Source of the DNA: Rhodocaloribacter litoris
GTDB lineage: Bacteria; Bacteroidota; Rhodothermia; Rhodothermales; ISCAR-4553
Assembly: GCF_011682235.2 (NCBI RefSeq)
Contig: NZ_CP076718.1
Coordinates: forward strand, 62,001 to 126,000
Direction: 5' to 3'
DNA length: 64,000 nucleotides
The translations under genes and the position numbers were made by a program. Of this stretch, positions 1 to 64,000 are shown one piece after another. The first letter of the stretch is position 1. Every line of letters begins with the position of its first letter. The notes under the pieces were generated by a model. It was given only the letters and a program-made list of their open reading frames with translations, was not told the origin of the DNA and ran no database searches.

Positions 1-126
1 CGTATCCTGCGGCGGCTGCAGGAGCCGAACGCGCTCACCCGCACCCACAACGCCGTCCTGCCCAACTTCATCCGGCATGCCGTCACGAACCTGCGCCCCG
101 AGCAGGCCCTGCGCCGGGTGGCATGA
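1..126 (+). CDS. C-terminal end of an unrecognised protein (partial)
   Basis: An open frame runs in from the left edge and stops with TGA at 124-126, giving 41 residues that end in EQALRRVA. The tail is rich in Arg and Leu and contains no motif I can assign. It lies 30 bases ahead of the penicillin-binding protein gene on the same strand and could be co-transcribed with it. The start and most of the gene are outside the window. That this is coding rests on the open frame and the spacing only. Confidence 0.5.
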   Translation, partial: RILRRLQEPNALTRTHNAVLPNFIRHAVTNLRPEQALRRVA

Positions 127-156
127 GGAGGGGTTGAAAACGGGCAGGCCGGAGGC

Positions 157-2640
157 ATGCGAACGTCATTGCCGGCCCACCCTGCCATCCGCCGCCGGGT
201 CGCGCCGCAGAACCCCGCGCGCATGAAAGACCGCTTTTCCGCTTTCCCGGCACGCATCCGGCGCCGCGCGTTGCGGTGGCTGCTCGGCGGGCTGGTGCTG
301 TGCCTGGGGGGATCGCTGCTGTGGCCGCCGCCGGTAACGCACCCGCGGGCGGTGCCGTCGGCCAGCCTGCAGGTGACGGACCGGACGGGAGGGCTGCTGC
401 GCGAGCTGCGCCCGTGGGGCCGGAGCCGGCCCGTCGCGCTCGACGACGTCAGCCCGCATGTGGTGCCGGCGCTCCTCGCCGCCGAGGACCGGCGCTTCTA
501 CCGGCACGTCGGCATCGACCCCGCCGCCGTCCTGCGGGCCGCGTGGGCCAACCTCCGCGCGGGGCGCATCGTCAGCGGCGCCTCGACGCTCACGATGCAG
601 GTGGCCCGCCTCCTGCGCACACGGCACGGGCGCTCCTGGACCGGCAAGCTCGCCGAAGCCCACCTGGCCCTCCGGCTGGAACTATACCTGACGAAAGACG
701 AGATCCTCACACTCTGGCTCAACCGGGCTCCGTTCGGCAACGGCGCCACCGGCATCGAGGCGGCCGCGCAGACCTATTTCGCCAAACCGGCGCGGGACCT
801 GACACCGGCCGAGGCGGCCTACCTCGTGGGCCTGCCGCAACGCCCGTCCGAGCTCGACCCCTTCCGCCACCCCGACCGGGCCCGCGCCCGGCAACGGTAC
901 GTCCTTCAGGCCATGGAACGCGAAGGCTTGCTGACGGCCGAGGAGCGAAGGCGCCTGTCCGCCCTGCCGGTAGGGCTGGTCACCCCGCAGGAGCGGTTCC
1001 GCGCCCCGCACCTGGTCGAGCACCTGGCCCACACCGCCACCGGCGACGTGGTCGAGATCCGCACCACCATCGACCCGCAGCTCCAGGCGACGGTCGAAGC
1101 GCTGGCGCGGGGGCACCTCGGGCGCCTCGGCACCCTCGGCGTCGGCAACGCGGCGGCCGTGGTGCTCGACAACCGGACGGGCGACGTGCTGGCCTACCTG
1201 GGCAGCGTCGACTTCTGGGACGAGCGGGCCGGCGGCCAGAACGACGGCGTGCGGATGCTTCGCCAGCCCGGCAGCGCCCTCAAGCCGTTCACCTATGCCC
1301 TGGCGCTCGCCTCCGGCCGCTACACCCCCGCCTCCATCCTGCCCGACATCGAGACGCCGATCCTGGAGGCCGGCGGGGCCTTCACGCCGGAGAATTACGA
1401 CGAGCGGTACCACGGCCCGGTACCGCTGCGGCAGGCGCTCGCGTGCAGCTACAACGTCCCGGCCGTCCGGCTGGCCCGCGAGCTCGGCCCGCCGGCCCTG
1501 CTCGACCTTCTGCATGCCGCCGGCTTCACCTCGCTCGACCGCCCGCCGGAGCACTACGGCGTCGGGCTGACGCTCGGCAACGGCGAGGTACGCCTCATCG
1601 AGCTGGCCCGGGCCTATGCCGGGCTGGCCCGCGGCGGCAGCCTGCCCCCCCTCCGCTACGAGCACTGGCGCCGCACCGCCGCCGGCGACACGTTGCGCCC
1701 GGCCACGCCGCCCCCCGTGCCGGTAGGACTCGCCCCCCGGATCGTCTTCCTGATCACCGACATCCTGGCCGATCCCGAGGCACGGGCGCCCGCCTTCGGA
1801 CGGGGCGGGCCGCTCGAACTGCCTTTCCCCTGCGCCGTCAAGACCGGCACCTCGAAAGACTACCGGGACAACTGGGCCGTCGGCTACACCCCTCGCCACA
1901 CGGTGGCCGTCTGGGCCGGCAACTTCGACGGCCGCCCGATGCGGTGGGTCAGCGGCGTCACCGGAGCCGGCGCCCTGCTGAAGGCCATCTTCCTGGCCCT
2001 GGGTGACGGCGGAAACTTCACCCCGCCGCCGGACCTCGTGCGCGGGACGGTCTGTCCCCACAGCGGCGCCCGTCCCGCGCGGGCCTGCCCCACCCGGCGC
2101 ACGGAATGGTTCGTCGAAGGCACCGTCCCGCAGGACACCTGCCGGGTGCACCGGCGCGTCCGCCTCGACCGGCGCACCGGCCTGCTCGCCGATGCCGGCA
2201 CGCCGCCCGGGGACGTGGAGGAGAAGCTCTTCACCGTCTATCCGCCCCTGTTCCACCCCTGGATGCGGGCCAACCACCTTCCTTTCCCCCCCCGGATCAC
2301 CGCCGCCGAGCGCCCCACCGCCGACACGACGCTGCACTACTCGGACCGCCTGCTCATCCAGTATCCGGAAGACGGCACCGTCTACCAGCTCGACCCCGTC
2401 CTGCGGCCCGCCTTCCAGCAGCTTCACCTGCGCGGAGCCACCGAACCCGGCCTGCTCGACGTCCACTGGCGCATCGACGGCCGGCGGCTGCCCGGAGACT
2501 ACCGGACGGCCTCCTGGCCGCTCACACCGGGCCGGCACACGGTGGAGTTGCACGCCGTCACCCCGGAAGGCCTGCGCCTGCGCAGCCGCACCGCCCGCAT
2601 CACCGTCTTCTCCTATCTCGAAGCCACCACATCCCGTTGA
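157..2640 (+). CDS. pbpC: Penicillin-binding protein 1C (bifunctional glycosyltransferase/transpeptidase)
   Basis: Class A PBP of the 1C type, which polymerises and cross-links peptidoglycan outside the inner membrane. From the first ATG: a basic cytoplasmic start, one membrane anchor at about residues 38-60, a GT51 domain at about 80-240 with the EDRRFYRHVG motif (catalytic Glu110), then a transpeptidase domain with SALK (Ser373, Lys376), SYN (431-433) and KTGTS (562-566). The C-terminal 190 residues carry the Cys-rich start and beta-sandwich typical of the PBP1C tail. At 827 residues it is near the usual 750-800. A GGAGG lies only 1 base before the first ATG; an internal ATG at 223 (MKDRF) is an equally plausible start. 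The alpha-2-macroglobulin gene that often accompanies pbpC in proteobacteria is not seen downstream. Confidence 0.93.
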   Translation: MRTSLPAHPAIRRRVAPQNPARMKDRFSAFPARIRRRALRWLLGGLVLCLGGSLLWPPPVTHPRAVPSASLQVTDRTGGLLRELRPWGRSRPVALDDVSPHVVPALLAAEDRRFYRHVGIDPAAVLRAAWANLRAGRIVSGASTLTMQVARLLRTRHGRSWTGKLAEAHLALRLELYLTKDEILTLWLNRAPFGNGATGIEAAAQTYFAKPARDLTPAEAAYLVGLPQRPSELDPFRHPDRARARQRYVLQAMEREGLLTAEERRRLSALPVGLVTPQERFRAPHLVEHLAHTATGDVVEIRTTIDPQLQATVEALARGHLGRLGTLGVGNAAAVVLDNRTGDVLAYLGSVDFWDERAGGQNDGVRMLRQPGSALKPFTYALALASGRYTPASILPDIETPILEAGGAFTPENYDERYHGPVPLRQALACSYNVPAVRLARELGPPALLDLLHAAGFTSLDRPPEHYGVGLTLGNGEVRLIELARAYAGLARGGSLPPLRYEHWRRTAAGDTLRPATPPPVPVGLAPRIVFLITDILADPEARAPAFGRGGPLELPFPCAVKTGTSKDYRDNWAVGYTPRHTVAVWAGNFDGRPMRWVSGVTGAGALLKAIFLALGDGGNFTPPPDLVRGTVCPHSGARPARACPTRRTEWFVEGTVPQDTCRVHRRVRLDRRTGLLADAGTPPGDVEEKLFTVYPPLFHPWMRANHLPFPPRITAAERPTADTTLHYSDRLLIQYPEDGTVYQLDPVLRPAFQQLHLRGATEPGLLDVHWRIDGRRLPGDYRTASWPLTPGRHTVELHAVTPEGLRLRSRTARITVFSYLEATTSR

Positions 2641-2703
2641 GCACACAACGGCACGCCCGAAAAGGCAGCCTTCGCTTTCCCGGCACGGCCCGGACAGGCG
2701 TCC

Positions 2704-4023
2704 CTACCCGATCTCGAACCACGCGTCCTCGAGGTCGATCCGGGTGTTTTGCATCGTGGCTTCGTGGGTTTTGATGGCGATGACGGCGGCCTCGTAGCCG
2801 CGCACGTAGTTCACGCTCGGCTCGAAGGGACCGAAGAAAAAGTTGTCCGTGAACTCTTTGAGTGCGTAGTAGAGCGTCGGTTCGACGCCGGGGATGGGAT
2901 CCGTGGGCCCCAGGTCCTGCGCGTCGAGCTTCGTGGCGTTGGCCAGCAGGGCAATGCCTTCCTCCTTGTAGAACTTGTCCCGCCGGGCATAGACCTCCCA
3001 GCCGAGCATCGGGGCATCGACCTCCTTGAACATCCAGGCCTTGCTCTCCCGCATCAGAATGGTGCTGTCCTTGCCAAGGAAGACGTCGTAGGCATCATCG
3101 AACGAGCTGGTGAGCGTGGCGTCGTAGAGCATGTGGACGCCGTCGGGGAAGGCCAGGACGGCCTGGATCGTGTCCGGCACGCGGCGGCCGTCGTCCCAGA
3201 GCAGGATCTGGCCGAAGCCGGTGACCGAGACGGGCCGGGCGCCGTGGAACCACAGGGCGGTGTCGATCTGGTGGATGCCGATCTCGCCGGCCAGCCCGAT
3301 GGAGACGTCGGCGTCCAGGCGCCAGTTCTGCTCGCGCTGGCGCTCGCGATTGGGCGAGGGACGGCGCCAGCTCTGCTTGGCGTGCCACTGCGCGCGGGCC
3401 ATGGTCATGCGACCGAGGGCCCCGCCCCGGATGAACTTGGCCACGGAGAGGTACTGCGGATCCGCCCGGTACTGCTGCCCGACGTGGAAGATGAGGTCGG
3501 GGTGGGCGCGGGCGGCCCGGGCCATCGCCCGCGCGTCGTCGATCGTGGAGGCCATCGGGGCCTCGCAGTAGACGTGCTTGCCCGCTTCCAGGGCGGCCAC
3601 GGCGATCTCGCGGTGCCGGTGCGTCGGGGTGGCGATGACGACGGCGTGGATGTCCGGATCGTCGAGGACGGCCCGGTAGTCGGCGACGAAGGCGGCCTCG
3701 GGCACCTCGCGGGCGGCCCGGCGCTGCATCACGTCGTACGTATCGCAGACGGTCTTGAGGGTGGCCTCGGGGATGCGCGCGAGCATGGCGGCGATCTCCC
3801 GTCCCCAGGCGCCGTAGCCGATGAGGCCGATGTTCATCACCTCGGCCCGCCGGTCCGCCGGAGCGAAGCGCCGGGGACGCTCGGCGGCAATCTCGGTGAC
3901 GCCGGTGAGCCCGAAGAGCGTCGCCAGCGAGCTTTTCTTGAGGAAATGCCGCCGGCTCAGCTTTCTCGCCTCGGCGTTCGTCAGCGGCCCCGGGGAGCCG
4001 GCGGGTTCTTCAGCGTATCGCAT
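2704..4023 (-). CDS. Tat-exported Gfo/Idh/MocA family oxidoreductase
   Basis: NAD(P)-dependent sugar-type oxidoreductase of 439 residues. The N-terminus has a twin-arginine signal (SRRHFLKKSSLATLFGL, residues 23-39), so it is predicted to fold with cofactor and be exported by Tat. A Rossmann fold follows, with GLIGYGAWGREIAAML from about residue 66. The usual EKP catalytic motif of the family reads CEAPMA here, so the normally conserved Lys is Ala, which may alter activity. The C-terminal half has the family's alpha/beta dimerisation domain. It is the last gene of a leftward operon, 24 bases after apbE. The substrate cannot be told from sequence. The GH109 N-acetylgalactosaminidases, which share this fold, are an alternative. 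Confidence 0.85.
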   Translation of the reverse strand: MRYAEEPAGSPGPLTNAEARKLSRRHFLKKSSLATLFGLTGVTEIAAERPRRFAPADRRAEVMNIGLIGYGAWGREIAAMLARIPEATLKTVCDTYDVMQRRAAREVPEAAFVADYRAVLDDPDIHAVVIATPTHRHREIAVAALEAGKHVYCEAPMASTIDDARAMARAARAHPDLIFHVGQQYRADPQYLSVAKFIRGGALGRMTMARAQWHAKQSWRRPSPNRERQREQNWRLDADVSIGLAGEIGIHQIDTALWFHGARPVSVTGFGQILLWDDGRRVPDTIQAVLAFPDGVHMLYDATLTSSFDDAYDVFLGKDSTILMRESKAWMFKEVDAPMLGWEVYARRDKFYKEEGIALLANATKLDAQDLGPTDPIPGVEPTLYYALKEFTDNFFFGPFEPSVNYVRGYEAAVIAIKTHEATMQNTRIDLEDAWFEIG

Positions 4024-4047
4024 GCTTCCGTGTTCGGGATAGTCGGT

Positions 4048-4974
4048 TCAAGGGTTCAGCGTGCCTGAGACGCGCGGCACGCCGCCGGGGGTTCCGGCGG
4101 CGACCACGAGGGCACGGGGGGGCGCTCCGGCGGCGTCGAGGCCCGCGGCCCCCTGCACGAGCAGGGCGGTCGAGAAGGCGTCGGCGTCCGTGGCGGACGG
4201 CATCACGACCGCGGCCAGCAGGGCGCCCGTCACCGGGCACCCGGTGCGGGGATCGAGGACGTGCCCGTAGACCTGCCCGTCGACCTCGAAGGCCCTGCCG
4301 GAAGGAGCCGAGACCGACAGCGCCTCGTCGTCGAGCGACACAACGGCGAGCACCTCCGGCAGCCCGGTGCCCCCTTCCGGGGCGGGGACGGCCACCTTCC
4401 ACGCGCCTCCGTCGTCCGGGGCGCCGTAGGCGTAGACGGTGCTCGTGCCGCCGTGCAGGAAGGCGGCCGGCACCCCGGCTTCCTTCAGGAGCGTCACGGC
4501 CTCGTCCACCGCATAGCCCTTGCCGATGCCGCCGAGGTCCAGCGCCATGCCCGGCCGCCCGAAGGCGACCGCCCCGTCCTCGAGCACGACCCGGTGCAGG
4601 CCGGTGCAGCGCCGGGCCTCCTCCAGGGCCGCCCGCGCCGGGCGACGCCCCTCACCGGTGGCGAACCCCCAGCAACGCATCAGCGGCGCCACCGTGGGGT
4701 CGAACGCCCCGCCGGTGGCCTCCCAGAGCCGGCGCACGCGCTCGAGCAACCGGTAGAGCCGGGGCTCCAGGCGGACGGCCTGCCGCCCGGCCAGCGCATT
4801 GACGCGGCTGATCTCGCTGCGCGGGTCGTAGAAGCTGAGCTGCCGCTCCAGCCGCCGGATCTCCGCCAGCGCCTCCTCGCCCGCGGCCCGCAGGCGCACC
4901 GGATCGTCGCCGGCCAGCACCAGCTCGAACCGCGTCGCCATCGCCTGCACGGCCAGCCGCACCACGGGCCTCAC
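4048..4974 (-). CDS. apbE: FAD:protein FMN transferase (ApbE family)
   Basis: ApbE-type flavinyltransferase of 308 residues, the family that moves FMN from FAD onto a Ser/Thr of target proteins with Mg2+. Supporting motifs are MATRFELVLAG near the N-terminus, SFYDPRSEISRVN, ATGGAFDPTVAPLM, LDLGGIGKGYAVD, LHGGTSTVYAYG, HVLDPRTGCPV and TDADAFSTALLV close to the C-terminus, in the order expected for the family. Unlike the classical periplasmic lipoprotein ApbE there is no signal peptide or lipobox, so this copy looks cytoplasmic. It sits 20 bases after one Tat-exported oxidoreductase and 24 bases before another, so they are probably co-transcribed. No flavinylation target motif was recognised in either neighbour. 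Confidence 0.88.
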   Translation of the reverse strand: MRPVVRLAVQAMATRFELVLAGDDPVRLRAAGEEALAEIRRLERQLSFYDPRSEISRVNALAGRQAVRLEPRLYRLLERVRRLWEATGGAFDPTVAPLMRCWGFATGEGRRPARAALEEARRCTGLHRVVLEDGAVAFGRPGMALDLGGIGKGYAVDEAVTLLKEAGVPAAFLHGGTSTVYAYGAPDDGGAWKVAVPAPEGGTGLPEVLAVVSLDDEALSVSAPSGRAFEVDGQVYGHVLDPRTGCPVTGALLAAVVMPSATDADAFSTALLVQGAAGLDAAGAPPRALVVAAGTPGGVPRVSGTLNP

Positions 4975-4994
4975 CTCCGGCCAAAAGGAGATCG

Positions 4995-6428
4995 TCAGGC
5001 GTCGAGCGTGCCGTAGGTGATCGGAGCGAACTCCTTCCCGCTGCCGTTCGTGATCTTACGGGTGTGCTCGTCGAAGTAGAGCATCTCGCCGAGGCGTTCG
5101 GACATCTCCGCCAGCGAGATGATCGTCTGCGCCCGGATGGCTACCTCGATGTTGCCGTTCGGCTCCCGGTCATTGCGGATGCTGTCGAAGAAGTCGAGGA
5201 TGTGGGCGGGCACCTCCACCCCCGGCTCGATGTTGTCGAAACGCTCGGGGTCGATGAGGTCGGCATAGGGCCGCTCGGGCCGCAGCTCCAGCGTGTTGCC
5301 GGAGAAGTAGAGCGTGGCCTCGTGGCCGCGGATGACCTGCCCGAGCCCCTGTTCGTTGACGGTCGAGCCGATGACCAGCATGGAATAGCCGCTGGGGAAT
5401 TCGACGATCACCTGGGTGTTGTCGGTGACGTCCCGGTCGTCCGGCCCGAGCATGTCGAGCGTGACGCGGCGCGTGCCCAGGCAGGCCACCCGGCGGGGAA
5501 ACTCGGGGTTGCCGGTGGCGATCAGCAGCGGGTGGATGCGGTGCGCGAGCAGGTCGCCCAGGATGCCGCAGCAGTAAGGATAGTATTTCCGCCAGCGGTG
5601 GTAGTGTTCGGGGTTGAAGGGGCGCTCCGGCACCGGCCCGAGCCACTTCTTCCAGTCGATGGTGACGCCGGGCTGCAACTCGGGCTCGATCTGGTAGTAG
5701 TTCCACTCGCCCTCGGGGGTGTTGCGCGTGTAGGAGTCCTGGGCCAGCACGAGCGGGCCGATCCGGCCGGCCCGGATGAGCTCGGCTGCCCGGTGCCATT
5801 TGCCCTCGGTGCAGTACTGCGAGCCGATCTGGAACTTGAGGCCAGTCCGCTTGACGGCCTCATAGACCCGGAAGGCCTCGTCCAGATACCGGGTCATCGG
5901 CTTTTCACAGTAGACGTGCTTGCCGGATTCGAGCGCGTCGATGGCGATCTGGGCGTGCCAGTGGTCGACGGTGCCGATGAAGACGACGTCGATGTCCTGC
6001 CGATCGAGCAGCTCACGATAGTCCTCGTAGACCTGCACCGGCGCGGTGCGACCCTCGGCGGCACGGGCGGCATCCAGCGCAGCAAAGGCCCGATCGCGGC
6101 GCTTGGAGAACACATCCGCAGCGGCCACCCCGGCCGCATTGTACACGTAGTCGTGCCGCTTCTCGCCCTCGTCGTTCCGGTTGATGACGCTCTGCAGGTG
6201 GGCGTAGTAGCCCTGCCCGCCGACGCCGATGAACCCGACGTTGATGCGCTCGTTGGCGCCCAGCACGGACGGCGGCGGCGGCGCTGCCTGCGGGCGCTCC
6301 CGCGTCACCTCTTCGGCAACCTTCGGCGAACACCCGGCCATCACGGCCGTGGCCGCCAGCGCACTTTTCTTCAAAAACTCGCGACGCGACGTCCCGGTGG
6401 CCTGATAACGCTTTCTTCTGTGCTTCAT
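4995..6428 (-). CDS. Tat-exported Gfo/Idh/MocA oxidoreductase lipoprotein
   Basis: First gene of the leftward three-gene operon. I chose the ATG at 6428 because it begins directly before a twin-arginine signal (TSRREFLKKSALAATAVMAGCSP) and has GGGAGG two bases upstream; the open frame extends to 6572 without a better start. The signal ends in a lipobox-like VMAGC, so the product is probably a Tat-exported lipoprotein of 477 residues. The Rossmann motif is NVGFIGVGGQGYYAHLQ, and the catalytic EKP motif is intact (YCEKPMTRYLDEA), unlike its partner downstream. The family oxidises or epimerises sugars and polyols with bound NAD(P). The substrate is not predictable. Confidence 0.87.
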   Translation of the reverse strand: MKHRRKRYQATGTSRREFLKKSALAATAVMAGCSPKVAEEVTRERPQAAPPPPSVLGANERINVGFIGVGGQGYYAHLQSVINRNDEGEKRHDYVYNAAGVAAADVFSKRRDRAFAALDAARAAEGRTAPVQVYEDYRELLDRQDIDVVFIGTVDHWHAQIAIDALESGKHVYCEKPMTRYLDEAFRVYEAVKRTGLKFQIGSQYCTEGKWHRAAELIRAGRIGPLVLAQDSYTRNTPEGEWNYYQIEPELQPGVTIDWKKWLGPVPERPFNPEHYHRWRKYYPYCCGILGDLLAHRIHPLLIATGNPEFPRRVACLGTRRVTLDMLGPDDRDVTDNTQVIVEFPSGYSMLVIGSTVNEQGLGQVIRGHEATLYFSGNTLELRPERPYADLIDPERFDNIEPGVEVPAHILDFFDSIRNDREPNGNIEVAIRAQTIISLAEMSERLGEMLYFDEHTRKITNGSGKEFAPITYGTLDA

Positions 6429-6572
6429 GACCTCCCAATGCCTGTTTGGGTGAATCACGCGAAGAGAAACCCGCCCTTCGCGCAGCGGAAACGAACCGGG
6501 CCGGCGGAACCGATCGGGAAACCTCGCTTTCACAAGCAGCGTCCTTCGGTCACCCCGGGCCCGGCCGCACAA

Positions 6573-6592
6573 TTTCGTTTATTTTGACGAAA
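6573..6592. promoter_or_regulatory. Inverted repeat in the divergent promoter region of the oxidoreductase operon and yceI-like gene
   Basis: TTTCGT at 6573-6578 and ACGAAA at 6587-6592 form an inverted repeat with an 8-base AT-rich spacer. The 228-base gap between the two divergent genes is otherwise GC-rich. The right arm overlaps TTGACG, which resembles a -35 hexamer for the rightward gene. It could be an operator or chance; no regulator is encoded nearby. Confidence 0.25.
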
Positions 6593-6656
6593 ATGTCAGG
6601 GTCCGCGCTTATTTTTTGCCCCGACCGGCCTTCCCAATGTAATCGATCTCATTCCC

Positions 6657-7271
6657 ATGCGTTCGATCCCCATGTCCTTCGTCTCCGTTCTCGTCCTGAC
6701 GGCCGTCCTCGTGGCGAGCCTTCCGGCAACGACCGCACAGGCCCAGACCGCAGCGCTCGTCGTCCAGCCGGAGAGCCGCCTCTGGGTCGAAGGTACCTCT
6801 AACCAGAAGAAAAACTGGCAGGCAACGGCAAGCGAGCTTTCCGGGCAGGTTCGCCTCGGAGAAGCCGCCGGGCCGGCCCCGGCGCTCGCAGCCGTCGAGG
6901 TCACCATCCCTTCGGAAAAGCTGGAGGGCGAGGCCTCGGCCGGTAAGTTCATCATGAACCGGCTCATCCGCGAGGCGCTGAAGGTGGACGCGCACCCGCA
7001 GATCACCTACCGCCTCACGGCCGCCGAACCGGGGACCGCCGCGAATACCCTGCACACGACCGGCACGCTGACCCTCGCCGGCATCGCAAAAGAGATCACC
7101 ATGGAGGTGACCTGGGAACGACTCGACGACGGCCGCCTGCGCTTCACCGGCAGCCATACGCTTTCGATGCCGGACTACCAGATCGACCCGCCCTCCGTAC
7201 GCACCCTGGGCTACCACGTGGGTCCGGAGGTGACCGTCCACTTCGACCTCGTCGTCGGCCCCGGCTCGTGA
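6657..7271 (+). CDS. YceI-like family secreted protein
   Basis: 204 residues: a Sec signal peptide (hydrophobic stretch, cleavage likely after AQA near residue 29) and a YceI-like lipocalin-type barrel. Family features seen are the opening SRLWVEGTSN, the central FIMNRLIREALKVDAHPQITYRLT segment (split here by normal family variation), the GTLTLAGIAKEITMEV strand and the closing Pro-rich stretch with VTVHFDLVV. Members bind isoprenoid or amphiphilic molecules in the periplasm; the ligand here is unknown. It is transcribed alone and ends convergent with the TrhA-like gene, 21 bases away. Confidence 0.85.
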   Translation: MRSIPMSFVSVLVLTAVLVASLPATTAQAQTAALVVQPESRLWVEGTSNQKKNWQATASELSGQVRLGEAAGPAPALAAVEVTIPSEKLEGEASAGKFIMNRLIREALKVDAHPQITYRLTAAEPGTAANTLHTTGTLTLAGIAKEITMEVTWERLDDGRLRFTGSHTLSMPDYQIDPPSVRTLGYHVGPEVTVHFDLVVGPGS

Positions 7272-7292
7272 CGCCCGGGCGGGCCTCCCCCG

Positions 7293-7937
7293 CTAGGGAA
7301 TCACATACAGCACGACGGCGAAGAAGTGGCAGGCGCTGCCCGTGAGCACGAACAGGTGCCAGATGGTGTGATGGTACGGCAGGCGGTGCCAGGCATAAAA
7401 CACCACCCCCAGGGTATAGGCCAGCCCGCCGGCCACCACCAGCACGACCCCGGACAACGGCAGGGCAGCCGTGATGGGACCGAGGTAGAACACGGCCAGC
7501 CATCCCATCAGCAGGTAGAACACAACCGAAAACCACCGGTACCGCCGTCGCGAGAACAGCTTGTAGAGGATACCTGCCAGGGCCAGGCCCCAGATCAGGC
7601 AGAACAGTACCCAGCCCCGGTCGTCCCGGAGCGTGACGAGCGTGAACGGCGTGTAGGACCCGGCAATGAGCACGTAGATGCCGATGTGATCGAGCAACCG
7701 AAAGAGGTTCTTGAGCCGGGGCCGGCGAACCCCGTGATAGAGCGTGGAGGCCGTGTACAGGAAAACGAGGGCCCCACCGTAGATGAGGCTGCTGGCAACA
7801 GACCGGCCGTCCCCGTGCCCGAACGCCTGCCCCGCCAGCCAGACCAGGCCGAACAGGCTCAGCACCGCGCCCACCGCATGGGTAAGGCTGTTGAACAGTT
7901 CCTCACGGTCCACCTGCAAATTCCCTGCACGCCACAT
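7293..7937 (-). CDS. Hemolysin III / TrhA family membrane protein
   Basis: 214 residues, seven predicted membrane helices. It has the family's His/Asp motifs: ASTLYHGVR, the RLLDHIGIYVLIAGSYTPF segment and the C-terminal YHHTIWHLFVLTGSACHFF. These residues form the metal-site signature shared with PAQR receptors; bacterial TrhA proteins affect membrane energetics and lipid homeostasis. The open frame extends upstream to 8222, but that part overlaps the start of the divergent GH3 gene and has no coding character, so the ATG at 7937 (MWRAGNLQVDREELFNSLTH) was chosen. Confidence 0.88.
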   Translation of the reverse strand: MWRAGNLQVDREELFNSLTHAVGAVLSLFGLVWLAGQAFGHGDGRSVASSLIYGGALVFLYTASTLYHGVRRPRLKNLFRLLDHIGIYVLIAGSYTPFTLVTLRDDRGWVLFCLIWGLALAGILYKLFSRRRYRWFSVVFYLLMGWLAVFYLGPITAALPLSGVVLVVAGGLAYTLGVVFYAWHRLPYHHTIWHLFVLTGSACHFFAVVLYVIP

Positions 7938-8055
7938 GACCAGAACACCCGGATCAACTTCATTCCTTTGTCCCGGTAACCGGTAAGCCGCCGATTTGTT
8001 ACCTTCCGGTCCGGCTTTTTTTGTCAGAGCCCCTTTCTTTTGCCCGCTTTCCAGG

Positions 8056-10743
8056 ATGAGTAACCGGACGACCTCCCTGTTTCTGATCCTGTTCCTGCTG
8101 ATCCGGCCCGAGCTTGCCCGCGGCCAGCATCCGTACCGGGATCCCGGCCTCCCCGTCGAGGTGCGCGTGGAAGACCTGCTGGCCCGGATGACGCTCGAGG
8201 AAAAGTTCTGGCAGCTTTTCATGATCCCGGGCGATCTCGACGAAGACAGGGAGCGCTACCGCCACGGCCTCTTCGGTTTCCAGGTCGCGACCGCCGGGAA
8301 AGCGGGCGACGCCTTCGAACAGCAGCTGGAATACGGGCCTTCCGGCACCGCCCGGCAGGCCGCCGAGAAGATCAACGCCATCCAGCGCTACTTTGTCGAG
8401 GAGACGCGGCTGGGCATCCCCATCATCCCCTTCGACGAGGCGCTACACGGGCTCGTGCGCGAAGGGGCCACGGCCTTTCCGCAGGCGATCGCCCTGGCCG
8501 CCACGTGGGACACGGCGCTCGTCGGCCGCGTGGCACGCGCCATCGCCCGCGAGACGCGCACGCGCGGCATCCGGCAGGTACTCTCGCCCGTGCTGAACCT
8601 CGCCCGCGACGTGCGCTGGGGACGGGTCGAAGAAACCTACGGGGAAGACCCGTACCTGACGTCGATGATGGGCCTGGCGTTCGTGCGGGCCTTCGAGCAG
8701 GCCGGCGTCGTGACCACGCCGAAGCACTTCGTGGCAAACGTGGGGGCGGGCGGCCGAGATAGCTATCCGATCTATTTCAGCGAACGCCTGCTCGACGAGG
8801 TCTACTTCCCGGCCTTCAAAACGGCCATCCGGCGCGGTGGGGCCCGCTCCGTCATGATGGCCTACAACGCAGTCGACGGCGTTCCCGCAACCGCCAACCG
8901 GTGGCTCATGCGCGAGCGACTCAAGCAGGCCTGGGGGTTCGACGGCTTCATCATCTCGGACGCGAACGCGACCGGCGGCGCCATCGTGCTCCACCACACC
9001 GCCGCCGACTATGCGGATGCGGCGGCGCAGGCCATCGAAGCGGGCCTCGACGTCATCTTTCAGACCGCGTACGAGCATCACCGGCTCTTCTGGCCCGCCT
9101 TCGAACAGGGCCTGATCGCCCCGGCCACCCTCGACGACGCCGTGAGACGGGTCCTGCGCGCCAAGTTCGAACTCGGGCTGTTCGAAGACCCGTACGTCGA
9201 CCCGGAAGAAGCCGCCCGCTGGAACGGCCATGCCGACCACCGCGCGCTCGCCCGCGAAGCCGCCCGCGCCTCCATCGTCCTGCTGAAGAACGAGAGCCGG
9301 GTTCTGCCGCTCGATCCGGGAATCGAATCGATCGCGGTCATCGGAACGGACGCCGTCGAGGCACGGCTCGGGGGCTACAGCGGGCCGGGCATCGACAAAG
9401 TCTCGATCCTGGACGGCCTCCGGCAACGGCTCGGCGGCGCGCGCGTGCACTACGCCCCGGGGCCCGGGCGGGAAACGACCGCCTACGTGCCCATCCCCCC
9501 CGGCAACCTGTTCGTGCCCGGCACCCCGGAGCCGCAACCGGGCCTGGCGGCGGCCTACTTCGACAACAACCGCCTCGAAGGCGACCCGGTGGTCCGGCGG
9601 ACGGACGAGCAGATCAACTTCGGCTGGACGCTCCACGGCCCCGCCCCCGAACTGCCGTACGACTGGTATTCCGCCCGCTGGGAAACGAAGCTCCGCGTCC
9701 CGGAACCCGGCACGTATCGCATCGGCCTCGAAGGCAACGACGGGTTCCGGCTGTACCTCGACGACTCCCTCCTGATCGACAACTGGAAGAAGCAGTCCTA
9801 CCGCACCATCCTGAAAGAGGTGACGCTCACCCGGCCGGTTCACGACCTGCGGGTGGAGTACTTCGAGAGCACCGGCAACGCACGGCTGAAGCTCGTGTGG
9901 GATTACGGCCTGCAGGCCCGTGAGGCAGAGGCGCGGATCGCCGAAGCCGTGGCGGCGGCGCGGCAGAGCGAGGTGGCCGTGGTGGTGGCCGGCATCGAGG
10001 AAGGGGAGTTCCGGGATCGCGCCTCGCTGCGCCTGCCGGGGCATCAGGAGGCACTCATCCGCGCGGTGGCCGCCACCGGCCGCCCGACCGTGGTCGTGAT
10101 CGTCGGCGGAAGCGCCGTGACGATGACGAGCTGGCTGGACGACGTGGCGGGCGTGCTGTATGCGTGGTATCCCGGCGAGGCGGGCGGGCTCGCCGTGGCC
10201 GACGTGCTCTTCGGAGACTACAACCCGGCCGGGCGCCTGCCGATCACGTTTCCCGTCTCGGAAGGCCAGCTGCCCCTCTACTACAACCACGCCCCCACGG
10301 GCCGCGGCGACGACTACCTCGACCTCACGGGGCAGCCGCTCTTCCCCTTCGGCTTCGGCCTCAGCTATACGACGTTCGCATATTCGAACCTGCGGATCGA
10401 GCCGAACCCGGCAACACCCGGCGGCGCCTCCCTGCCCGGCCCCGTGGCAACGATCCGCTGCACCGTCCGCAACACCGGCCCCCGCGCCGGCGACGAAGTG
10501 GTGCAGCTCTACCTGCGCGACGTGCTGGCCTCGACCGCCCGGCCGGTCATGGAACTGAAAGGCTTTCAACGGATCCACCTCGCTCCCGGCGAGGCGAAGG
10601 ACGTCACGTTCGAACTCACCCCCGAGCACCTGCAGATGCTCAACCGCGACGGGGTGTGGGTCGTAGAGCCGGGCACGTTTCGCATCATGATCGGCCGCTC
10701 CTCGAAAGACATCCGGCTGCGCGGGATGCTGGAGGTGCGCTGA
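8056..10743 (+). CDS. Secreted GH3 beta-glycosidase with PA14 insert
   Basis: 895 residues from the ATG at 8056, which directly precedes a signal peptide ([18 protein letters not shown], ending ARG/Q). The GH3 (beta/alpha)8 domain spans about 30-350, with [14 protein letters not shown] and the nucleophile motif [11 protein letters not shown] (Asp302). The alpha/beta sandwich is interrupted at about 490-620 by a PA14-like beta domain ([10 protein letters not shown] to RLKLVWDYG). It resumes with [17 protein letters not shown], where the general acid should lie, and ends in an Fn3-like domain ([11 protein letters not shown]). PA14-bearing GH3 enzymes are mostly beta-glucosidases or beta-xylosidases acting on oligosaccharides. 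The usual SDW after the nucleophile reads SDAN. It appears to be transcribed alone. Confidence 0.9.
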
Positions 10744-10808
10744 CGTTCCTCCTCCTCGAAGCCGCCCGTCCTGCACTCCGGCACGGGATCGCCGCCCCGG
10801 GCGTGTTT

Positions 10809-11528
10809 TCAACCTGGCATCCAGGCGGCCACATCGGCCGGATCGACGGTGTGGAGACGCCCGTTCTCGAGGCGGAGCACACGGTCCGCCAGGGCGGCAA
10901 AGCCCAGGTTGTGCGTAACGATGACGAAGGCCTGCCCCAGCTCCCGGCTCAGGCGCATGATCTCGTCGTGGAGGCGGTCGGCGGTCTTCGTATCCAGGTT
11001 GCCGGTGGGTTCGTCGGCCAGGACCAGGGCCGGCTCGTTCATGAGGGCCCGGGCGATGGCGACGCGCTGTTTCTCCCCGCCGGAGAGTTGTCCCGGCCGG
11101 TGCCCGGCCCGCTCGCCCAGTCCCAGCTTTTCCAGCAGGGCCATCGCCCGCGGGCGTACCTCGGCGAGCCGCCGGTGCCGGATCAGCGCGGGCATCGCCA
11201 CGTTCTCCAGCGCCGTGAACTCGGGCAGGAGGTGGTGGAACTGGAACACGAAGCCGATGGACCGGTTGCGAAAGGCGGCCAGCGCCTCGTCGTCTTTTCG
11301 GAAGACATCCTCTCCCTCGAAGCACACGGAGCCGGCGTCGGGGCGGTCCAGGGCGCCCAGCAGGTGCAGCAGGGTGCTCTTGCCCGTCCCGCTCTCCCCG
11401 ACGATGGCAACCACCTCCGCGGCCCGGACGTCGAGGTCCACCCCGTCGAGCACCACCAGCCGGCCGGCCTCCCCGGCCGGATACGACTTCTTCAGGCCTC
11501 GAACCGAGAGCAAGGGCTCCTGCTTCAT
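10809..11528 (-). CDS. ABC transporter ATPase, LolD/MacB type
   Basis: 239 residues, a complete ABC ATPase: Walker [10 protein letters not shown] (44-52), the segment [19 protein letters not shown] (95-113) typical of LolD, signature LSGGE (148-152), Walker B ALVLADEP (Glu173) and the H-loop VTHN. LolD works with LolC/LolE-type permeases in releasing lipoproteins from the inner membrane; related ATPases power MacB-like exporters. No permease gene lies beside it, so the partner must be elsewhere. It is 23 bases downstream of the NtrC-type regulator gene on the same strand and probably shares its transcript. Confidence 0.87.
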
Positions 11529-11551
11529 AAGCGGCTTGGGGATCGCCGGCG

Positions 11552-12937
11552 TCAGTCTTCGCGCTCGATGCCGTACTTGTTCATCTTATTGTAGAGGTGC
11601 GAGCGCTGAATGCCGATGGCCTCGGCGGTCCGGCTAACGTTCCAGTCGAACTGGCGAAGCTTGTGTTCGATGAACAGCTTTTCGGCCTGATCCCGGAAGG
11701 CGCTGAACTCCTCGTACTGGCTGATCAGGTTCTCGATGGGGTTACCGGCCGGGGTGCCGGGGGCCACGTAGCGTTCGACGTCACGGGCGGTCACCGTGTC
11801 GCCTTCGCTGAGGATGAGCAGGCGCTCGACCACGTTGTGCAGCTCGCGCACGTTGCCGCGCCACTCGTACCGCTTGAGCCGTTCGAGGGCCTCCTCGGCG
11901 AAGGTTTTCTCGCCCAGCCCGTTGCGCCGGGCCAGCTCGGCGGCGAAATGACGGGCGATGATCGGGATATCCTCCTTCCGTTCCCGGAGCGGCGGCACGT
12001 GGATGAGGATGACGCTCAGGCGGTGGTAGAGGTCCTCCCGGAACCGGTTCTCACCGATCAGATCGAGCAGGTCCTTGTTCGTGGCCGCGATGACCCGGAC
12101 GTCGACCGGGATGGGGCGGTCTCCGCCGACGCGGGTGATCTTGTTCTCCTGCAGGGCCCGCAGTACCTTGGCCTGGGCCGAGAGGCTCATGTCCCCGATC
12201 TCGTCGAGAAAGAGGGTGCCGCCGTCGGCCTGTTCGAACTTGCCGATCCGCTGCCGGGTGGCGCCGGTGAAGGAGCCTTTCTCGTGGCCGAAGAGTTCGC
12301 TTTCGATGAGCTCGCTCGGGATCGCCGCACAGTTGACTTCGACCATCGGCCCCTCCTTCCGGGCAGAGAGGTGGTGAATCCACTTGGCGACGAGTTCCTT
12401 GCCCGTTCCCGGCTCGCCGGTGATCAGCACCCGTGCCTCGGTCGGTGCCACGCGTTCGATGGTCTCCTTGATGCGCGTGATGGCCGGGCTCTGGCCGAGG
12501 ATGGGCGTCCGCTCGGTGCCGTGTTGCTCGAGGATGGTCTGCCGCATGCGGCGGTTCTCCGCGACGAGCTGCCCGCGGGCGAGCGCGTTGCGGATGGTGA
12601 CGAGCAGGCGGTTGAGGTCCGGCGGCTTCTCGATGAAGTCGAACGCCCCGAGCTTGGTGGCCTCGACGGCCGTCTCGATGGTGCCGTGGCCCGAGATCAT
12701 CACGACGGGCTGCTCGGGTGTTTCTTCTGCAATGACGGCCAACACCTCCATGCCGTCCCGCTTCGGCATCTTGACATCCAGCAGGACGAGGTCGTAGCGG
12801 CCGGCACGCAGCTTCGCCAGGGCCTCCTCGCCGTGCTCGGCCTCCTCGACGGCGAAACCCTCGTATTCGAGGATCTCGCGCAGGGTCCGGCGGATACTGG
12901 CTTCGTCGTCGACGACCAGGATGGTAGGCACAGGCAT
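11552..12937 (-). CDS. Sigma-54-dependent response regulator, NtrC family
   Basis: 461 residues with three domains: a receiver at 1-120 (acidic pair Asp10/Asp11, phospho-acceptor Asp54 in LVLLDVKMP, Lys104 in FIEKP); an AAA+ domain with Walker A GEPGTGKE (174-181), the sigma-54 contact loop GSFTGA (221-226, usually GAFTGA) and Walker B TLFLDE (241-246); and a Fis-type HTH at the C-terminus ([20 protein letters not shown]). It would activate RpoN promoters when phosphorylated. No histidine kinase gene is adjacent, so the partner is unknown. It is followed by the LolD-type ATPase gene at 23 bases. Confidence 0.92.
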
Positions 12938-13015
12938 AGCGACGGGTCATTCGGCCGCGCCATGCGGCCGGCTGGGGGTGATGAGCAGGAACGGGGCTGC
13001 GCGGGCCCGGCGGTC

Positions 13016-13732
13016 TCAGGTACCGCGTGCCCGCTTCAGCAGGGTCTCGACCCGCGCCAGGTCCACGTCGACGTTCCGGGCTGCGGGCGTGTCGCCGTAG
13101 CGGTCCTTGATCTCCCGATACACCTCCCGCGCCGCGCCGTAGTCGCCGGCGGCCTCGTAGGCCCGGGCCGCGTCGAAGAGGTAGTCCGCGGCCACCTGCT
13201 CGCTGCGCACCATCCCGGCGGCACGGCGGTAGAGACGGGCCGCCCGCTCATGCTCACCCCGCTGCTCGTAGACGGCCGCCTCGCCGGCGACGGCACTGGC
13301 GCCGATCAGGTTGTCCTCCTTCTCGAAGTCCCGGAAAAGCTCGAGGGCCTGATCATACTCACCCAGCTGGAAGAAGGCATTGGCGGCATAGAAACGGGCC
13401 AGGTTGCCGGCCTCGGTGCCGCCGTAGCGGTCGATAATGGCGAGCAGCCCCACGTAGCCGGCAGTGCCGTCGAGTGCCTCGCGGTAGCGCCCCTGCTCGT
13501 AGGCCTGTACGGCTCCGGCCATCTCCGCCACCGCCTTCGCCTGCTGGCGCTGCTGGTAGACGGCATAACCGATCAGGGCCGCCACGACCAGCACGACGAC
13601 CGCCGCCGCCCCGAGCACGATCGTCCGGTTCCGGTCAACGAATTCCCAGGCCCGGGCATAGAACGTGACGACGGTGTCCTGGCGAAGCTCCTGCCTCCGG
13701 GAGACCTTCTTGGTCGGATTCAGCGTGGACAT
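13016..13732 (-). CDS. TPR-repeat protein with one membrane anchor
   Basis: 238 residues from the ATG at 13732 (MSTLNPTKKVSRRQELRQD). The upstream part of the open frame looks non-coding and would precede the promoter-like hexamers at 13797-13825. A basic N-terminus is followed by one membrane helix at about residues 38-60 (TIVLGAAAVVVLVVAALIGY) and then tetratricopeptide-type helix pairs (YEQGRYREAL, FFQLGEYDQALELF, YEQRGEHERAARLY, YEAAGDYGAAREVY). The layout matches the YfgM/BamD-like class of anchored TPR scaffolds, which suggests an envelope role, but no partner is evident. It lies upstream of the NtrC-type gene on the same strand, 78 bases away. Confidence 0.8.
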   Translation of the reverse strand: MSTLNPTKKVSRRQELRQDTVVTFYARAWEFVDRNRTIVLGAAAVVVLVVAALIGYAVYQQRQQAKAVAEMAGAVQAYEQGRYREALDGTAGYVGLLAIIDRYGGTEAGNLARFYAANAFFQLGEYDQALELFRDFEKEDNLIGASAVAGEAAVYEQRGEHERAARLYRRAAGMVRSEQVAADYLFDAARAYEAAGDYGAAREVYREIKDRYGDTPAARNVDVDLARVETLLKRARGT

Positions 13733-15067
<1,335 letters not shown>

Positions 15068-15097
15068 GCCCCGTCCCCCCTTTTCTTTGACAGGGCC

Positions 15098-15138
15098 GAG
15101 GGAGAGCGCATCGCCCCGATCGCTCTCCCTCTTTCTTT
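15098..15138 (+). terminator. Rho-independent terminator downstream of gap
   Basis: An 11-bp perfect stem (GAGGGAGAGCG at 15098-15108 and its complement at 15121-15131) around a 12-base loop is followed by TTTCTTT. It starts about 30 bases after the gap stop codon and 110 bases before the pgk start, so it should end or attenuate gap transcripts before pgk. Confidence 0.8.
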
Positions 15139-15248
15139 CACGCCACCCCCGGGCTGGATTCGCCAACCTCCCCCCCTTCCGTCGTCCTGCTTTCCGGCCG
15201 GAACGGGGTGGCGACCCGTTTTCAACCCTCAACCCGCCATCCGACCCC

Positions 15249-16460
15249 ATGCCCAAGTTGACCCTCGACGACCTCGACGTGCGCGGGCAGCGGGTGCTGG
15301 TCCGCGTCGACTTCAACGTGCCGCTGTCCGAAGAAGGCGACCGGCGCCGTGTGGCCGACGACACGCGCATCCGGGCCGCGCTCCCGACGATCCGCGCCCT
15401 CCTCGACCGGGGCGGGCGTGCCATCCTGCTGAGCCACCTCGGCCGCCCCAAAGGCACCCCCGACCCGAAGTACAGCCTCGCCCCCGTCGCCGACCACCTC
15501 AAGACCCTCCTCGGGAACGGTACCGGCCGGGCAACACGGGTGGACTTCGTCCCGGCCGTGACGGGTGAGGCCGTGAAAACCCATGCCGCCGCCCTGCCCG
15601 AAGGCGGGGTGCTGTTGCTGGAAAACACGCGCTTCCACCCCGGCGAGACGAAGAACGACGACGCCCTGGCCGCCGAATGGGCCGCCCTGGGGGACCTCTA
15701 CGTGAACGACGCCTTCGGCTCGGCCCACCGGGCCCACGCTTCCACCGTCGGCATCACCCGCCACGTCCGGCAATCCGCCATGGGCTACCTGCTGCAACGC
15801 GAAGTCGAATACCTCGGCCGCGTCCTGGAAAGCCCGGACCACCCCTTCGTGGCCGTCCTCGGCGGGGCCAAGGTGTCGGACAAGATCGGCGTGATCGAAA
15901 ACCTGCTGGACCGGGTGGACCACCTGCTCATCGGGGGGGCCATGAGCTACACGTTCCTGAAGGCCCTGGGCCATGCCACCGGCAAGTCGCTCGTGGAAGA
16001 GGACCGGCTGGAGGAAGCCCGCACACTCTACGAACGGGCCGGCGGCAAGATCAAGCTGCCGGTCGACCACGTGGTGGCGACGGCCTTCGAGAACGACGCC
16101 CCGCACCGCACCGTCACCGGCGACATTCCGGACGGTGAGATGGGCCTGGATGTCGGCCCGGCGACGCTCGAGACCTACCGGAGCATCCTCCTCAAGGCCC
16201 GCACCGTCGTCTGGAACGGCCCGATGGGGGTCTTCGAGATGCCCAACTTCGCCCGCGGGACGTTCGCCGTGGCCGAGGCGCTGGCCGAGGCCACCCGGCA
16301 CGGCGCCCTCACCGTCGTCGGCGGCGGCGACTCGGTGGCGGCCATCAACCGGTCCGGCTACGAAGACCAGGTCAGCCACGTCTCCACCGGCGGCGGCGCC
16401 ATGCTCGAATTCCTCGAAGGCAAGACCCTCCCCGGCATCGCCGCCCTGACGGACAGGTGA
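15249..16460 (+). CDS. pgk: Phosphoglycerate kinase
   Basis: 403 residues from the ATG at 15249 ([20 protein letters not shown]). The open frame extends to 15087 but would run through the gap terminator. Family signatures are RVDFNVPL near residue 20, [53 protein letters not shown], the WNGPMGVFE loop and the nucleotide-binding GGGDSVAA. It makes ATP and 3-phosphoglycerate from 1,3-bisphosphoglycerate, the step after gap. It may have its own promoter given the hairpin upstream. Confidence 0.97.
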
Positions 16461-16476
16461 GCGGCAGCGCGGCGGC

Positions 16477-16676
16477 TCACTCGAGCGCGAGCACGACGAC
16501 GGACTTCGGCGGCAGCGCCACCGTGCATGTCGTCGGAGCAGGAGATGGAGGCACGGGGCCGGCGGCTGCCCCTTCGGCGGCAGCGCCACCGTGCATGTCG
16601 TCCCCGCGAGGCGGGCCCCGTCGAACGGCGCCGGCCGTACCGCGTCCGGCTGCTCGAACGTATTGTGCACGTTCAT
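16477..16676 (-). pseudogene. Relic of the C-terminus of a GH51 alpha-L-arabinofuranosidase
   Basis: Directly after the symporter stop codon the leftward strand reads MNVHNTFEQPDAVRP (from 16676), then APFDGARLAGTTCTVALPPK to 16572. The NTFEQPDAVRP block and the closing beta-strand rich in VALPPK are characteristic of GH51 C-termini. The frame is then broken, and the natural end TVALPPKSVVVLALE with its stop (16479-16477) is found in another frame after a second copy of the same 31 bases. Deleting the 68 bases between equivalent points restores one continuous tail. The catalytic barrel is missing entirely, so this is a dead remnant. It fits a lost last gene of the galactan operon, since GH51 removes arabinose side chains. 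Confidence 0.75.
16504..16602. repeat. Pair of 31-bp direct repeats
   Basis: The same 31 bases, beginning CTTCGGCGGCAGCGCC, occur at 16504-16534 and 16572-16602. They are separated by 37 unrelated bases, an offset of 68 that is not a multiple of three. The repeat encodes TTCTVALPPK of the GH51 relic and is what throws it out of frame. Confidence 0.9.
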
Positions 16677-16698
16677 GGCAGGTCGGTCTTTCCGTTTC

Positions 16699-18300
16699 TC
16701 ACCAGAAAAGGGCATAGAGGGCGGCGGTGATGCCCAGGATACCGAAGGCCGCGGCGGTGAAGACGGGGTCGGCCGCCAGGCGCGTGCCGGCCAGGCGCAC
16801 CGCGTTCGGATGGTCCCGTCCTTTGCCTTCCGCCCAGGAGATGACCATGATCAGCGCCACCGACAGCAGGAACACGTAGCCCATCCGGTTCAGGAACGGG
16901 ACCTCCGGCGCCAGCACCTTCATCCCGGCCGAGAGCGGGATGCTCAGCAGCGCCGAGACCAGCGCGGCGTTGGGGGTCGCCTTCTTCCAGAAGAGCCCCA
17001 TCACGAAGATGGCCAGCACCCCGGGACTGATGAAGCCCGTGTATTCCTGGATGTACTGGAACACCTGGTCGAGCGCCGCCAGCTGCGGGGCCAGCAGCGC
17101 GCCGATCGTGATCGCCACCAGGCTGGCCAGCCGCCCGACCCGCACCAGCTGTGCCTCCGAGGCCTTGCGGCCGATCATGTTCCGGTAGAGGTCCATCGTG
17201 AAGATCGTCGCCGTCGAGTTCATCATCGAGGCCAGGGACGAGACGATGGCCGCCGCCAGCGCCGCGAAGGCCAGCCCGCGCAGACCCGGCCCGACGTAGG
17301 AGGCCAGCAGCCACGGATAGGCCTCATCGCCCCGCGTGATCGGTGCATCTAGCGCGTAGGCCACGATGCCCGGCACCACCACGATCAACGGCAGGAGCAG
17401 CTTCAGGTAGCCCGCAAAAGCCAGCCCGCGGCGGGCCTCCTGCAGGCTCCGGGCCGCCAGCGCCCGCTGGATGATGTACTGGTTGCACCCCCAGTAGAAC
17501 AGGTTGGCCACCCACATCCCGCCCAGCAACACCCCCAGCCCCGGCAGGAGCTGGTAGGCGTCCTGCAACGTGCCGGTGTCGTCCCGGTAGAGCAGCTCGC
17601 CCGGATAGAGGATCATATTGAACCGGTCCCCCGCATCCTGAATCAACTTCCCGAAGCCGGCGATGACCCCCGCCCCGTCGCTGTAGGCGTCGAGCGCCAG
17701 GTAGGTCGTCAGCAGCCCGCCGCCGACGAGCACGAGCACCTGCACCACGTCGGTCCAGGCCACGGCCTTGAGCCCCCCGTAGATGCTGTAGACCGTGGCA
17801 AAGAGCGCCAGCCCCAGGATCCCGGCCCAGAGCGAGATGCCCATGATGCCCTCGAGCGCCAGCGCCCCCAGGTACAGCACACTCGTCAGGTTGACGAACA
17901 CGTAGACGAGCAACCAGAAGACGGCCAGCAGGGTACGTACCCGGCCGTCGTAGCGCTGCTCCAGGAACTGCGGCATCGTATAGATGCCCTTCTCCAGATA
18001 GATCGGCAGGAAGAAATAGGCGATCACGAGCAGCGTTACGGCCGCCATCCACTCGTAGGAGGCGATCGCCAGGCCGAGGCGGAAGCCGGAACCGGACATG
18101 CCGATGAACTGCTCGGCCGAGATGTTGCTGGCGATGAGCGAGGCCCCGATGGCCCACCAGGGCAGCGCCTTGCCGGCGAGGAAGTAGTCGCTGGTGTCTT
18201 TCTGATGTCCTTCTCGTTCCCGGGAAACCCACAGGCCGAGCCCGACGATGACGGCGCCGTAGAGCGCAAAGATGACGTAGTCGAGGGCGGTAAAGTGCAT
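16699..18300 (-). CDS. Sodium/solute symporter (SSS family), probably sugar
   Basis: 533 residues with about 13-14 membrane helices. It opens with the family's N-terminal helix (LDYVIFALYGAVIVGLGLWVSR), followed by TSDYFLAGKALPWWAIGASLIASNISAEQFIGMSG, the region containing the vSGLT-type sodium and sugar site. YSIYGGLKAVAWTDVVQ and the NPAxxxx-free middle are also family-like. In Bacteroidota such carriers next to glycosidases bring monosaccharides across the inner membrane; here galactose is the likely cargo from context. It follows the GH2 gene by 45 bases and is the last intact gene of the susC-led leftward arm. Confidence 0.9.
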   Translation of the reverse strand: MHFTALDYVIFALYGAVIVGLGLWVSREREGHQKDTSDYFLAGKALPWWAIGASLIASNISAEQFIGMSGSGFRLGLAIASYEWMAAVTLLVIAYFFLPIYLEKGIYTMPQFLEQRYDGRVRTLLAVFWLLVYVFVNLTSVLYLGALALEGIMGISLWAGILGLALFATVYSIYGGLKAVAWTDVVQVLVLVGGGLLTTYLALDAYSDGAGVIAGFGKLIQDAGDRFNMILYPGELLYRDDTGTLQDAYQLLPGLGVLLGGMWVANLFYWGCNQYIIQRALAARSLQEARRGLAFAGYLKLLLPLIVVVPGIVAYALDAPITRGDEAYPWLLASYVGPGLRGLAFAALAAAIVSSLASMMNSTATIFTMDLYRNMIGRKASEAQLVRVGRLASLVAITIGALLAPQLAALDQVFQYIQEYTGFISPGVLAIFVMGLFWKKATPNAALVSALLSIPLSAGMKVLAPEVPFLNRMGYVFLLSVALIMVISWAEGKGRDHPNAVRLAGTRLAADPVFTAAAFGILGITAALYALFW

Positions 18301-18345
18301 GAGCGATCAGCGGATTGGAGGAAACGTTGTGTGCGGTGCCGGCGC

Positions 18346-20925
18346 TCAGCCTTCCCGCTCCCGGGGGGCGACGCTGCCCGCGATGCGAAACTTCGGCACC
18401 GTCTCGTCGGCCTGCACGACCGGGTGCCCGTTCACGAAGAGCGCCGCCTGCACCGGCTCGCCGGCCGGGAAGGCACCGTCGTAGCGGGGTGCGCGCGGGC
18501 CGGGCCCGTGGCCACCGGTCGCGTAGCGGATCTCCCACGGCAGCACGTCCCCGCCGAGCGGCGCCGCCCCGCCGAGCAGCCGGACGAGCCCACCCTCCCG
18601 CACGATGGCCAGCGCGTAGACGGCCGCCCGCGGTCGCCGCTCCGCCTGCACCAGCACGCTGGCGATGCCGGCGTCCGAAGATAAGGGGTTCGCCCCGACA
18701 AGCGAAACCCCTCCAATCGTCCCGAAAAACACATTCTCCCAGGCGTCCGGCACGACGGTCCCGTGCTCGTCCTGCAGCGCGGCGTGCACGAAGACCACGT
18801 CCTTGCCGTCGCGGGCGAAGGGGCGGCCGCCCTCGTCCACCCACACCGACAGGCGCACGGGCCGGCCGGGCGTCCGCACGGCGTGGCGGGCCGCAGGGCG
18901 CCCGTCGAGATAGCCGACGGCTTCGAGCAGGCCCGGCTCGAAGCGCTCCAAACGGAACGTGAAGGGCGGATGCGCCAGATGCGTCGAGAGGCGGTCGGCG
19001 TCCGGACGCTGCCGCGCCACGAGGCGGCCGCCCACCGAGAGGGCCACCTCGTCGCAGTTGCTGAACACCCGGACGTCGGTCGGCGAGTCGGGCGTCCAGT
19101 AGCTGGCGATGAACACCATCGGCCCGGAGGCCAGCCCGGGATACCGCTCGGCGGCATCCCGCTGGCTACGGAAGAAGTGGTAGGAGAACTTGGGCAGCCG
19201 GAACAGATCCATGCACCCGGAAGACTCGATGTCCGGCGCATAGCCCCGGTTGTAGTCGAACATCACCCAGAGGCCGTCGGCGAACGCGATCGTCTTGCGG
19301 TTGTCGTTGTGCGCCTCCTGGAAGTTGGTGGCCTGCTGGAGCAGCGCCCGCTCGCCGTGCCAGCGGAGTTGCCGGCTGTTGGCCTCGTCCGGCGCGAGAT
19401 CGGCCCAGGCCTCCTGGTTGAGCCCGGCATTCTGGGCGTAGTACTCCCAGTCGCCGTATTCGCTCACGACGCACGGCCGGTCGGTGACCTCGACGCAGCC
19501 GCCGTGCTGCCGGGCCTGGATGAAGACGTCGTACCCGTCCGTCCAGCCGCAGGTGTACATCTGATCCCCCGGGTATTCCTCGTGGGCGATGGCCTGGGTC
19601 TTCGCCACGAACTCGGGCGGCATCCACGTCTCGTTGAGCGAGACCTCCCACAGGATCACGCACGGGTGGTTGCGGTCCCGGCGAATGAGACGGCGGCAGT
19701 TTTCGTACTGGATCTCCGCGAAACGGGGGTCGTCCCGGTTGAAGTATTGCCAGCCGGGGATGCAGTTCATCACCACCAGCCCCAGCTCGTCGCAGGCCTC
19801 CATGAAGGACGGGTCGTGCGGATAATGCGAGAGGCGGATGTAGTCGAACCCGGCCTCTTTGATCTTCCGGGCGTCCCGGTACTGGGCCGCGTCCGGCACG
19901 GCATAACCGACGTAGGGATACTCCTGATGCCGGTTCGTCCCCCGCAGGAACATCTTCTCCCCGTTGATCCGGAACCCTTCGGCCGAGATCTCGATGCGCC
20001 GGATGCCGATGCGCGTCACTTCCTCGTCGACCACCGCGCCATGCTCGACCAGACGGGTGCGGAGGGTGTACCGGGATGGCGAACGCGGGCTCCAGAGCGC
20101 CGGCCCCAGCACCCGCAGCGTCCGGACGACCTCCGTATCCTGGCCGGGAGCCAGCGTGACGGGGTCGGAGGTGGCCCCGGCCACGACCGCCCCGGCTTCG
20201 TCCTCCAGCACGTATTCGACGACGAAGCGACGCTCCCCGGCGTCGTCGTTGCGTACGTGGACCTGCACCCACACCGAGGCCGCCTCCGGCGTCACCTCGG
20301 GATAGCGCACGAACACCCCTCCGCTGGCGGTCTTATCGGCCAGGATCGGATCGGTGATGTGCAGCGGATCCTTGACGATCAGGTGCACGTCCCGGTAGAT
20401 CCCGTGGTACAGGTTGAAGTCGAGCTGATGGAGCGGCTTCGGGCCGGTGATCGGGTTGTCGGTATTGTCGAGGCGAACGGTCAGGAGGTGCTCGTAGCCG
20501 GGCACGAGGCGGCCGGTGAGGTCGAAGCCGAAGGGCAGGTAGCCGCCCAGGTGCCGGCCGAGGTGCTCGCCGTCGAGCCAGACGTCGGCCACGTTCATGG
20601 CCCCGTCGAAGAGCAGGTAGACCTTCTTGCCGGCCGTCTCGGGTCCCATCACGAAGCGCTTTTCGTACCAGCACAGGCCCTGCCACTGGTAGGTCGGGCT
20701 GCCGGGCTCGCCCGTCACCAGGGCCTCGATGCGGGCGGTGTGCGGCAACGTGACGGGTTCCCAGGCCGCCCCGGCCGGATCCTCGCCCCGGAAGAAGCGC
20801 CAGTCCCGGTTGAAGGAGATGCGCGAGGGCCCGTGCTCCGCCGTCAGCAGACGCCCGGCGGAGGGAGCGAGCAACAGCGCGGCCCCGCCCGCGGCGGTGC
20901 TCTTCAGAAAGTCTCTGCGTCTCAT
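18346..20925 (-). CDS. Tat-exported GH2 glycosidase (beta-galactosidase type)
   Basis: 859 residues. The ATG at 20925 opens a twin-arginine signal (MRRRDFLKSTAAGGAALLLAP). The open frame continues upstream to 21738, but that part is antisense-like and overlaps the neighbour. The order is sugar-binding jelly roll (NRDWRFFRGEDP to VRLDNTDNP), Ig-like domain, TIM barrel and C-terminal Ig-like domains. The barrel carries acid/base Glu432 (EVSLNETWMP) and nucleophile Glu489 (VVSEYGDWEYY). GH2 in this form is beta-galactosidase or beta-glucuronidase; the galactan context favours the former. It lies 110 bases after the clan GH-A enzyme gene and 45 before the symporter gene. Confidence 0.88.
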   Translation of the reverse strand: MRRRDFLKSTAAGGAALLLAPSAGRLLTAEHGPSRISFNRDWRFFRGEDPAGAAWEPVTLPHTARIEALVTGEPGSPTYQWQGLCWYEKRFVMGPETAGKKVYLLFDGAMNVADVWLDGEHLGRHLGGYLPFGFDLTGRLVPGYEHLLTVRLDNTDNPITGPKPLHQLDFNLYHGIYRDVHLIVKDPLHITDPILADKTASGGVFVRYPEVTPEAASVWVQVHVRNDDAGERRFVVEYVLEDEAGAVVAGATSDPVTLAPGQDTEVVRTLRVLGPALWSPRSPSRYTLRTRLVEHGAVVDEEVTRIGIRRIEISAEGFRINGEKMFLRGTNRHQEYPYVGYAVPDAAQYRDARKIKEAGFDYIRLSHYPHDPSFMEACDELGLVVMNCIPGWQYFNRDDPRFAEIQYENCRRLIRRDRNHPCVILWEVSLNETWMPPEFVAKTQAIAHEEYPGDQMYTCGWTDGYDVFIQARQHGGCVEVTDRPCVVSEYGDWEYYAQNAGLNQEAWADLAPDEANSRQLRWHGERALLQQATNFQEAHNDNRKTIAFADGLWVMFDYNRGYAPDIESSGCMDLFRLPKFSYHFFRSQRDAAERYPGLASGPMVFIASYWTPDSPTDVRVFSNCDEVALSVGGRLVARQRPDADRLSTHLAHPPFTFRLERFEPGLLEAVGYLDGRPAARHAVRTPGRPVRLSVWVDEGGRPFARDGKDVVFVHAALQDEHGTVVPDAWENVFFGTIGGVSLVGANPLSSDAGIASVLVQAERRPRAAVYALAIVREGGLVRLLGGAAPLGGDVLPWEIRYATGGHGPGPRAPRYDGAFPAGEPVQAALFVNGHPVVQADETVPKFRIAGSVAPREREG

Positions 20926-21035
20926 CGGCCTGATGGGAAAAGCATGATCGGGATCGTGGGGATCGCCACCGCCGCACCGGTCGCGACCGGGTTCATGCGG
21001 ACCTCCGATGCGGTAAAGCGCCCCGCCGAGGCGGG

Positions 21036-23618
21036 TCATTCCAGGACGATCCGCTCGACGTCGAATCCCCGGGGTACCTCCCGCCCCGCGGCGTCGAACC
21101 AGGCGCCGTCGATGGCGAACTGGAGGCCGTCCAGGTTGCGGGGTTCCGGGGCATCGTCCGGCGTGGCGGCGTCGAACAGGTAGGGCAGGAACTGCGGGTA
21201 GGGGCGCGGCAGGAGGGCCAGCGGGGTGCGCCGCAGCGCGGCCAGCGGCACGGTGTACTCCTGCCAGGCTTCGGTGAGTTCGAGCACGGTCCCCCAGGCG
21301 GTGCCGTCCTGCTCCACGAGGGCCACCTCCAGCCGTCCCTCCGATGCGCCGGCCGCCCGTGCCCGGATGCGCAGCGTCCCCGTCCCCGGCGCCTCCGCCA
21401 GCCGGTGCCGCTGTGCGGGCGTCAGGAACGTGCGCAGGGCGAAATGTCCGGGCTCCGGCGCCAGGCTCTCGACGACGACGCGGAGCGCCGGGCGGTCCGG
21501 CGCGGTGCCTTCGGAAGGCTCCAGGCGGTAGCGCACGTAGTTCCAGAACGCCGGCGCAAGCAGGTGGTCGCGGTCGCGCCGGGCGTCGAAGAGCACCACC
21601 GGGGCGTCTGGCGAGACGACCGGCACGTCCCACGTTGCGCGCCCGGTGAAATCCCACTGGAAGGGATGCCCCGCATCGCCGCCGGGGAAGGTGTGGGTTC
21701 CGTCGCGGCCGAAGACCACGATACGGTAGGAGAGCCATCCCGGCGTGAGGTGCCCGGCAGGGAGCGTGGCCGCGAACGTGAAGCCGTCACCCGGCGTCAT
21801 CCGCAGGGGGCGCGGGCGCCGGAAGCCGCCTCCGGGCGTCCCGGCAAGGAGCCACACCGAATCCGGCGGCGCCGCCGTCACCACGTCGGCCTGCACGGTG
21901 AAGGGCCGCCCCGCCGTCACGGCCTCCGGCGGGGTGTGCCGCACCACCGGCGGCCCCGGCGACGGCGGCGGGACGAAGAAGGTGGCATCGACGGCGGGCA
22001 CCTCCACACCCGGTCGAGCCAGCACGTACACCCCCGGCCGGACGACGAACGCCCCGTCCCGCACGGCCGGGCGGTGCACATTCCCCGCATCGACCGGCTC
22101 CACGGTGAAGGCCGGCCCCAGATCCGGCAGCGCCACCCGCATGCGACGATCCCGCCAGAGCACCCGCGCCACCGGACGCCGCAGGCTCGGGCGGCTGAAC
22201 GGGTCCTCCACCCAGGCGACGTCCGGGTAGACCTCCAGCCGCCAGAGGCCCTCGCCCAGCCGGTCCAGGAAGTAGGCGCCGGTGCCCGCATACGTCACCA
22301 CGGGCGAGGAGCCGACCCCCGCCACGTGCCGGAGCGCCGCCGGCGCCGGCGGGATGGTCTGCGTGTCGTTCGAATGGTAAAAGACCGTGTCCGCTACCAG
22401 CTCGCTCAGGTCGTCTTCGTAGCGGACGCGGAACGGGCCGAAGGTACTCGTTTCGGGGTACGTACCGAACGCGGCCCCGCGCGGGGTGCGGCGGAACACC
22501 TCCCCGGCGATCATGAAGCCGATGGCCCGGCCCGGCGTGTAGACCAGGTTCAGGAAATGGGTCTGGTAATCCGTGTTCGCCCAGGCAAACGCCAGCGGGT
22601 CGTAGGCGAACTGCGTGGCCCACTGGAACCCGGCTTCCCGGAAGCTGCGGGCCATGGCCGGATACAGGTACGACCCCGCCACGTCCGCCGCGTCGAACTC
22701 GTACACCATGCGGGCCTTGTTCCGGCAGTCCGGGAAGTCCGCGAACGGGAGCGGATAGTGATCCACGTTGGGCAGCATGTTCCCCCCCACGGCGGCGCCC
22801 CGGACGAGCCCCGTCGGGTACCACTGCACGCTGACGCCGTCGATGCGGGCGGCGCAGACAGCCCGGCCGTGGGCGTCGGTGTAGCCCTGGCTGATGTTGT
22901 AGAAGATCGGCTTGCGGAAGCCGGCTTCGCGCAGGGCGTCGGCCAGCGTGTCGATGAAGCGGGTCGTCTCCTCCGCACCCCCCGGGTGGCTCGGCTCGTT
23001 GAACAACTCCACGGCGATGATGGCGGGATCGTCGCGATAGCTGTAGCCGGTGTACGGGTTGACGTGTGCGATGAACTGCCGGAGGTAGTTGACCTGCGCC
23101 CGCCGGGCCTCGGGGTCGGTCGTCATCTCCCCTTTGGAATAGTAGTCCGAGATGCCGCCGGTGCCGGGATCCGGCTCGGGATACCCGGCCCCCCACCAGG
23201 CGATCGGCGTCAGGATGGTCCGGATGCCGCGCTCGGCCAGCCGGGCCAGCAGGTAGTCCAGCAGGTCCAGGTGGTCGTTCTCGATCAGGTTGCCGTGCCG
23301 GTCGGTGATCTGGCGATCCCAGACGTGGATGCGGTAAGCGTCGAGGCCCAGGCGGGCGAAGTGGGCCACGTCCTGGTCGATGGCCCGCTTGCGGTCGGCA
23401 CCGACGTAGCCCAGGGCACGGTAGCCATGGGCAAACGGCACCCCGTAGTTCACCCCGAAGAGCGCGACCTCCTCCCCGGTGCTACGCCACCGCATCACCC
23501 CCGTCTCATCGACGAAAACCGGTCCTTCCTGCCCCGATGCCTCGCCAACGGGCATGACCAGCCAGGCCAGGAGCAGGGCGACAAGCCCCCTCGTTCGAAC
23601 GGTTACGGGCATCATCAT
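21036..23618 (-). CDS. Secreted clan GH-A glycosidase, candidate GH147-like beta-galactosidase
   Basis: 860 residues from the first of three consecutive ATGs (23618), followed by a signal peptide (LVALLLAWLVMPVGEASGQ). The catalytic barrel covers about 30-400: ALFGVNYGVPFAHGYRALG, GLDAYRIHVWDRQITD, the acid/base Glu208 in VELFNEPSHPG and the nucleophile Glu307 in MVYEFDAADV. Two to three beta-sandwich domains follow, including a carbohydrate-binding-like C-terminus (LDGLQFAIDGAWFD). The NEP and late Glu motifs place it in clan GH-A. The FGVNYxxPFAHxYRALG opening resembles proteins I associate with family GH147, beta-galactosidases of pectic-galactan loci; that is from memory and unverified. 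GH5 or GH35-like activity is the alternative. Confidence 0.75.
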   Translation of the reverse strand: MMMPVTVRTRGLVALLLAWLVMPVGEASGQEGPVFVDETGVMRWRSTGEEVALFGVNYGVPFAHGYRALGYVGADRKRAIDQDVAHFARLGLDAYRIHVWDRQITDRHGNLIENDHLDLLDYLLARLAERGIRTILTPIAWWGAGYPEPDPGTGGISDYYSKGEMTTDPEARRAQVNYLRQFIAHVNPYTGYSYRDDPAIIAVELFNEPSHPGGAEETTRFIDTLADALREAGFRKPIFYNISQGYTDAHGRAVCAARIDGVSVQWYPTGLVRGAAVGGNMLPNVDHYPLPFADFPDCRNKARMVYEFDAADVAGSYLYPAMARSFREAGFQWATQFAYDPLAFAWANTDYQTHFLNLVYTPGRAIGFMIAGEVFRRTPRGAAFGTYPETSTFGPFRVRYEDDLSELVADTVFYHSNDTQTIPPAPAALRHVAGVGSSPVVTYAGTGAYFLDRLGEGLWRLEVYPDVAWVEDPFSRPSLRRPVARVLWRDRRMRVALPDLGPAFTVEPVDAGNVHRPAVRDGAFVVRPGVYVLARPGVEVPAVDATFFVPPPSPGPPVVRHTPPEAVTAGRPFTVQADVVTAAPPDSVWLLAGTPGGGFRRPRPLRMTPGDGFTFAATLPAGHLTPGWLSYRIVVFGRDGTHTFPGGDAGHPFQWDFTGRATWDVPVVSPDAPVVLFDARRDRDHLLAPAFWNYVRYRLEPSEGTAPDRPALRVVVESLAPEPGHFALRTFLTPAQRHRLAEAPGTGTLRIRARAAGASEGRLEVALVEQDGTAWGTVLELTEAWQEYTVPLAALRRTPLALLPRPYPQFLPYLFDAATPDDAPEPRNLDGLQFAIDGAWFDAAGREVPRGFDVERIVLE

Positions 23619-23773
23619 GCGAACGGATGTGGGATGACGGCACACGCCGGGGCTGCTCGGCCGCCGTGCCCGGCGCTTATGGCGAGGCGGGACCGCCGGC
23701 GCCGGTGAGGCCATGCCTCCCGCCTGCCGCGCCCCGCCTCGACCCCGCCAGTTTCATGAAAGACGGCTGCCGG

Positions 23774-24691
23774 CTAGCGGACGATCAGCATCTGCCGGGT
23801 CACGGCGTGACCGCCCGTGCCCAGCGCCAACCGATAGAAATACAGGCCGGGCGGCAGCAGGCGGCCGGCTTCATCCCGGCCGTCCCAGCGGGCCGCATGC
23901 GGGCCCACCGGCTGCACGGCCTCCACGAGCGTACGCACGCGCCGTCCGAGCAGGTCGAACACCTCCAGCCGCACGGCACCGGGACGGTTCAGGCGATAGT
24001 CGATGTGCGTGGTCGTCCCGGCCACGAACGGGTTCGGGGCGTTCTGTGCCAGCTCGAAGAGCGCCGGGGTCTCCCCCTCGATGGCCGTGCTCACCGCGCG
24101 GAACAGGCGGACGTTGTCCACCTCGGCCCAGCTGTTATCGCCACTCGTGTCGGGGTCGTCATCGCCGTTCGTGTTGTCCACGGCCACGCCCAGCCGGTGC
24201 CCGATGGCCTCGGGCACGTCGTCAGCCGAGAAGGAAGCGGTGATCTCCACCATGGGCTCGCTGATGCCCTCGAAATCCCAGGTGGTGGTGGCAACCGGGA
24301 CGCGCGTGCCGTTGTCATCGTAGTAGAGGATGACGTCGAAGGTGGTGGCCTGCCAGCTGCTCCGCGCATCCACGTGCAGCGTGTAGGTCTCCCCGGCCGC
24401 GATGACATGCTCGGTCAGTTGCCAGAGCTGGGGGTCGAAGTTGGCCAGCCAGGCCGCGCAGACCCCGTCGGTGGCGTTGGCATTGTCCGAGACGCCCGAG
24501 TCGACCGGGGGGGTGTCCATGCTCCAGCCGGGCACGTCGATGAAGTTCGTCACCCGGATGCACGGCGTGTTGCCGTTCGGGTCGAGTTCGAAGCTAGGGT
24601 TGATGAGCGTGATGGCTTCCTGGGCGTGGGCGCCGGCCGCCCACACGCCCGGCAGGAGCAACAGGACGAACGTTCGTAGCAGTGTCTTCAT
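23774..24691 (-). CDS. Secreted surface protein with T9SS sorting domain, candidate glycan binder
   Basis: 305 residues: a signal peptide (MKTLLRTFVLLLLPGVWAAGAHA), a beta-sandwich region at about 25-200 beginning ITLINPSFELDPNG with acidic D-rich turns (NTNGDDDPDTSGDNSWAEVDNVRLF), and a C-terminal T9SS-type domain (FELAQNAPNPFVAGTTTHIDYRL, VFDLLGRRVRTL, GLYFYRLALG, ending QMLIVR). The NPSFE start and the WAEVDNVRL end are typical of galactose-binding-like modules. It occupies the place right after susD where SusE/F-like surface glycan-binding proteins are found, 46 bases downstream. Binding to galactan is inferred from position only. Confidence 0.75.
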   Translation of the reverse strand: MKTLLRTFVLLLLPGVWAAGAHAQEAITLINPSFELDPNGNTPCIRVTNFIDVPGWSMDTPPVDSGVSDNANATDGVCAAWLANFDPQLWQLTEHVIAAGETYTLHVDARSSWQATTFDVILYYDDNGTRVPVATTTWDFEGISEPMVEITASFSADDVPEAIGHRLGVAVDNTNGDDDPDTSGDNSWAEVDNVRLFRAVSTAIEGETPALFELAQNAPNPFVAGTTTHIDYRLNRPGAVRLEVFDLLGRRVRTLVEAVQPVGPHAARWDGRDEAGRLLPPGLYFYRLALGTGGHAVTRQMLIVR

Positions 24692-24736
24692 GGCATCCTC
24701 CGCATGGCATGCGTCTGGTTCGGGGGACAGAGGGGG

Positions 24737-26254
24737 TCAGTAGCCGGGGTTCTGCTCGATCACGCCGCCCCCCTGGTCGATGACCTCCTGTGGGATGGGG
24801 AACAGCACGTGGTGCGGCCCGGCGCTGGCACCCGCCGGCGCGTATTCGATGAACTTGCCGTGGCGGATCAGATCCTGCCGCCGGACCCCCTCGGCGTAGA
24901 GCTCGCGTCCCCGCTCCTGCAGGATAGCCTCCCGGAACTGCGCCTGCGTCATGCCACTCCAGGGTGCCAGCCCGGCGCGGGCCCGCACCTGGTTGACGTA
25001 CTCGTAGGCCTCATCCGGGCCGCGCTGCTCGTTGATGGCCTCGGCCAGCGAGAGCAACGTCTCGGCGTAGCGAAAGACCGGCATGTCAAAGCCGTAACCG
25101 GGCCCATCCCCCTGGATGTCGGTGAACTTGAGCGGGATGGCCCCGCGCATACCGTTGTTGCGAGTCCGCACGGCGCCGGAGGTGGTCACGTAGCTATCGG
25201 CGATGGTATGGAGCCGCTCGTCGCCGGGCTCGAAGAGGTCGTAGAACTCCCAGGGCATCCAGAAACCGTACCACCCCGGCCCCCGCGTGATGGTCTTGCC
25301 CGAAGGCAGGGTCGTCGAGGCAAAGTTCGGCGGGATGATCTCCTGCGGCCAGTAGTTCTGCGAGGCTTCGTTGGCCGGGACGGCGTAGATGATTTCGTTG
25401 TTCTGCTCGACGTTGAACACGTCCGGGTAGTAGGGCATCAGCGAGTAGCCCATCGCCATGATGTCGCGGGCCACCTGTTCGGCTTTGGCCCACTGCTTCT
25501 CGTGCATGTAGAGGCGCAGCAGTACCATGCGCACGGCGCCCTTGCTCACCCGTCCCCAGTTGGCCGCATCGCCGTTGTAGCGGTCGGGTAGATCGGGCAG
25601 GGCCTCCAGCAGGTCCTGCTCGATGGCGGCCACGTACTCCTCTTTCGACGGGCGCGGGGTGATGGTGGGATCATGCAACGTCGCCGGGTCCAGCTTCACG
25701 TTCACCGGGCCGAAGAAGTCGTAGAGGATGTACATGAGCCAGCCGCGCAGCGCCTTCGCCTCGGCGATGTAGCGTGCCTTGACCTCGGGCGGCACGGGCG
25801 CGTCCGACTTCTGGATCTTGTCGATGACGTCGGTGGCCCGGGCCACGTAGCGGATCTTGGCGTAGGTGGGCCCGTTGCCGCCGTTGAACGTAGTCGGCCC
25901 CCATTCGAAGAAGTCGAACGTGGTGCTCCAGGGACTGAACAGCTCGTCCGTGGGGGTCATGCTCCGGATCAGGTACGTCTTCGGGTCGTGGTTGTAGAGC
26001 GCGGCATACCACACCCCGGCGCCCTGGTCGGTCGTTCCCCAGTCGGTCATGAAGGGGTTGTAGAGAGCGGCCACGGCGGTCCGGAAATCCGCCTCCGAGG
26101 AGAAGAACGTCTCCGGGGTCAGGTCGCCGAACACCTCCGGTTCGAGCAGGTCCGAGCATCCTGCCAGCGGGAGCAGGAGCAGACCGGAGAGCGCGAGCAG
26201 CACCGCGCAACGGGAGCAAGCCGCCGATACGGGCGACACGGGAAGGTTTTTCAT
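24737..26254 (-). CDS. susD: SusD/RagB family surface glycan-binding lipoprotein
   Basis: 505 residues. A lipoprotein signal ends in LLPLAGCSD (lipobox Cys near residue 33), followed by LLEPEVFGDLTPETFFSSEADF, the classic SusD N-terminus. Alpha-helical TPR-like segments and the C-terminal block LSLAEAINEQRGPDEAYEYVNQVRARAGL (here given in part) and FREAILQERGRELYAEGVRRQDLIRHG are diagnostic. SusD caps its SusC partner at the outer membrane and delivers oligosaccharides. It follows susC by 15 bases. The ligand is inferred to be galacto-oligosaccharide from the locus. Confidence 0.95.
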   Translation of the reverse strand: MKNLPVSPVSAACSRCAVLLALSGLLLLPLAGCSDLLEPEVFGDLTPETFFSSEADFRTAVAALYNPFMTDWGTTDQGAGVWYAALYNHDPKTYLIRSMTPTDELFSPWSTTFDFFEWGPTTFNGGNGPTYAKIRYVARATDVIDKIQKSDAPVPPEVKARYIAEAKALRGWLMYILYDFFGPVNVKLDPATLHDPTITPRPSKEEYVAAIEQDLLEALPDLPDRYNGDAANWGRVSKGAVRMVLLRLYMHEKQWAKAEQVARDIMAMGYSLMPYYPDVFNVEQNNEIIYAVPANEASQNYWPQEIIPPNFASTTLPSGKTITRGPGWYGFWMPWEFYDLFEPGDERLHTIADSYVTTSGAVRTRNNGMRGAIPLKFTDIQGDGPGYGFDMPVFRYAETLLSLAEAINEQRGPDEAYEYVNQVRARAGLAPWSGMTQAQFREAILQERGRELYAEGVRRQDLIRHGKFIEYAPAGASAGPHHVLFPIPQEVIDQGGGVIEQNPGY

Positions 26255-26269
26255 GGTCCTTCGATGGCG

Positions 26270-29200
26270 CTAAAAGTTGAGCTCCAGCCCGAACGTCGTC
26301 GTATAGGCCTTCGGGTAGGGGTTCGGTTCGGTAAACTCCGGATCGAAGCCCGGATAGCTCGTGAAGACGGCCAGGTCCTGCACCGTCACGAACAGCCGGG
26401 CCGATTGCAGCGGGCTGCCCGTCCCCAGCAGCCGGCCCGGCACCGTATAGCCGAGCGACACGTTGCGGAGCCGGAGAAAGCCCGCATCCTTCAGGTTGAA
26501 GTCGTGGTTGCCGGTCGGATTCTGCGTGTTGTAGGGGTTGGTTGCAATGCCGGGAAAGGTGCCGTCCGGGTTCGTCGAGGACCAGACGTCCCGGGCATAG
26601 ATGGTCGTGTTCTCCGGGTTGGTGGGCTGGGAGATCACGAAGGTGTTGGGCGCGAAGTTGTTGTTCCGCTTGTAGCCCAGGTTGCCGTAGAGGTAGACGT
26701 TGAGGTCGAAGCCGCCCAGCGTGAAGGTGTTGTTGAAGCCGACGACCCAGCGCGGCGCGGCATTGCCCAGGATGACCACGTCCTGCTCGTCGAGGACGCC
26801 GTCCCCGTTCTGATCGACGTAGCGGAGGTTGCCCACGTTGGCGTTCGGCATGTGGGCCGGGCGGTCGGTCTCGCTCCGGATGATGCCGTCGGTCTGCCAG
26901 CCGTAGATGGCATCGAGCGGGTCGTTCTCGCCGATATAGGGAGCCAGCGGCACCTGCGGGTTCCGCTCGACCCAGAAGCTCTTGTAGTGCGAGACGCTCA
27001 CGTCGGTCTCCCACGCGAACCGCCCTGCCTCGACGTTCCGCGTGTGCAGCTCGATCTCGAAGCCGCGGCTGCGGGTGGCGCCCACGTTGTCCGCCACCCG
27101 CCCGACGGCGTTGTTCGACGGCAGCGGGTTGAAGTCGAGCAGGTCCCGCGCCGTCTTGACGAAGTAGTCGACCGAACCGCGGACGCGGTTGGCCCAGAGG
27201 CCGAAGTCCACCCCCACGTTGAAGGTCGAGACCGTCTCCCAGCGGAGGTCCGGGTTGGCCACCTGCGAGAGGGCCACGCCGTTGTAGAGCGTATTACCGA
27301 TCAGGAAGGGGTAGCCCGGACTGTAGAGCTGCAGGGCATTGCCGCTGAGGATGCTCTCGTTGCCGGCCTGCCCGTAGCCGGCCCGCACCTTGAGCTGCGT
27401 CACGGCCGCCACGTCCCGCAGGAACGCCTCGTCCGAGACAATCCAGGCCGCCGAGATGCCGGGGAAGAAACCCCACTGGTGGTTCTCGGCGAAGATGCTG
27501 GAGCCGTCCCGCCGGGCCACCAGGGAGAGGATGTACCGGTCGTGCAGGCTGTAGTTCAGCCGGGCGAACTGCGAGAGCTTCGTCCGCGCGGTCTTCCACG
27601 AGCCGATGCGGTTCTGCAGCAACTCGGTCGAGACACCCAGGTTGTTGTAGGAGAAAGCATCGGTGAAGAAGCCCACGCCCTGCATCGAGGACCCTTCCGT
27701 CAGCGCCCGGTAATAACCCGCCCCGCCGACGACGGTCAGGCTGCTGGGGCCAAACTGGTTCGTGTAGGTGAGGTACGTCTCGGCGCTGTAGTTCTCGACG
27801 GTCGACTCGCTCTTCTGCGCCATCCCTTCCGGGAACTGCGCGTTGTTCGTGGTGCGTGGCAGGTAGAACCCCCGCACCGTCGACTCGCTCTGTGCCTGCC
27901 CGACGACGTTCAGCCGCAGCTGATCCGTCAGGTCTACCTCGACGGTCGGGGTGGCGAAAAGGCTCGTCGTCCGGCTCCGGTCGTCGATGGCCAGAAACGC
28001 CGCCGGGTTCATGATGAGCCGGTTGAAGGTAGAGGCGTATTCTCCGTTCTCCTCGAAGACCGGCACGGTGGGCGAATAGGCCATCGCCGCCTGGATCATG
28101 TTGAATTTCTCCTGCCCGCCCGAGTTGGCCCCCGTCGAGGCATTGTTGCCTTCCAGCCGGCTGGCGGACATGCGCAGGCGCAGGCGCACCCGATCCGAGA
28201 CGGTCTGGTCCAGATTGACGCGGCCGCTGTAGCGCCTCAGCCCCGAGTTTTTGAGGACGGCGTCGTTGTCTTGAAGGTTGAACGAGACGTAGGCGGTCGT
28301 CGTGGCCGAGCCCCCGCTCAGGGACAGGTTGTGCTCGTGGATGTGACCGTTCTCGGTGATCAGCCCCAGCCAGTCCGTCCCCTCACCGGCCGCCTGCATC
28401 TCCTGCTCGGTAAAGAGCGGGATGTAGGGCGAGACGCTGTTCGGGTCGGTCGTGCCGTAGGGAGCGATGCGGTTTTCAAACAGGTACCGCTCGTAGGCCA
28501 GCCGGTTTTGCTCCTGCATGAACTGCCGGGCGTTCATCAGGGGGAAGTAGTCGTAGGGCGTCTGCGCCGAGAAGCTGCCGCGGTAGTTGACCCGCAGGCG
28601 GCCGGCCCGCCCGCTCCGGGTGGTGATCAGCACGACGCCGTTGGCGGCCGCCGAGCCGTAGATGGCCGCCGCGCTGGCGTCCTTGAGCACCGTCACCGAG
28701 GCGATGTCTTCCGGGTTGAGGAAGCTGAGCGGATCCCGGTCGATGCCGCCATAGAACCCCAGGTCGGTATCATCGAGCCCCGGCACGGAGGAGGTGTACT
28801 CGGTCACGGGCACCCCGTCGATGACGTAGAGCGGGGTGTTGTTGCCGCGCGGCGAGATGGCGCCCCGGATGTTGACCGAGACGCCGCCGCCCGGCTGGGC
28901 CGAGCGCGTCTGCAGGTTCAGGCCGGGCGCCCGCCCCTGCAGGAGCTGGTTGACCGTGGTGGTGCCCACGGGTTCGAGCCGCTCCACGTCCACCGTCGTG
29001 ACGGCGCCGCTGAGGTTGCGCTCCCGCTGCGCGACGTACCCGACCACCACGATGTTCTCCAGCACCTGCACGTCCGGCACGAGCGCCACGTCGATCACCT
29101 CGCGCCCGTCGACGGGGACGAGCTGCGTCACGTACCCGACGAAGGAGAAAACGAGGGTGTCCCGCCCGGCCGGCACCTGCAGGCGGTACGTTCCGTCCAC

Positions 29201-29371
29201 CCCGGTGGCCGTGCCCCGGTCGGTGCCCCGGATCACGATGTTCACCCCGGGCAGCGGCGTTCCTTCCTCCCGGTCGGTCACCTGCCCTCGCACGGTATGC
29301 TGGGCCCCCACCGGTGCCGCAGCACTCCCCGCCAGGAGGAGCAGGAACAGCAAGAACTGGGTCGCTCTCAT
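26270..29371 (-). CDS. susC: SusC/RagA TonB-dependent outer-membrane transporter
   Basis: 1033 residues from the ATG at 29371 (MRATQFLLFLLLLAG), chosen because it begins a signal peptide ending VGAQ; the frame upstream to 29431 carries no signal. A carboxypeptidase-regulatory-like domain follows (GQVTDREEGTPLPGVNIVI), then ENIVVVGYVAQRERNLSGAV, the plug (LYVIDGVPV, VLKDASAAAIYGSAAANGVVLITTRSG) and a long beta-barrel ending in FGLELNF. It would import oligosaccharides across the outer membrane using TonB energy. It is the first gene of the leftward arm, with promoter hexamers and a LacI operator upstream. Confidence 0.96.
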   Translation of the reverse strand: MRATQFLLFLLLLAGSAAAPVGAQHTVRGQVTDREEGTPLPGVNIVIRGTDRGTATGVDGTYRLQVPAGRDTLVFSFVGYVTQLVPVDGREVIDVALVPDVQVLENIVVVGYVAQRERNLSGAVTTVDVERLEPVGTTTVNQLLQGRAPGLNLQTRSAQPGGGVSVNIRGAISPRGNNTPLYVIDGVPVTEYTSSVPGLDDTDLGFYGGIDRDPLSFLNPEDIASVTVLKDASAAAIYGSAAANGVVLITTRSGRAGRLRVNYRGSFSAQTPYDYFPLMNARQFMQEQNRLAYERYLFENRIAPYGTTDPNSVSPYIPLFTEQEMQAAGEGTDWLGLITENGHIHEHNLSLSGGSATTTAYVSFNLQDNDAVLKNSGLRRYSGRVNLDQTVSDRVRLRLRMSASRLEGNNASTGANSGGQEKFNMIQAAMAYSPTVPVFEENGEYASTFNRLIMNPAAFLAIDDRSRTTSLFATPTVEVDLTDQLRLNVVGQAQSESTVRGFYLPRTTNNAQFPEGMAQKSESTVENYSAETYLTYTNQFGPSSLTVVGGAGYYRALTEGSSMQGVGFFTDAFSYNNLGVSTELLQNRIGSWKTARTKLSQFARLNYSLHDRYILSLVARRDGSSIFAENHQWGFFPGISAAWIVSDEAFLRDVAAVTQLKVRAGYGQAGNESILSGNALQLYSPGYPFLIGNTLYNGVALSQVANPDLRWETVSTFNVGVDFGLWANRVRGSVDYFVKTARDLLDFNPLPSNNAVGRVADNVGATRSRGFEIELHTRNVEAGRFAWETDVSVSHYKSFWVERNPQVPLAPYIGENDPLDAIYGWQTDGIIRSETDRPAHMPNANVGNLRYVDQNGDGVLDEQDVVILGNAAPRWVVGFNNTFTLGGFDLNVYLYGNLGYKRNNNFAPNTFVISQPTNPENTTIYARDVWSSTNPDGTFPGIATNPYNTQNPTGNHDFNLKDAGFLRLRNVSLGYTVPGRLLGTGSPLQSARLFVTVQDLAVFTSYPGFDPEFTEPNPYPKAYTTTFGLELNF

Positions 29372-29532
29372 GGAAACACGATGGTTTGGATGCAAAGACC
29401 AGGGGCCCGGACGACGCGGCCGGCATCCCATAGCGCTTCCGGGCGACAGGGCACGGCTGCCCCGCCTCCGGCGAACCGGCCGGGGATACCTTCTCGAACC
29501 CAGAATACTGGTTCAGAAGGTTACAGAACCAC

Positions 29533-29546
29533 ATGAACCGATTCAA
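29533..29546. promoter_or_regulatory. LacI-type operator upstream of susC
   Basis: ATGAACCGATTCAA matches 13 of 14 positions of the consensus TTGAAYCGRTTCAA deduced from this window. It lies 9 bases downstream of the leftward -10 hexamer, across the likely transcription start region, where a bound LacI-type protein would block susC expression. Confidence 0.75.
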
Positions 29547-29555
29547 GTGCAAATC

Positions 29556-29584
29556 ATAGTACCCTGCCCCTCCATGACAGTCAA
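29556..29584 (-). promoter_or_regulatory. Promoter of the susC operon
   Basis: On the leftward strand TTGACT (29584-29579) and TACTAT (29561-29556) are separated by exactly 17 bases. They match the sigma-70 consensus at 5 and 4 of 6 positions. The LacI operator follows 9 bases downstream, and the susC start is about 180 bases further, leaving a long leader. Confidence 0.6.
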
Positions 29585-29640
29585 GATGAAAAGGTGAAGT
29601 TATGATGAAGGAATGATGAGGACGGGGAGGCGGTTCGGGC

Positions 29641-30678
29641 TCATGCCGCCTCGGCCGGCGCGGCTGTCGTGTCCCGCAGCACAAGCTTGAAATCGAGCTG
29701 GACCTTCTCGACGGGCAGGGCCGAGGTGGCATTGATGTGCCGGTCCAGGATCTGCACCGCCCGCTCGCCCATCTCCCGCTTGGGCACATGCACCGTGGAC
29801 AGCGCCCAGGGAGCATACCGGAGGAACTCCAGGTCGTCGAAGCCCATCACGGAGACGTCCTCCGGCACCCGCAGGCCCAGTTCGTGCAGGGCCCGCAGCA
29901 ACCCCATCGCCACCAGGTCATTGTAGCAGACCACCGCCGTGGGGCGTGCCGGGTGATGCTGCCTGAAATAGTCCATCCCCGCCCGGTAGCCGTCCTGCAG
30001 GTGCGCCCCCGCGTACACGATCTGATCCTTCCGGAGGGACAGGCTGGACTCACTGAAGGCCCGGCGCACTCCTTCGAGCCGGTCCTCGCTGTGCAGCGAA
30101 TAGGGCGGCCCGGCAAAGTAAACGATCTGGGAGTGCCCCTGTTCGATCAGGTAGTTCACCGCCGCCTGCGACGCCCGGATGTTGTCGATATCGACCAGGT
30201 TGGCCTGCAGGCCCCGCACACCTTCCAGCAACACAAACGGCACGTTGCGCCGCTTCAGGTCGAAGATGTGCGAGAGGTCCGCCTGGCTGTCGAGCACAGG
30301 GGTGATGATGAGCCCGCTGACGTCCTTGGCCGTCATCAACTCGACGATCCGCTGTTCGGCCTCGTAGGAACCTTCCGAGCTGGCCACGAGGATCGTGTAT
30401 CCGTTCTCCTCGGCAAAACGGCGCGCCCCGGCCACCACCTCGAAATAGTACGGGTTGTCTTCCTCCTTGATGATGACCCCGATGCTGCGCCCTGCCCGGG
30501 GACGAAGCCGGTTACGGGCGGCTTCCCGGGGCCGGTAGTTCAACTGCTCGATCACGGCCAGCACGTTGCGCCGCGTGGCCTCCCCCACCGTATCCTTGTT
30601 GTTGATGACGGCCGAAACAGTCGCCTTGGAGACCCCCGCCAGCCGGGCAACGTCCGAGATGGTTGGATTTTTTGACAT
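29641..30678 (-). CDS. LacI/GalR family transcriptional regulator of the galactan locus
   Basis: 345 residues. The N-terminal HTH (TISDVARLAGVSKATVSAVIN, residues 5-25, here given in full at 21 is shortened: ISDVARLAGVSKATVSAVI) is followed by the hinge helix and a periplasmic-binding-protein-like sensor domain starting RSIGVIIKEEDNPYYFEVV. AVVCYNDLVAMGLLRAL and VSVMGFDDLEFLRYAPW are typical of the family. It lies between susC and galM. A perfect palindrome lies 20 bases before its own start and related sites precede both arms, so it is probably an autoregulated repressor whose inducer comes from galactan or galactose. Confidence 0.92.
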   Translation of the reverse strand: MSKNPTISDVARLAGVSKATVSAVINNKDTVGEATRRNVLAVIEQLNYRPREAARNRLRPRAGRSIGVIIKEEDNPYYFEVVAGARRFAEENGYTILVASSEGSYEAEQRIVELMTAKDVSGLIITPVLDSQADLSHIFDLKRRNVPFVLLEGVRGLQANLVDIDNIRASQAAVNYLIEQGHSQIVYFAGPPYSLHSEDRLEGVRRAFSESSLSLRKDQIVYAGAHLQDGYRAGMDYFRQHHPARPTAVVCYNDLVAMGLLRALHELGLRVPEDVSVMGFDDLEFLRYAPWALSTVHVPKREMGERAVQILDRHINATSALPVEKVQLDFKLVLRDTTAAPAEAA

Positions 30679-30697
30679 GTCGATGTTCTCGTTGTGA

Positions 30698-30713
30698 CTT
30701 GAATCGGTTCAAG
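30698..30713. promoter_or_regulatory. LacI-type operator upstream of lacI-like gene (autoregulation)
   Basis: CTTGAATCGGTTCAAG is the best copy of the shared palindrome: 14 of 14 consensus positions plus an extra pairing base on each side. It overlaps the candidate -10 hexamer of the regulator gene and ends 20 bases before its ATG. Confidence 0.8.
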
Positions 30714-30739
30714 TTAGGTTTATCCCGGTACCGATGCAA
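30711..30739 (-). promoter_or_regulatory. Possible promoter of the lacI-like gene
   Basis: Leftward TTGCAT (30739-30734) and TAACTT (30716-30711) have a 17-base spacer. The -10 match is only 3 of 6, but the hexamer overlaps the operator at 30698-30713 as expected for a self-repressing gene. Confidence 0.4.
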
Positions 30740-30844
30740 CGGGGCCCCCGGCTAATGTTCCGATCCACCCCGGCTCCACCCGTCCATATCCCGGAGCACC
30801 CTGGCACCGGACAGACCGTTTCACCAATCCTTAACATTTCATAC

Positions 30845-30873
30845 TTGCAAAGAAGCAGGCATCGCTTTACAAT
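30845..30873 (+). promoter_or_regulatory. Promoter of the galM-galT-galK-GH53 operon
   Basis: TTGCAA (30845-30850) and TACAAT (30868-30873) are separated by 17 bases and match the sigma-70 consensus at 4 and 5 of 6 positions. The first of two operator copies starts 10 bases downstream, almost the same spacing as at the susC promoter. Confidence 0.65.
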
Positions 30874-30883
30874 CTGAACCCTA

Positions 30884-30897
30884 TTGAATCGGTTTAT
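30884..30897. promoter_or_regulatory. LacI-type operator 1 upstream of galM
   Basis: TTGAATCGGTTTAT keeps the full left half and centre of the consensus TTGAAYCGRTTCAA (11 of 14) but has a degenerate right end. Its centre is 21 bases, two helical turns, from that of the second copy. Confidence 0.6.
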
Positions 30898-30904
30898 CAG
30901 GTTT

Positions 30905-30918
30905 TTGAACCGATGTAA
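30905..30918. promoter_or_regulatory. LacI-type operator 2 upstream of galM
   Basis: TTGAACCGATGTAA matches 12 of 14 consensus positions. It lies 33 bases before the galM ATG. With the copy at 30884-30897 it forms a tandem pair on the same face of the helix, suggesting cooperative binding. Confidence 0.6.
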
Positions 30919-30951
30919 ACCCTTTTCCACCGCCCGGCCCGGCCGTTGCCA

Positions 30952-32067
30952 ATGACGACGTCCCACGCGGCATCGCACCCGACACCGCCCGCCTCTCCCC
31001 TCCCCCGCGGCATCACCCCCGCTGCCTTCGGAACAACCGGGGACGGGGTGCCGGTCGAAGCCTTCCGGCTCGTCAACGCACGCGGCGCCTCGATGCAGGT
31101 GCTCACCTACGGCGGCATCATCACCGCCCTGACCCTGCCGGACCGGGACGGCCGCTTCGCGGACGTCGTGCTCGGCTTCGACACCCTGGAAGACTACCTG
31201 CACGACACCGCCTACATGGGCGCCCTCATCGGGCGCTATGCCAACCGCATCGCCGGCGGCCGCTTCGCGCTCGACGGCCACACCTACACCCTTGCCCGCA
31301 ACGAGGGTCCCCACCACCTCCACGGCGGCCCCCGGGGGTTCAACAGGGTGGTCTGGCGGGCCCGGCCATTCGAGAACGCACGGGGCGTGGGGCTGGTCCT
31401 GCACCACACCAGCCCACACGGCGACCAGGGCTATCCCGGCACCCTGCAGGTACGGGTCACCTACACGCTCACCGACGACAACGCGCTCTGCCTCGACTAC
31501 TTCGCCGAAACCGACGCCCCCACCCCCGTCAGCCTGACCCAGCACCTGTACTTCAACCTGGCCGGGCGAGGAAGCATCCTGGAGCACGAGCTCCAGCTCC
31601 TGGCCGACCACTTCACCCCCACGGATGCCACCCAGATCCCGACCGGCGCGATCCGGCCGGTCTCGGGCACCCCGTTCGACTTCACCGTCCCCACACCCAT
31701 CGGCCGCCACATCCATGCCCACGATCCCCAGCTCCGCCACGGGCAGGGCTACGACCACTTCTTCGTGCTCCGGCGCAACGGCACCGCCCCCGAAGGTGAC
31801 ACGATGGTGCCGGCCGCCCGCGTCTACGAGCCCATGAGCGGACGGCGCATGACGGTCTACACCACCGCCCCCGGGGTGCAGTTCTACGCCGGCAACCGCC
31901 TCGACGGGCGCAGGGGCAAAAACGGGCACCCCTACCTCCCCCGCACGGGCTTCTGCCTGGAGACCCAGCACTTTCCCGATGCACCCAACCAGCCCACCTT
32001 CCCTCCGGCCATCGTGCAACCCAGTCACCCCTACCGGTCGCGCACGGTCTTTGCGTTCTCCGTCTGA
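30952..32067 (+). CDS. galM: Aldose 1-epimerase (galactose mutarotase)
   Basis: 371 residues, cytoplasmic, no signal peptide. Galactose mutarotase fold with LTYGGIITALTLPDRDG, GRYANRIAGGRF, the His-rich NEGPHHLHGG, SLTQHLYFNLAG (second catalytic His) and the catalytic base Glu in FCLETQHFPDAPNQP. It interconverts alpha and beta anomers so that released beta-galactose can enter the Leloir pathway. The ATG at 30952 was preferred to a TTG two codons earlier. It is the first gene of the rightward arm and is followed by galT after 15 bases. Confidence 0.95.
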   Translation: MTTSHAASHPTPPASPLPRGITPAAFGTTGDGVPVEAFRLVNARGASMQVLTYGGIITALTLPDRDGRFADVVLGFDTLEDYLHDTAYMGALIGRYANRIAGGRFALDGHTYTLARNEGPHHLHGGPRGFNRVVWRARPFENARGVGLVLHHTSPHGDQGYPGTLQVRVTYTLTDDNALCLDYFAETDAPTPVSLTQHLYFNLAGRGSILEHELQLLADHFTPTDATQIPTGAIRPVSGTPFDFTVPTPIGRHIHAHDPQLRHGQGYDHFFVLRRNGTAPEGDTMVPAARVYEPMSGRRMTVYTTAPGVQFYAGNRLDGRRGKNGHPYLPRTGFCLETQHFPDAPNQPTFPPAIVQPSHPYRSRTVFAFSV

Positions 32068-32082
32068 CCTCCACGCGCACCC

Positions 32083-33126
32083 ATGCTTTCCCACGAACAT
32101 CCCCATCGTCGCCTGAATCCCCTCACGGGGGAGTGGGTGCTCGTCTCGCCGCACCGGGCCCGGCGTCCCTGGCAGGGACAGGTCGAGAAGGTGCCGCCGG
32201 AGACGCGCCCGGCCTACGATCCGTCCTGCTACCTCTGCCCCGGCAACACCCGCGCCGGCGGGGCACAGAACCCGGACTACCCCGGCACCTTCGTCTTCGA
32301 CAACGACTTCGCCGCACTCTATCCGGAGGTGCCACAGGCAGGCGTCGAGGAGGACGAGCTGTTCGTGGCCCGTACCGAGCCGGGCATCGCGCGGGTGATC
32401 TGTTTCTCCCCGCGGCATGACCTTACGCTACCCGAGATGCCGGTCGAGGCGATCCGCCGCGTCGTGGACGTGTGGACGGAACAGTACGCCGAACTGGGAG
32501 CCCGGCCGGACATCGGCCACGTGCAGATCTTCGAGAACAAGGGAGCGATCATGGGGTGCAGCAACCCCCACCCGCACGGGCAGATCTGGGCGCAGGCCAC
32601 GCTTCCGGACCTGCCCGCCCGCGAGCTCGCCTGCCAGCGCCGGTACTTCGAGCGCCACGGGCACACGCTGCTGGGCGACTACCTGGCGCGGGAACTCGAC
32701 CGGGACGAGCGGATCGTGTGCGCCAACGACCACTTCGTCGCCCTAGTGCCGTTCTGGGCCGTCTGGCCGTTCGAGACGCTGGTTATCAGCCGCCGGCCCG
32801 TCCCCGACCTGACGGCCCTCGACGACGACGAGAAAACGGCCCTGGCCGACCTGCTCAAGCGCCTGACGACGCGCTACGACAACCTTTTCGAAGTCTCCTT
32901 CCCCTATTCGGCCGGATTGCACCAGGCTCCGACCGACGGGCGCCCGCATCCCGAATGGCACCTCCACATGCACTTCTACCCGCCGCTGCTGCGCTCGGCC
33001 ACGGTGAAGAAGTTCATGGTCGGCTACGAGATGCTGGGCATGCCGCAACGGGACCTCACCCCCGAAGCCGCCGCGGCCCGCCTTCGCGCCCTCTCCGAAA
33101 CACACTATAGCGTTTGCGCTGCGTAG
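32083..33126 (+). CDS. galT: Galactose-1-phosphate uridylyltransferase
   Basis: 347 residues, HIT superfamily. The N-terminal half has the metal-binding SCYLCPGN (Cys49, Cys52) and [14 protein letters not shown]; the active-site [11 protein letters not shown] contains the nucleophilic His165. The C-terminal [21 protein letters not shown] is shared across the family. It exchanges UMP between UDP-glucose and galactose 1-phosphate. It sits between galM and galK with 15- and 31-base gaps, so it is clearly operonic. Confidence 0.96.
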
Positions 33127-33157
33127 TGCGCGTATTCCTCGCCAACCAGTCCTGCCC

Positions 33158-34378
33158 ATGACAACGAGGAAGCCTCTGTCCGGTGAGACCCGAGCACCGA
33201 CCACCGCCGTGGCACCCGTCGACCGGGTGCGCCGGGCCTTCGAGCGATACGTCGGGCCGGCCGCAGAAGCGACCCTGGCCCTGGCGCCCGGCCGGGTCAA
33301 CCTCATCGGGGATCATACCGACTACAACGACGGCTTCGTCCTGCCGATGACGCTCGGGCAGGCCGTCTACGTGGCGTTGCGGCGGCGGCCGGACCGGCGC
33401 ATCGTCCTGCACGCGCTCAACTACGACGAGCGGCTGGAGGCGACGCTCGATGCCCTGCCCGGCCCCGGCTCGTCGTGGCGGCACTATGCCGGAGGCGTCG
33501 TGGCGTTGCTCCAGGAGCGGGGGTTCATACCGTCCGGCTTCGAGGGCGTCCTCTACGGCGACGTGCCCGTCGGCGCCGGGCTGAGCTCCTCGGCCGCCAC
33601 CGAGGTGGCCCTGCTCGTGGGGCTGGAACACCTGTTCGGCTTCGCGCTCGAGGGCGCCGAGGGGGCACGGCTCTGCCAGCAGGTCGAGCACCGCTTCATC
33701 GGCGTGCAATGCGGCATCATGGACCAGTTCGCCGCCCGCCTGGGCCGGGCCGGGCACGCCCTGTTCCTGGACTGCCGCACCCTGGCCTTCGAGGCCGTGC
33801 CGGTGCACCCCGGCGAACACGTCTTCGTGATCGCCGACAGCCGTGCGCCCCGCTCGCTGGCCGCCTCGAAGTACAACGAGCGACGGGCCGAATGCGAGGC
33901 CGGCGTCGCGTTCTTCCAGCGCCTCTACCCACAGGTCCGGGCCCTGCGCGACGTCTCGGCCGAGATGCTGGAGGCTCACGCGGCGGCGCTGCCGGAACCG
34001 GTGCGGCGGCGCTGCCGGCACGTCGTCGGCGAGAACGCCCGGGTGCAGGAGGCCGTCGCGGCCCTGCGCGCGGGCGACCTGGCTCGCTTCGGAACGCTCA
34101 TGACGGCCTCGCACGCAAGCCTGCGCGACCTTTACGAAGTCAGCTCGCCCGAACTCGACCGGCTCGTGGAGACGGCCTGCGCCACGGACGGCGTACGGGG
34201 GGCCCGGATGACGGGTGCCGGCTTCGGCGGCTGCACGGTCATCCTGGCACACCGCGACGCCGTGCCGGACCTGACGCAGCGCCTGTCCGCCGACTACCGC
34301 ACCGACTTCGGTCGCACGCCCGCCGTCTACGTGGTCGAGCGAAACCTCGAAGCCGGTCCTGTGTCCTTTTCCTCCTGA
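33158..34378 (+). CDS. galK: Galactokinase
   Basis: 406 residues, GHMP kinase. The signature GRVNLIGDHTDYNDGF is at 45-60 (the usual Glu of GEHTDY is Asp, a common variant), the ATP-binding VGAGLSSSAATEVA is in the middle, and the C-terminal GARMTGAGFGGCTVIL is diagnostic. The first 25 residues are poorly conserved, so a later start is possible, though none is better supported. It phosphorylates galactose at C1 for GalT. The GH53 gene follows after 15 bases. Confidence 0.96.
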   Translation: MTTRKPLSGETRAPTTAVAPVDRVRRAFERYVGPAAEATLALAPGRVNLIGDHTDYNDGFVLPMTLGQAVYVALRRRPDRRIVLHALNYDERLEATLDALPGPGSSWRHYAGGVVALLQERGFIPSGFEGVLYGDVPVGAGLSSSAATEVALLVGLEHLFGFALEGAEGARLCQQVEHRFIGVQCGIMDQFAARLGRAGHALFLDCRTLAFEAVPVHPGEHVFVIADSRAPRSLAASKYNERRAECEAGVAFFQRLYPQVRALRDVSAEMLEAHAAALPEPVRRRCRHVVGENARVQEAVAALRAGDLARFGTLMTASHASLRDLYEVSSPELDRLVETACATDGVRGARMTGAGFGGCTVILAHRDAVPDLTQRLSADYRTDFGRTPAVYVVERNLEAGPVSFSS

Positions 34379-34393
34379 CCCCCCGCCGTTGCC

Positions 34394-36514
34394 ATGTCCT
34401 GCCGTATCCTCCTCGCCCTGGCGTTCCTGCTTCCGGCCCTGTTCCGGCCCCTCCCCGCCCCGGCGCAGTCGTTCCACTTCGGGGCGGACCTCTCTTATGC
34501 GAACATGATGGAGGACTGCGGGGCCGTCTTCAAGGAGCACGGCACGCCAACGGACGTCTACGCGATCTTCGCCCATCGGGGCCACAACCTGGTGCGGGCC
34601 CGCCTCTGGGTGGACCCCGCCTGGCAGGAGGCGCTCGTGCAGCCGCCGGGCGTCAAGCCCCGGTACAACGACCTCGACGACGTGCGGGAAACCTTCTCCC
34701 GCGCCCGCGCCGCCGGCATGCAGTTGATGCTGGGCCTCCACTACTCCGACTTCTGGGCCGATCCGAGCCGGCAGGTCGTCCCCGCCCGCTGGGCCGCCAT
34801 CGCCGACGACGTCGACGCGCTCGCGGACTCGGTCCACGCCTACACCAAGCAGGTCCTCACGACGCTCGACGCCGACGGGCTCATGCCGGAGTTCGTCAAG
34901 ATCGGCAACGAGACGAACGGCGGGCTGCTCGTCCACCGCACCATGAACGACCGGTACGAGCCCGTCGGCACCCTCAGCACGGACTGGAGCCGCCACGCGG
35001 TGCTGTTCAACGCCGCCATCCGGGCCGTCCGCGAGGTCGGCGCCACCGCCGCCGTCACGCCGAAGATCGTCCTCCACTTCGCCGGGCTGAACAGCCTCGT
35101 CTGGCGCTACCAGAACCTCGTCGCCCACGGCGTGACCGACTTCGACGTGATGGGCTTCTCCTACTACTACGCCTGGCACGAAGCCAGCATCCGCGAGCTC
35201 GGCGAGACGATCCGCGCCCTCCGCAGCCGGCTCCCGGGCTACGAGGTGATGGTCGTCGAAACCGGCTACCCCTGGACCCGCACCGGCTTCGACAGCCTCC
35301 CCAACATCATCACCACGCCGGACCCGGACTACCTCCCCGTCATCCCCGAAAAACAGCTGGAGTACCTCGTCGACTACGCCCGCGAGGTCATGCGGTCCGG
35401 CGGCATCGGGGTCATCTTCTGGGAGCCGGCCTGGGTCTCGACGCCGTGCCGCACCCCCTGGGGGCAGGGCTCCTCGCAGGAGCACGTCGCCTTCTTCGAC
35501 CCCGTCGAGACGAACTTCATGGAGAACGGCGGGGGACGCTGGCCCGAGGCGGCCTTCTACGAGGACCTCGATGCCCACAAGATCACGTTCCAGGTGGACA
35601 TGACCGGGCAGGACACCGAGCGCGGCGTTTATATCCGGGGCACCTTCACCGACGGCGAGATCGTCCCCATGGCCGACCTGGGCGAGGGGTTGTTCAGCTT
35701 CTTCGCGTACCTGCCCGAGGGCGCCACCGGCACCTACCACTTCCTCAACGGCCCCGAGGCCACGGACCGCGAGACCGTCCCGGCCGCGTGTGCCGCCGAC
35801 GGCACCGACCGCCGCTATACCGTCCCCGCCTCCGACGCCGTCTTCGCCTTCCGCTGGGCAGACTGCACCCCGCTCGTGGACACGCCGGTGGAGGTCACCT
35901 TCGCCGTCGACATGACCGGGCAGGACACCTCGCGCGGCGTCTACATCACCGGGCACGTCACGGACTGGGAGATCGTCCGCATGACCCCGCAGGGTGAGGC
36001 CATCTACACGTACACCACCTCCCTGATGCCCGGCAGCGCGGGCGCCTACTATTACCTGACCACCAGCACGTGGGACAACTACCAGGCCTTCCGCGAGTCG
36101 GTCCCGGCCGCGTGTGCGACGTGGTACGGCTCGGACCGGGGCTACGTCGTGCCGGACACGCCCGCCGTCTTCGCCGTACGCTGGGGGACGTGCGAGACGT
36201 TCGCCTGGCCGACGGCCCGGGAGGACGCGCCCTCCACCGGCACGCTCCGGCTCCACCCGAACTACCCGAACCCGTTCCGCCGGACGACCACGCTGACCTA
36301 CACGTTGCCGCAGGCGGGTCCCGTGCGGCTCGCCGTGTACGACGTGCTCGGCCGCCGCGTGGCGCTGCTGGTGGACACCCGCCAGGCCGCCGGCACCTAC
36401 CGGACCGCGTTCGACGCCACCGCGCTGCCGCCCGGCCTGTACATCGCCCGCCTGACGACGCCGGCCGGCACCCTCACCCGCCCGCTCGTGCGGGCGCAAG
36501 GACACGATCAATGA
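34394..36514 (+). CDS. Secreted GH53 endo-beta-1,4-galactanase with two tandem beta modules and T9SS sorting domain
   Basis: 706 residues: a signal peptide (LLALAFLLPALFRPLPAPAQ) and a GH53 barrel at about 26-390. The barrel starts FHFGADLSYANMMEDCG and has acid/base Glu173 (KIGNETNGG) and nucleophile Glu289 (MVVETGYPW). Two repeats of about 100 residues follow, starting KITFQVDMTGQDTERGVYI (396) and VTFAVDMTGQDTSRGVYIT (501), each with two Cys and an RYTVP or GYVVP strand. The C-terminus is a T9SS-type domain (LHPNYPNPFRRTTTLTYTL). GH53 cuts the galactan backbone of arabinogalactan I. The repeats are probably carbohydrate-binding modules. It is the last gene of the gal operon, overlapping the convergent neighbour by 7 bases. 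Confidence 0.93.
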   Translation: MSCRILLALAFLLPALFRPLPAPAQSFHFGADLSYANMMEDCGAVFKEHGTPTDVYAIFAHRGHNLVRARLWVDPAWQEALVQPPGVKPRYNDLDDVRETFSRARAAGMQLMLGLHYSDFWADPSRQVVPARWAAIADDVDALADSVHAYTKQVLTTLDADGLMPEFVKIGNETNGGLLVHRTMNDRYEPVGTLSTDWSRHAVLFNAAIRAVREVGATAAVTPKIVLHFAGLNSLVWRYQNLVAHGVTDFDVMGFSYYYAWHEASIRELGETIRALRSRLPGYEVMVVETGYPWTRTGFDSLPNIITTPDPDYLPVIPEKQLEYLVDYAREVMRSGGIGVIFWEPAWVSTPCRTPWGQGSSQEHVAFFDPVETNFMENGGGRWPEAAFYEDLDAHKITFQVDMTGQDTERGVYIRGTFTDGEIVPMADLGEGLFSFFAYLPEGATGTYHFLNGPEATDRETVPAACAADGTDRRYTVPASDAVFAFRWADCTPLVDTPVEVTFAVDMTGQDTSRGVYITGHVTDWEIVRMTPQGEAIYTYTTSLMPGSAGAYYYLTTSTWDNYQAFRESVPAACATWYGSDRGYVVPDTPAVFAVRWGTCETFAWPTAREDAPSTGTLRLHPNYPNPFRRTTTLTYTLPQAGPVRLAVYDVLGRRVALLVDTRQAAGTYRTAFDATALPPGLYIARLTTPAGTLTRPLVRAQGHDQ

Positions 36515-36978
36515 CCGCTCCGGGTGGTGATAAGGATGGCGCCGTTGGCCCCCCGGGACCCGTAGATGGCGGTGGCGGCGGCGTCTTTCAACACCTCGAT
36601 GCGTTCGACGTCGCGGGGGAACAGGCCTGCCACAACCCCGCTGTACGGGCCCGGGCTGGGCACCCCGTCGATGACGAAGAGCGGCTCGTTGCCGCCGTCC
36701 GGGAACACGCTCCCCTGGATCCGCACGACGTAGGACCCTGCCGGCCCGCGCAGCACGGTCACGCCGGCCAGCCGCAGCACCTCTTCGATGCGACGGGCCG
36801 ACGACGCTTCGATCTGCTCGCGCGTGACGACGGACACGGCAGTGGTCAGGCGTTCTTCTTTCTCCGTGCCGTATCCGACGTTGACGTCGCCGTCCTGGCG
36901 ATGCGCAGCGGGCTGGGCGGTTCCGCAGCCGGCCAGCAGCAACAGGAGCACGGGAAGGACGAAACCGGAATCGTTCAT
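36508..36978 (-). CDS. Lipoprotein consisting of a lone TonB-receptor plug domain
   Basis: 156 residues from the ATG at 36978 (MNDSGFVLPVLLLLLAGCG), chosen because it opens a lipoprotein signal with lipobox LLAGC. The mature part matches only the stretch of a SusC-like transporter from the VGYG motif through the end of the plug: VNVGYGTEKEERLTTAVSVV, LFVIDGVPSPGPY, VERIEVLKDAAATAIYGSRG and a final ILITTRSGH. Beta-barrel and regulatory domains are absent, and the protein stops where a barrel would begin. It could interact with TonB or a barrel partner, or be a preserved fragment. It lies between GH53 (convergent) and a GH2 gene (divergent). No LacI operator was seen upstream. Confidence 0.8.
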   Translation of the reverse strand: MNDSGFVLPVLLLLLAGCGTAQPAAHRQDGDVNVGYGTEKEERLTTAVSVVTREQIEASSARRIEEVLRLAGVTVLRGPAGSYVVRIQGSVFPDGGNEPLFVIDGVPSPGPYSGVVAGLFPRDVERIEVLKDAAATAIYGSRGANGAILITTRSGH

Positions 36979-37139
36979 GGCAACCCCCTCCGGGCGGTCG
37001 ATGACCCGGTGGCGCACCGGATACATCGCGTGGGACGAACATGCAGCCTGCTGAAGGTTAACGCGAGGTACGGCGATCCGTTCGCCACCGGCTTTCCGTA
37101 CCGTCCTCATACCCCCTCTTCCCTTTCATCCAGCTCCGT

Positions 37140-39617
37140 ATGGCCATGCTTATCCTCTTCCTCTCGCTGATGCTGGCCTCCGTGCAGGCCACGCCCGTCC
37201 TGCTCGAATCCGGTCAGGACGCTCCACGCCGGCGCCTGCTGATGGACTACGGCTGGCGCTTCACGCGGGGTGACGTGCCCGGAGCCGAGCAGCCCACTTT
37301 CGACGATCAGGCCTGGCGCGTAGTGGATCTTCCGCACGACTGGAGCATCGAGGGGCCCTACGACGAGCACGCCCCCACCACCGGCCGGGGAGGCTACCTG
37401 CCCACCGGCATCGGCTGGTACCGGCGACGCTTCGCGCTGCCGGAGGAGGCAACCGGCCGCCGCATACACGTCGTTTTCGACGGGATCTACCAGCACAGCG
37501 ACGTCTGGATCAACGGACATCATCTCGGTCACCGGCCCAACGGCTACATCTCCTTCGCCTATGACCTGACGCCGTACCTGGTCGAGGGCGAAAACGTGCT
37601 GGCCGTACGGGTGGACAACAGCCGGCAACCCAACAGCCGGTGGTACTCCGGCAGCGGCATCTACCGGCACGCCTGGCTTCTGATCACGGACGTGCTGCAC
37701 CTGGACCTCTGGAGCACCTTCGTCCGCACGCCCCTCGTGGACAGCACCGCCGCCACGGTCGCTGTCACCGCACAGCTGGTGAACACGGACACCACCCGGC
37801 GCACGGGCTCCCTCGAAACGCTGGTGCTCGACCCGAACGGGCATGCGGTGGCTCGCACGATCCTCCCCTTTACCGTGGCACCGGGTGCCTCCGCCACCGC
37901 AGAGGCATCGCTACCGGTCGAGCGGCCGGCTCTCTGGTCCCCCGAGACGCCCGTACGGTACACCCTTCGCCTCCTCGTCCGGGAGCGTGGACGGGTCATC
38001 GATGGAGAAGATACACCGTTCGGCATCCGTCACCTCGCCTTCGAGGCGGACCGGGGCTTCCTGCTCAACGGGCGGCCGGTCAAGATGCGGGGCGTCAACC
38101 TGCATCACGACGGCGGCCCTGTCGGAGCCGCCGTACCCGAAGCCGTCTGGGTGCGCCGCCTGAAGCTCCTCAAGGCCATGGGCGTCAATGCCATCCGGAC
38201 AGCCCACAATCCCCCGGCCCCCGAGTTCCTCGACCTGACCGACCGGATGGGCTTCCTCGTCATGAACGAAGCCTTCGATGAATGGACGCACGGCAAGGTC
38301 GAATACGGGTATCACCGCGACTTCGACACCTGGGCCGAGCGCGACCTGGCCGACTTCATCCGCCGCGACCGCAACCACCCGTCGGTGATTCTCTGGAGCC
38401 TGGGCAACGAGATCGCCGAACAGCATGTCGAGGGCGGGCCCGAAGTCCTGCTCCGTCTTCGGAACGTCGCCCGGCGCGAAGACCCCACCCGGCCCCTTAC
38501 CACCGGCAACGATCACATCGCCGCCGACGACGGCGCCACCACCGAGGCCTTCCTCAGCCTGCTCGACATCGTCGGGTACAACTACGTCGATCGCTGGCAC
38601 GAGCGCCGGGAGTTGTACGCCGAACAGGACCGGCACGCCCACCCTACGTGGAAGATGATCGGTACTGAAAACGTCTCCGTTCGGGGCGTGCGGGGGGCCT
38701 ACTCCCTCGGCGACGACCCCGCACGCGTCGATCCCGACTACACCACCGGCATGATCCGTGCCGCCGAACTGTGGAAGTTCGTCGCCCTGCACGACTACTT
38801 CATGGGCGACTTCATGTGGACGGGCATCGACTACCTGGGCGAAGCCCGGTGGCCCCACAAGAACGCCTCCTCGGGCGTCCTTGACCTCGTCGGCTTTCCA
38901 AAGGACGGCTACCATTTCTACCAGAGCCTGTGGACCGACGCCCCCGTACTCCACCTCTTCCCGCACTGGAACTGGCCGGGACGTGAAGGGCAGTTCATCC
39001 CTGTGCTGGCCTATACCAACGTAGACGCGGTGGCGCTGTACCTGAACGACCGGTTCATTGGCGAAAAACGGCGGCAGTTCCCCCGGCCGGGCACGTCGGG
39101 CTGCTGGAACTGCTACGACGAGCCGCCGGTCCGCGTCACCACGGCAGACCTGCATCTGAGCTGGGACGTCCCCTACGAACCGGGCGTGCTGCGGGCCGTC
39201 GGCAAGCGGAACGGCGAGACGGTCGTCACGGCCGAGGTCCACACGACCGGTCCGCCTGCCGCCCTGCGCCTCGTGGCCGACCGCGACACCCTCGTGGCCG
39301 GCGTACGGGACGTCGGCCACGTGCGCGTGGAGGTCGTCGATGCGGCAGGCCGGGTGGTACCGACGGCAAACAACCCGGTGCACATTCGGATAGAGGGACC
39401 GGCCCGCCTGCTGGCCCTCGGCAACGGCGACCCGGCCGACCACAGCCCCTATCAGGCCACCGAACGGCGCGTCTTCCACGGACTGGCGATGGCCTTCGTG
39501 CAGACGACCGACGATCCCGGATCGGCCCGCCTCACGGCAACGGCCGATGGGCTCCGGAGCGACACCGTCACCCTCACCGTCGTGCCGGCCGCGCCCCCCC
39601 CGCCCCGCCTGCCCTGA
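37140..39617 (+). CDS. Secreted GH2 beta-galactosidase
   Basis: 825 residues with a short signal peptide (MLILFLSLMLASVQA). Jelly-roll domain (WRFTRGDVPGAEQPTFDDQAW; DLPHDWSIEGPY), Ig-like domain, then the barrel with acid/base Glu424 (ILWSLGNEIAEQ) and nucleophile Glu510 (MIGTENVSVRG), and C-terminal Ig-like domains (DUF4982-like, then LRLVADRDTLVAGV). The DLPHDWSIEGPY opening is typical of beta-galactosidases of this subgroup. It would take galactose from oligomers in the periplasm. Transcribed alone, divergent from the plug lipoprotein; no LacI operator found in the 161-base gap. Confidence 0.9.
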   Translation: MAMLILFLSLMLASVQATPVLLESGQDAPRRRLLMDYGWRFTRGDVPGAEQPTFDDQAWRVVDLPHDWSIEGPYDEHAPTTGRGGYLPTGIGWYRRRFALPEEATGRRIHVVFDGIYQHSDVWINGHHLGHRPNGYISFAYDLTPYLVEGENVLAVRVDNSRQPNSRWYSGSGIYRHAWLLITDVLHLDLWSTFVRTPLVDSTAATVAVTAQLVNTDTTRRTGSLETLVLDPNGHAVARTILPFTVAPGASATAEASLPVERPALWSPETPVRYTLRLLVRERGRVIDGEDTPFGIRHLAFEADRGFLLNGRPVKMRGVNLHHDGGPVGAAVPEAVWVRRLKLLKAMGVNAIRTAHNPPAPEFLDLTDRMGFLVMNEAFDEWTHGKVEYGYHRDFDTWAERDLADFIRRDRNHPSVILWSLGNEIAEQHVEGGPEVLLRLRNVARREDPTRPLTTGNDHIAADDGATTEAFLSLLDIVGYNYVDRWHERRELYAEQDRHAHPTWKMIGTENVSVRGVRGAYSLGDDPARVDPDYTTGMIRAAELWKFVALHDYFMGDFMWTGIDYLGEARWPHKNASSGVLDLVGFPKDGYHFYQSLWTDAPVLHLFPHWNWPGREGQFIPVLAYTNVDAVALYLNDRFIGEKRRQFPRPGTSGCWNCYDEPPVRVTTADLHLSWDVPYEPGVLRAVGKRNGETVVTAEVHTTGPPAALRLVADRDTLVAGVRDVGHVRVEVVDAAGRVVPTANNPVHIRIEGPARLLALGNGDPADHSPYQATERRVFHGLAMAFVQTTDDPGSARLTATADGLRSDTVTLTVVPAAPPPPRLP

Positions 39618-39682
39618 ACGGCTGCAACCCGTGCCGCCCGGCGTCACAGTCCCCGCCCCCGGTCGCGACGGTATGGCCGGCC

Positions 39683-41200
39683 TCACGGACGCAGGGGGCC
39701 CGTGTTGCTCACGAAGGCCACCTTCCGGCTATCCGGCGACCACGACGGCACGTTGATCGTCCCCTGCCCGCCGTAGACGTACGCGACGACGCGCGGCACC
39801 CCGCCCCCGGCCGGGATCATCCGCAGGTAGACCTCCTTGTAGAACGGATGATCGTCCGGGGCCACCTCCGGGCCGTACGACAGAAACACGACCCACCGCC
39901 CGTCCGGAGAGACATGGGGAAACCAGTTGTTGAAACCGTCGTCGGTCAACTGTTCGGGCCGGCTTCCGTCGGGGCGCATCCGCCAGAGTTGCATCGTCCC
40001 GCTGCGAACCGAGTTGAAGTAGATGTACTGCCCGTCGGGGCTGTATTCGGGTCCATCGTCGAGGCCGGGGGTATCCGTCAGGCGCACCTCCTCGCCGCCC
40101 CCGGCGGGAATGCGGTAGACGTCATAGTCTCCGCCGCGCAGGGCCGTGTAGACCAGGTAGCGCCCGTCCGGCGACCATCCGTGCAGGTAGGAGGGGCCGG
40201 TAGGCGTCACCTGTACGGGCGTCCCGCCTTCCACCGGCACCGTGTAGACGATGGATTGCCCGTCGTGCGCGTCGCTGTGGTGGCTGATGCCGAGCATCCG
40301 GCCGTCGAACGAGAGCACGTGGTCGTTGTTGTTGGCCGTGGCAAAACCCGTGTCGATCACGTGCGGCGTCCTCGTCTCCAGGTCGAAGCGGTAGAGCCGT
40401 CCGTCTGCGTTGTAGATGAGTGCCCGGCCGTCGGGTGTCCAGTTCGGCGCCTGGATCGACCCCGGCGCACGGTAGACGACCTCCCGGTGACCGGTCTCCA
40501 CCTCCAGGATCTCCAGATTGCTCCCCAGGTAATCCTGGTACGGAACGAGGTCGTCCGGCGCCGGGACGACGATGCGGACGTTGCGGAAGCGGGCTACGGC
40601 GTCATCGTCGTGCGTGCCCACGAACAGGCCCACGTAGAGCGTATCGCCCAGCGGGAGTGTGACCTCGGCGTCGCGGACGAGCGGCTCACCGAAACGCGCC
40701 ACGGCCAGGGTGAAGGTATCCCCGCGGCGGGTGAGCTGGAGAACGTCCGGTCCGGCCACGGCAGAACGCACCGCTTCCGCCCGTGCCCCCGGGGTACGGC
40801 GAAACTGAAGCGCCGCAAGGCCGTCGCCGCGCACGGCGGCACGGACGTGGGCCGCGCTCGCCTCGAGGGACGACCGGACGGCCCAGCCCAGTTCGCTATG
40901 CGGGCCGGCTCCCGCCCCGGGGAAATGTCCTTCCGCCCGCAGGATGAAATCGCCCGCCAGGCGTCGCCACACGAAGTGAAAGGCGTCCCGTTCGTCCTCG
41001 CGGTCGTATCCGGAGCCTTCGATCTGGTAGGTCTGGGTTGCCGGGTCGTAGCGGGCATCGCCGGCGTGCCGTACCGGACCGACGTCGCCGTGAGATTCGA
41101 ACAGCCCGAGGGACTGCGCGAAGGCCGTACCGGCCGGCAGCACCGCCCATAACGCCACGGATCCGAACAGGCGAACCCGGGAAAGCATGTCGCTTCGCAT
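39683..41200 (-). CDS. Secreted TolB-like beta-propeller protein
   Basis: 505 residues: a signal peptide (FGSVALWAVLPAGTAFA), a concanavalin-like beta-sandwich at about 30-210 (FHFVWRRLAGDFILRAEG, LYVGLFVGTHDDDAVARFRNV) and a TolB/PD40 propeller at about 225-500 with repeats such as APNWTPDGRALIYNADG, LHGWSPDGRYLVYTA, GPEYSPDGQYIYFNS and FPHVSPDGRWVVFLS. Such proteins are common next to ThuA-like proteins and sugar oxidoreductases in Bacteroidota and Planctomycetes, but the function is not established. It is the last gene of the leftward epimerase operon, 27 bases after the ThuA-like gene. Confidence 0.75.
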   Translation of the reverse strand: MRSDMLSRVRLFGSVALWAVLPAGTAFAQSLGLFESHGDVGPVRHAGDARYDPATQTYQIEGSGYDREDERDAFHFVWRRLAGDFILRAEGHFPGAGAGPHSELGWAVRSSLEASAAHVRAAVRGDGLAALQFRRTPGARAEAVRSAVAGPDVLQLTRRGDTFTLAVARFGEPLVRDAEVTLPLGDTLYVGLFVGTHDDDAVARFRNVRIVVPAPDDLVPYQDYLGSNLEILEVETGHREVVYRAPGSIQAPNWTPDGRALIYNADGRLYRFDLETRTPHVIDTGFATANNNDHVLSFDGRMLGISHHSDAHDGQSIVYTVPVEGGTPVQVTPTGPSYLHGWSPDGRYLVYTALRGGDYDVYRIPAGGGEEVRLTDTPGLDDGPEYSPDGQYIYFNSVRSGTMQLWRMRPDGSRPEQLTDDGFNNWFPHVSPDGRWVVFLSYGPEVAPDDHPFYKEVYLRMIPAGGGVPRVVAYVYGGQGTINVPSWSPDSRKVAFVSNTGPLRP

Positions 41201-41227
41201 GGTCGTCCTCCTCGTTTTTACCCGTCC

Positions 41228-42013
41228 TCAGGGAACGGGGCACGTCCCCGCCTGGCCGGCCGCATAGAGGATGCCGCCCAGGAGGTGCTGCCGGAAGGCC
41301 GGCTCGGCATAGCTTTCCGGCGTGTGGCCCATCGCCGTGTACCAGGCCCGTCCCCCCTCATAGGCATGGCACCATGCGATGGGGTGATCCCCGCCCATCG
41401 TTCCACCCTCGTACGTCGCCTCGTCGAGCACGGCCAGGACGTGGACGCGCCCCCGCGGGTTGCTCCGGAAGTTGTACCACTCATCCGTGCGCGTCCACCG
41501 TGGCGGCAGGCCCCGGGTCGAAGGGTGGGTGGTATCGGCGAGCACGACCGTGGCCGGCTGGATGGCGGGGTGACCGGCGAAGTAGGCCCCGACGAGCCCG
41601 CCGTAGAACGGCCAGTCGTACTCGGTGTCCGAGGCGGCGTGCACGCCGGCAAAGCCGCCCCCCGCCCGGATGTACCGCTCGAAGGCCTCCTGGCCCGCCT
41701 CGTCGAGGACGTCCTCGCTCGTGTTCAGGAAGACGACGACCCGAAAGCGGGCCAGCGTGCTGTCCGTGAAGGCGGCGGCGTCCTCGGTGGCCTCCACGGC
41801 AAAGCCGTGCGCCTGCCCCAGCGCCCGGATCGCGGCGATACCGTCCGTAATGGAGGCGTGCCGGTAGCCGGCGGTCTTCGAAAAGACGAGTACCGCGAAG
41901 CGCGGCGCGGCCGGATCGTCCCCCTCCCCCCCGTTCCGGGCCGGGGAGGATTCCGACGTACACCCCACCGTGAAAACCGCCAGCACGAGACAGCGCAGGA
42001 TGATCGTTTGCAT
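41228..42013 (-). CDS. ThuA-like domain lipoprotein
   Basis: 261 residues. A lipoprotein signal (LVLAVFTVGCTSES) is followed by a ThuA-type class I glutamine-amidotransferase-like fold: RFAVLVFSKTAGYRHASI, VVVFLNTSEDVLDEAGQEAF, YIRAGGGFAGVHAASDTEYDW (cut here), DEWYNF and AWCHAYEGGRAWYTAMGHT. ThuA is linked to trehalose and other disaccharide use, but the reaction is unknown. It is 27 bases upstream of the propeller protein gene and 124 downstream of the esterase gene. Confidence 0.85.
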   Translation of the reverse strand: MQTIILRCLVLAVFTVGCTSESSPARNGGEGDDPAAPRFAVLVFSKTAGYRHASITDGIAAIRALGQAHGFAVEATEDAAAFTDSTLARFRVVVFLNTSEDVLDEAGQEAFERYIRAGGGFAGVHAASDTEYDWPFYGGLVGAYFAGHPAIQPATVVLADTTHPSTRGLPPRWTRTDEWYNFRSNPRGRVHVLAVLDEATYEGGTMGGDHPIAWCHAYEGGRAWYTAMGHTPESYAEPAFRQHLLGGILYAAGQAGTCPVP

Positions 42014-42137
42014 GGGTATCGAAAGCGTGGATGATATGCAATGTACGACAAGGGTGGAGCCGGCACCAGCGGGCAGACCGGCTCTCCCGGCAGTTGCATG
42101 ATGCCATGGAGATCACGGCACCGGCCTGCGGGTCCGC

Positions 42138-44099
42138 TCACCAGGTGTCGGTGCGGAAGGGGGCGGCGGGCAGGCCCTCCCGGTTGTAGAGGTTAGCGCG
42201 GGCGGGGTTGTTCGCCCAGGCATAGCGGACGGCCACCGGGGCCGGCACGCGGTCGCTCCACACGACGACGCGGTCGCCCTCGATGCGCGCCTCGGCCCAG
42301 ACGAAGCGCCGGTCCGCCCCCGCGACGGCGAAGCCGCGGACGACGCGCCCGCCTTCCCGCGTCACCAGCCCGCCGCCGGCGTGATCGAACGAGACGAAGA
42401 CCCGGCGTCCCTCGACGCTGTGCGACCGGTAGACGGGACCGGAAGCAACGACGTCCTCGCCATAGGCCACCCTGCGTGCAGCCAGGGCCAGCCGGCGGCC
42501 CACGTCCTGCTTGTTGCGCGGGTGGATGTCGTCCGCCTCGCCGAGGTCGATGATGACCGCCTGCGCCGTGTTCGGCAGGGCCAGCGCGGCGTGTTGCGAT
42601 TCGCGCAGGAGCGCCCAGGCGCTCTGCGACGGCGGCGTCTCGTCCTCCGCCATGAAGTTGGCCAGCTGCACCCAGAGGAACGGGAAGTCGCCCAGCCCCC
42701 AGGCCTCGCGCCAGCTCCGGATCATCGTGGGAAACAGCTCGCGGTAGGCATATGCCTCCTCGAGGGTGTTGGCGTTCGACTCCCCCTGGTACCAGATGAC
42801 GCCCCGGATCGGGTACGGCAGCAGGGGGTGCACCATCTTGTTCCACAGCACCGTGGGCACCTGGTTCTTGTTGCCGCTCGTCCCGATCGTCACCTGCCCG
42901 ACCATGAAGCGCCACGGGCCCGGCAGGGGACGCCGCACCCCGTTCACCTCGACGTACACCGCCTCGGGCGACCCGTGGATGCCTCCGCCGCCCTGGTAGT
43001 CCTCCACGCGCACGGCGAGGAGGTTCTCCCCTTCGCGCAGCGCGGCGGGCGGCACCGTGTAGACGCGCGCCAGGTTCCAGGCGTTGTCCGTCCGTCCCAC
43101 CTCGACGCCGCCCACCCAGGTGATGTCCGAGTCGTCGATCATGCCGAGGCCGAGGGTGATCCCCTGCCGGGCCTCCTCCGCCGTCAGGGTGAAGGTGGTG
43201 CGGTACCAGGCCACCCCGTCGACCCCCTCGAAGCCGGCGGCTTCCCAGAGGCCGGGCACGGGGATGGTGAACCAGGCGCTGTCGTCCAGGTCGGGGGCGG
43301 CCCAGCGGGCCTCGCCGTCGACGAGGCCGGGGTCCCGGTCCGGCAGCGTGCCGAGGCGGGCGCGAACGCGGTCCAGGATGGCCTGCTCGCGGGCGGCTTC
43401 CTCCGCCCGGAGGGCTTCGACCGCCGCGGTATCCATCCCCAGCGCCTCCGCACGCATCCACGGCTCGATGCGGCTGCCGCCCCAGGTGGTGTTGATGATA
43501 CCCACCGGCACACCCACGTGCCGCCGCAGCTCCCGGGCAAAGAAGTAGCCGACGGCCGAGAAGTCGCCCACGTGCTCCGGATCGGCCACCTCCCAGGTGC
43601 CCCCCGCCAGCGAGTCCTCCGGCCGGTACGACCACGAGCGCGGCACCTTGAAATGCCGGATCTGCGGATCGTCCGCGGCGACGATCTCGGCTTCGGCGTT
43701 CATTGCATCGGCGACGACCCACTCCATGTTGGACTGCCCCGAGGCCACCCACACGTCGCCGACGAGGATGTCCCGGATCCGGCGGGGCGGCTCCCCTCCG
43801 GCCGCCACCGTCATCTCATGCGGTCCGCCGGCCTCCAGGGCGGGAAGCGCCACCCGCCAGCGGCCATCCCCGCCGGCCGTCGTCTCGTACGCCTGCCCGT
43901 CGAACGTGACGATGACGCGGGTGCCGGGTGCAGCCCATCCCCACACGGGCACGGGCGCCCCCCGCTGCAGCACCATGCCATCCTCAAAGAGCCGGGACAG
44001 CCGGAAGGCGGGGGAGCGTTCCGCGCCTCCACAACCCGCGAGCAGGCACAGGATCAACAAACCGGGAAGGCAGGTCGGGAGAACAGACAATCTTTCCAT
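42138..44099 (-). CDS. SGNH carbohydrate esterase lipoprotein (sialate O-acetylesterase-like)
   Basis: 653 residues. The ATG at 44099 opens a lipoprotein signal (LLILCLLAGCGG); the longer frame to 44837 is antisense to the reductase gene. The SGNH domain starts DVWVASGQSNMEW (Ser123), continues with INTTWGGSRIEPWM and ends with the DDIHPRNKQDVG block supplying the Asp and His. A GH2-like jelly roll is inserted at about 260-400 (WFTIPVPGLWEAAGFEG), as is usual in this family. Family members remove acetyl groups from sialic acid or plant glycans. With no sialic-acid genes here and mannan relics upstream, acetylated hemicellulose is a likelier substrate. It follows the aldo/keto reductase gene by 44 bases. 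Confidence 0.88.
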   Translation of the reverse strand: MERLSVLPTCLPGLLILCLLAGCGGAERSPAFRLSRLFEDGMVLQRGAPVPVWGWAAPGTRVIVTFDGQAYETTAGGDGRWRVALPALEAGGPHEMTVAAGGEPPRRIRDILVGDVWVASGQSNMEWVVADAMNAEAEIVAADDPQIRHFKVPRSWSYRPEDSLAGGTWEVADPEHVGDFSAVGYFFARELRRHVGVPVGIINTTWGGSRIEPWMRAEALGMDTAAVEALRAEEAAREQAILDRVRARLGTLPDRDPGLVDGEARWAAPDLDDSAWFTIPVPGLWEAAGFEGVDGVAWYRTTFTLTAEEARQGITLGLGMIDDSDITWVGGVEVGRTDNAWNLARVYTVPPAALREGENLLAVRVEDYQGGGGIHGSPEAVYVEVNGVRRPLPGPWRFMVGQVTIGTSGNKNQVPTVLWNKMVHPLLPYPIRGVIWYQGESNANTLEEAYAYRELFPTMIRSWREAWGLGDFPFLWVQLANFMAEDETPPSQSAWALLRESQHAALALPNTAQAVIIDLGEADDIHPRNKQDVGRRLALAARRVAYGEDVVASGPVYRSHSVEGRRVFVSFDHAGGGLVTREGGRVVRGFAVAGADRRFVWAEARIEGDRVVVWSDRVPAPVAVRYAWANNPARANLYNREGLPAAPFRTDTW

Positions 44100-44143
44100 G
44101 CGTCTTGTGCGGTTGATCGGGTGGAGCGACACGCCGGCGGCCC

Positions 44144-45145
44144 TCATCCGGCCTCGGCCAGCAGGCGGTCGATGGTTTGCAACTCCGCTTCGGTGAAGGC
44201 CAGGTTGTTCAGCGCGGCGACGTTGTCCTCGATCTGCTCGACGCGGCTGGCTCCGACCAGGGCCGAAGTCACGCCGGGATGGCGGAGCACCCAGGCCAGC
44301 GCCATCTGAGCGAGCGTCTGCCCGCGGGCCCGGGCGAGTTCGTTCAGACGCTGCACGCACCGGACCCGCCCGGGCGTGACCTCCTCCCGCGTCAGGAAGC
44401 CGTGCGGCTTGGCAGCCCGTGACTCCTCCGGGATGCCCTGAAGGTACTTCGTGGTCAGGAGCCCCTGGGCCAGGGGGGAGAAGACGATGCAGCCCATCCC
44501 CACCTCGTCGAGCACGTCCAGCAGGCCGTCTTCGATCCACCGGTCGAACATGCTGTACTTCGGCTGGTGGATCAGGCAGGGCGTACCGAGCGCGCGCAGG
44601 ATGCGCACGGCCTCGCGGGTCTGTTCCGGCCCGTAGTTCGACAGGCCCACGTAGAGGGCCTTGCCCTGGCGCACGGCCTGGTCGAGTGCGCGCATGGTCT
44701 CCTCCAGGGGCGTGTCGGGGTCGGGGCGGTGGTGGTAGAAGATGTCGACGTAATCGAGTCCCATGCGGCGCAGGCTCTGGTCGAGGCTGGCGAGCAGGTA
44801 CTTGCGCGAGCCGCCGTCGCCGTAGGGGCCGGGCCACATGCGGTAGCCGGCCTTCGTGGAGATGATGAGCTCGTCACGATAGCCGGCCAGGTCCCGCCGG
44901 AGGATGCGCCCGAAGGTTTCCTCGGCAGAGCCGGGCGGCGGCCCGTAGTTGTTGGCCAGGTCGAAGTGGGTGATGCCCAGCTCGAAGGCACGGCGCACCA
45001 TGGCCCGGGCGTTCTCGAAGGTATCCACCCCGCCGAAGTTATGCCAGAGGCCGAGCGAGATGGCGGGCAGCACCACCCCGCTGCGACCACAGCGGCGGAA
45101 GGTCATCGTGTCGTAGGCGGGCAGGAGGGGGCGAGGATCGATCAT
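44144..45145 (-). CDS. Aldo/keto reductase (YghZ / glyceraldehyde 3-phosphate reductase type)
   Basis: 333 residues, cytoplasmic TIM-barrel reductase using NADPH. The catalytic tetrad is visible as Asp and Tyr in THFDLANNYGPPPG, Lys in IISTKAGYRMWPG and His in DIFYHHRPD. The RMWPGPYGDGGSRKYLLASL segment is typical of the YghZ/Kv-beta-like branch, which reduces glyceraldehyde 3-phosphate and methylglyoxal in E. coli. The cofactor loop near the end reads LVGASRVEQIEDNVAAL. The substrate here is unknown; the neighbours suggest a sugar-derived aldehyde. It lies 110 bases after the epimerase gene in the same leftward operon. Confidence 0.9.
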   Translation of the reverse strand: MIDPRPLLPAYDTMTFRRCGRSGVVLPAISLGLWHNFGGVDTFENARAMVRRAFELGITHFDLANNYGPPPGSAEETFGRILRRDLAGYRDELIISTKAGYRMWPGPYGDGGSRKYLLASLDQSLRRMGLDYVDIFYHHRPDPDTPLEETMRALDQAVRQGKALYVGLSNYGPEQTREAVRILRALGTPCLIHQPKYSMFDRWIEDGLLDVLDEVGMGCIVFSPLAQGLLTTKYLQGIPEESRAAKPHGFLTREEVTPGRVRCVQRLNELARARGQTLAQMALAWVLRHPGVTSALVGASRVEQIEDNVAALNNLAFTEAELQTIDRLLAEAG

Positions 45146-45255
45146 GACGGCATGGAGGCTGGTTGAGCGTCTTCTCCTTTCCGGGGCGGCGTGTACCCTC
45201 CCCGGCTCCGGGAAGATACACTTTGCGCCGGTACCGGGGCACGGCACCGGCGGGT

Positions 45256-46530
45256 TCACCCGGCGTCCCGGTCGGAACAGGGTCCCGCGTGCGTCGCCCG
45301 TCCTCCTTCCCGGAGGGCCTGTCGTGCAAGCCGGTCGGTGCGGGCGATCACCTCCAGACAGGCCCGGACGTTGTGGTAGGGGCATTTCCAGACCCCCACC
45401 TTGTCCTCGCCCGGACAGGGGTTGCCGCGGCGATCGACGCGGAAGAACCACTCGCCGTGCACGCGGTCCACGATGTGCGCGCGGGTGAAGGCCCAGGTGG
45501 CCGCGGCCGCGTCAAGGAAAAGCCGCTCGCCCGTCTCCCCGTAGGCGTTGACGAAGCCGACGATGGCCTCGGCCTGGGGCCACCAGTGCTTGTCGGTGTC
45601 GAGGGTGCCGTCGGGATGGGCCTCATAGAAGAGACCACCATCCCGGTCGACACCTTCTGCCAGGATGGTGCGGGCGACGGCAAGGCCGGCGGTCCGGGCC
45701 CGGTCTTTCAGGGCCGCTTCTCCCAGCACGCCGGCGGCCTCCATCAACAGCCAGCTCGCCTCGATGTCGTGCCCGAACGAGACGACGCGGGAGGTGGGCG
45801 TCCAGTCCACCTGGAAGAAAGGACGGACATGGCCGGTACCCGTGTCGAGTATCTTCGTCAGGAACAGATCGATGAGGCCGGCCAGGCGCCGGCGCAATCC
45901 CGGGGCGGGCCAGATGCGATAGAGGCTGGTATAGGCCTCGAGCACGTGCAGGTGGGTGTTCATGCTCTTCGGTGCCTGCTCGTCCCGATCGCTGAGGCGG
46001 GCCCCCGCGAGGCGGCGCCAGTCGCGGCTGAAGACTTCGAAATAGCCCCCGTGCACCGGGTCCGTGCAATGGTGCTCCAGCACCTGGCCGAGTTCGACGG
46101 CGAGGGCGCGGGCCGGCTCGTGCCCGGTCGCCCGTGCGTATTCGCTCAGCCCGTAGATCGCAAAAGCCTGCGCATAAACGAACTTGCGGGTGTCCCGGGG
46201 CCGCCCCGCAGGGTTGAGCATCCAGTATACCCCGCCGTGCTCGGTGTCGAGGAAGCAGGTGCTCACGTAGTCGTAGGCCCGATCGGCCAGGGCCCGGTAG
46301 TCCGGATTACGCAGCAGGCGATAGGCCGCCGAGAAGGCCCACAGGATGCGGGCGTTGAGGACACAGCCTTTCGGAGCGCCGGTCAGAACCTCGTTCTCGT
46401 TCGTGATGCGCCCCACGAAGCCGCCACCGGTGTGGTCGACCGCGTGCGTCATCCAGTAGGGCAGGATGTGGTCGACCAGTTCTCGGTAGAGCTCGTCCCG
46501 GAGCCTGTGCAGCAGGGGTGGAGCTTCCAT
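45256..46530 (-). CDS. Cellobiose 2-epimerase (AGE superfamily)
   Basis: 424 residues, (alpha/alpha)6 barrel. Strong resemblance to the Rhodothermus marinus cellobiose 2-epimerase as I remember it: PKGCVLNARILWAFSAAYR, EHGGVYWMLNPAGRPRDTRK, KSMNTHLHVLEAYTSLYR, SFGHDIEASWLLMEA (catalytic His), DTDKHWWPQAEAIVGF and KCPYHNVRACLEVI (second His). The enzyme converts beta-1,4-linked glucose or mannose disaccharides at the reducing end, for example mannobiose to mannosylglucose. The usual next enzyme, GH130 mannosylglucose phosphorylase, survives only as the relic 4 bases upstream. The C-terminus has a 30-residue basic tail beyond the R. marinus length. Confidence 0.94.
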   Translation of the reverse strand: MEAPPLLHRLRDELYRELVDHILPYWMTHAVDHTGGGFVGRITNENEVLTGAPKGCVLNARILWAFSAAYRLLRNPDYRALADRAYDYVSTCFLDTEHGGVYWMLNPAGRPRDTRKFVYAQAFAIYGLSEYARATGHEPARALAVELGQVLEHHCTDPVHGGYFEVFSRDWRRLAGARLSDRDEQAPKSMNTHLHVLEAYTSLYRIWPAPGLRRRLAGLIDLFLTKILDTGTGHVRPFFQVDWTPTSRVVSFGHDIEASWLLMEAAGVLGEAALKDRARTAGLAVARTILAEGVDRDGGLFYEAHPDGTLDTDKHWWPQAEAIVGFVNAYGETGERLFLDAAAATWAFTRAHIVDRVHGEWFFRVDRRGNPCPGEDKVGVWKCPYHNVRACLEVIARTDRLARQALREGGRATHAGPCSDRDAG

Positions 46531-46534
46531 GGCG

Positions 46535-46954
46535 CTACCGGTGGTTGAGGCGTTCGAGGTTCCGGCGGATCAGGTCGCGCCGCACGTCCACGCAGGCCGC
46601 CGAACGTAGCGGATCCGGAGGTTTCACGTAGTCGAGCGGCTGGTCGAGGGTGGTGGTGGCCACGTGCAGGCGGGTGTCCGCGAGCGCAGTCATGAACAGG
46701 TAGAGCACGTAGCGGAGCCCCGCGGCCGTGCCCCGCACGCCGTGCGCCAGGTGCAGCCAGCCCTCAGGCGTCTTCAGCGGCGGCGGCCCCAGCCCGTTCT
46801 TCACCTCCTTGATCGTGTGATAGACCCGCCCGTCGACGACGATCTCCCGTTCGAGGACGGGATGCGTGATGTCCTCGCACAGGCCCCAGCCGAGACCGAC
46901 CGTAGCCAGGAGGTAGGCCGCGAGGATCAGCAGGTCGAGCGGGTGGAGAGGCAT
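46535..46954 (-). pseudogene. Fusion relic: SSS symporter N-terminus joined to two pieces of GH130 mannosylglucose phosphorylase
   Basis: A 139-codon ORF. Residues 1-22 (MPLHPLDLLILAAYLLATVG) are the first helix of an SSS symporter. Residues 21-91 (GLGWGLCEDITHPVLERE, VYHTIKEVKNGLGPPPLKTP, GWLHLAHGVRGTAAGLRYV) match the second half of GH130 mannosylglucose phosphorylases. Residues 92-139 (ADTRLHVATTTLDQPLDYV to RRNLERLNHR) match the GH130 C-terminus after a gap of about 50 residues. The catalytic Asp region of GH130 and 95% of the symporter are gone, so neither activity can remain. The frame is intact across both joins and ends 4 bases before the cellobiose 2-epimerase start, so it may persist for translational coupling. 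Confidence 0.82.
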
Positions 46955-46994
46955 GGACGAACCGCGGCCTACGAACCGGAGAGGGACCGAAATA

Positions 46995-47006
46995 TTTAAT
47001 CAAATC
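46995..47006. promoter_or_regulatory. Candidate ROK regulator box 1
   Basis: TTTAATCAAATC resembles the box TTTATCAAATC at 47134-47144 with one extra A. It overlaps the -10 region of the leftward promoter. Confidence 0.35.
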
Positions 47007-47008
47007 AA

Positions 47009-47019
47009 TTTATCATATC
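47009..47019. promoter_or_regulatory. Candidate ROK regulator box 2
   Basis: TTTATCATATC matches the box at 47134-47144 in 10 of 11 positions. It overlaps the -35 region of the leftward promoter. Confidence 0.4.
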
Positions 47020-47133
47020 AACGAACCCGGCCCCGCCCGCTTCGCCGGACCGGCCCTATTCACGACTTCTTAACACACCTCCTCCCCGGCCGGGTACAAC
47101 CTTCTCGCCGCCAACCAGTATGCAATTCATGGG

Positions 47134-47144
47134 TTTATCAAATC
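47134..47144. promoter_or_regulatory. Candidate ROK regulator box 3
   Basis: TTTATCAAATC lies about 130 bases before the ROK start, at the edge of the second AT-rich island, which continues to TAATAT at 47165-47170, a possible -10 element for the ROK gene. Confidence 0.4.
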
Positions 47145-47271
47145 TTTTTACTAGATTATACGCGTAATATTTTCTGCCTGTCTTCGACTCCAGACAGGTA
47201 CGCGGCCCGTCGCTCAGGGCCGTTGCTCGTCCCGCCTCCTTCATTCACCTCCCTCCCCGGAGGGACTTCCG

Positions 47272-48501
47272 ATGCTCACCGGAACCAACCTGACCTACAC
47301 CAAAGAGTACAACCTGCGCATCGTTCACGAGACCATCCGGCTCTACGGCCCCCTCTCCCGTGCCGAGATCGCCCGTCGCACCGAGCTGACGCCGCAGACG
47401 GTCTCGAACCTGGTCCGGGACCTGATGGCGCTGGACCTGATCGTGGAAAGCGGCCGGCGCCAGGAAGGACGCGGTGCGCCCTCGATCACGCTGGCGCTCA
47501 ACCCGGACGGGGCTTACTCCATCGGGCTGGACCTCGACCGCGACCACCTCACCGCCCTGCTCGTCGACCACGCGGGCACGGTGCGGCAACGCATCCATCA
47601 CCACCTCGACTTCCCTTCCCCGGACGAGGCCCTCGCCCTCATGGTCGAGACGGTCCACGAACTCACGGCCCGCCAGGGGCTGAACCTTGCGCAGGTACGC
47701 GGCGTCGGCATCGGCGTGCCCGGGCCGATGAACATCGCCGAGTCGAACGGGCGCACCTACCTGATCAACCCGAAAGCCTTCAAGGGCTGGCACGACGTGC
47801 CCATCGCCGACCTGCTGCACCAGCGCCTGGGGATACCGGTCTTCCTCGAAAACAACGCCACCGCCGCCGCGATGGGCGAGCGCTGGTACGGCGCCGGGCA
47901 ACACCTCTCCTCCTTCTTCTACTTCTACTTCGGCAGCGGCCTCGGCGGCGGCCTCGTCGTGCAGGGACAGCCGTACGAAGGCTTCACCGGCAACGCCGGC
48001 GAGATCGGCTACTTCCCCGCCTTCTCGACCGAAAAGCCCTGCCTCGACCTCGAACGCGAACACGTCGGGCAACATTTCAACCTGCCCCGCCTCTACCGCA
48101 TCCTGCAGGCCGAAGGGCTGGAGGCCGGCACACCGGAAGACCTCGAACGCCTTTTCGAAGCCCGGAACCCCCTGCTCCTCGCCTGGATCGACAGCGCCGC
48201 CCATCACCTGAGCTGGCTCGCCCTCGCCGTCGAATACCTGGTCGATCCCGAAGCCGTCTTCTTCGGCGGGCGCCTGGCCGACTCCATCCTCAACGCGCTG
48301 CTCGAACGGGTCGGGGAGCGCCTGCCGGCGCTGCGCATCTCGGGCAAACGAACGCACCCCGAATACCTGATCGCCACGGCCGGTATCGACGCCGGCGCCC
48401 TCGGCGTGGCCACCCTCCCCATCTACGAAATCTTTGCTCCCGTCCACCGGATCCTCGTCAAACAGCCCGACGGGCGCCCGGTCCTCCACCCCGCCCGTTA
48501 A
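47272..48501 (+). CDS. ROK family transcriptional regulator (NagC/XylR-like)
   Basis: 409 residues. N-terminal winged HTH (LYGPLSRAEIARRTELTPQT, VSNLVRDLMALDLI) followed by a ROK sugar-binding domain: YSIGLDLDRDHLTALLVD, VGIGVPGPMN, VFLENNATAAAMGERWYG, FGSGLGGGLVVQG and NAGEIGY. The Cys-rich zinc motif (CxCGxxGC) that normally follows GEIG is absent; the segment reads FPAFSTEKPCLDLEREHVGQ. The phosphate and sugar loops remain. It lies between the divergent epimerase operon and the GH3/GH9 genes and probably controls both. Its ligand is likely a glucose or mannose disaccharide, by context. Confidence 0.9.
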   Translation: MLTGTNLTYTKEYNLRIVHETIRLYGPLSRAEIARRTELTPQTVSNLVRDLMALDLIVESGRRQEGRGAPSITLALNPDGAYSIGLDLDRDHLTALLVDHAGTVRQRIHHHLDFPSPDEALALMVETVHELTARQGLNLAQVRGVGIGVPGPMNIAESNGRTYLINPKAFKGWHDVPIADLLHQRLGIPVFLENNATAAAMGERWYGAGQHLSSFFYFYFGSGLGGGLVVQGQPYEGFTGNAGEIGYFPAFSTEKPCLDLEREHVGQHFNLPRLYRILQAEGLEAGTPEDLERLFEARNPLLLAWIDSAAHHLSWLALAVEYLVDPEAVFFGGRLADSILNALLERVGERLPALRISGKRTHPEYLIATAGIDAGALGVATLPIYEIFAPVHRILVKQPDGRPVLHPAR

Positions 48502-48562
48502 CACGAACCCTTTGCATTTTCCGGAAAGAGTTCGTACATGACAATAAATCCATTCGCTTTAC

Positions 48563-48572
48563 TTATCTTATC
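48563..48572. promoter_or_regulatory. Candidate ROK box upstream of GH3
   Basis: TTATCTTATC differs from the core of box 2 (TTATCATATC) at one position. It lies 135 bases before the GH3 start in the AT-rich part of the 205-base gap after the ROK gene. Confidence 0.3.
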
Positions 48573-48706
48573 CCGTTCCGGCTGCGCTCCCCGGCGGTCG
48601 CATGTACCGGGGACGCCCCTCCGAAGCGGACCGGGTTGTCTGTAGCCCCTCGGGCACCGCGGGCGACGAGGTCCTCCCGTTCAACCCCCGCCATGAAGCG
48701 TTCGCC

Positions 48707-50983
48707 ATGCGCCCCCCGTCCATCGCCTACCGGTCTTTCTGCATGATCGCCTCCGCCTTTCTCCTGACCGTCGTGCCGGTGAAGGCACAGGTCCCGGCCG
48801 CCCTCACGGAGCGGGTGGAGGAGCTCCTGAAACGGATGACCCTCGAAGAGAAGGTCGGCCAGATGACCCAGCTGACGCTTCAGGCCGTGGCCCGGGCGCA
48901 GCCGGCGCAAGGGGCCGGGGACCGGCTCGTCGAGCTCGACCCGGAGAAGCTGCGGGAGGTGCTCGTCACCTACCACGTCGGCTCGCTGCTCAACGTCGTC
49001 GACCATGCCCAGCCGCTGGCGCACTGGCAACGGCTCATCACACAGATCCAGGACGTAGCCACGCAAGCGACGCGGCTGGGCATCCCGGTGATCTACGGCA
49101 TCGACGCCGTGCACGGGGCCAACTACCTGATCGGCGGCACCCTCTTTCCCCACAACATCGGCCTGGCGGCCACCTTCGACACGTCGCTGGCCTACCGGGC
49201 CGGGCGCATCACCACGTTCGAGACGCGCGCCTCGGGCATCCCCTGGAACTTCGCCCCGGTGCTGGACCTGGGCCGCCAGCCGCTCTGGCCCCGCTTCTAC
49301 GAAACGTTCGGGGAGGACGTGCTGCTGGCTTCTGCGATGGGGGCAGCCACGATACGCGGCTTCCAGGCGGTTCCCCCCGGCGGGCTTGCCCCCGTGGCCG
49401 CCTGTGCCAAGCACTACGTCGGTTATTCGGCGCCGGCCAGCGGCAAGGACCGCACCACGGCCCTGATCCCGGAACGCACCCTGCGCGAGTACTTCCTCCC
49501 CCCTTTCCGCGCCGCCGTCGAGGCCGGGGTCAAGACCGTCATGGTCAACTCGGGAGACGTCAACGGCATCCCGGTGCACGCCAGCCGCTACCTGCTCACG
49601 GACGTGCTGCGCGGCGAACTGGGCTTCGAGGGGGTCGTCGTCACGGACTGGGAGGACATCGTCAAGCTGCACACGGTGCACCGCACGGCGGCCTCGATCA
49701 AGGAAGCCACCCGGCAGGCCCTCGAAGCCGGCATCGACATGAGCATGACCCCCTACGATGTGCGCTTCTACCACGACGTGCTCGCCCTCGTGCGGGAGGG
49801 CGTCCTCAGCGAGGAACGCATCGACGACTCGGTGCGGCGCATTCTCCGCCTCAAGTTCGAGCTGGGGCTGTTTCGCGACCCGTACCCGCCCGCCGTTCCG
49901 GAGGCCGCCATCCACACGGCGGATTTCGAGGCGACGGCGCTGGAGGTGGCCCGGCGCAGCCTGACGCTGCTCGAGAACGAGGGCGACCTGCTGCCGCTGC
50001 GGCCGGGGAGCCGTGTGCTGGTGACCGGCCCGGCCGCGCACTCCCTGACGGCCCTCAACGGCGGCTGGACCTACACCTGGCAGGGACGGGATGCCTCCCT
50101 CTTTCCCGGCAAGCCGACCCTCCTCGAGGCCCTCCGTGAGCGCCTGGGCGAGGAACGGGTCGTCTACGTGCCCGGCACCACCTTCGACGCCGTGCTCGAC
50201 CTGGAGGCAGCGGCCGCGGTTGCCCGCACGGTGGACGTCGCCGTGGTCGCCGTCGGCGAAGACGCCTATGCCGAGAAACCCGGCGACCTCGACGACCTGG
50301 CCCTGCCCGAAGCCCAGCGTGCGCTGGTGCAGGCCGTCACCGCCACCGGAACGCCCGTGGTGCTCGTCCTGGTGGAAGGCCGCCCCCGTCTCCTCGGCCG
50401 GGCCGCCGACGCCGCCACCGCCGTCCTCATGGCCTACTGGCCCGGCATGGAAGGCGGCCGGGCCATCGCCGAGGTTCTCGCCGGCGACGCGAACCCCTCC
50501 GGCAAGCTGCCCTTCACCTACCCCCGCCACCCGCACGACCTCCTCCCCTACGACCATCCGGTCAGTTCTTCCTTCAACATCTGGTTGAACGAACAGACCG
50601 CATTCCGGCCCCAGTGGCCCTTCGGACACGGCCTCAGCTACACCACATTCTCCTATGAAGACCTCCGGGTCGAACGCAGCACCCTGTCCCTGACGGACAC
50701 CCTGTATGTGCACGTCACCGTCCGCAACACGGGCGACCGCGCCGGGTGGGAAACGGTGCTCCTGTTCGTGGCCGACGAATACGCCTCGGTGGCCCCGCCC
50801 GTGCGACGGCTCCGCGCCTTCCGCCCCGTCCACCTGGAGCCCGGTCAGGCCCGCCCGGTGACCTTCTCCGTCCCCGTCCACGATCTGGCTTTCGTCGGGC
50901 CGGAAAACACCCGGGTCGTCGAACCCGGGACGTTCCGGGTCGAGGTGGGGCCCCTGTCGGACCGGTTCGAAGTCAGAGAATAG
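48707..50983 (+). CDS. Secreted GH3 beta-glucosidase (BglX-like)
   Basis: 758 residues from the ATG at 48707, which begins a signal peptide (FCMIASAFLLTVVPVKAQ). The GH3 barrel starts VEELLKRMTLEEKVGQMTQ and includes GIPVIYGIDAVHGANYLIGG, AACAKHYVGYSAPASGKDRT and the nucleophile Asp314 in GVVVTDWEDIVKLH. The second domain (RSLTLLENEGDLLPL, VVAVGEDAYAEKPGDLDDL) should carry the acid/base Glu, followed by an Fn3-like domain. BglX-type enzymes hydrolyse cellobiose and related beta-glucosides in the periplasm. It is likely co-transcribed with the GH9 gene, 60 bases downstream. Confidence 0.93.
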   Translation: MRPPSIAYRSFCMIASAFLLTVVPVKAQVPAALTERVEELLKRMTLEEKVGQMTQLTLQAVARAQPAQGAGDRLVELDPEKLREVLVTYHVGSLLNVVDHAQPLAHWQRLITQIQDVATQATRLGIPVIYGIDAVHGANYLIGGTLFPHNIGLAATFDTSLAYRAGRITTFETRASGIPWNFAPVLDLGRQPLWPRFYETFGEDVLLASAMGAATIRGFQAVPPGGLAPVAACAKHYVGYSAPASGKDRTTALIPERTLREYFLPPFRAAVEAGVKTVMVNSGDVNGIPVHASRYLLTDVLRGELGFEGVVVTDWEDIVKLHTVHRTAASIKEATRQALEAGIDMSMTPYDVRFYHDVLALVREGVLSEERIDDSVRRILRLKFELGLFRDPYPPAVPEAAIHTADFEATALEVARRSLTLLENEGDLLPLRPGSRVLVTGPAAHSLTALNGGWTYTWQGRDASLFPGKPTLLEALRERLGEERVVYVPGTTFDAVLDLEAAAAVARTVDVAVVAVGEDAYAEKPGDLDDLALPEAQRALVQAVTATGTPVVLVLVEGRPRLLGRAADAATAVLMAYWPGMEGGRAIAEVLAGDANPSGKLPFTYPRHPHDLLPYDHPVSSSFNIWLNEQTAFRPQWPFGHGLSYTTFSYEDLRVERSTLSLTDTLYVHVTVRNTGDRAGWETVLLFVADEYASVAPPVRRLRAFRPVHLEPGQARPVTFSVPVHDLAFVGPENTRVVEPGTFRVEVGPLSDRFEVRE

Positions 50984-51043
50984 CGCCGGGGCAACCCCGA
51001 CCGCCCGCCCCGTACCGACCTCCTCAACGCCCGCTCCGTTGCC

Positions 51044-53080
51044 ATGCGACCGATACCGACCGCCCTGCTGCTGGGACTGATCCTCCTGCCGGCCCGTGCG
51101 CAGGCACCGACCGACGCCATCCGCCTCAACCAGATCGGTTTTTACCCGAACGCGCCGAAAGAGGCCGTCGTGACGGGCCCACCGGCGGAAGACACCTTTC
51201 ACGTACTCCGGGTCGCGACGGGAGACACCGTCTACACCGGCACCCTGGGGCCGTCCCGGCACTGGACGCTCTCGGGCGAGTCGATGCGCCGGGCGGATTT
51301 CTCGTCACTCCGCACGCCGGGCGCCTACGTCCTGGATGTTCCGGGCTTGGGGCGCTCCCACGCGTTCGTGATCAACGAGGCCGTCCACCGGCCCGTGGCG
51401 GTGGCGGCGCTGAAAGGCTATTACTTCCAGCGCGCCTCGACGGCCCTCGACGCGGCCCACGCCGGGATCTGGGCCCGCCCGGCGGGACATCCGGACGACC
51501 GGGTGATGGTGCATCCGTCGGCGGCCTCGCCCGCCCGCCCGGCCGGCACCATCCTTGCCGCCCCGCGCGGGTGGTACGACGCCGGCGACTACAACAAGTA
51601 CGTCGTCAACTCGGGGATCAGCACCTATACCCTGCTGGCGCTCTACGAGCACTACCCGGCGCTGGCCACCGCGCTGAAGACGAACATCCCCGAAAGTGGA
51701 AACGACGTGCCCGACGTGCTGGACGAGGCCCTCTGGAACATCCGCTGGATGCTGGCGATGCAGGACCCGCACGACGGGGGCGTCTACCACAAGCTGACCA
51801 CCCCCGGTTTCGAAGGCGCCGTCATGCCGCACCAGGCCACCCAGCCGCGCTACGTGGTGCAGAAGGGCACGGCCGCCACGCTCGACTTCGCGGCCGTCAT
51901 GGCCCAGGCGGCCCGTCTCTACGACGACTTCCCCAGCACCTTCCCTGGCCTGGCCGACAGCCTGCGCACGGCCGCCCTGGCCGCCTGGCACTGGGCCCGG
52001 ACACGGCCCGACATTCCCTACGTGCAAGGCGCGATGAACCAGGCCTTCGACCCGGACATCCACACGGGTGAATACGGGGACAGCAACCTGAGCGACGAGT
52101 GGGCCTGGGCCGCCGCCGAGCTGGCCGTCACCCTGGAGGCCGACAGCTTCCTGACCGTCGCCTCCCCGCTCGACGCCGCGCCGGACGTCCCCTGGTGGGG
52201 CGGGGTCCGCATGCTCGGCTGGTACACCCTGCTGCACCACCGGCAAGCGCTTGCCGCCGCGCTCGACACGAACAGCCTGAAGCAACGCTTCCTCGACTTC
52301 GCCGGCACGCTGGCCTCGGCCCGCACCCCCTACGGCACGGTGATGGGCCACGAGGCCGGCCATTTCGTCTGGGGCAGCAACAGCGTGGCCGCCAACCAGG
52401 GCATGCTGCTCATGCAGGCTTTCCGCCTCACCGCCGACAGCACCTACCTCTGGGCCGCCCTGAGCAACCTGGACTACCTCCTGGGTCGCAACGCCACCGG
52501 CTACAGCTTCGTCACCGGCTACGGCGACCGCACGCCGATGCACCCGCATCACCGCCCCTCCCAGGCCGACGGCATCGCCGCCCCGGTGCCGGGCCTGCTC
52601 GCCGGCGGGCCCAACCCCGGCCGGCAGGACGGCTGCACCTACCCCTCGACCCTCGCCGCCCGCGCCTACGTCGACGACTGGTGCAGCTATGCCTCCAACG
52701 AGATTGCGATCAACTGGAACGCCCCGCTGGTCTACCTGGCGGCCGCCATCGAGGCAACGCTGGCCGGGATCGCCGCCCCGACAAGCCACGAGCCGGACGA
52801 CCTGGGCGCGGTGCTCCCTCCCCGGTTGCTGCCGCCGTATCCCAACCCGGCCCGGGAAGAGGCCAGGCTGCCCTTCGTCCTGCCGGTCCCGGAGGAGGTG
52901 CGCCTGGAGGCGTTCGACCTGCTGGGCCGGCGCGTCGCCGCCTGGCCGGCACGGACCTACCCGCCCGGACGCCATCACGTCACCTGGTCCCTCGCCGGCC
53001 TGCCGGGCGGGCTCTACCTGATCCGCCTCACGAGCGGCGCCCGGGCCTACACGCACAGGCTGCTCAAAGTGCAGCCCTGA
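51044..53080 (+). CDS. Secreted GH9 cellulase with T9SS sorting domain
   Basis: 678 residues: a signal peptide (LLLGLILLPARAQ), an N-terminal Ig-like CelD_N domain (IRLNQIGFYPNAPKEAVV), a GH9 (alpha/alpha)6 barrel from about 110 to 585, and a T9SS-type C-terminus (LLPPYPNPAREEARLPFVL, AFDLLGRRVAAW). Catalytic features are the base motif WYDAGDYNKY (Asp179, Asp182), the HPHHRPSQAD loop and the acid Glu553 in CSYASNEIAINWNAP. GH9 enzymes of this layout are endo-glucanases or exo-acting glucosidases on cellulose and mixed-linkage glucan. It pairs with the GH3 beta-glucosidase gene upstream and ends 3 bases from the convergent PAP2 gene. Confidence 0.93.
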   Translation: MRPIPTALLLGLILLPARAQAPTDAIRLNQIGFYPNAPKEAVVTGPPAEDTFHVLRVATGDTVYTGTLGPSRHWTLSGESMRRADFSSLRTPGAYVLDVPGLGRSHAFVINEAVHRPVAVAALKGYYFQRASTALDAAHAGIWARPAGHPDDRVMVHPSAASPARPAGTILAAPRGWYDAGDYNKYVVNSGISTYTLLALYEHYPALATALKTNIPESGNDVPDVLDEALWNIRWMLAMQDPHDGGVYHKLTTPGFEGAVMPHQATQPRYVVQKGTAATLDFAAVMAQAARLYDDFPSTFPGLADSLRTAALAAWHWARTRPDIPYVQGAMNQAFDPDIHTGEYGDSNLSDEWAWAAAELAVTLEADSFLTVASPLDAAPDVPWWGGVRMLGWYTLLHHRQALAAALDTNSLKQRFLDFAGTLASARTPYGTVMGHEAGHFVWGSNSVAANQGMLLMQAFRLTADSTYLWAALSNLDYLLGRNATGYSFVTGYGDRTPMHPHHRPSQADGIAAPVPGLLAGGPNPGRQDGCTYPSTLAARAYVDDWCSYASNEIAINWNAPLVYLAAAIEATLAGIAAPTSHEPDDLGAVLPPRLLPPYPNPAREEARLPFVLPVPEEVRLEAFDLLGRRVAAWPARTYPPGRHHVTWSLAGLPGGLYLIRLTSGARAYTHRLLKVQP

Positions 53081-53083
53081 TTT

Positions 53084-53773
53084 TCAAAACACGATGCGGA
53101 GATGAACCACCGGCGTACCCGTCCGGGAAGCCGGTTCGTCCGCACGCAGGAAGGCCGGGGTCAGCGTGTGGCGGAGCAGGTGAACGGTGGCGGCCACCCC
53201 CGCGCCGAGCAGGGCCCCGGCCAGCACGTCCGACGGATAATGCACCCCGAAGCGCACGCGGCTGAGTGCCACACTCCCGGCCCAGAGCATCCCCGGCGCC
53301 ACCACGTACCAGCGGGGGTAGGAGAGGCTCCACGACGTCGCCAGTGCAAAGGCCAGGGTGGCGTGCCCGGAGGGAAAGGAATAGGGATCGATGACGCCTT
53401 CGCCCCCCGTGCGGTGCCGGCCGGTTCGTCCCCGCACGCCCGGAAGCACAGCGTAGGGCCGCGGGCGACGCACCAGGTATTTCAGCCCGAAAACCCCTGC
53501 CGCCGCCGTACCCCAGCTCAACGCCAGCCGGTAGGCGGCCTCCCGGACGACGCCCCCTTCGACGAGGGCCGCGCCCCAGGCCACCGCCGGAGCGCCGAAG
53601 AACACCGGATATGCCGTCGCATCGACTGCGTGCAGGTACGGGTCTACCCCGGGCAGGTCGGCCCGGTAGACGTGCAGGAAGAGGCGCGCATCAAGCGACA
53701 GCGTGTCCGCCGGTTGCGCGCAGGCCGCTCCGGCGCCGAGCCCGGCCAGCACCAGGAGCCCGACGAAGCGCAT
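53084..53773 (-). CDS. PAP2 family membrane phosphatase
   Basis: 229 residues with several membrane helices and probably a cleavable signal ([12 protein letters not shown]). The three acid phosphatase motifs are present: KYLVRRPRP, the central SFPSGHAT and [12 protein letters not shown]. Members act on undecaprenyl pyrophosphate, phosphatidylglycerophosphate or similar lipids at the outer face of the inner membrane; which applies here cannot be told. It lies 11 bases downstream of recA on the same strand and may be read from the recA transcript. Confidence 0.9.
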
Positions 53774-53784
53774 GACCGGCGCCC

Positions 53785-54819
53785 TCAGACCTCCTCCACC
53801 CCGTCCATGACCTCGCGGTCCGGTGCCGGCATGGCTCCGATGGCCTGTTTGACCTGCTCCTTGATCTCGGCCCGGAAGTCCTCGTTCTCGCGGAGCCAGG
53901 CCTTGGCCGCCTCACGCCCCTGCCCGATCTTGACGTCGCCGTACGAATACCAGGAGCCGCTCTTCCGGATGATGTCGTGGTCCACGGCCAGATCGACGAG
54001 TTCGCCGAGGGCGGAGATGCCCTCACCGTAGATGATGTCGAACTCGGCCTCGCGGAAAGGCGGGGCCACCTTGTTCTTCACGATCTTCACCCGTGTCCGG
54101 TTACCGATCACGTCGGTCCCCTCCTTGACGGCCCCGATGCGCCGGATGTCCATGCGGACGGACGCGTAGAACTTGAGGGCGCGGCCGCCGGTGGTGGTCT
54201 CCGGCGAGCCGAACATGACGCCTATCTTTTCCCGGATCTGGTTGATGAAAACGAGCACGGTCTTCGTGCGGTTGATCGTGCCGGTGAGCTTGCGCAGGGC
54301 CTGGCTCATGAGGCGGGCCTGCAGGCCGACGTGGCTGTCGCCCATGTCCCCTTCGATCTCGGCCTTGGGCACGAGCGCGGCCACCGAGTCGATCACGATC
54401 ACGTCGAGGGCACCGCTGCGCACGAGTGTGTCGCAGATGTTCAGCGCGTCTTCGCCGGTATCGGGCTGGGAGACGAGCAGGTTGTCGATGTCCACGCCGA
54501 GCTGTTTGGCGTAGTTGGGGTCGAAAGCGTGTTCGGCGTCGATGAAGGCACAGATGCCCCCGAGGCGCTGCGCTTCGGCCATGATGTGGGTGGCCAGCGT
54601 CGTCTTCCCGGAGGATTCGGGGCCGTAGATCTCGACGATACGCCCCCGGGGCACCCCGCCCACGCCGAGCGCGGCATCCAGGGCCAGCGAGCCGGTCGGG
54701 ATGGCCTCGATCCGGACGGCCGGCGCATCCCCCAGCCGCATGATGGCCCCCTTGCCGAAATTTTTCTCAACCTGTTTCAGCGCCAGCTCGAGCGCGCGCT
54801 GCTTTGCGGAATCTACCAT
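53785..54819 (-). CDS. recA: RecA recombinase
   Basis: 344 residues from the ATG at 54819 ([14 protein letters not shown]), chosen because upstream residues to 54879 are not RecA-like. Walker A GPESSGKT is at 66-73, followed by [32 protein letters not shown] and the DNA-binding loop region [35 protein letters not shown]. It catalyses strand exchange in recombination and controls LexA-type responses. No LexA box recognisable to me lies upstream. Confidence 0.98.
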
Positions 54820-55156
54820 GTTCTCTCTGCCGTTCGTGTGTGTAAGGAAAAGCGGGTCGGTTCTGCGAAAGGATCGCACCCCGGCAAGCTAGGCAATGTG
54901 GGTGTCATCCGGGTGTCATAGCCGGCAAAAACCTGTGGGACATCGTGCAGCCAAGCCCCGGCCCGGCGGGCCGCCTGCCCGGAACGGCGTGCACACCGGC
55001 CGGCATCTCTTTATTAAGACACACGGGACCGGTCAATATAACCCCGCGCCCCACACATTTTGCAGGGCTCTACACCGGAACTACTACCCTGCAGGGCGAC
55101 GGGAGTTGCACCACCACGCCGGCACGGGAAACGGCCGCCGGTCGGGCCCCGGTGCG
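54820..55156. other. Intergenic region upstream of recA
   Basis: 337 bases between recA and the unknown gene that precedes it on the same strand. It holds a tandem pair GGGTGTCAT at 54900-54908 and 54911-54919 and otherwise nothing I recognise: no SOS palindrome, no clear terminator and no ORF with coding character. Confidence 0.4.
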
Positions 55157-56230
55157 TCAGCCGGCCTGCTCGCTCAGGTGCACCACCGTGTTGTACTTCG
55201 GCAGGAGTTGCATGCTCTCGGAGATGTAGTCCGGCCAGGCACCCGCTTCGACCTCGAAGAGCTGGTCGTTGACGCGCACCGAGGGTTCGCCGGCCAGGAG
55301 CGTCACCAGATCCCGGCGCAGCAGCAGAGCGGTTTTCTGGAGCCGGGCTTCCTCACGGGAGCCGAACCGGTACCCGATCCGCTCCAGCTCGTCGGTCAGG
55401 TTGACCAGGGCCTGGTTGGCCAGCACCCGATCGGAGATGAACACCTGGCCCTCTCCGGTAGCCAGGCGCCGGTAGAGAAACAGGGCAAAGCGCCCGATCA
55501 GCGAGCCCAGCACGTCGAGGATGTGTGCCTCGCCGCGCACGACCACCCAGAGTCCTCCCCGCTCGACCCCGCCCGTCTCCACCTTGGCGATCTTCAGGGG
55601 ATAGGCCTCGGTCGAGACCTCCGCCGCGTCGCAGATCTCCAGGTAGGCGCGCTCCAGCGAGGCCAGCTTCTCGACCACCGCGCCGTAGGTACGGGCGTGC
55701 CGGAAGTGTACCGACAGGGACGCCTCCGCCCCGGACGCCTCCGCCTCGTCGAAAAGCACCGCGCGGAGGGTGCCCAGAAGCCGCCGCATCGAGATCAGGC
55801 TCGGATACAGGTGGCTGGCTTCGGTCAGCAGGGCGGCAAAGGCCTCATCGTTTCCGGAGCGGGCGTACTGCTCGGCGGCCCCGTAGAAGCGCTCGACCAG
55901 GGCATGCACCTCGCGGATCGCCTGCTCCTCCTCCGTGGCAAAGGCCGCCCGCACCCGCTCCAGCAGTTCCAGTAACTGGATGGCTTCGTGAAAGACGTGA
56001 CCCGGCGGGAACGTGTCCGACTGCTTCCGCACATCATAGAACCGGTCCTGCGTAACCTGCTGTTTTTTGAAAAACTGCGTTCGGTTACGCACGTGCACGA
56101 GTTCCATCAGTTCGTCTGCGAGTTGCTGGTATCCCCGCGCCAGGATGAAGATGTAGCGGGGAAGCACCCGATCATTGCCAAGTGCCGCCAGCAGCGCGTC
56201 GATATGCTGCCGCAGTTCGATCGTCGTCAT
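55157..56230 (-). CDS. Protein of unknown function, mostly helical
   Basis: 357 residues, acidic, with no signal peptide, membrane helix or motif I recognise. The N-terminus (IELRQHIDALLAALGNDRVL) and middle are rich in amphipathic helices; a stretch at about 225-262 (GGLWVVVRGEAHILDVLGSL) looks like beta strands followed by a helix. RNRTQFFKKQQVTQDRFYDV near residue 50 is the most distinctive segment. The codon bias matches its neighbours. It lies between recA and the TatD gene on the same strand. No function is proposed. Confidence 0.75.
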   Translation of the reverse strand: MTTIELRQHIDALLAALGNDRVLPRYIFILARGYQQLADELMELVHVRNRTQFFKKQQVTQDRFYDVRKQSDTFPPGHVFHEAIQLLELLERVRAAFATEEEQAIREVHALVERFYGAAEQYARSGNDEAFAALLTEASHLYPSLISMRRLLGTLRAVLFDEAEASGAEASLSVHFRHARTYGAVVEKLASLERAYLEICDAAEVSTEAYPLKIAKVETGGVERGGLWVVVRGEAHILDVLGSLIGRFALFLYRRLATGEGQVFISDRVLANQALVNLTDELERIGYRFGSREEARLQKTALLLRRDLVTLLAGEPSVRVNDQLFEVEAGAWPDYISESMQLLPKYNTVVHLSEQAG

Positions 56231-56365
56231 GAGGAGGGAACACGACTGGAAAGACAGACGGATACGGAACCGGCCGGTTGCCGCCGGGAAGTACTCGAAG
56301 GATCGTCGGTCCCCCGCGATTGTTAAGCGGGGGGCGCGCCATGCGGTGCGGGTGCGCAGGACGCC

Positions 56366-57151
56366 TCACGTCTCCGCCGGCAATCCGAAGAGCCGCCGGG
56401 CGTTCCCGGTCGTGATGCGTTCCACCTCCTCGACGGTGAGGCCTTTGAGTTCGGCGAGCCGTTCGGCGACGAGGCGGAGGTAGGCCGGCTCGTTGCGCCG
56501 TCCCCGGTGCGGTTCGGGCGCCAGGTAGGGGGCGTCGGTCTCCAGCACGATCTGCGACAGCGGCGCGCCGGCCACGGCCCGGGCCACGGCTTTCTTGTTC
56601 ACGAGCAGCCCTCCCACCCCGATCAGAAAGCCCAGCGCGGCGGCCTCCTCGGCCAGCGCCGCCGGCCCTTCGAAGCAGTGGAAGACGCCGCGCAGCCGCT
56701 CCGGCCGGGCGAGGGCGCGGCGCTCCTCGCGAAGGATGCGGACGAGGTCTTCGGACGCCGCCCGGTTGTGCAGCACGAGCGGCAGGTCCTTCTCGGCGGC
56801 CAGGCGGATGTGCCGGCGGAAGAAAGCCTGTTGCCGTTCGTCGAAGGAGCGGTCCCAGTAGTAGTCGAGCCCGCTTTCGCCGACGGCTACGACTTTCGGA
56901 TGGTCGCACAGGGCCGCGACCGCCGCGAAGTCTTCCCCGGTGGCCGTCTTCGTCTCGGAGGGGTGCAGGGCGGCCATGGCATAGAGCCCCTCGTACGTCT
57001 CGCAGAGCCGGAGGGCGCGGTGAATCGACGCGACGTCGATGGCGGGCATGAGGATGATGCCGACCCCGGCGGCCCGGGCCCGTTCGAGCATGGCGTCGCG
57101 GTCCTCGTCGAAGCGATCCAGGTAGAGGTGCGCGTGTGTGTCGATGAGCAA
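56366..57151 (-). CDS. TatD family metal-dependent DNase
   Basis: 261 residues if translation starts at the TTG at 57151, giving LLIDTHAHLYLD at the N-terminus as in nearly all TatD proteins. In-frame ATGs lie only much further upstream, the nearest giving a poorly conserved 46-residue extension that reaches the divergent kinase gene. Metal ligands are DTHAH, the Glu of VAVGESGLDYYW, LPLVLHNR, FHCFEG and ETDAPYLAPEP. The C-terminal TTGNARRLFG is typical. TatD enzymes are 3'-5' exonucleases in DNA repair and RNA turnover. Confidence 0.9.
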   Translation of the reverse strand: MLIDTHAHLYLDRFDEDRDAMLERARAAGVGIILMPAIDVASIHRALRLCETYEGLYAMAALHPSETKTATGEDFAAVAALCDHPKVVAVGESGLDYYWDRSFDERQQAFFRRHIRLAAEKDLPLVLHNRAASEDLVRILREERRALARPERLRGVFHCFEGPAALAEEAAALGFLIGVGGLLVNKKAVARAVAGAPLSQIVLETDAPYLAPEPHRGRRNEPAYLRLVAERLAELKGLTVEEVERITTGNARRLFGLPAET

Positions 57152-57287
57152 GGTGGTACGGGAATGCGATGACGAAAAGCCGAAACCAAGATCCAGAAAC
57201 GGATACCCAATGTCCAGACGAACCTTCCCGCGGGATCTGCTTATCAGGTCCAGAACGCGATAAAGTTTTCTTGAAGCTTTTCGGATC

Positions 57288-59870
57288 ATGGGGGTGCAAC
57301 GCTTCAGACGCATGGCCGGGCTGCTGGTGGCGGTGGCGCCGCTGGTGGCGCTGATCCCGCTCGGCCGCATGGCGGTGGACTGGGTCGCGGTGCACCGGGT
57401 GACGGGGACCTGGCCGACGGCGGCTCCACACAGCTATGCCTGGATCGTCTGGGAGGATGCGGACGACGGGATCCGGGCCACGTACGTCTTCCCCCGGGGT
57501 CCGGCGGCCGAAGCCGGCCTGCGCGAGGGCGACGTGTTCTACATGCTCGAAGGACTCCAGTATTTCAGCGCCGAGGACCTCAAGAGCGCCACGCAGCGCA
57601 TCGAGCCCGGGCAGGTACGCACCTACTACGTGATCCGTGACGGGCGGGTGATCACGGCACCGGTGCGCTTCACCCCCTATCCCACGTTTCTGTATCCCCT
57701 CTCCTCGGCCCTCTGGCACTTCTCGATCTGGGGCTTCACCCTGGGCACGTTCCTCCACGTGCTCGGGCTTTTCATCGCCGGACCGCTGGCCCTGCGCAGC
57801 CGGGCGGCCTGGCCGCCGCTGATGCTGATCCTGGTCTCCTTCCTGTGGATGTTCGGCAACCTGCTGCGCATCCTGCTCGTGACGCTGCTGGGGCCGCCGG
57901 GTGCCACGGGGTTCTACGCCGGCCTGTTCGAGGCCCTCACCTTCGCCAGCCTGGCGGGCTGGATCGCCTTCCCGGTGCTGCTCCTGCGCAAGGTGCTGCG
58001 CGACGCCCGGCTGGACGAGCCCGACCCGGCGCGCCGCAGGCGGTTTGCACCGGATCGTCTCCCGATGTACGCGACGCCGGGGCTGCTGGGCCTGGCGGCC
58101 GTGCTGACCACCTGGCACGGCCCGCTCGGCCCGCTGACGCTAGACGGGCTGCTGGTCCCCATCCTTTTCTACGCCTCGTGCTACATCGCCACGGCGGCCC
58201 TGCTCGTGCTGGGGCTCTACGCCCTGGACCGCCCCCGGGCCGAGGCCCTCCTCTGGAGCTGGGGCCGGACGGGCAGCGCGCTCATCCTCGGCGCCGCCCT
58301 CATCACGGCGCTCTCGGTCCTCGGCGTCGTCCCCATCCTCGGCGCCGTCACGGACACGACGGCCGGCTGGCTGATCGTGTGCGCGCAGCTGCTCTACCTC
58401 GCCCCGGTGATGCTCGTCTCGGCCGCCCCGCTGCGCCACGGCAAGGTCGACGAGGTGCTCACCCGCGCGCTGACCTACCTGACGGTCCTCGGGCTGCTGT
58501 TCTTCGCCTTCGTCGGGGGCATGACGCTCATCGACCCCTACCTCGCCCGGGTCCAGGCGCCGCGCTACGTGGTGGCCGGCCTCTACCTGATCCTGCTGCT
58601 GGTCGTCTTCGAGCGGCTGGCCCGGCTCATCCGCACCTACGCCCGGCACGTCTTCGCCACGGACCGGCAGCGGGCCCACCGGCAGGTGAGTCGCTTCCAG
58701 GAACAGATGCGCTCTATCCTCAACCTCGACACGCTCGTACGCCAGACCGTCGAGGTGGTCGGCCGGGCCTACGATGCCCGCTCGGCGATCCTGTTCATCC
58801 GGCCGCCGGGCACGACCGGCCCCTGGGTCTCCAGCGCCTACCACCCCGAGCCGCCCTACCTGACCGAACGCCTCTTTCACCGCATCTGGCCCCACTTCGA
58901 ACGCGAGGGGCGCATCTGGGCCCGCAACCCCGAACTGAACGAAAGCACCCTGCCCCCCGAGCCGGCCCGCCTGCTCGTCGAGCGCGGCGCCGCGCTGGTC
59001 GTCCCCATCCAGGGGGACGGGGCCCCGATGGGCCTGCTCATCCTCGGCACCAAAAAGAAGCGACGGGCCGTCTACAACCTCGAAGACCTCGAACAGCTCC
59101 GCTCCCTCGGAGGCCAGCTGGCCCTGGCCGTCGAACGGCTCAACCTGGTCGAACGGGAAAAGACGCTGGCCCGGCAGCGCGCCGAAGCGCAGCTCGTCGC
59201 CCTCCGGGCGCAGATCAACCCCCACTTCCTCTTCAACGCCCTCAACACGATCGTCTCCCTGATCGAGGAACGCCCCGAAGAGGCCGAGGCCGTCGTGGAA
59301 AACCTGGCGGCCATCTTCCGGCACATCCTCCAGACGAGCGGCCACCCGTTCATCCCCCTCGAGGCGGAGCTGGACCTCGTGGGTCACTACCTGGCCATCG
59401 AGAAGGCCCGCTTCGGCGACAAGCTACGGATCGAGACAGAGGTGGAAGCGGAAACCCTCGCCACGCCGGTGCCGGCGTTTGCCGTACAGACCCTCGTCGA
59501 GAATGCCGTCAAGCACGGGCTGGAGAAGCAGCGGGAAGGGGGACGGCTGCGCATCACGGCCCGCCGCCTCGACGACGGCCATACCGAGATCGTCGTGGCC
59601 GACACGGGCGTGGGCATCCCGGCCCTCTTCGACACGGGCCGCGGCGCCCTCTCGCCGGACGGCATCTATGGCCTCGGCCTGACCAACGTGGCGCAACGGC
59701 TCGAACAGCTCTACCAGCGAAGCGACCTGTTGCAGATCGAGAGCCGCCCCGGTGAGGGCACCACCGCCTGCCTGCTGATCCCCGCCCCTGCCGGCGCCCC
59801 CCGGTCCTCCACCGGGGACGGCCTCGGTACGACGGAACACCCCCCCCGCCCCGAAACCAACACGCCGTAG
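57288..59870 (+). CDS. LytS-type sensor histidine kinase with PDZ domain
   Basis: 860 residues. A first membrane helix (MAGLLVAVAPLVALIPLG) is followed by a PDZ-like domain at about 60-130 (YVFPRGPAAEAGLREGDVFYML) placed outside the membrane, then about eight helices to 450, a GAF-like domain at about 480-620 (ARSAILFIRPPGTTGPW; GLLILGTKKKR), a LytS-type phosphoacceptor INPHFLFNALNT (His646) and an ATPase domain (VQTLVENAVKHGLEKQ, VVADTGVGI, GLGLTNVAQRL). The last 30 residues are Pro-rich and disordered. It is 19 bases before its LytTR partner gene. An alternative start is the ATG nine codons in. Confidence 0.92.
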   Translation: MGVQRFRRMAGLLVAVAPLVALIPLGRMAVDWVAVHRVTGTWPTAAPHSYAWIVWEDADDGIRATYVFPRGPAAEAGLREGDVFYMLEGLQYFSAEDLKSATQRIEPGQVRTYYVIRDGRVITAPVRFTPYPTFLYPLSSALWHFSIWGFTLGTFLHVLGLFIAGPLALRSRAAWPPLMLILVSFLWMFGNLLRILLVTLLGPPGATGFYAGLFEALTFASLAGWIAFPVLLLRKVLRDARLDEPDPARRRRFAPDRLPMYATPGLLGLAAVLTTWHGPLGPLTLDGLLVPILFYASCYIATAALLVLGLYALDRPRAEALLWSWGRTGSALILGAALITALSVLGVVPILGAVTDTTAGWLIVCAQLLYLAPVMLVSAAPLRHGKVDEVLTRALTYLTVLGLLFFAFVGGMTLIDPYLARVQAPRYVVAGLYLILLLVVFERLARLIRTYARHVFATDRQRAHRQVSRFQEQMRSILNLDTLVRQTVEVVGRAYDARSAILFIRPPGTTGPWVSSAYHPEPPYLTERLFHRIWPHFEREGRIWARNPELNESTLPPEPARLLVERGAALVVPIQGDGAPMGLLILGTKKKRRAVYNLEDLEQLRSLGGQLALAVERLNLVEREKTLARQRAEAQLVALRAQINPHFLFNALNTIVSLIEERPEEAEAVVENLAAIFRHILQTSGHPFIPLEAELDLVGHYLAIEKARFGDKLRIETEVEAETLATPVPAFAVQTLVENAVKHGLEKQREGGRLRITARRLDDGHTEIVVADTGVGIPALFDTGRGALSPDGIYGLGLTNVAQRLEQLYQRSDLLQIESRPGEGTTACLLIPAPAGAPRSSTGDGLGTTEHPPRPETNTP

Positions 59871-59889
59871 TTCCAACCCGCTGACGCCC

Positions 59890-60747
59890 ATGCTCCGCGT
59901 GCTCATCGTCGACGACGAGGCGCCGGCCCGCCGCCGGCTCGCCCGGTTGCTCAAACCGATGGAAACGGCCGGCCGGGTGCAGGTCGCCGGGGAGGCCGCC
60001 GACGGCCCCGCCGCCCTCGACCTGATCGCCCGCCGGCCGGTGGACCTGATCTTCCTCGACATCCAGATGCCCGAGATGGACGGCTTCGGCGTCGTCGAAC
60101 GGCTCGACCCGGAACGCCGGCCCGTCGTCGTCTTCACCACCGCTTACGACGACTATGCCCTGCGTGCCTTCGAAGCCAACGCCGTCGACTATCTCCTCAA
60201 GCCCATCGCCCGGAAACGCCTGGAGGAGGCCGTCGGGCGGGCCGAGCGGCTCGCCGGCAACCCGGGCGCCCGGGCCGACCGGGACGACCGCCTCGAACGG
60301 CTGCTCGACTGGATGGAAGCCCACGCCGAGGCGGAGCGCCCCCGCCCGGCCCCGCCGCCCCCGGCCCACACCGACCGCGACGGCACCTATCTCCAGCAGC
60401 TGTCCATCCCCTACCGCGACCGCATCCTGATCGTCCCCGTCGAACGCATCGTGGCTGTCGAAATCAGCGAAGGCATCACCCGCGTCTTCGTCCTGGACGA
60501 ACCGCAGGGCCCGGGCAAACCCCGGCTGCGCCAGCACGTCGTCAGCTACACGCTCGACCAGCTCGAGGCGCACCTCGACCCCGAAGCCTTCATGCGCGTG
60601 CACCGCTCGGCCATCGTGCAGTACGCGCACATCCGCGAGCTCATCCCCTGGTTCAGCGGGCGCTACAAGCTCCTGCTCACGGGCGGGCACGAGGTCATTG
60701 CCAGCCGCGAGCGCTCCCGGCTCCTGAAGGAACGCCTGCTGCTCTGA
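59890..60747 (+). CDS. LytTR-family response regulator
   Basis: 285 residues. The receiver domain at 1-120 has DDE (8-10), the phospho-acceptor Asp57 in DLIFLDIQMPEMDG and the YLLKPIARKRL segment. A Pro-rich linker (RPRPAPPPPAH) leads to a LytTR DNA-binding domain (RILIVPVERIVAVEISEG, FMRVHRSAIVQYAHI, GGHEVIASRERSRLLKE). It pairs with the kinase encoded 19 bases upstream. Targets are unknown; LytTR proteins bind paired direct repeats. Confidence 0.95.
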   Translation: MLRVLIVDDEAPARRRLARLLKPMETAGRVQVAGEAADGPAALDLIARRPVDLIFLDIQMPEMDGFGVVERLDPERRPVVVFTTAYDDYALRAFEANAVDYLLKPIARKRLEEAVGRAERLAGNPGARADRDDRLERLLDWMEAHAEAERPRPAPPPPAHTDRDGTYLQQLSIPYRDRILIVPVERIVAVEISEGITRVFVLDEPQGPGKPRLRQHVVSYTLDQLEAHLDPEAFMRVHRSAIVQYAHIRELIPWFSGRYKLLLTGGHEVIASRERSRLLKERLLL

Positions 60748-60817
60748 CGCCCCCCGCACGGCACACGGACCGGAGACGGGTCGACGTCGATCCGCCGATT
60801 AGCCCGAGAGGCCGGCC

Positions 60818-62644
60818 CTACCAGGCGATGCCGTAATCCTCGCCGTGGTGGCTGGAGCCGCCCCAGAAGGTGCCGTGCTCCCGGTCGAAGTAGATGGCGT
60901 TGATGGGGCCGGAGGTGCGCTCGTCCGTCCGGAGCTCATAGCCCATCTCCCGCAGCGCCTTCCGCACCCAGGGCGGCGTCGCCTCCTGGATCAGCAGCCG
61001 GCCCGGACGCGACTCGTGCTCGCCGAAGGAGGACCTGAGCTGGAAGCTGTTGATGTTGGCCGCCTCGACCGCCTCCTGCACGTTCATGCCGAACTCGACC
61101 ACGTTGAGGAAGAACTGGAGGAGGTTCTGATCCTGGCTGTCGCCGCCCTGGACGGCGAACGAGAGGAAGGGTTTCCCGTCCCGGAGGGCCAGCCCCGGCG
61201 TCAGCGTGACGCGGGGACGCTTGCCGGGTTCGACGACGTTGAACGGGTTCTCCGCCGGATCGAGGACGAAGCTCTGCATGCGCTGGCTCAGCCCGATCCC
61301 CGTCTTGCCGGCGATGACGGCCGGGATCCAGGCCCCGCTGGGCGTCACCGAGACAACCCACCCCTCGGCGTCGGCTGCCTGGATGGACGTGGTGCCGGCG
61401 TAGAAGCCGGCCTCGAAGCCCGCCTCGTCCTGCCTCCGGGGGGTGACGGCGGTCCACTGCTCCAGGTACTCCAGGTACGGGTTCGTTCCCCCCTGAAAGG
61501 GATACGGGTCGCCGGGCCTGACGTCCGGGTCGTTCTTCTCCCAGTCGATGTCCCGGATCCGCGCCTTCGCATACTCCTTCGAAAGCAGCCCCTCGAGCGG
61601 TTCTTCGGGCGGAAAGTAGGGATCGCCATAGTAGAAGTCGCGGTCGGCAAAAGCCCGGTTCATCACCTGATAGAGCAGGTGGATGTACCGGGCGCTGTTG
61701 TAGCCCAGGGCCTGCAGGTCGAAGTTTTCGAGCATGTTGAGCATCTGCAGCATGACCGGCCCCTGCGTCCAGGTGGTCAGCTTATAGACCTCGATGCCCT
61801 TGTAGGTGGTCATGACCGGCTCTTCGAGACGGACCTGCCAGCGGTCCAGGTCTTCCATCGTGAGGAGGCCACCCTCCTCCTGCACGGCGCGGACGAGTTC
61901 CCGGGCGATGTCGCCCCGGTAGAAGCGGTCGTAGGCGGCATAGATGGCCTCCTTGCGGCTCTTGCCCTCGGCCAGCGCCGCCGCCTCGGCCTCGACGAGC
62001 TTCTGCAGCGTGCCCAGCAGATCCGGCTGGCGGAAGATCTCGCCCGGATACGGCGCCTCGCGTTCCTGGCCCAGATGAGGCAGGAAAACCCCCGGCGCGT
62101 ACTTCCACTCCTTGATCCGCTCCTTCTGCCGTTCGATCTGGTCGGCGGTCTGGGCCTCGATGGGATAGCCCTCGGCCATCTGCATGGCGGGCTCGAGCAC
62201 CTCCCGGAGGCTGAGCGTGCCGTATTCGGCCAGCATCACCATCAGGCCGCCGGGCGTGCCGGGGGTGACGGCGGCCAGCGGGCCGTATTCGGGCGGGTAT
62301 TTCATCTCCTTCTCCTTGAAGAAGGCGGCCGTGGCTCCGGTCGGGGCCACCCCGAGGGCGTTGACCCCGATGACCTTGCCCGTATGGGGGTTGTAGATGA
62401 GGGCCTGCGTCTCACCGCCCCAGCCGAGGACGTCCCACATGGTGGCGGTGGCCGCCAGCATGGCACAGGCAGCGTCGACGGCGTTGCCACCTTTCATGAA
62501 GACGGCGGCGCCGGCCGTGGCCCCGAGCGGCTTGCCGGTGATGGCCACCCAGTGCCGCCCGTGCAACACCGGCTTGGCGGTCTGCTGGGCCCGGGCCACC
62601 ATCGGAAGGAGAAGCAGGGTGAGAAAGAGGCTGAAGATACGCAT
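60818..62644 (-). CDS. ggt: Gamma-glutamyltranspeptidase
   Basis: 608 residues from the ATG at 62644, which starts a signal peptide (IFSLFLTLLLLPMVARAQ). Ntn-hydrolase family: GKPLGATAGAAVFMKGGNAVDAA (shortened here), LGWGGETQALIY, VTPGTPGGLMVML, and the self-cleavage site before Thr418 in YAGTTSIQAADAEG, which becomes the nucleophile of the small subunit. FAVQGGDSQDQ corresponds to the family's GSPGG region but is divergent. It would act on glutathione or gamma-glutamyl peptides in the periplasm; the divergent loop suggests other substrates are possible. Confidence 0.9.
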   Translation of the reverse strand: MRIFSLFLTLLLLPMVARAQQTAKPVLHGRHWVAITGKPLGATAGAAVFMKGGNAVDAACAMLAATATMWDVLGWGGETQALIYNPHTGKVIGVNALGVAPTGATAAFFKEKEMKYPPEYGPLAAVTPGTPGGLMVMLAEYGTLSLREVLEPAMQMAEGYPIEAQTADQIERQKERIKEWKYAPGVFLPHLGQEREAPYPGEIFRQPDLLGTLQKLVEAEAAALAEGKSRKEAIYAAYDRFYRGDIARELVRAVQEEGGLLTMEDLDRWQVRLEEPVMTTYKGIEVYKLTTWTQGPVMLQMLNMLENFDLQALGYNSARYIHLLYQVMNRAFADRDFYYGDPYFPPEEPLEGLLSKEYAKARIRDIDWEKNDPDVRPGDPYPFQGGTNPYLEYLEQWTAVTPRRQDEAGFEAGFYAGTTSIQAADAEGWVVSVTPSGAWIPAVIAGKTGIGLSQRMQSFVLDPAENPFNVVEPGKRPRVTLTPGLALRDGKPFLSFAVQGGDSQDQNLLQFFLNVVEFGMNVQEAVEAANINSFQLRSSFGEHESRPGRLLIQEATPPWVRKALREMGYELRTDERTSGPINAIYFDREHGTFWGGSSHHGEDYGIAW

Positions 62645-62880
62645 GGCATGAGAAAGCTTGGCCTGGAGGGATGCCGGAACAGGCGGGGGGCCGGTGCCAC
62701 GGGGCGTACACCCGTCCGAAACCGGCGCCCCGCCCGCCGGGAACCAACGTAACCATACCGGCGCGTTAAGGCAAGCACCCCGCGGCCCCGGGTGCTGCTG
62801 CAAATATGCGGATTTTGTCGTAGGTTGGCGCGGCCTTCGCACGGGTCCCCGCCCGATCAACCGCCTGCCGTGTCGTTCCC

Positions 62881-63693
62881 ATGCCCGACCGTTCGTATTT
62901 CGTCTGGGACGTCAGCCCGGTCCTCTTCTCGCTCGGCCCCTTCAGCGTGCGCTGGTACGGGCTGCTCTTCGCCCTGGGCTTCGTGCTCGGCTACTTCTTC
63001 ATGCGGTCGGTCTATCGCCGCGAGGGCAGGCCCGAGGCGGACCTGGACCGCCTGCTCCTCTACCTGCTCGCCGGCACCGTGGTGGGCGCCCGCCTCGGGC
63101 ACGTCCTCTTCTACGACCCGGCCTACTATTTCTCGCACCCGCTCGAAATCCCGCAGGTGTGGAAGGGCGGGCTGGCCAGCCACGGCGGGGCGCTCGGCAT
63201 CCTGATCGCCGTCTACCTTTACCACCGCCGGACACCGGACCAGCCCTACCTCTGGCTGCTCGACCGCATCGCCGTGCCGACGGCGCTGGCGGGCGCCTTC
63301 ATCCGCCTCGGCAACCTGTTCAACTCGGAGATCCTCGGGGTCGAGACGGACGTCCCCTGGGCCGTCGTCTTCGCCCGCGTCGACGCGGTGCCGCGCCACC
63401 CGGCCCAGCTCTACGAGTCGCTCGCCTACCTGCTCGTCTTCGGGCTGCTCCGGCACACGTACCGCCGCTTCGGCAACCGGACGCCGCGCGGGCTGCTGCT
63501 CGGGCTCTTCTTCGTGCTCGTCTTCACGGCGCGGTTCTTCATCGAGTTCGTGAAGGTGCGGCAGGCCGCCTTCGGCGAGGCCCTCCCCCTGAGCATGGGC
63601 CAGCTGCTCAGCCTGCCCGCCGTCGCCGCCGGCGGCGTGCTCCTCTGGCACGCCTACCGGCACGGCCGGAACGCCCCTCCGGTGACACCCTGA
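62881..63693 (+). CDS. lgt: Prolipoprotein diacylglyceryl transferase
   Basis: 270 residues, seven membrane helices. Family features are FSVRWYGLLFALGF, AGTVVGARLGHVLFY, the essential GGLASHGGALG (His), GAFIRLGNLFNSEILG and HPAQLYESLAYL, and the C-terminal FTARFFIEFVK. It transfers diacylglycerol to the lipobox Cys of the many lipoprotein precursors seen in this window (SusD, ThuA-like, esterase, plug protein). nadC follows after 14 bases. Confidence 0.96.
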   Translation: MPDRSYFVWDVSPVLFSLGPFSVRWYGLLFALGFVLGYFFMRSVYRREGRPEADLDRLLLYLLAGTVVGARLGHVLFYDPAYYFSHPLEIPQVWKGGLASHGGALGILIAVYLYHRRTPDQPYLWLLDRIAVPTALAGAFIRLGNLFNSEILGVETDVPWAVVFARVDAVPRHPAQLYESLAYLLVFGLLRHTYRRFGNRTPRGLLLGLFFVLVFTARFFIEFVKVRQAAFGEALPLSMGQLLSLPAVAAGGVLLWHAYRHGRNAPPVTP

Positions 63694-63707
63694 CGCCCGC
63701 CCACGCC

Positions 63708-64000
63708 ATGCTCCCGCCCTACCTGACCGACGACGCCCTCGACGACCTCATCGCCCGCGCCCTGGCCGAGGACGTGGGCCCGGGCGACGTGACGACGCTC
63801 GCCACCATCCCCGAAGGCACACGGGCCACAGCCGCCTTCCTCGCCAAGGAGGACGGGGTGCTGGCCGGCCTGTACGTGGCCGAGCGCGTCTTCGCCGCCG
63901 TGGACCCCGCCGTACGCGTCCACTGGCACGCCGCCGACGGCGAGGCCGTCGCACGGGGCACCGTCTTCGGCATCGTCGAAGGGGCGGCCCGCAGCCTGCT
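63708..64000 (+). CDS. nadC: Nicotinate-nucleotide pyrophosphorylase (carboxylating), N-terminal part
   Basis: The frame from the ATG at 63708 is open to the window edge (97 residues). LDDLIARALAEDVGPGDVTT is the standard QPRTase N-terminus and is followed by AAFLAKEDGVLAGLYVAERVF, the start of the barrel-sandwich domain. It makes nicotinate mononucleotide from quinolinate in NAD synthesis. The 3' part with the catalytic residues is outside the window. Confidence 0.93.
   Translation, partial: MLPPYLTDDALDDLIARALAEDVGPGDVTTLATIPEGTRATAAFLAKEDGVLAGLYVAERVFAAVDPAVRVHWHAADGEAVARGTVFGIVEGAARSL

Follow-up and report, generated by a model that had tools for sequence, protein, structure and literature searches.

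A GH51 alpha-L-arabinofuranosidase gene remnant between pgk and a galactan block in Rhodocaloribacter litoris

Layout of the locus

The window, the whole 64,000-nucleotide stretch of DNA analysed here, belongs to a genome of the order Rhodothermales (G000; 4.50 Mb, single contig, 99.9% complete, 0% contamination). Within it, a 238-bp seam separates a native block of genes ending in pgk from a galactan block held in common with another genome of the order, G008 (one contig of 4,807,988 bp), and the remnant of a GH51 gene sits within this seam. The features are as follows.

15249 to 16460, plus strand: pgk, phosphoglycerate kinase, the end of the native collinear block (conserved order; 80% identical in G001, a genome of the same family)
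16461 to 16476, no strand: 16-bp gap from the GH51 stop codon to the convergent pgk stop codon, read from the sequence
16477 to 16534, minus strand: last piece of the GH51 C-terminal remnant, in another frame and including the GH51 stop codon (translation; weak profile score; match to L035)
16504 to 16534, minus strand: copy 2 of a 31-bp direct repeat
16535 to 16571, minus strand: 37-bp filler between the repeat copies, occurring once in the genome
16572 to 16602, minus strand: copy 1 of the 31-bp direct repeat, 100% identical to copy 2
16572 to 16682, minus strand: first frame of the GH51 C-terminal remnant (PAMNVHNTFEQPDAVRP...TCTVALPPK), recognised by PF06964 and a GH51 profile
16683 to 16698, minus strand: 16 bp of seam from the symporter stop to the first GH51-like codon; identity to G008 ends at 16698
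16699 to 18300, minus strand: sodium:solute symporter (SSF), outermost gene of the shared block (PF00474, E=2.5e-69; 95% amino-acid identity in G008)
16698 to 36514, no strand: galactan/galactose block common to G008 (DNA identity to G008; Pfam)

On the pgk side, the genes for LolD, a response regulator, a TPR protein, gapdh and pgk follow one another in the same order in the window and in G001, the sole same-family genome compared and the one by which the native order is defined. G001 continues after pgk with an mscS-type gene. The homologue of that gene in the present genome (71%) lies at 3.74 Mb, so the order of genes breaks right after pgk; other relatives carry various other genes at this point. 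The displaced homologue is part of a run of corA-like, mscS and mscS genes beside SusC/SusD-like and enolase-superfamily genes (G000:C1:3740498-3750000), and this region may be where the rearrangement has its second end. A simple inversion between pgk and mscS/corA, which would once have placed the symporter beside the SusC/SusD genes at 3.744 Mb, was considered; this order was not seen in G008, which gave weak matches only. The seam was judged to hold neither a functional RNA nor a terminator: no Rfam family matched it, its folding is ordinary (z=-1.59, no strong signal), and the sole terminator-like site found lies inside the symporter gene, outside the seam.

The other side of the seam opens with the stop codon of the symporter (16701-16699). 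Behind it, Pfam searches identify genes for GH2, a weak GH5/GH1-like hydrolase, a T9SS-tailed protein, SusD-like and SusC-like proteins, LacI, mutarotase, galT, galK and a T9SS-tailed GH53, the labels of the T9SS-tailed protein at 23774 and of the SusD-like protein coming from a reading of the sequence and not from a family search. We take this gene content (SusC/SusD, GH53, GH2, gal genes) to be that of a Bacteroidota beta-1,4-galactan polysaccharide utilization locus, and the window shows the same content from 16699 to 36514. The block has neither a GH51 nor a GH43 arabinofuranosidase; the GH51 tail stands just beyond the part common to G008.

The block matches G008:C1:4465898-4484889 at 92.7% over 14237 bp and at 95.5% over 4571 bp, as far as position 36496. 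DNA identity between the two genomes is 90.6% for the symporter, against 80.5% for gapdh and 75.3% for pgk; identity in the block thus exceeds housekeeping identity as sampled by these two genes. Since the two genomes belong to different families, horizontal exchange of the galactan block between lineages, in either direction, is the natural reading of this high identity. The shared identity stops at, or a few bases from, the stop codons of both outermost block genes, which is odd for random recombination; faster divergence of the flanking non-coding DNA could also explain these edges. No tRNA was found in the window, and no integrase or transposase among the window proteins scanned with Pfam, a scan that is not a systematic search for mobile elements. 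Two further observations concern the block and its far edge. The mutarotase is intact in the window (30918-31941) and appears to have been lost from the block in G008, where about 246 bp with a short end match occupy G008:C1:4480089-4480335. Just past the right edge of the block, a 199-residue frame (36508-37107, minus strand) encodes a TonB plug domain without the barrel and may be a truncated SusC-like gene at the seam on that side.

Homology and decay of the GH51 remnant

Translation and profile search identify the minus strand from 16682 to 16477 as coding for the C-terminal ~45 residues of a GH51 alpha-L-arabinofuranosidase. The first frame (16682-16572) reads PAMNVHNTFEQPDAVRPAPFDGARLAGTTCTVALPPK (also given as AMNVHNTFEQPDAVRPAPFDGARLAGTTCTVALPPK), and the second reads TTCTVALPPKSVVVLALE, followed by a stop, down to 16477. 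Among the residues kept are the motifs NTFE.PDAVRP and PPKSVVVL. The first frame aligns with positions 129-163 of the 165 in PF06964 (Alpha-L-AF_C) at E=4.4e-4 and 21 bits, short of the 27-bit gathering score because the tail alone is present. Against a profile made from 19 GH51 proteins of Rhodothermales it scores 27.0 bits; when the 238 bp were dinucleotide-shuffled 2000 times, no shuffle exceeded 11.8 bits. A tblastn search with the intact G008 enzyme as the query aligned its residues 473-510 of 517 at 58% identity (E=7.8e-9) and found no other site in the whole genome. The closest single match of the first piece is the GH51 of G073 (L150), with 73.5% identity over 34 residues. The second piece by itself reaches only 4.6 bits, at positions 516-532 of the GH51 profile; a 26-nt stretch of it matches the end of the GH51 gene in L035 at 96%, and the GH51 stop codon falls at 16479-16477. 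The first-pass annotation had placed a GH51 C-terminal tail just past the symporter stop on the same strand, and the Pfam model, the order-specific profile, the shuffles and the tblastn search agree with it; translating the minus strand and searching for GH51, as it had proposed, did return a match.

The same annotation had ascribed the split of the tail to a frameshift. The frame is indeed broken, but by a 68-bp insertion between the two pieces, which consists of a second copy of the 31-bp stretch and the 37-bp filler. Plain tandem duplication was rejected as the cause of the break because the duplicated stretch accounts for only 31 of the 68 inserted bases and Tandem Repeats Finder lists no array here. 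When the filler's first 30 bases were searched for with up to 3 mismatches allowed, the genome gave a single hit. The insertion probably arose through local repair or template switching, acting on DNA that would already have been released from selection.

Compared with an intact enzyme, the remnant has lost about 90% of the gene, and what is left is broken in frame. The catalytic domain of GH51 enzymes is a (beta/alpha)8 fold with two catalytic glutamates. No such domain was found anywhere in the genome, in which the C-terminal query residues already given were the only ones to match. Recognisable homology, confirmed by the shuffle control, is combined here with disruption and with intact homologues in other genomes (14 of the 114 genomes of the order carry a GH51 above the family cut-off). 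The remnant is a dead GH51 alpha-L-arabinofuranosidase pseudogene, most likely without a function of its own.

Gene neighbourhoods and the origin of the remnant

From one side to the other, the seam joins the native block up to pgk, the GH51 remnant and the galactan block common to another genus. This order is probably best explained by a GH51 pseudogene stub of ~200 bp that was caught in a recombination seam or rearrangement breakpoint. The galactan block would have passed horizontally between lineages, and the end of the symporter may have become fused to the GH51 tail by a deletion or rearrangement that removed about 90% of the GH51 gene. That the incoming galactan block split a GH51 gene into two parts was rejected, since tblastn found no N-terminal part anywhere in the genome.

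Two more specific histories can be set beside this one, and both depend on where GH51 genes lie in relatives. The first-pass annotation had taken GH51 to be the last gene of a galactan, perhaps formerly arabinogalactan, operon at this place, with all of that gene but its tail since deleted. The position of the remnant on the symporter's strand and directly adjoining it speaks for this history, as does the occurrence in the order of GH51 next to T9SS-secreted proteins: G032 has two GH51 genes ~2 kb apart, adjoined by pieces that resemble the C-terminal part of the GH53 and T9SS-tailed proteins. That the genome shows no other GH51, no GH43 and neither of two kinds of isomerase (see below) fits a loss of arabinose use. 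Against this history stands the block of G008, 93-95% identical over about 19 kb, where the symporter ends at the same point and is followed by an unrelated gene, oxidoreductase-like by a reading of its sequence and not by a family search. A GH51-like frame within 3 kb downstream of the symporter was likewise found in 0 of 99 records other than the window's own, the best 80 of 589 named ones included. The records compared number 102 (22 plus the 80 named), 100 of them with at least 300 bp downstream; the 99 correspond to 97 places, given second copies in G008 and G007, and the same genome may occur among both the named and the unnamed records. Two further matches at symporter loci are noise (E above 4), and in L097 a GH51 gene lies upstream of the symporter on the opposite strand. 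Conversely, 24 GH51 locus records contain no close relative of the symporter (those present are 33-34% identical) and no pgk. A terminal GH51 gene in this operon is a tentative proposal that we hold to be possible but doubtful. Because the seam is itself a break in gene order, adjacency to the symporter is no proof of former operon membership. The syntenic comparison that the annotation had suggested turned out partly as its refuting condition foresaw: G008 carries an unrelated gene past the symporter, and the other symporter loci examined show no GH51 downstream.

The second history, to which we give about the same limited credence, makes the GH51 gene a resident or separately gained one, convergent to pgk and truncated by the arriving galactan block or by another rearrangement. 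The stop codon of the tail is 16 bp from that of pgk, an ordinary spacing for a convergent pair; across the tail from pgk lies the edge of the shared block, and the order of genes breaks past pgk. But none of the other 29 pgk loci has a GH51 gene. These belong to 30 of the 41 loci listed (the window's own included, 28 of the 30 with at least 300 bp downstream), and five longer stretches were also free of GH51 near pgk. An ancestral pgk-GH51 neighbourhood was not seen in these loci, and the idea was set aside. Furthermore, G001 has its mscS-type gene past pgk and no GH51 above threshold, and neither the opposite edge of the block nor the rest of the genome yielded a GH51 N-terminus. In the loci examined, then, GH51 genes do not usually stand beside either neighbour of the remnant.

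G008 also carries a decayed GH51 sequence. A C-terminal fragment of another GH51 subtype (L034:12216-12800, near G008:C1 1295215-1295800; profile positions 420-532, 57.9 bits) lies directly past a GH43 gene and is followed shortly, by eye, by a stretch like the signal peptide of the locus's intact GH51. It adds another instance of a decaying GH51 gene within the order.

An assembly or sequencing artefact, with the repeat plus filler, or even the seam, absent from the real chromosome, is very improbable. Short-read assembly of GC-rich DNA can go wrong at 31-bp repeats, which are a possible source of such an error here, but the assembly is one near-complete contig and the filler is unique in the genome. 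Chance similarity in GC-rich antisense sequence, suggested by an overlap of the remnant with a probably spurious 497-codon open frame antisense to pgk, was rejected as having next to no likelihood, given the margin over the shuffles, two tail pieces that join up across the insertion, and a stop codon at the place where GH51 genes have theirs.

Arabinose capacity and significance

Apart from the remnant, profile (PF06964) and tblastn searches of the whole genome found no GH51, and genome-wide searches found neither GH43 nor AraA. An intact GH51 context within the order is provided by the arabinose locus of G008, which comprises GH51, two esterase-like genes, GH43, a LacI-like gene, a fucose-isomerase-type isomerase, araB, araD and a symporter; GH51, GH43 and the isomerase of this set were not found in the present genome. 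PF02610 (AraA) occurs in only 3 of the 114 genomes of the order and is by itself a poor test of arabinose use, so the fucose-isomerase-type enzyme was searched for as well. From its neighbours araB and araD, we infer that the G008 enzyme acts on arabinose; its sole NCBIfam match is to a sulfoquinovose isomerase model, far below the cut-off. It is present in 26 of the 114 genomes, and the present one is not among them. G001, from the same family, also lacks AraA and the fucose-isomerase-type enzyme, in addition to having no GH51 above threshold.

One or the other isomerase accompanies GH51 in 11 of the 14 genomes over the cut-off and occurs in 18 of the 100 without it (Fisher p=1.2e-5, a statistic that ignores relatedness and is drawn from 114 genomes, incomplete ones included). 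As GH51, GH43, AraA and the fucose-isomerase-type enzyme are all missing, the arabinose side looks absent genome-wide, and it is plausible, from these four families, that arabinose use was lost or is lacking. This absence does not show that the galactan operon once handled arabinose. A listing in PMC7409140 includes Roseithermus sacchariphilus strain RA with a GH51 and a GH53 enzyme. A literature search found nothing joining GH51, GH53, a polysaccharide utilization locus and a pseudogene.

A fuller scenario can be drawn, in which an arabinogalactan locus with a terminal GH51 passed among Rhodothermales and was then pared down to a galactan locus alongside loss of the arabinose pathway, the stub being its fossil. 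We consider it rather unlikely; were it true, the GH51 fragment past GH43 in G008 would make the loss of side-chain enzymes a repeated pattern.

The history proposed in the first-pass annotation is supported only in part. Gene stubs at such seams are ordinary in kind, and the value of this one is local: it shows where the old chromosome meets a block common across genera and records, in small and checkable form, the assembly of a sugar-use locus. The lack of GH51, GH43 and the arabinose isomerases predicts that the organism would use galactan without using arabinan or arabinose.
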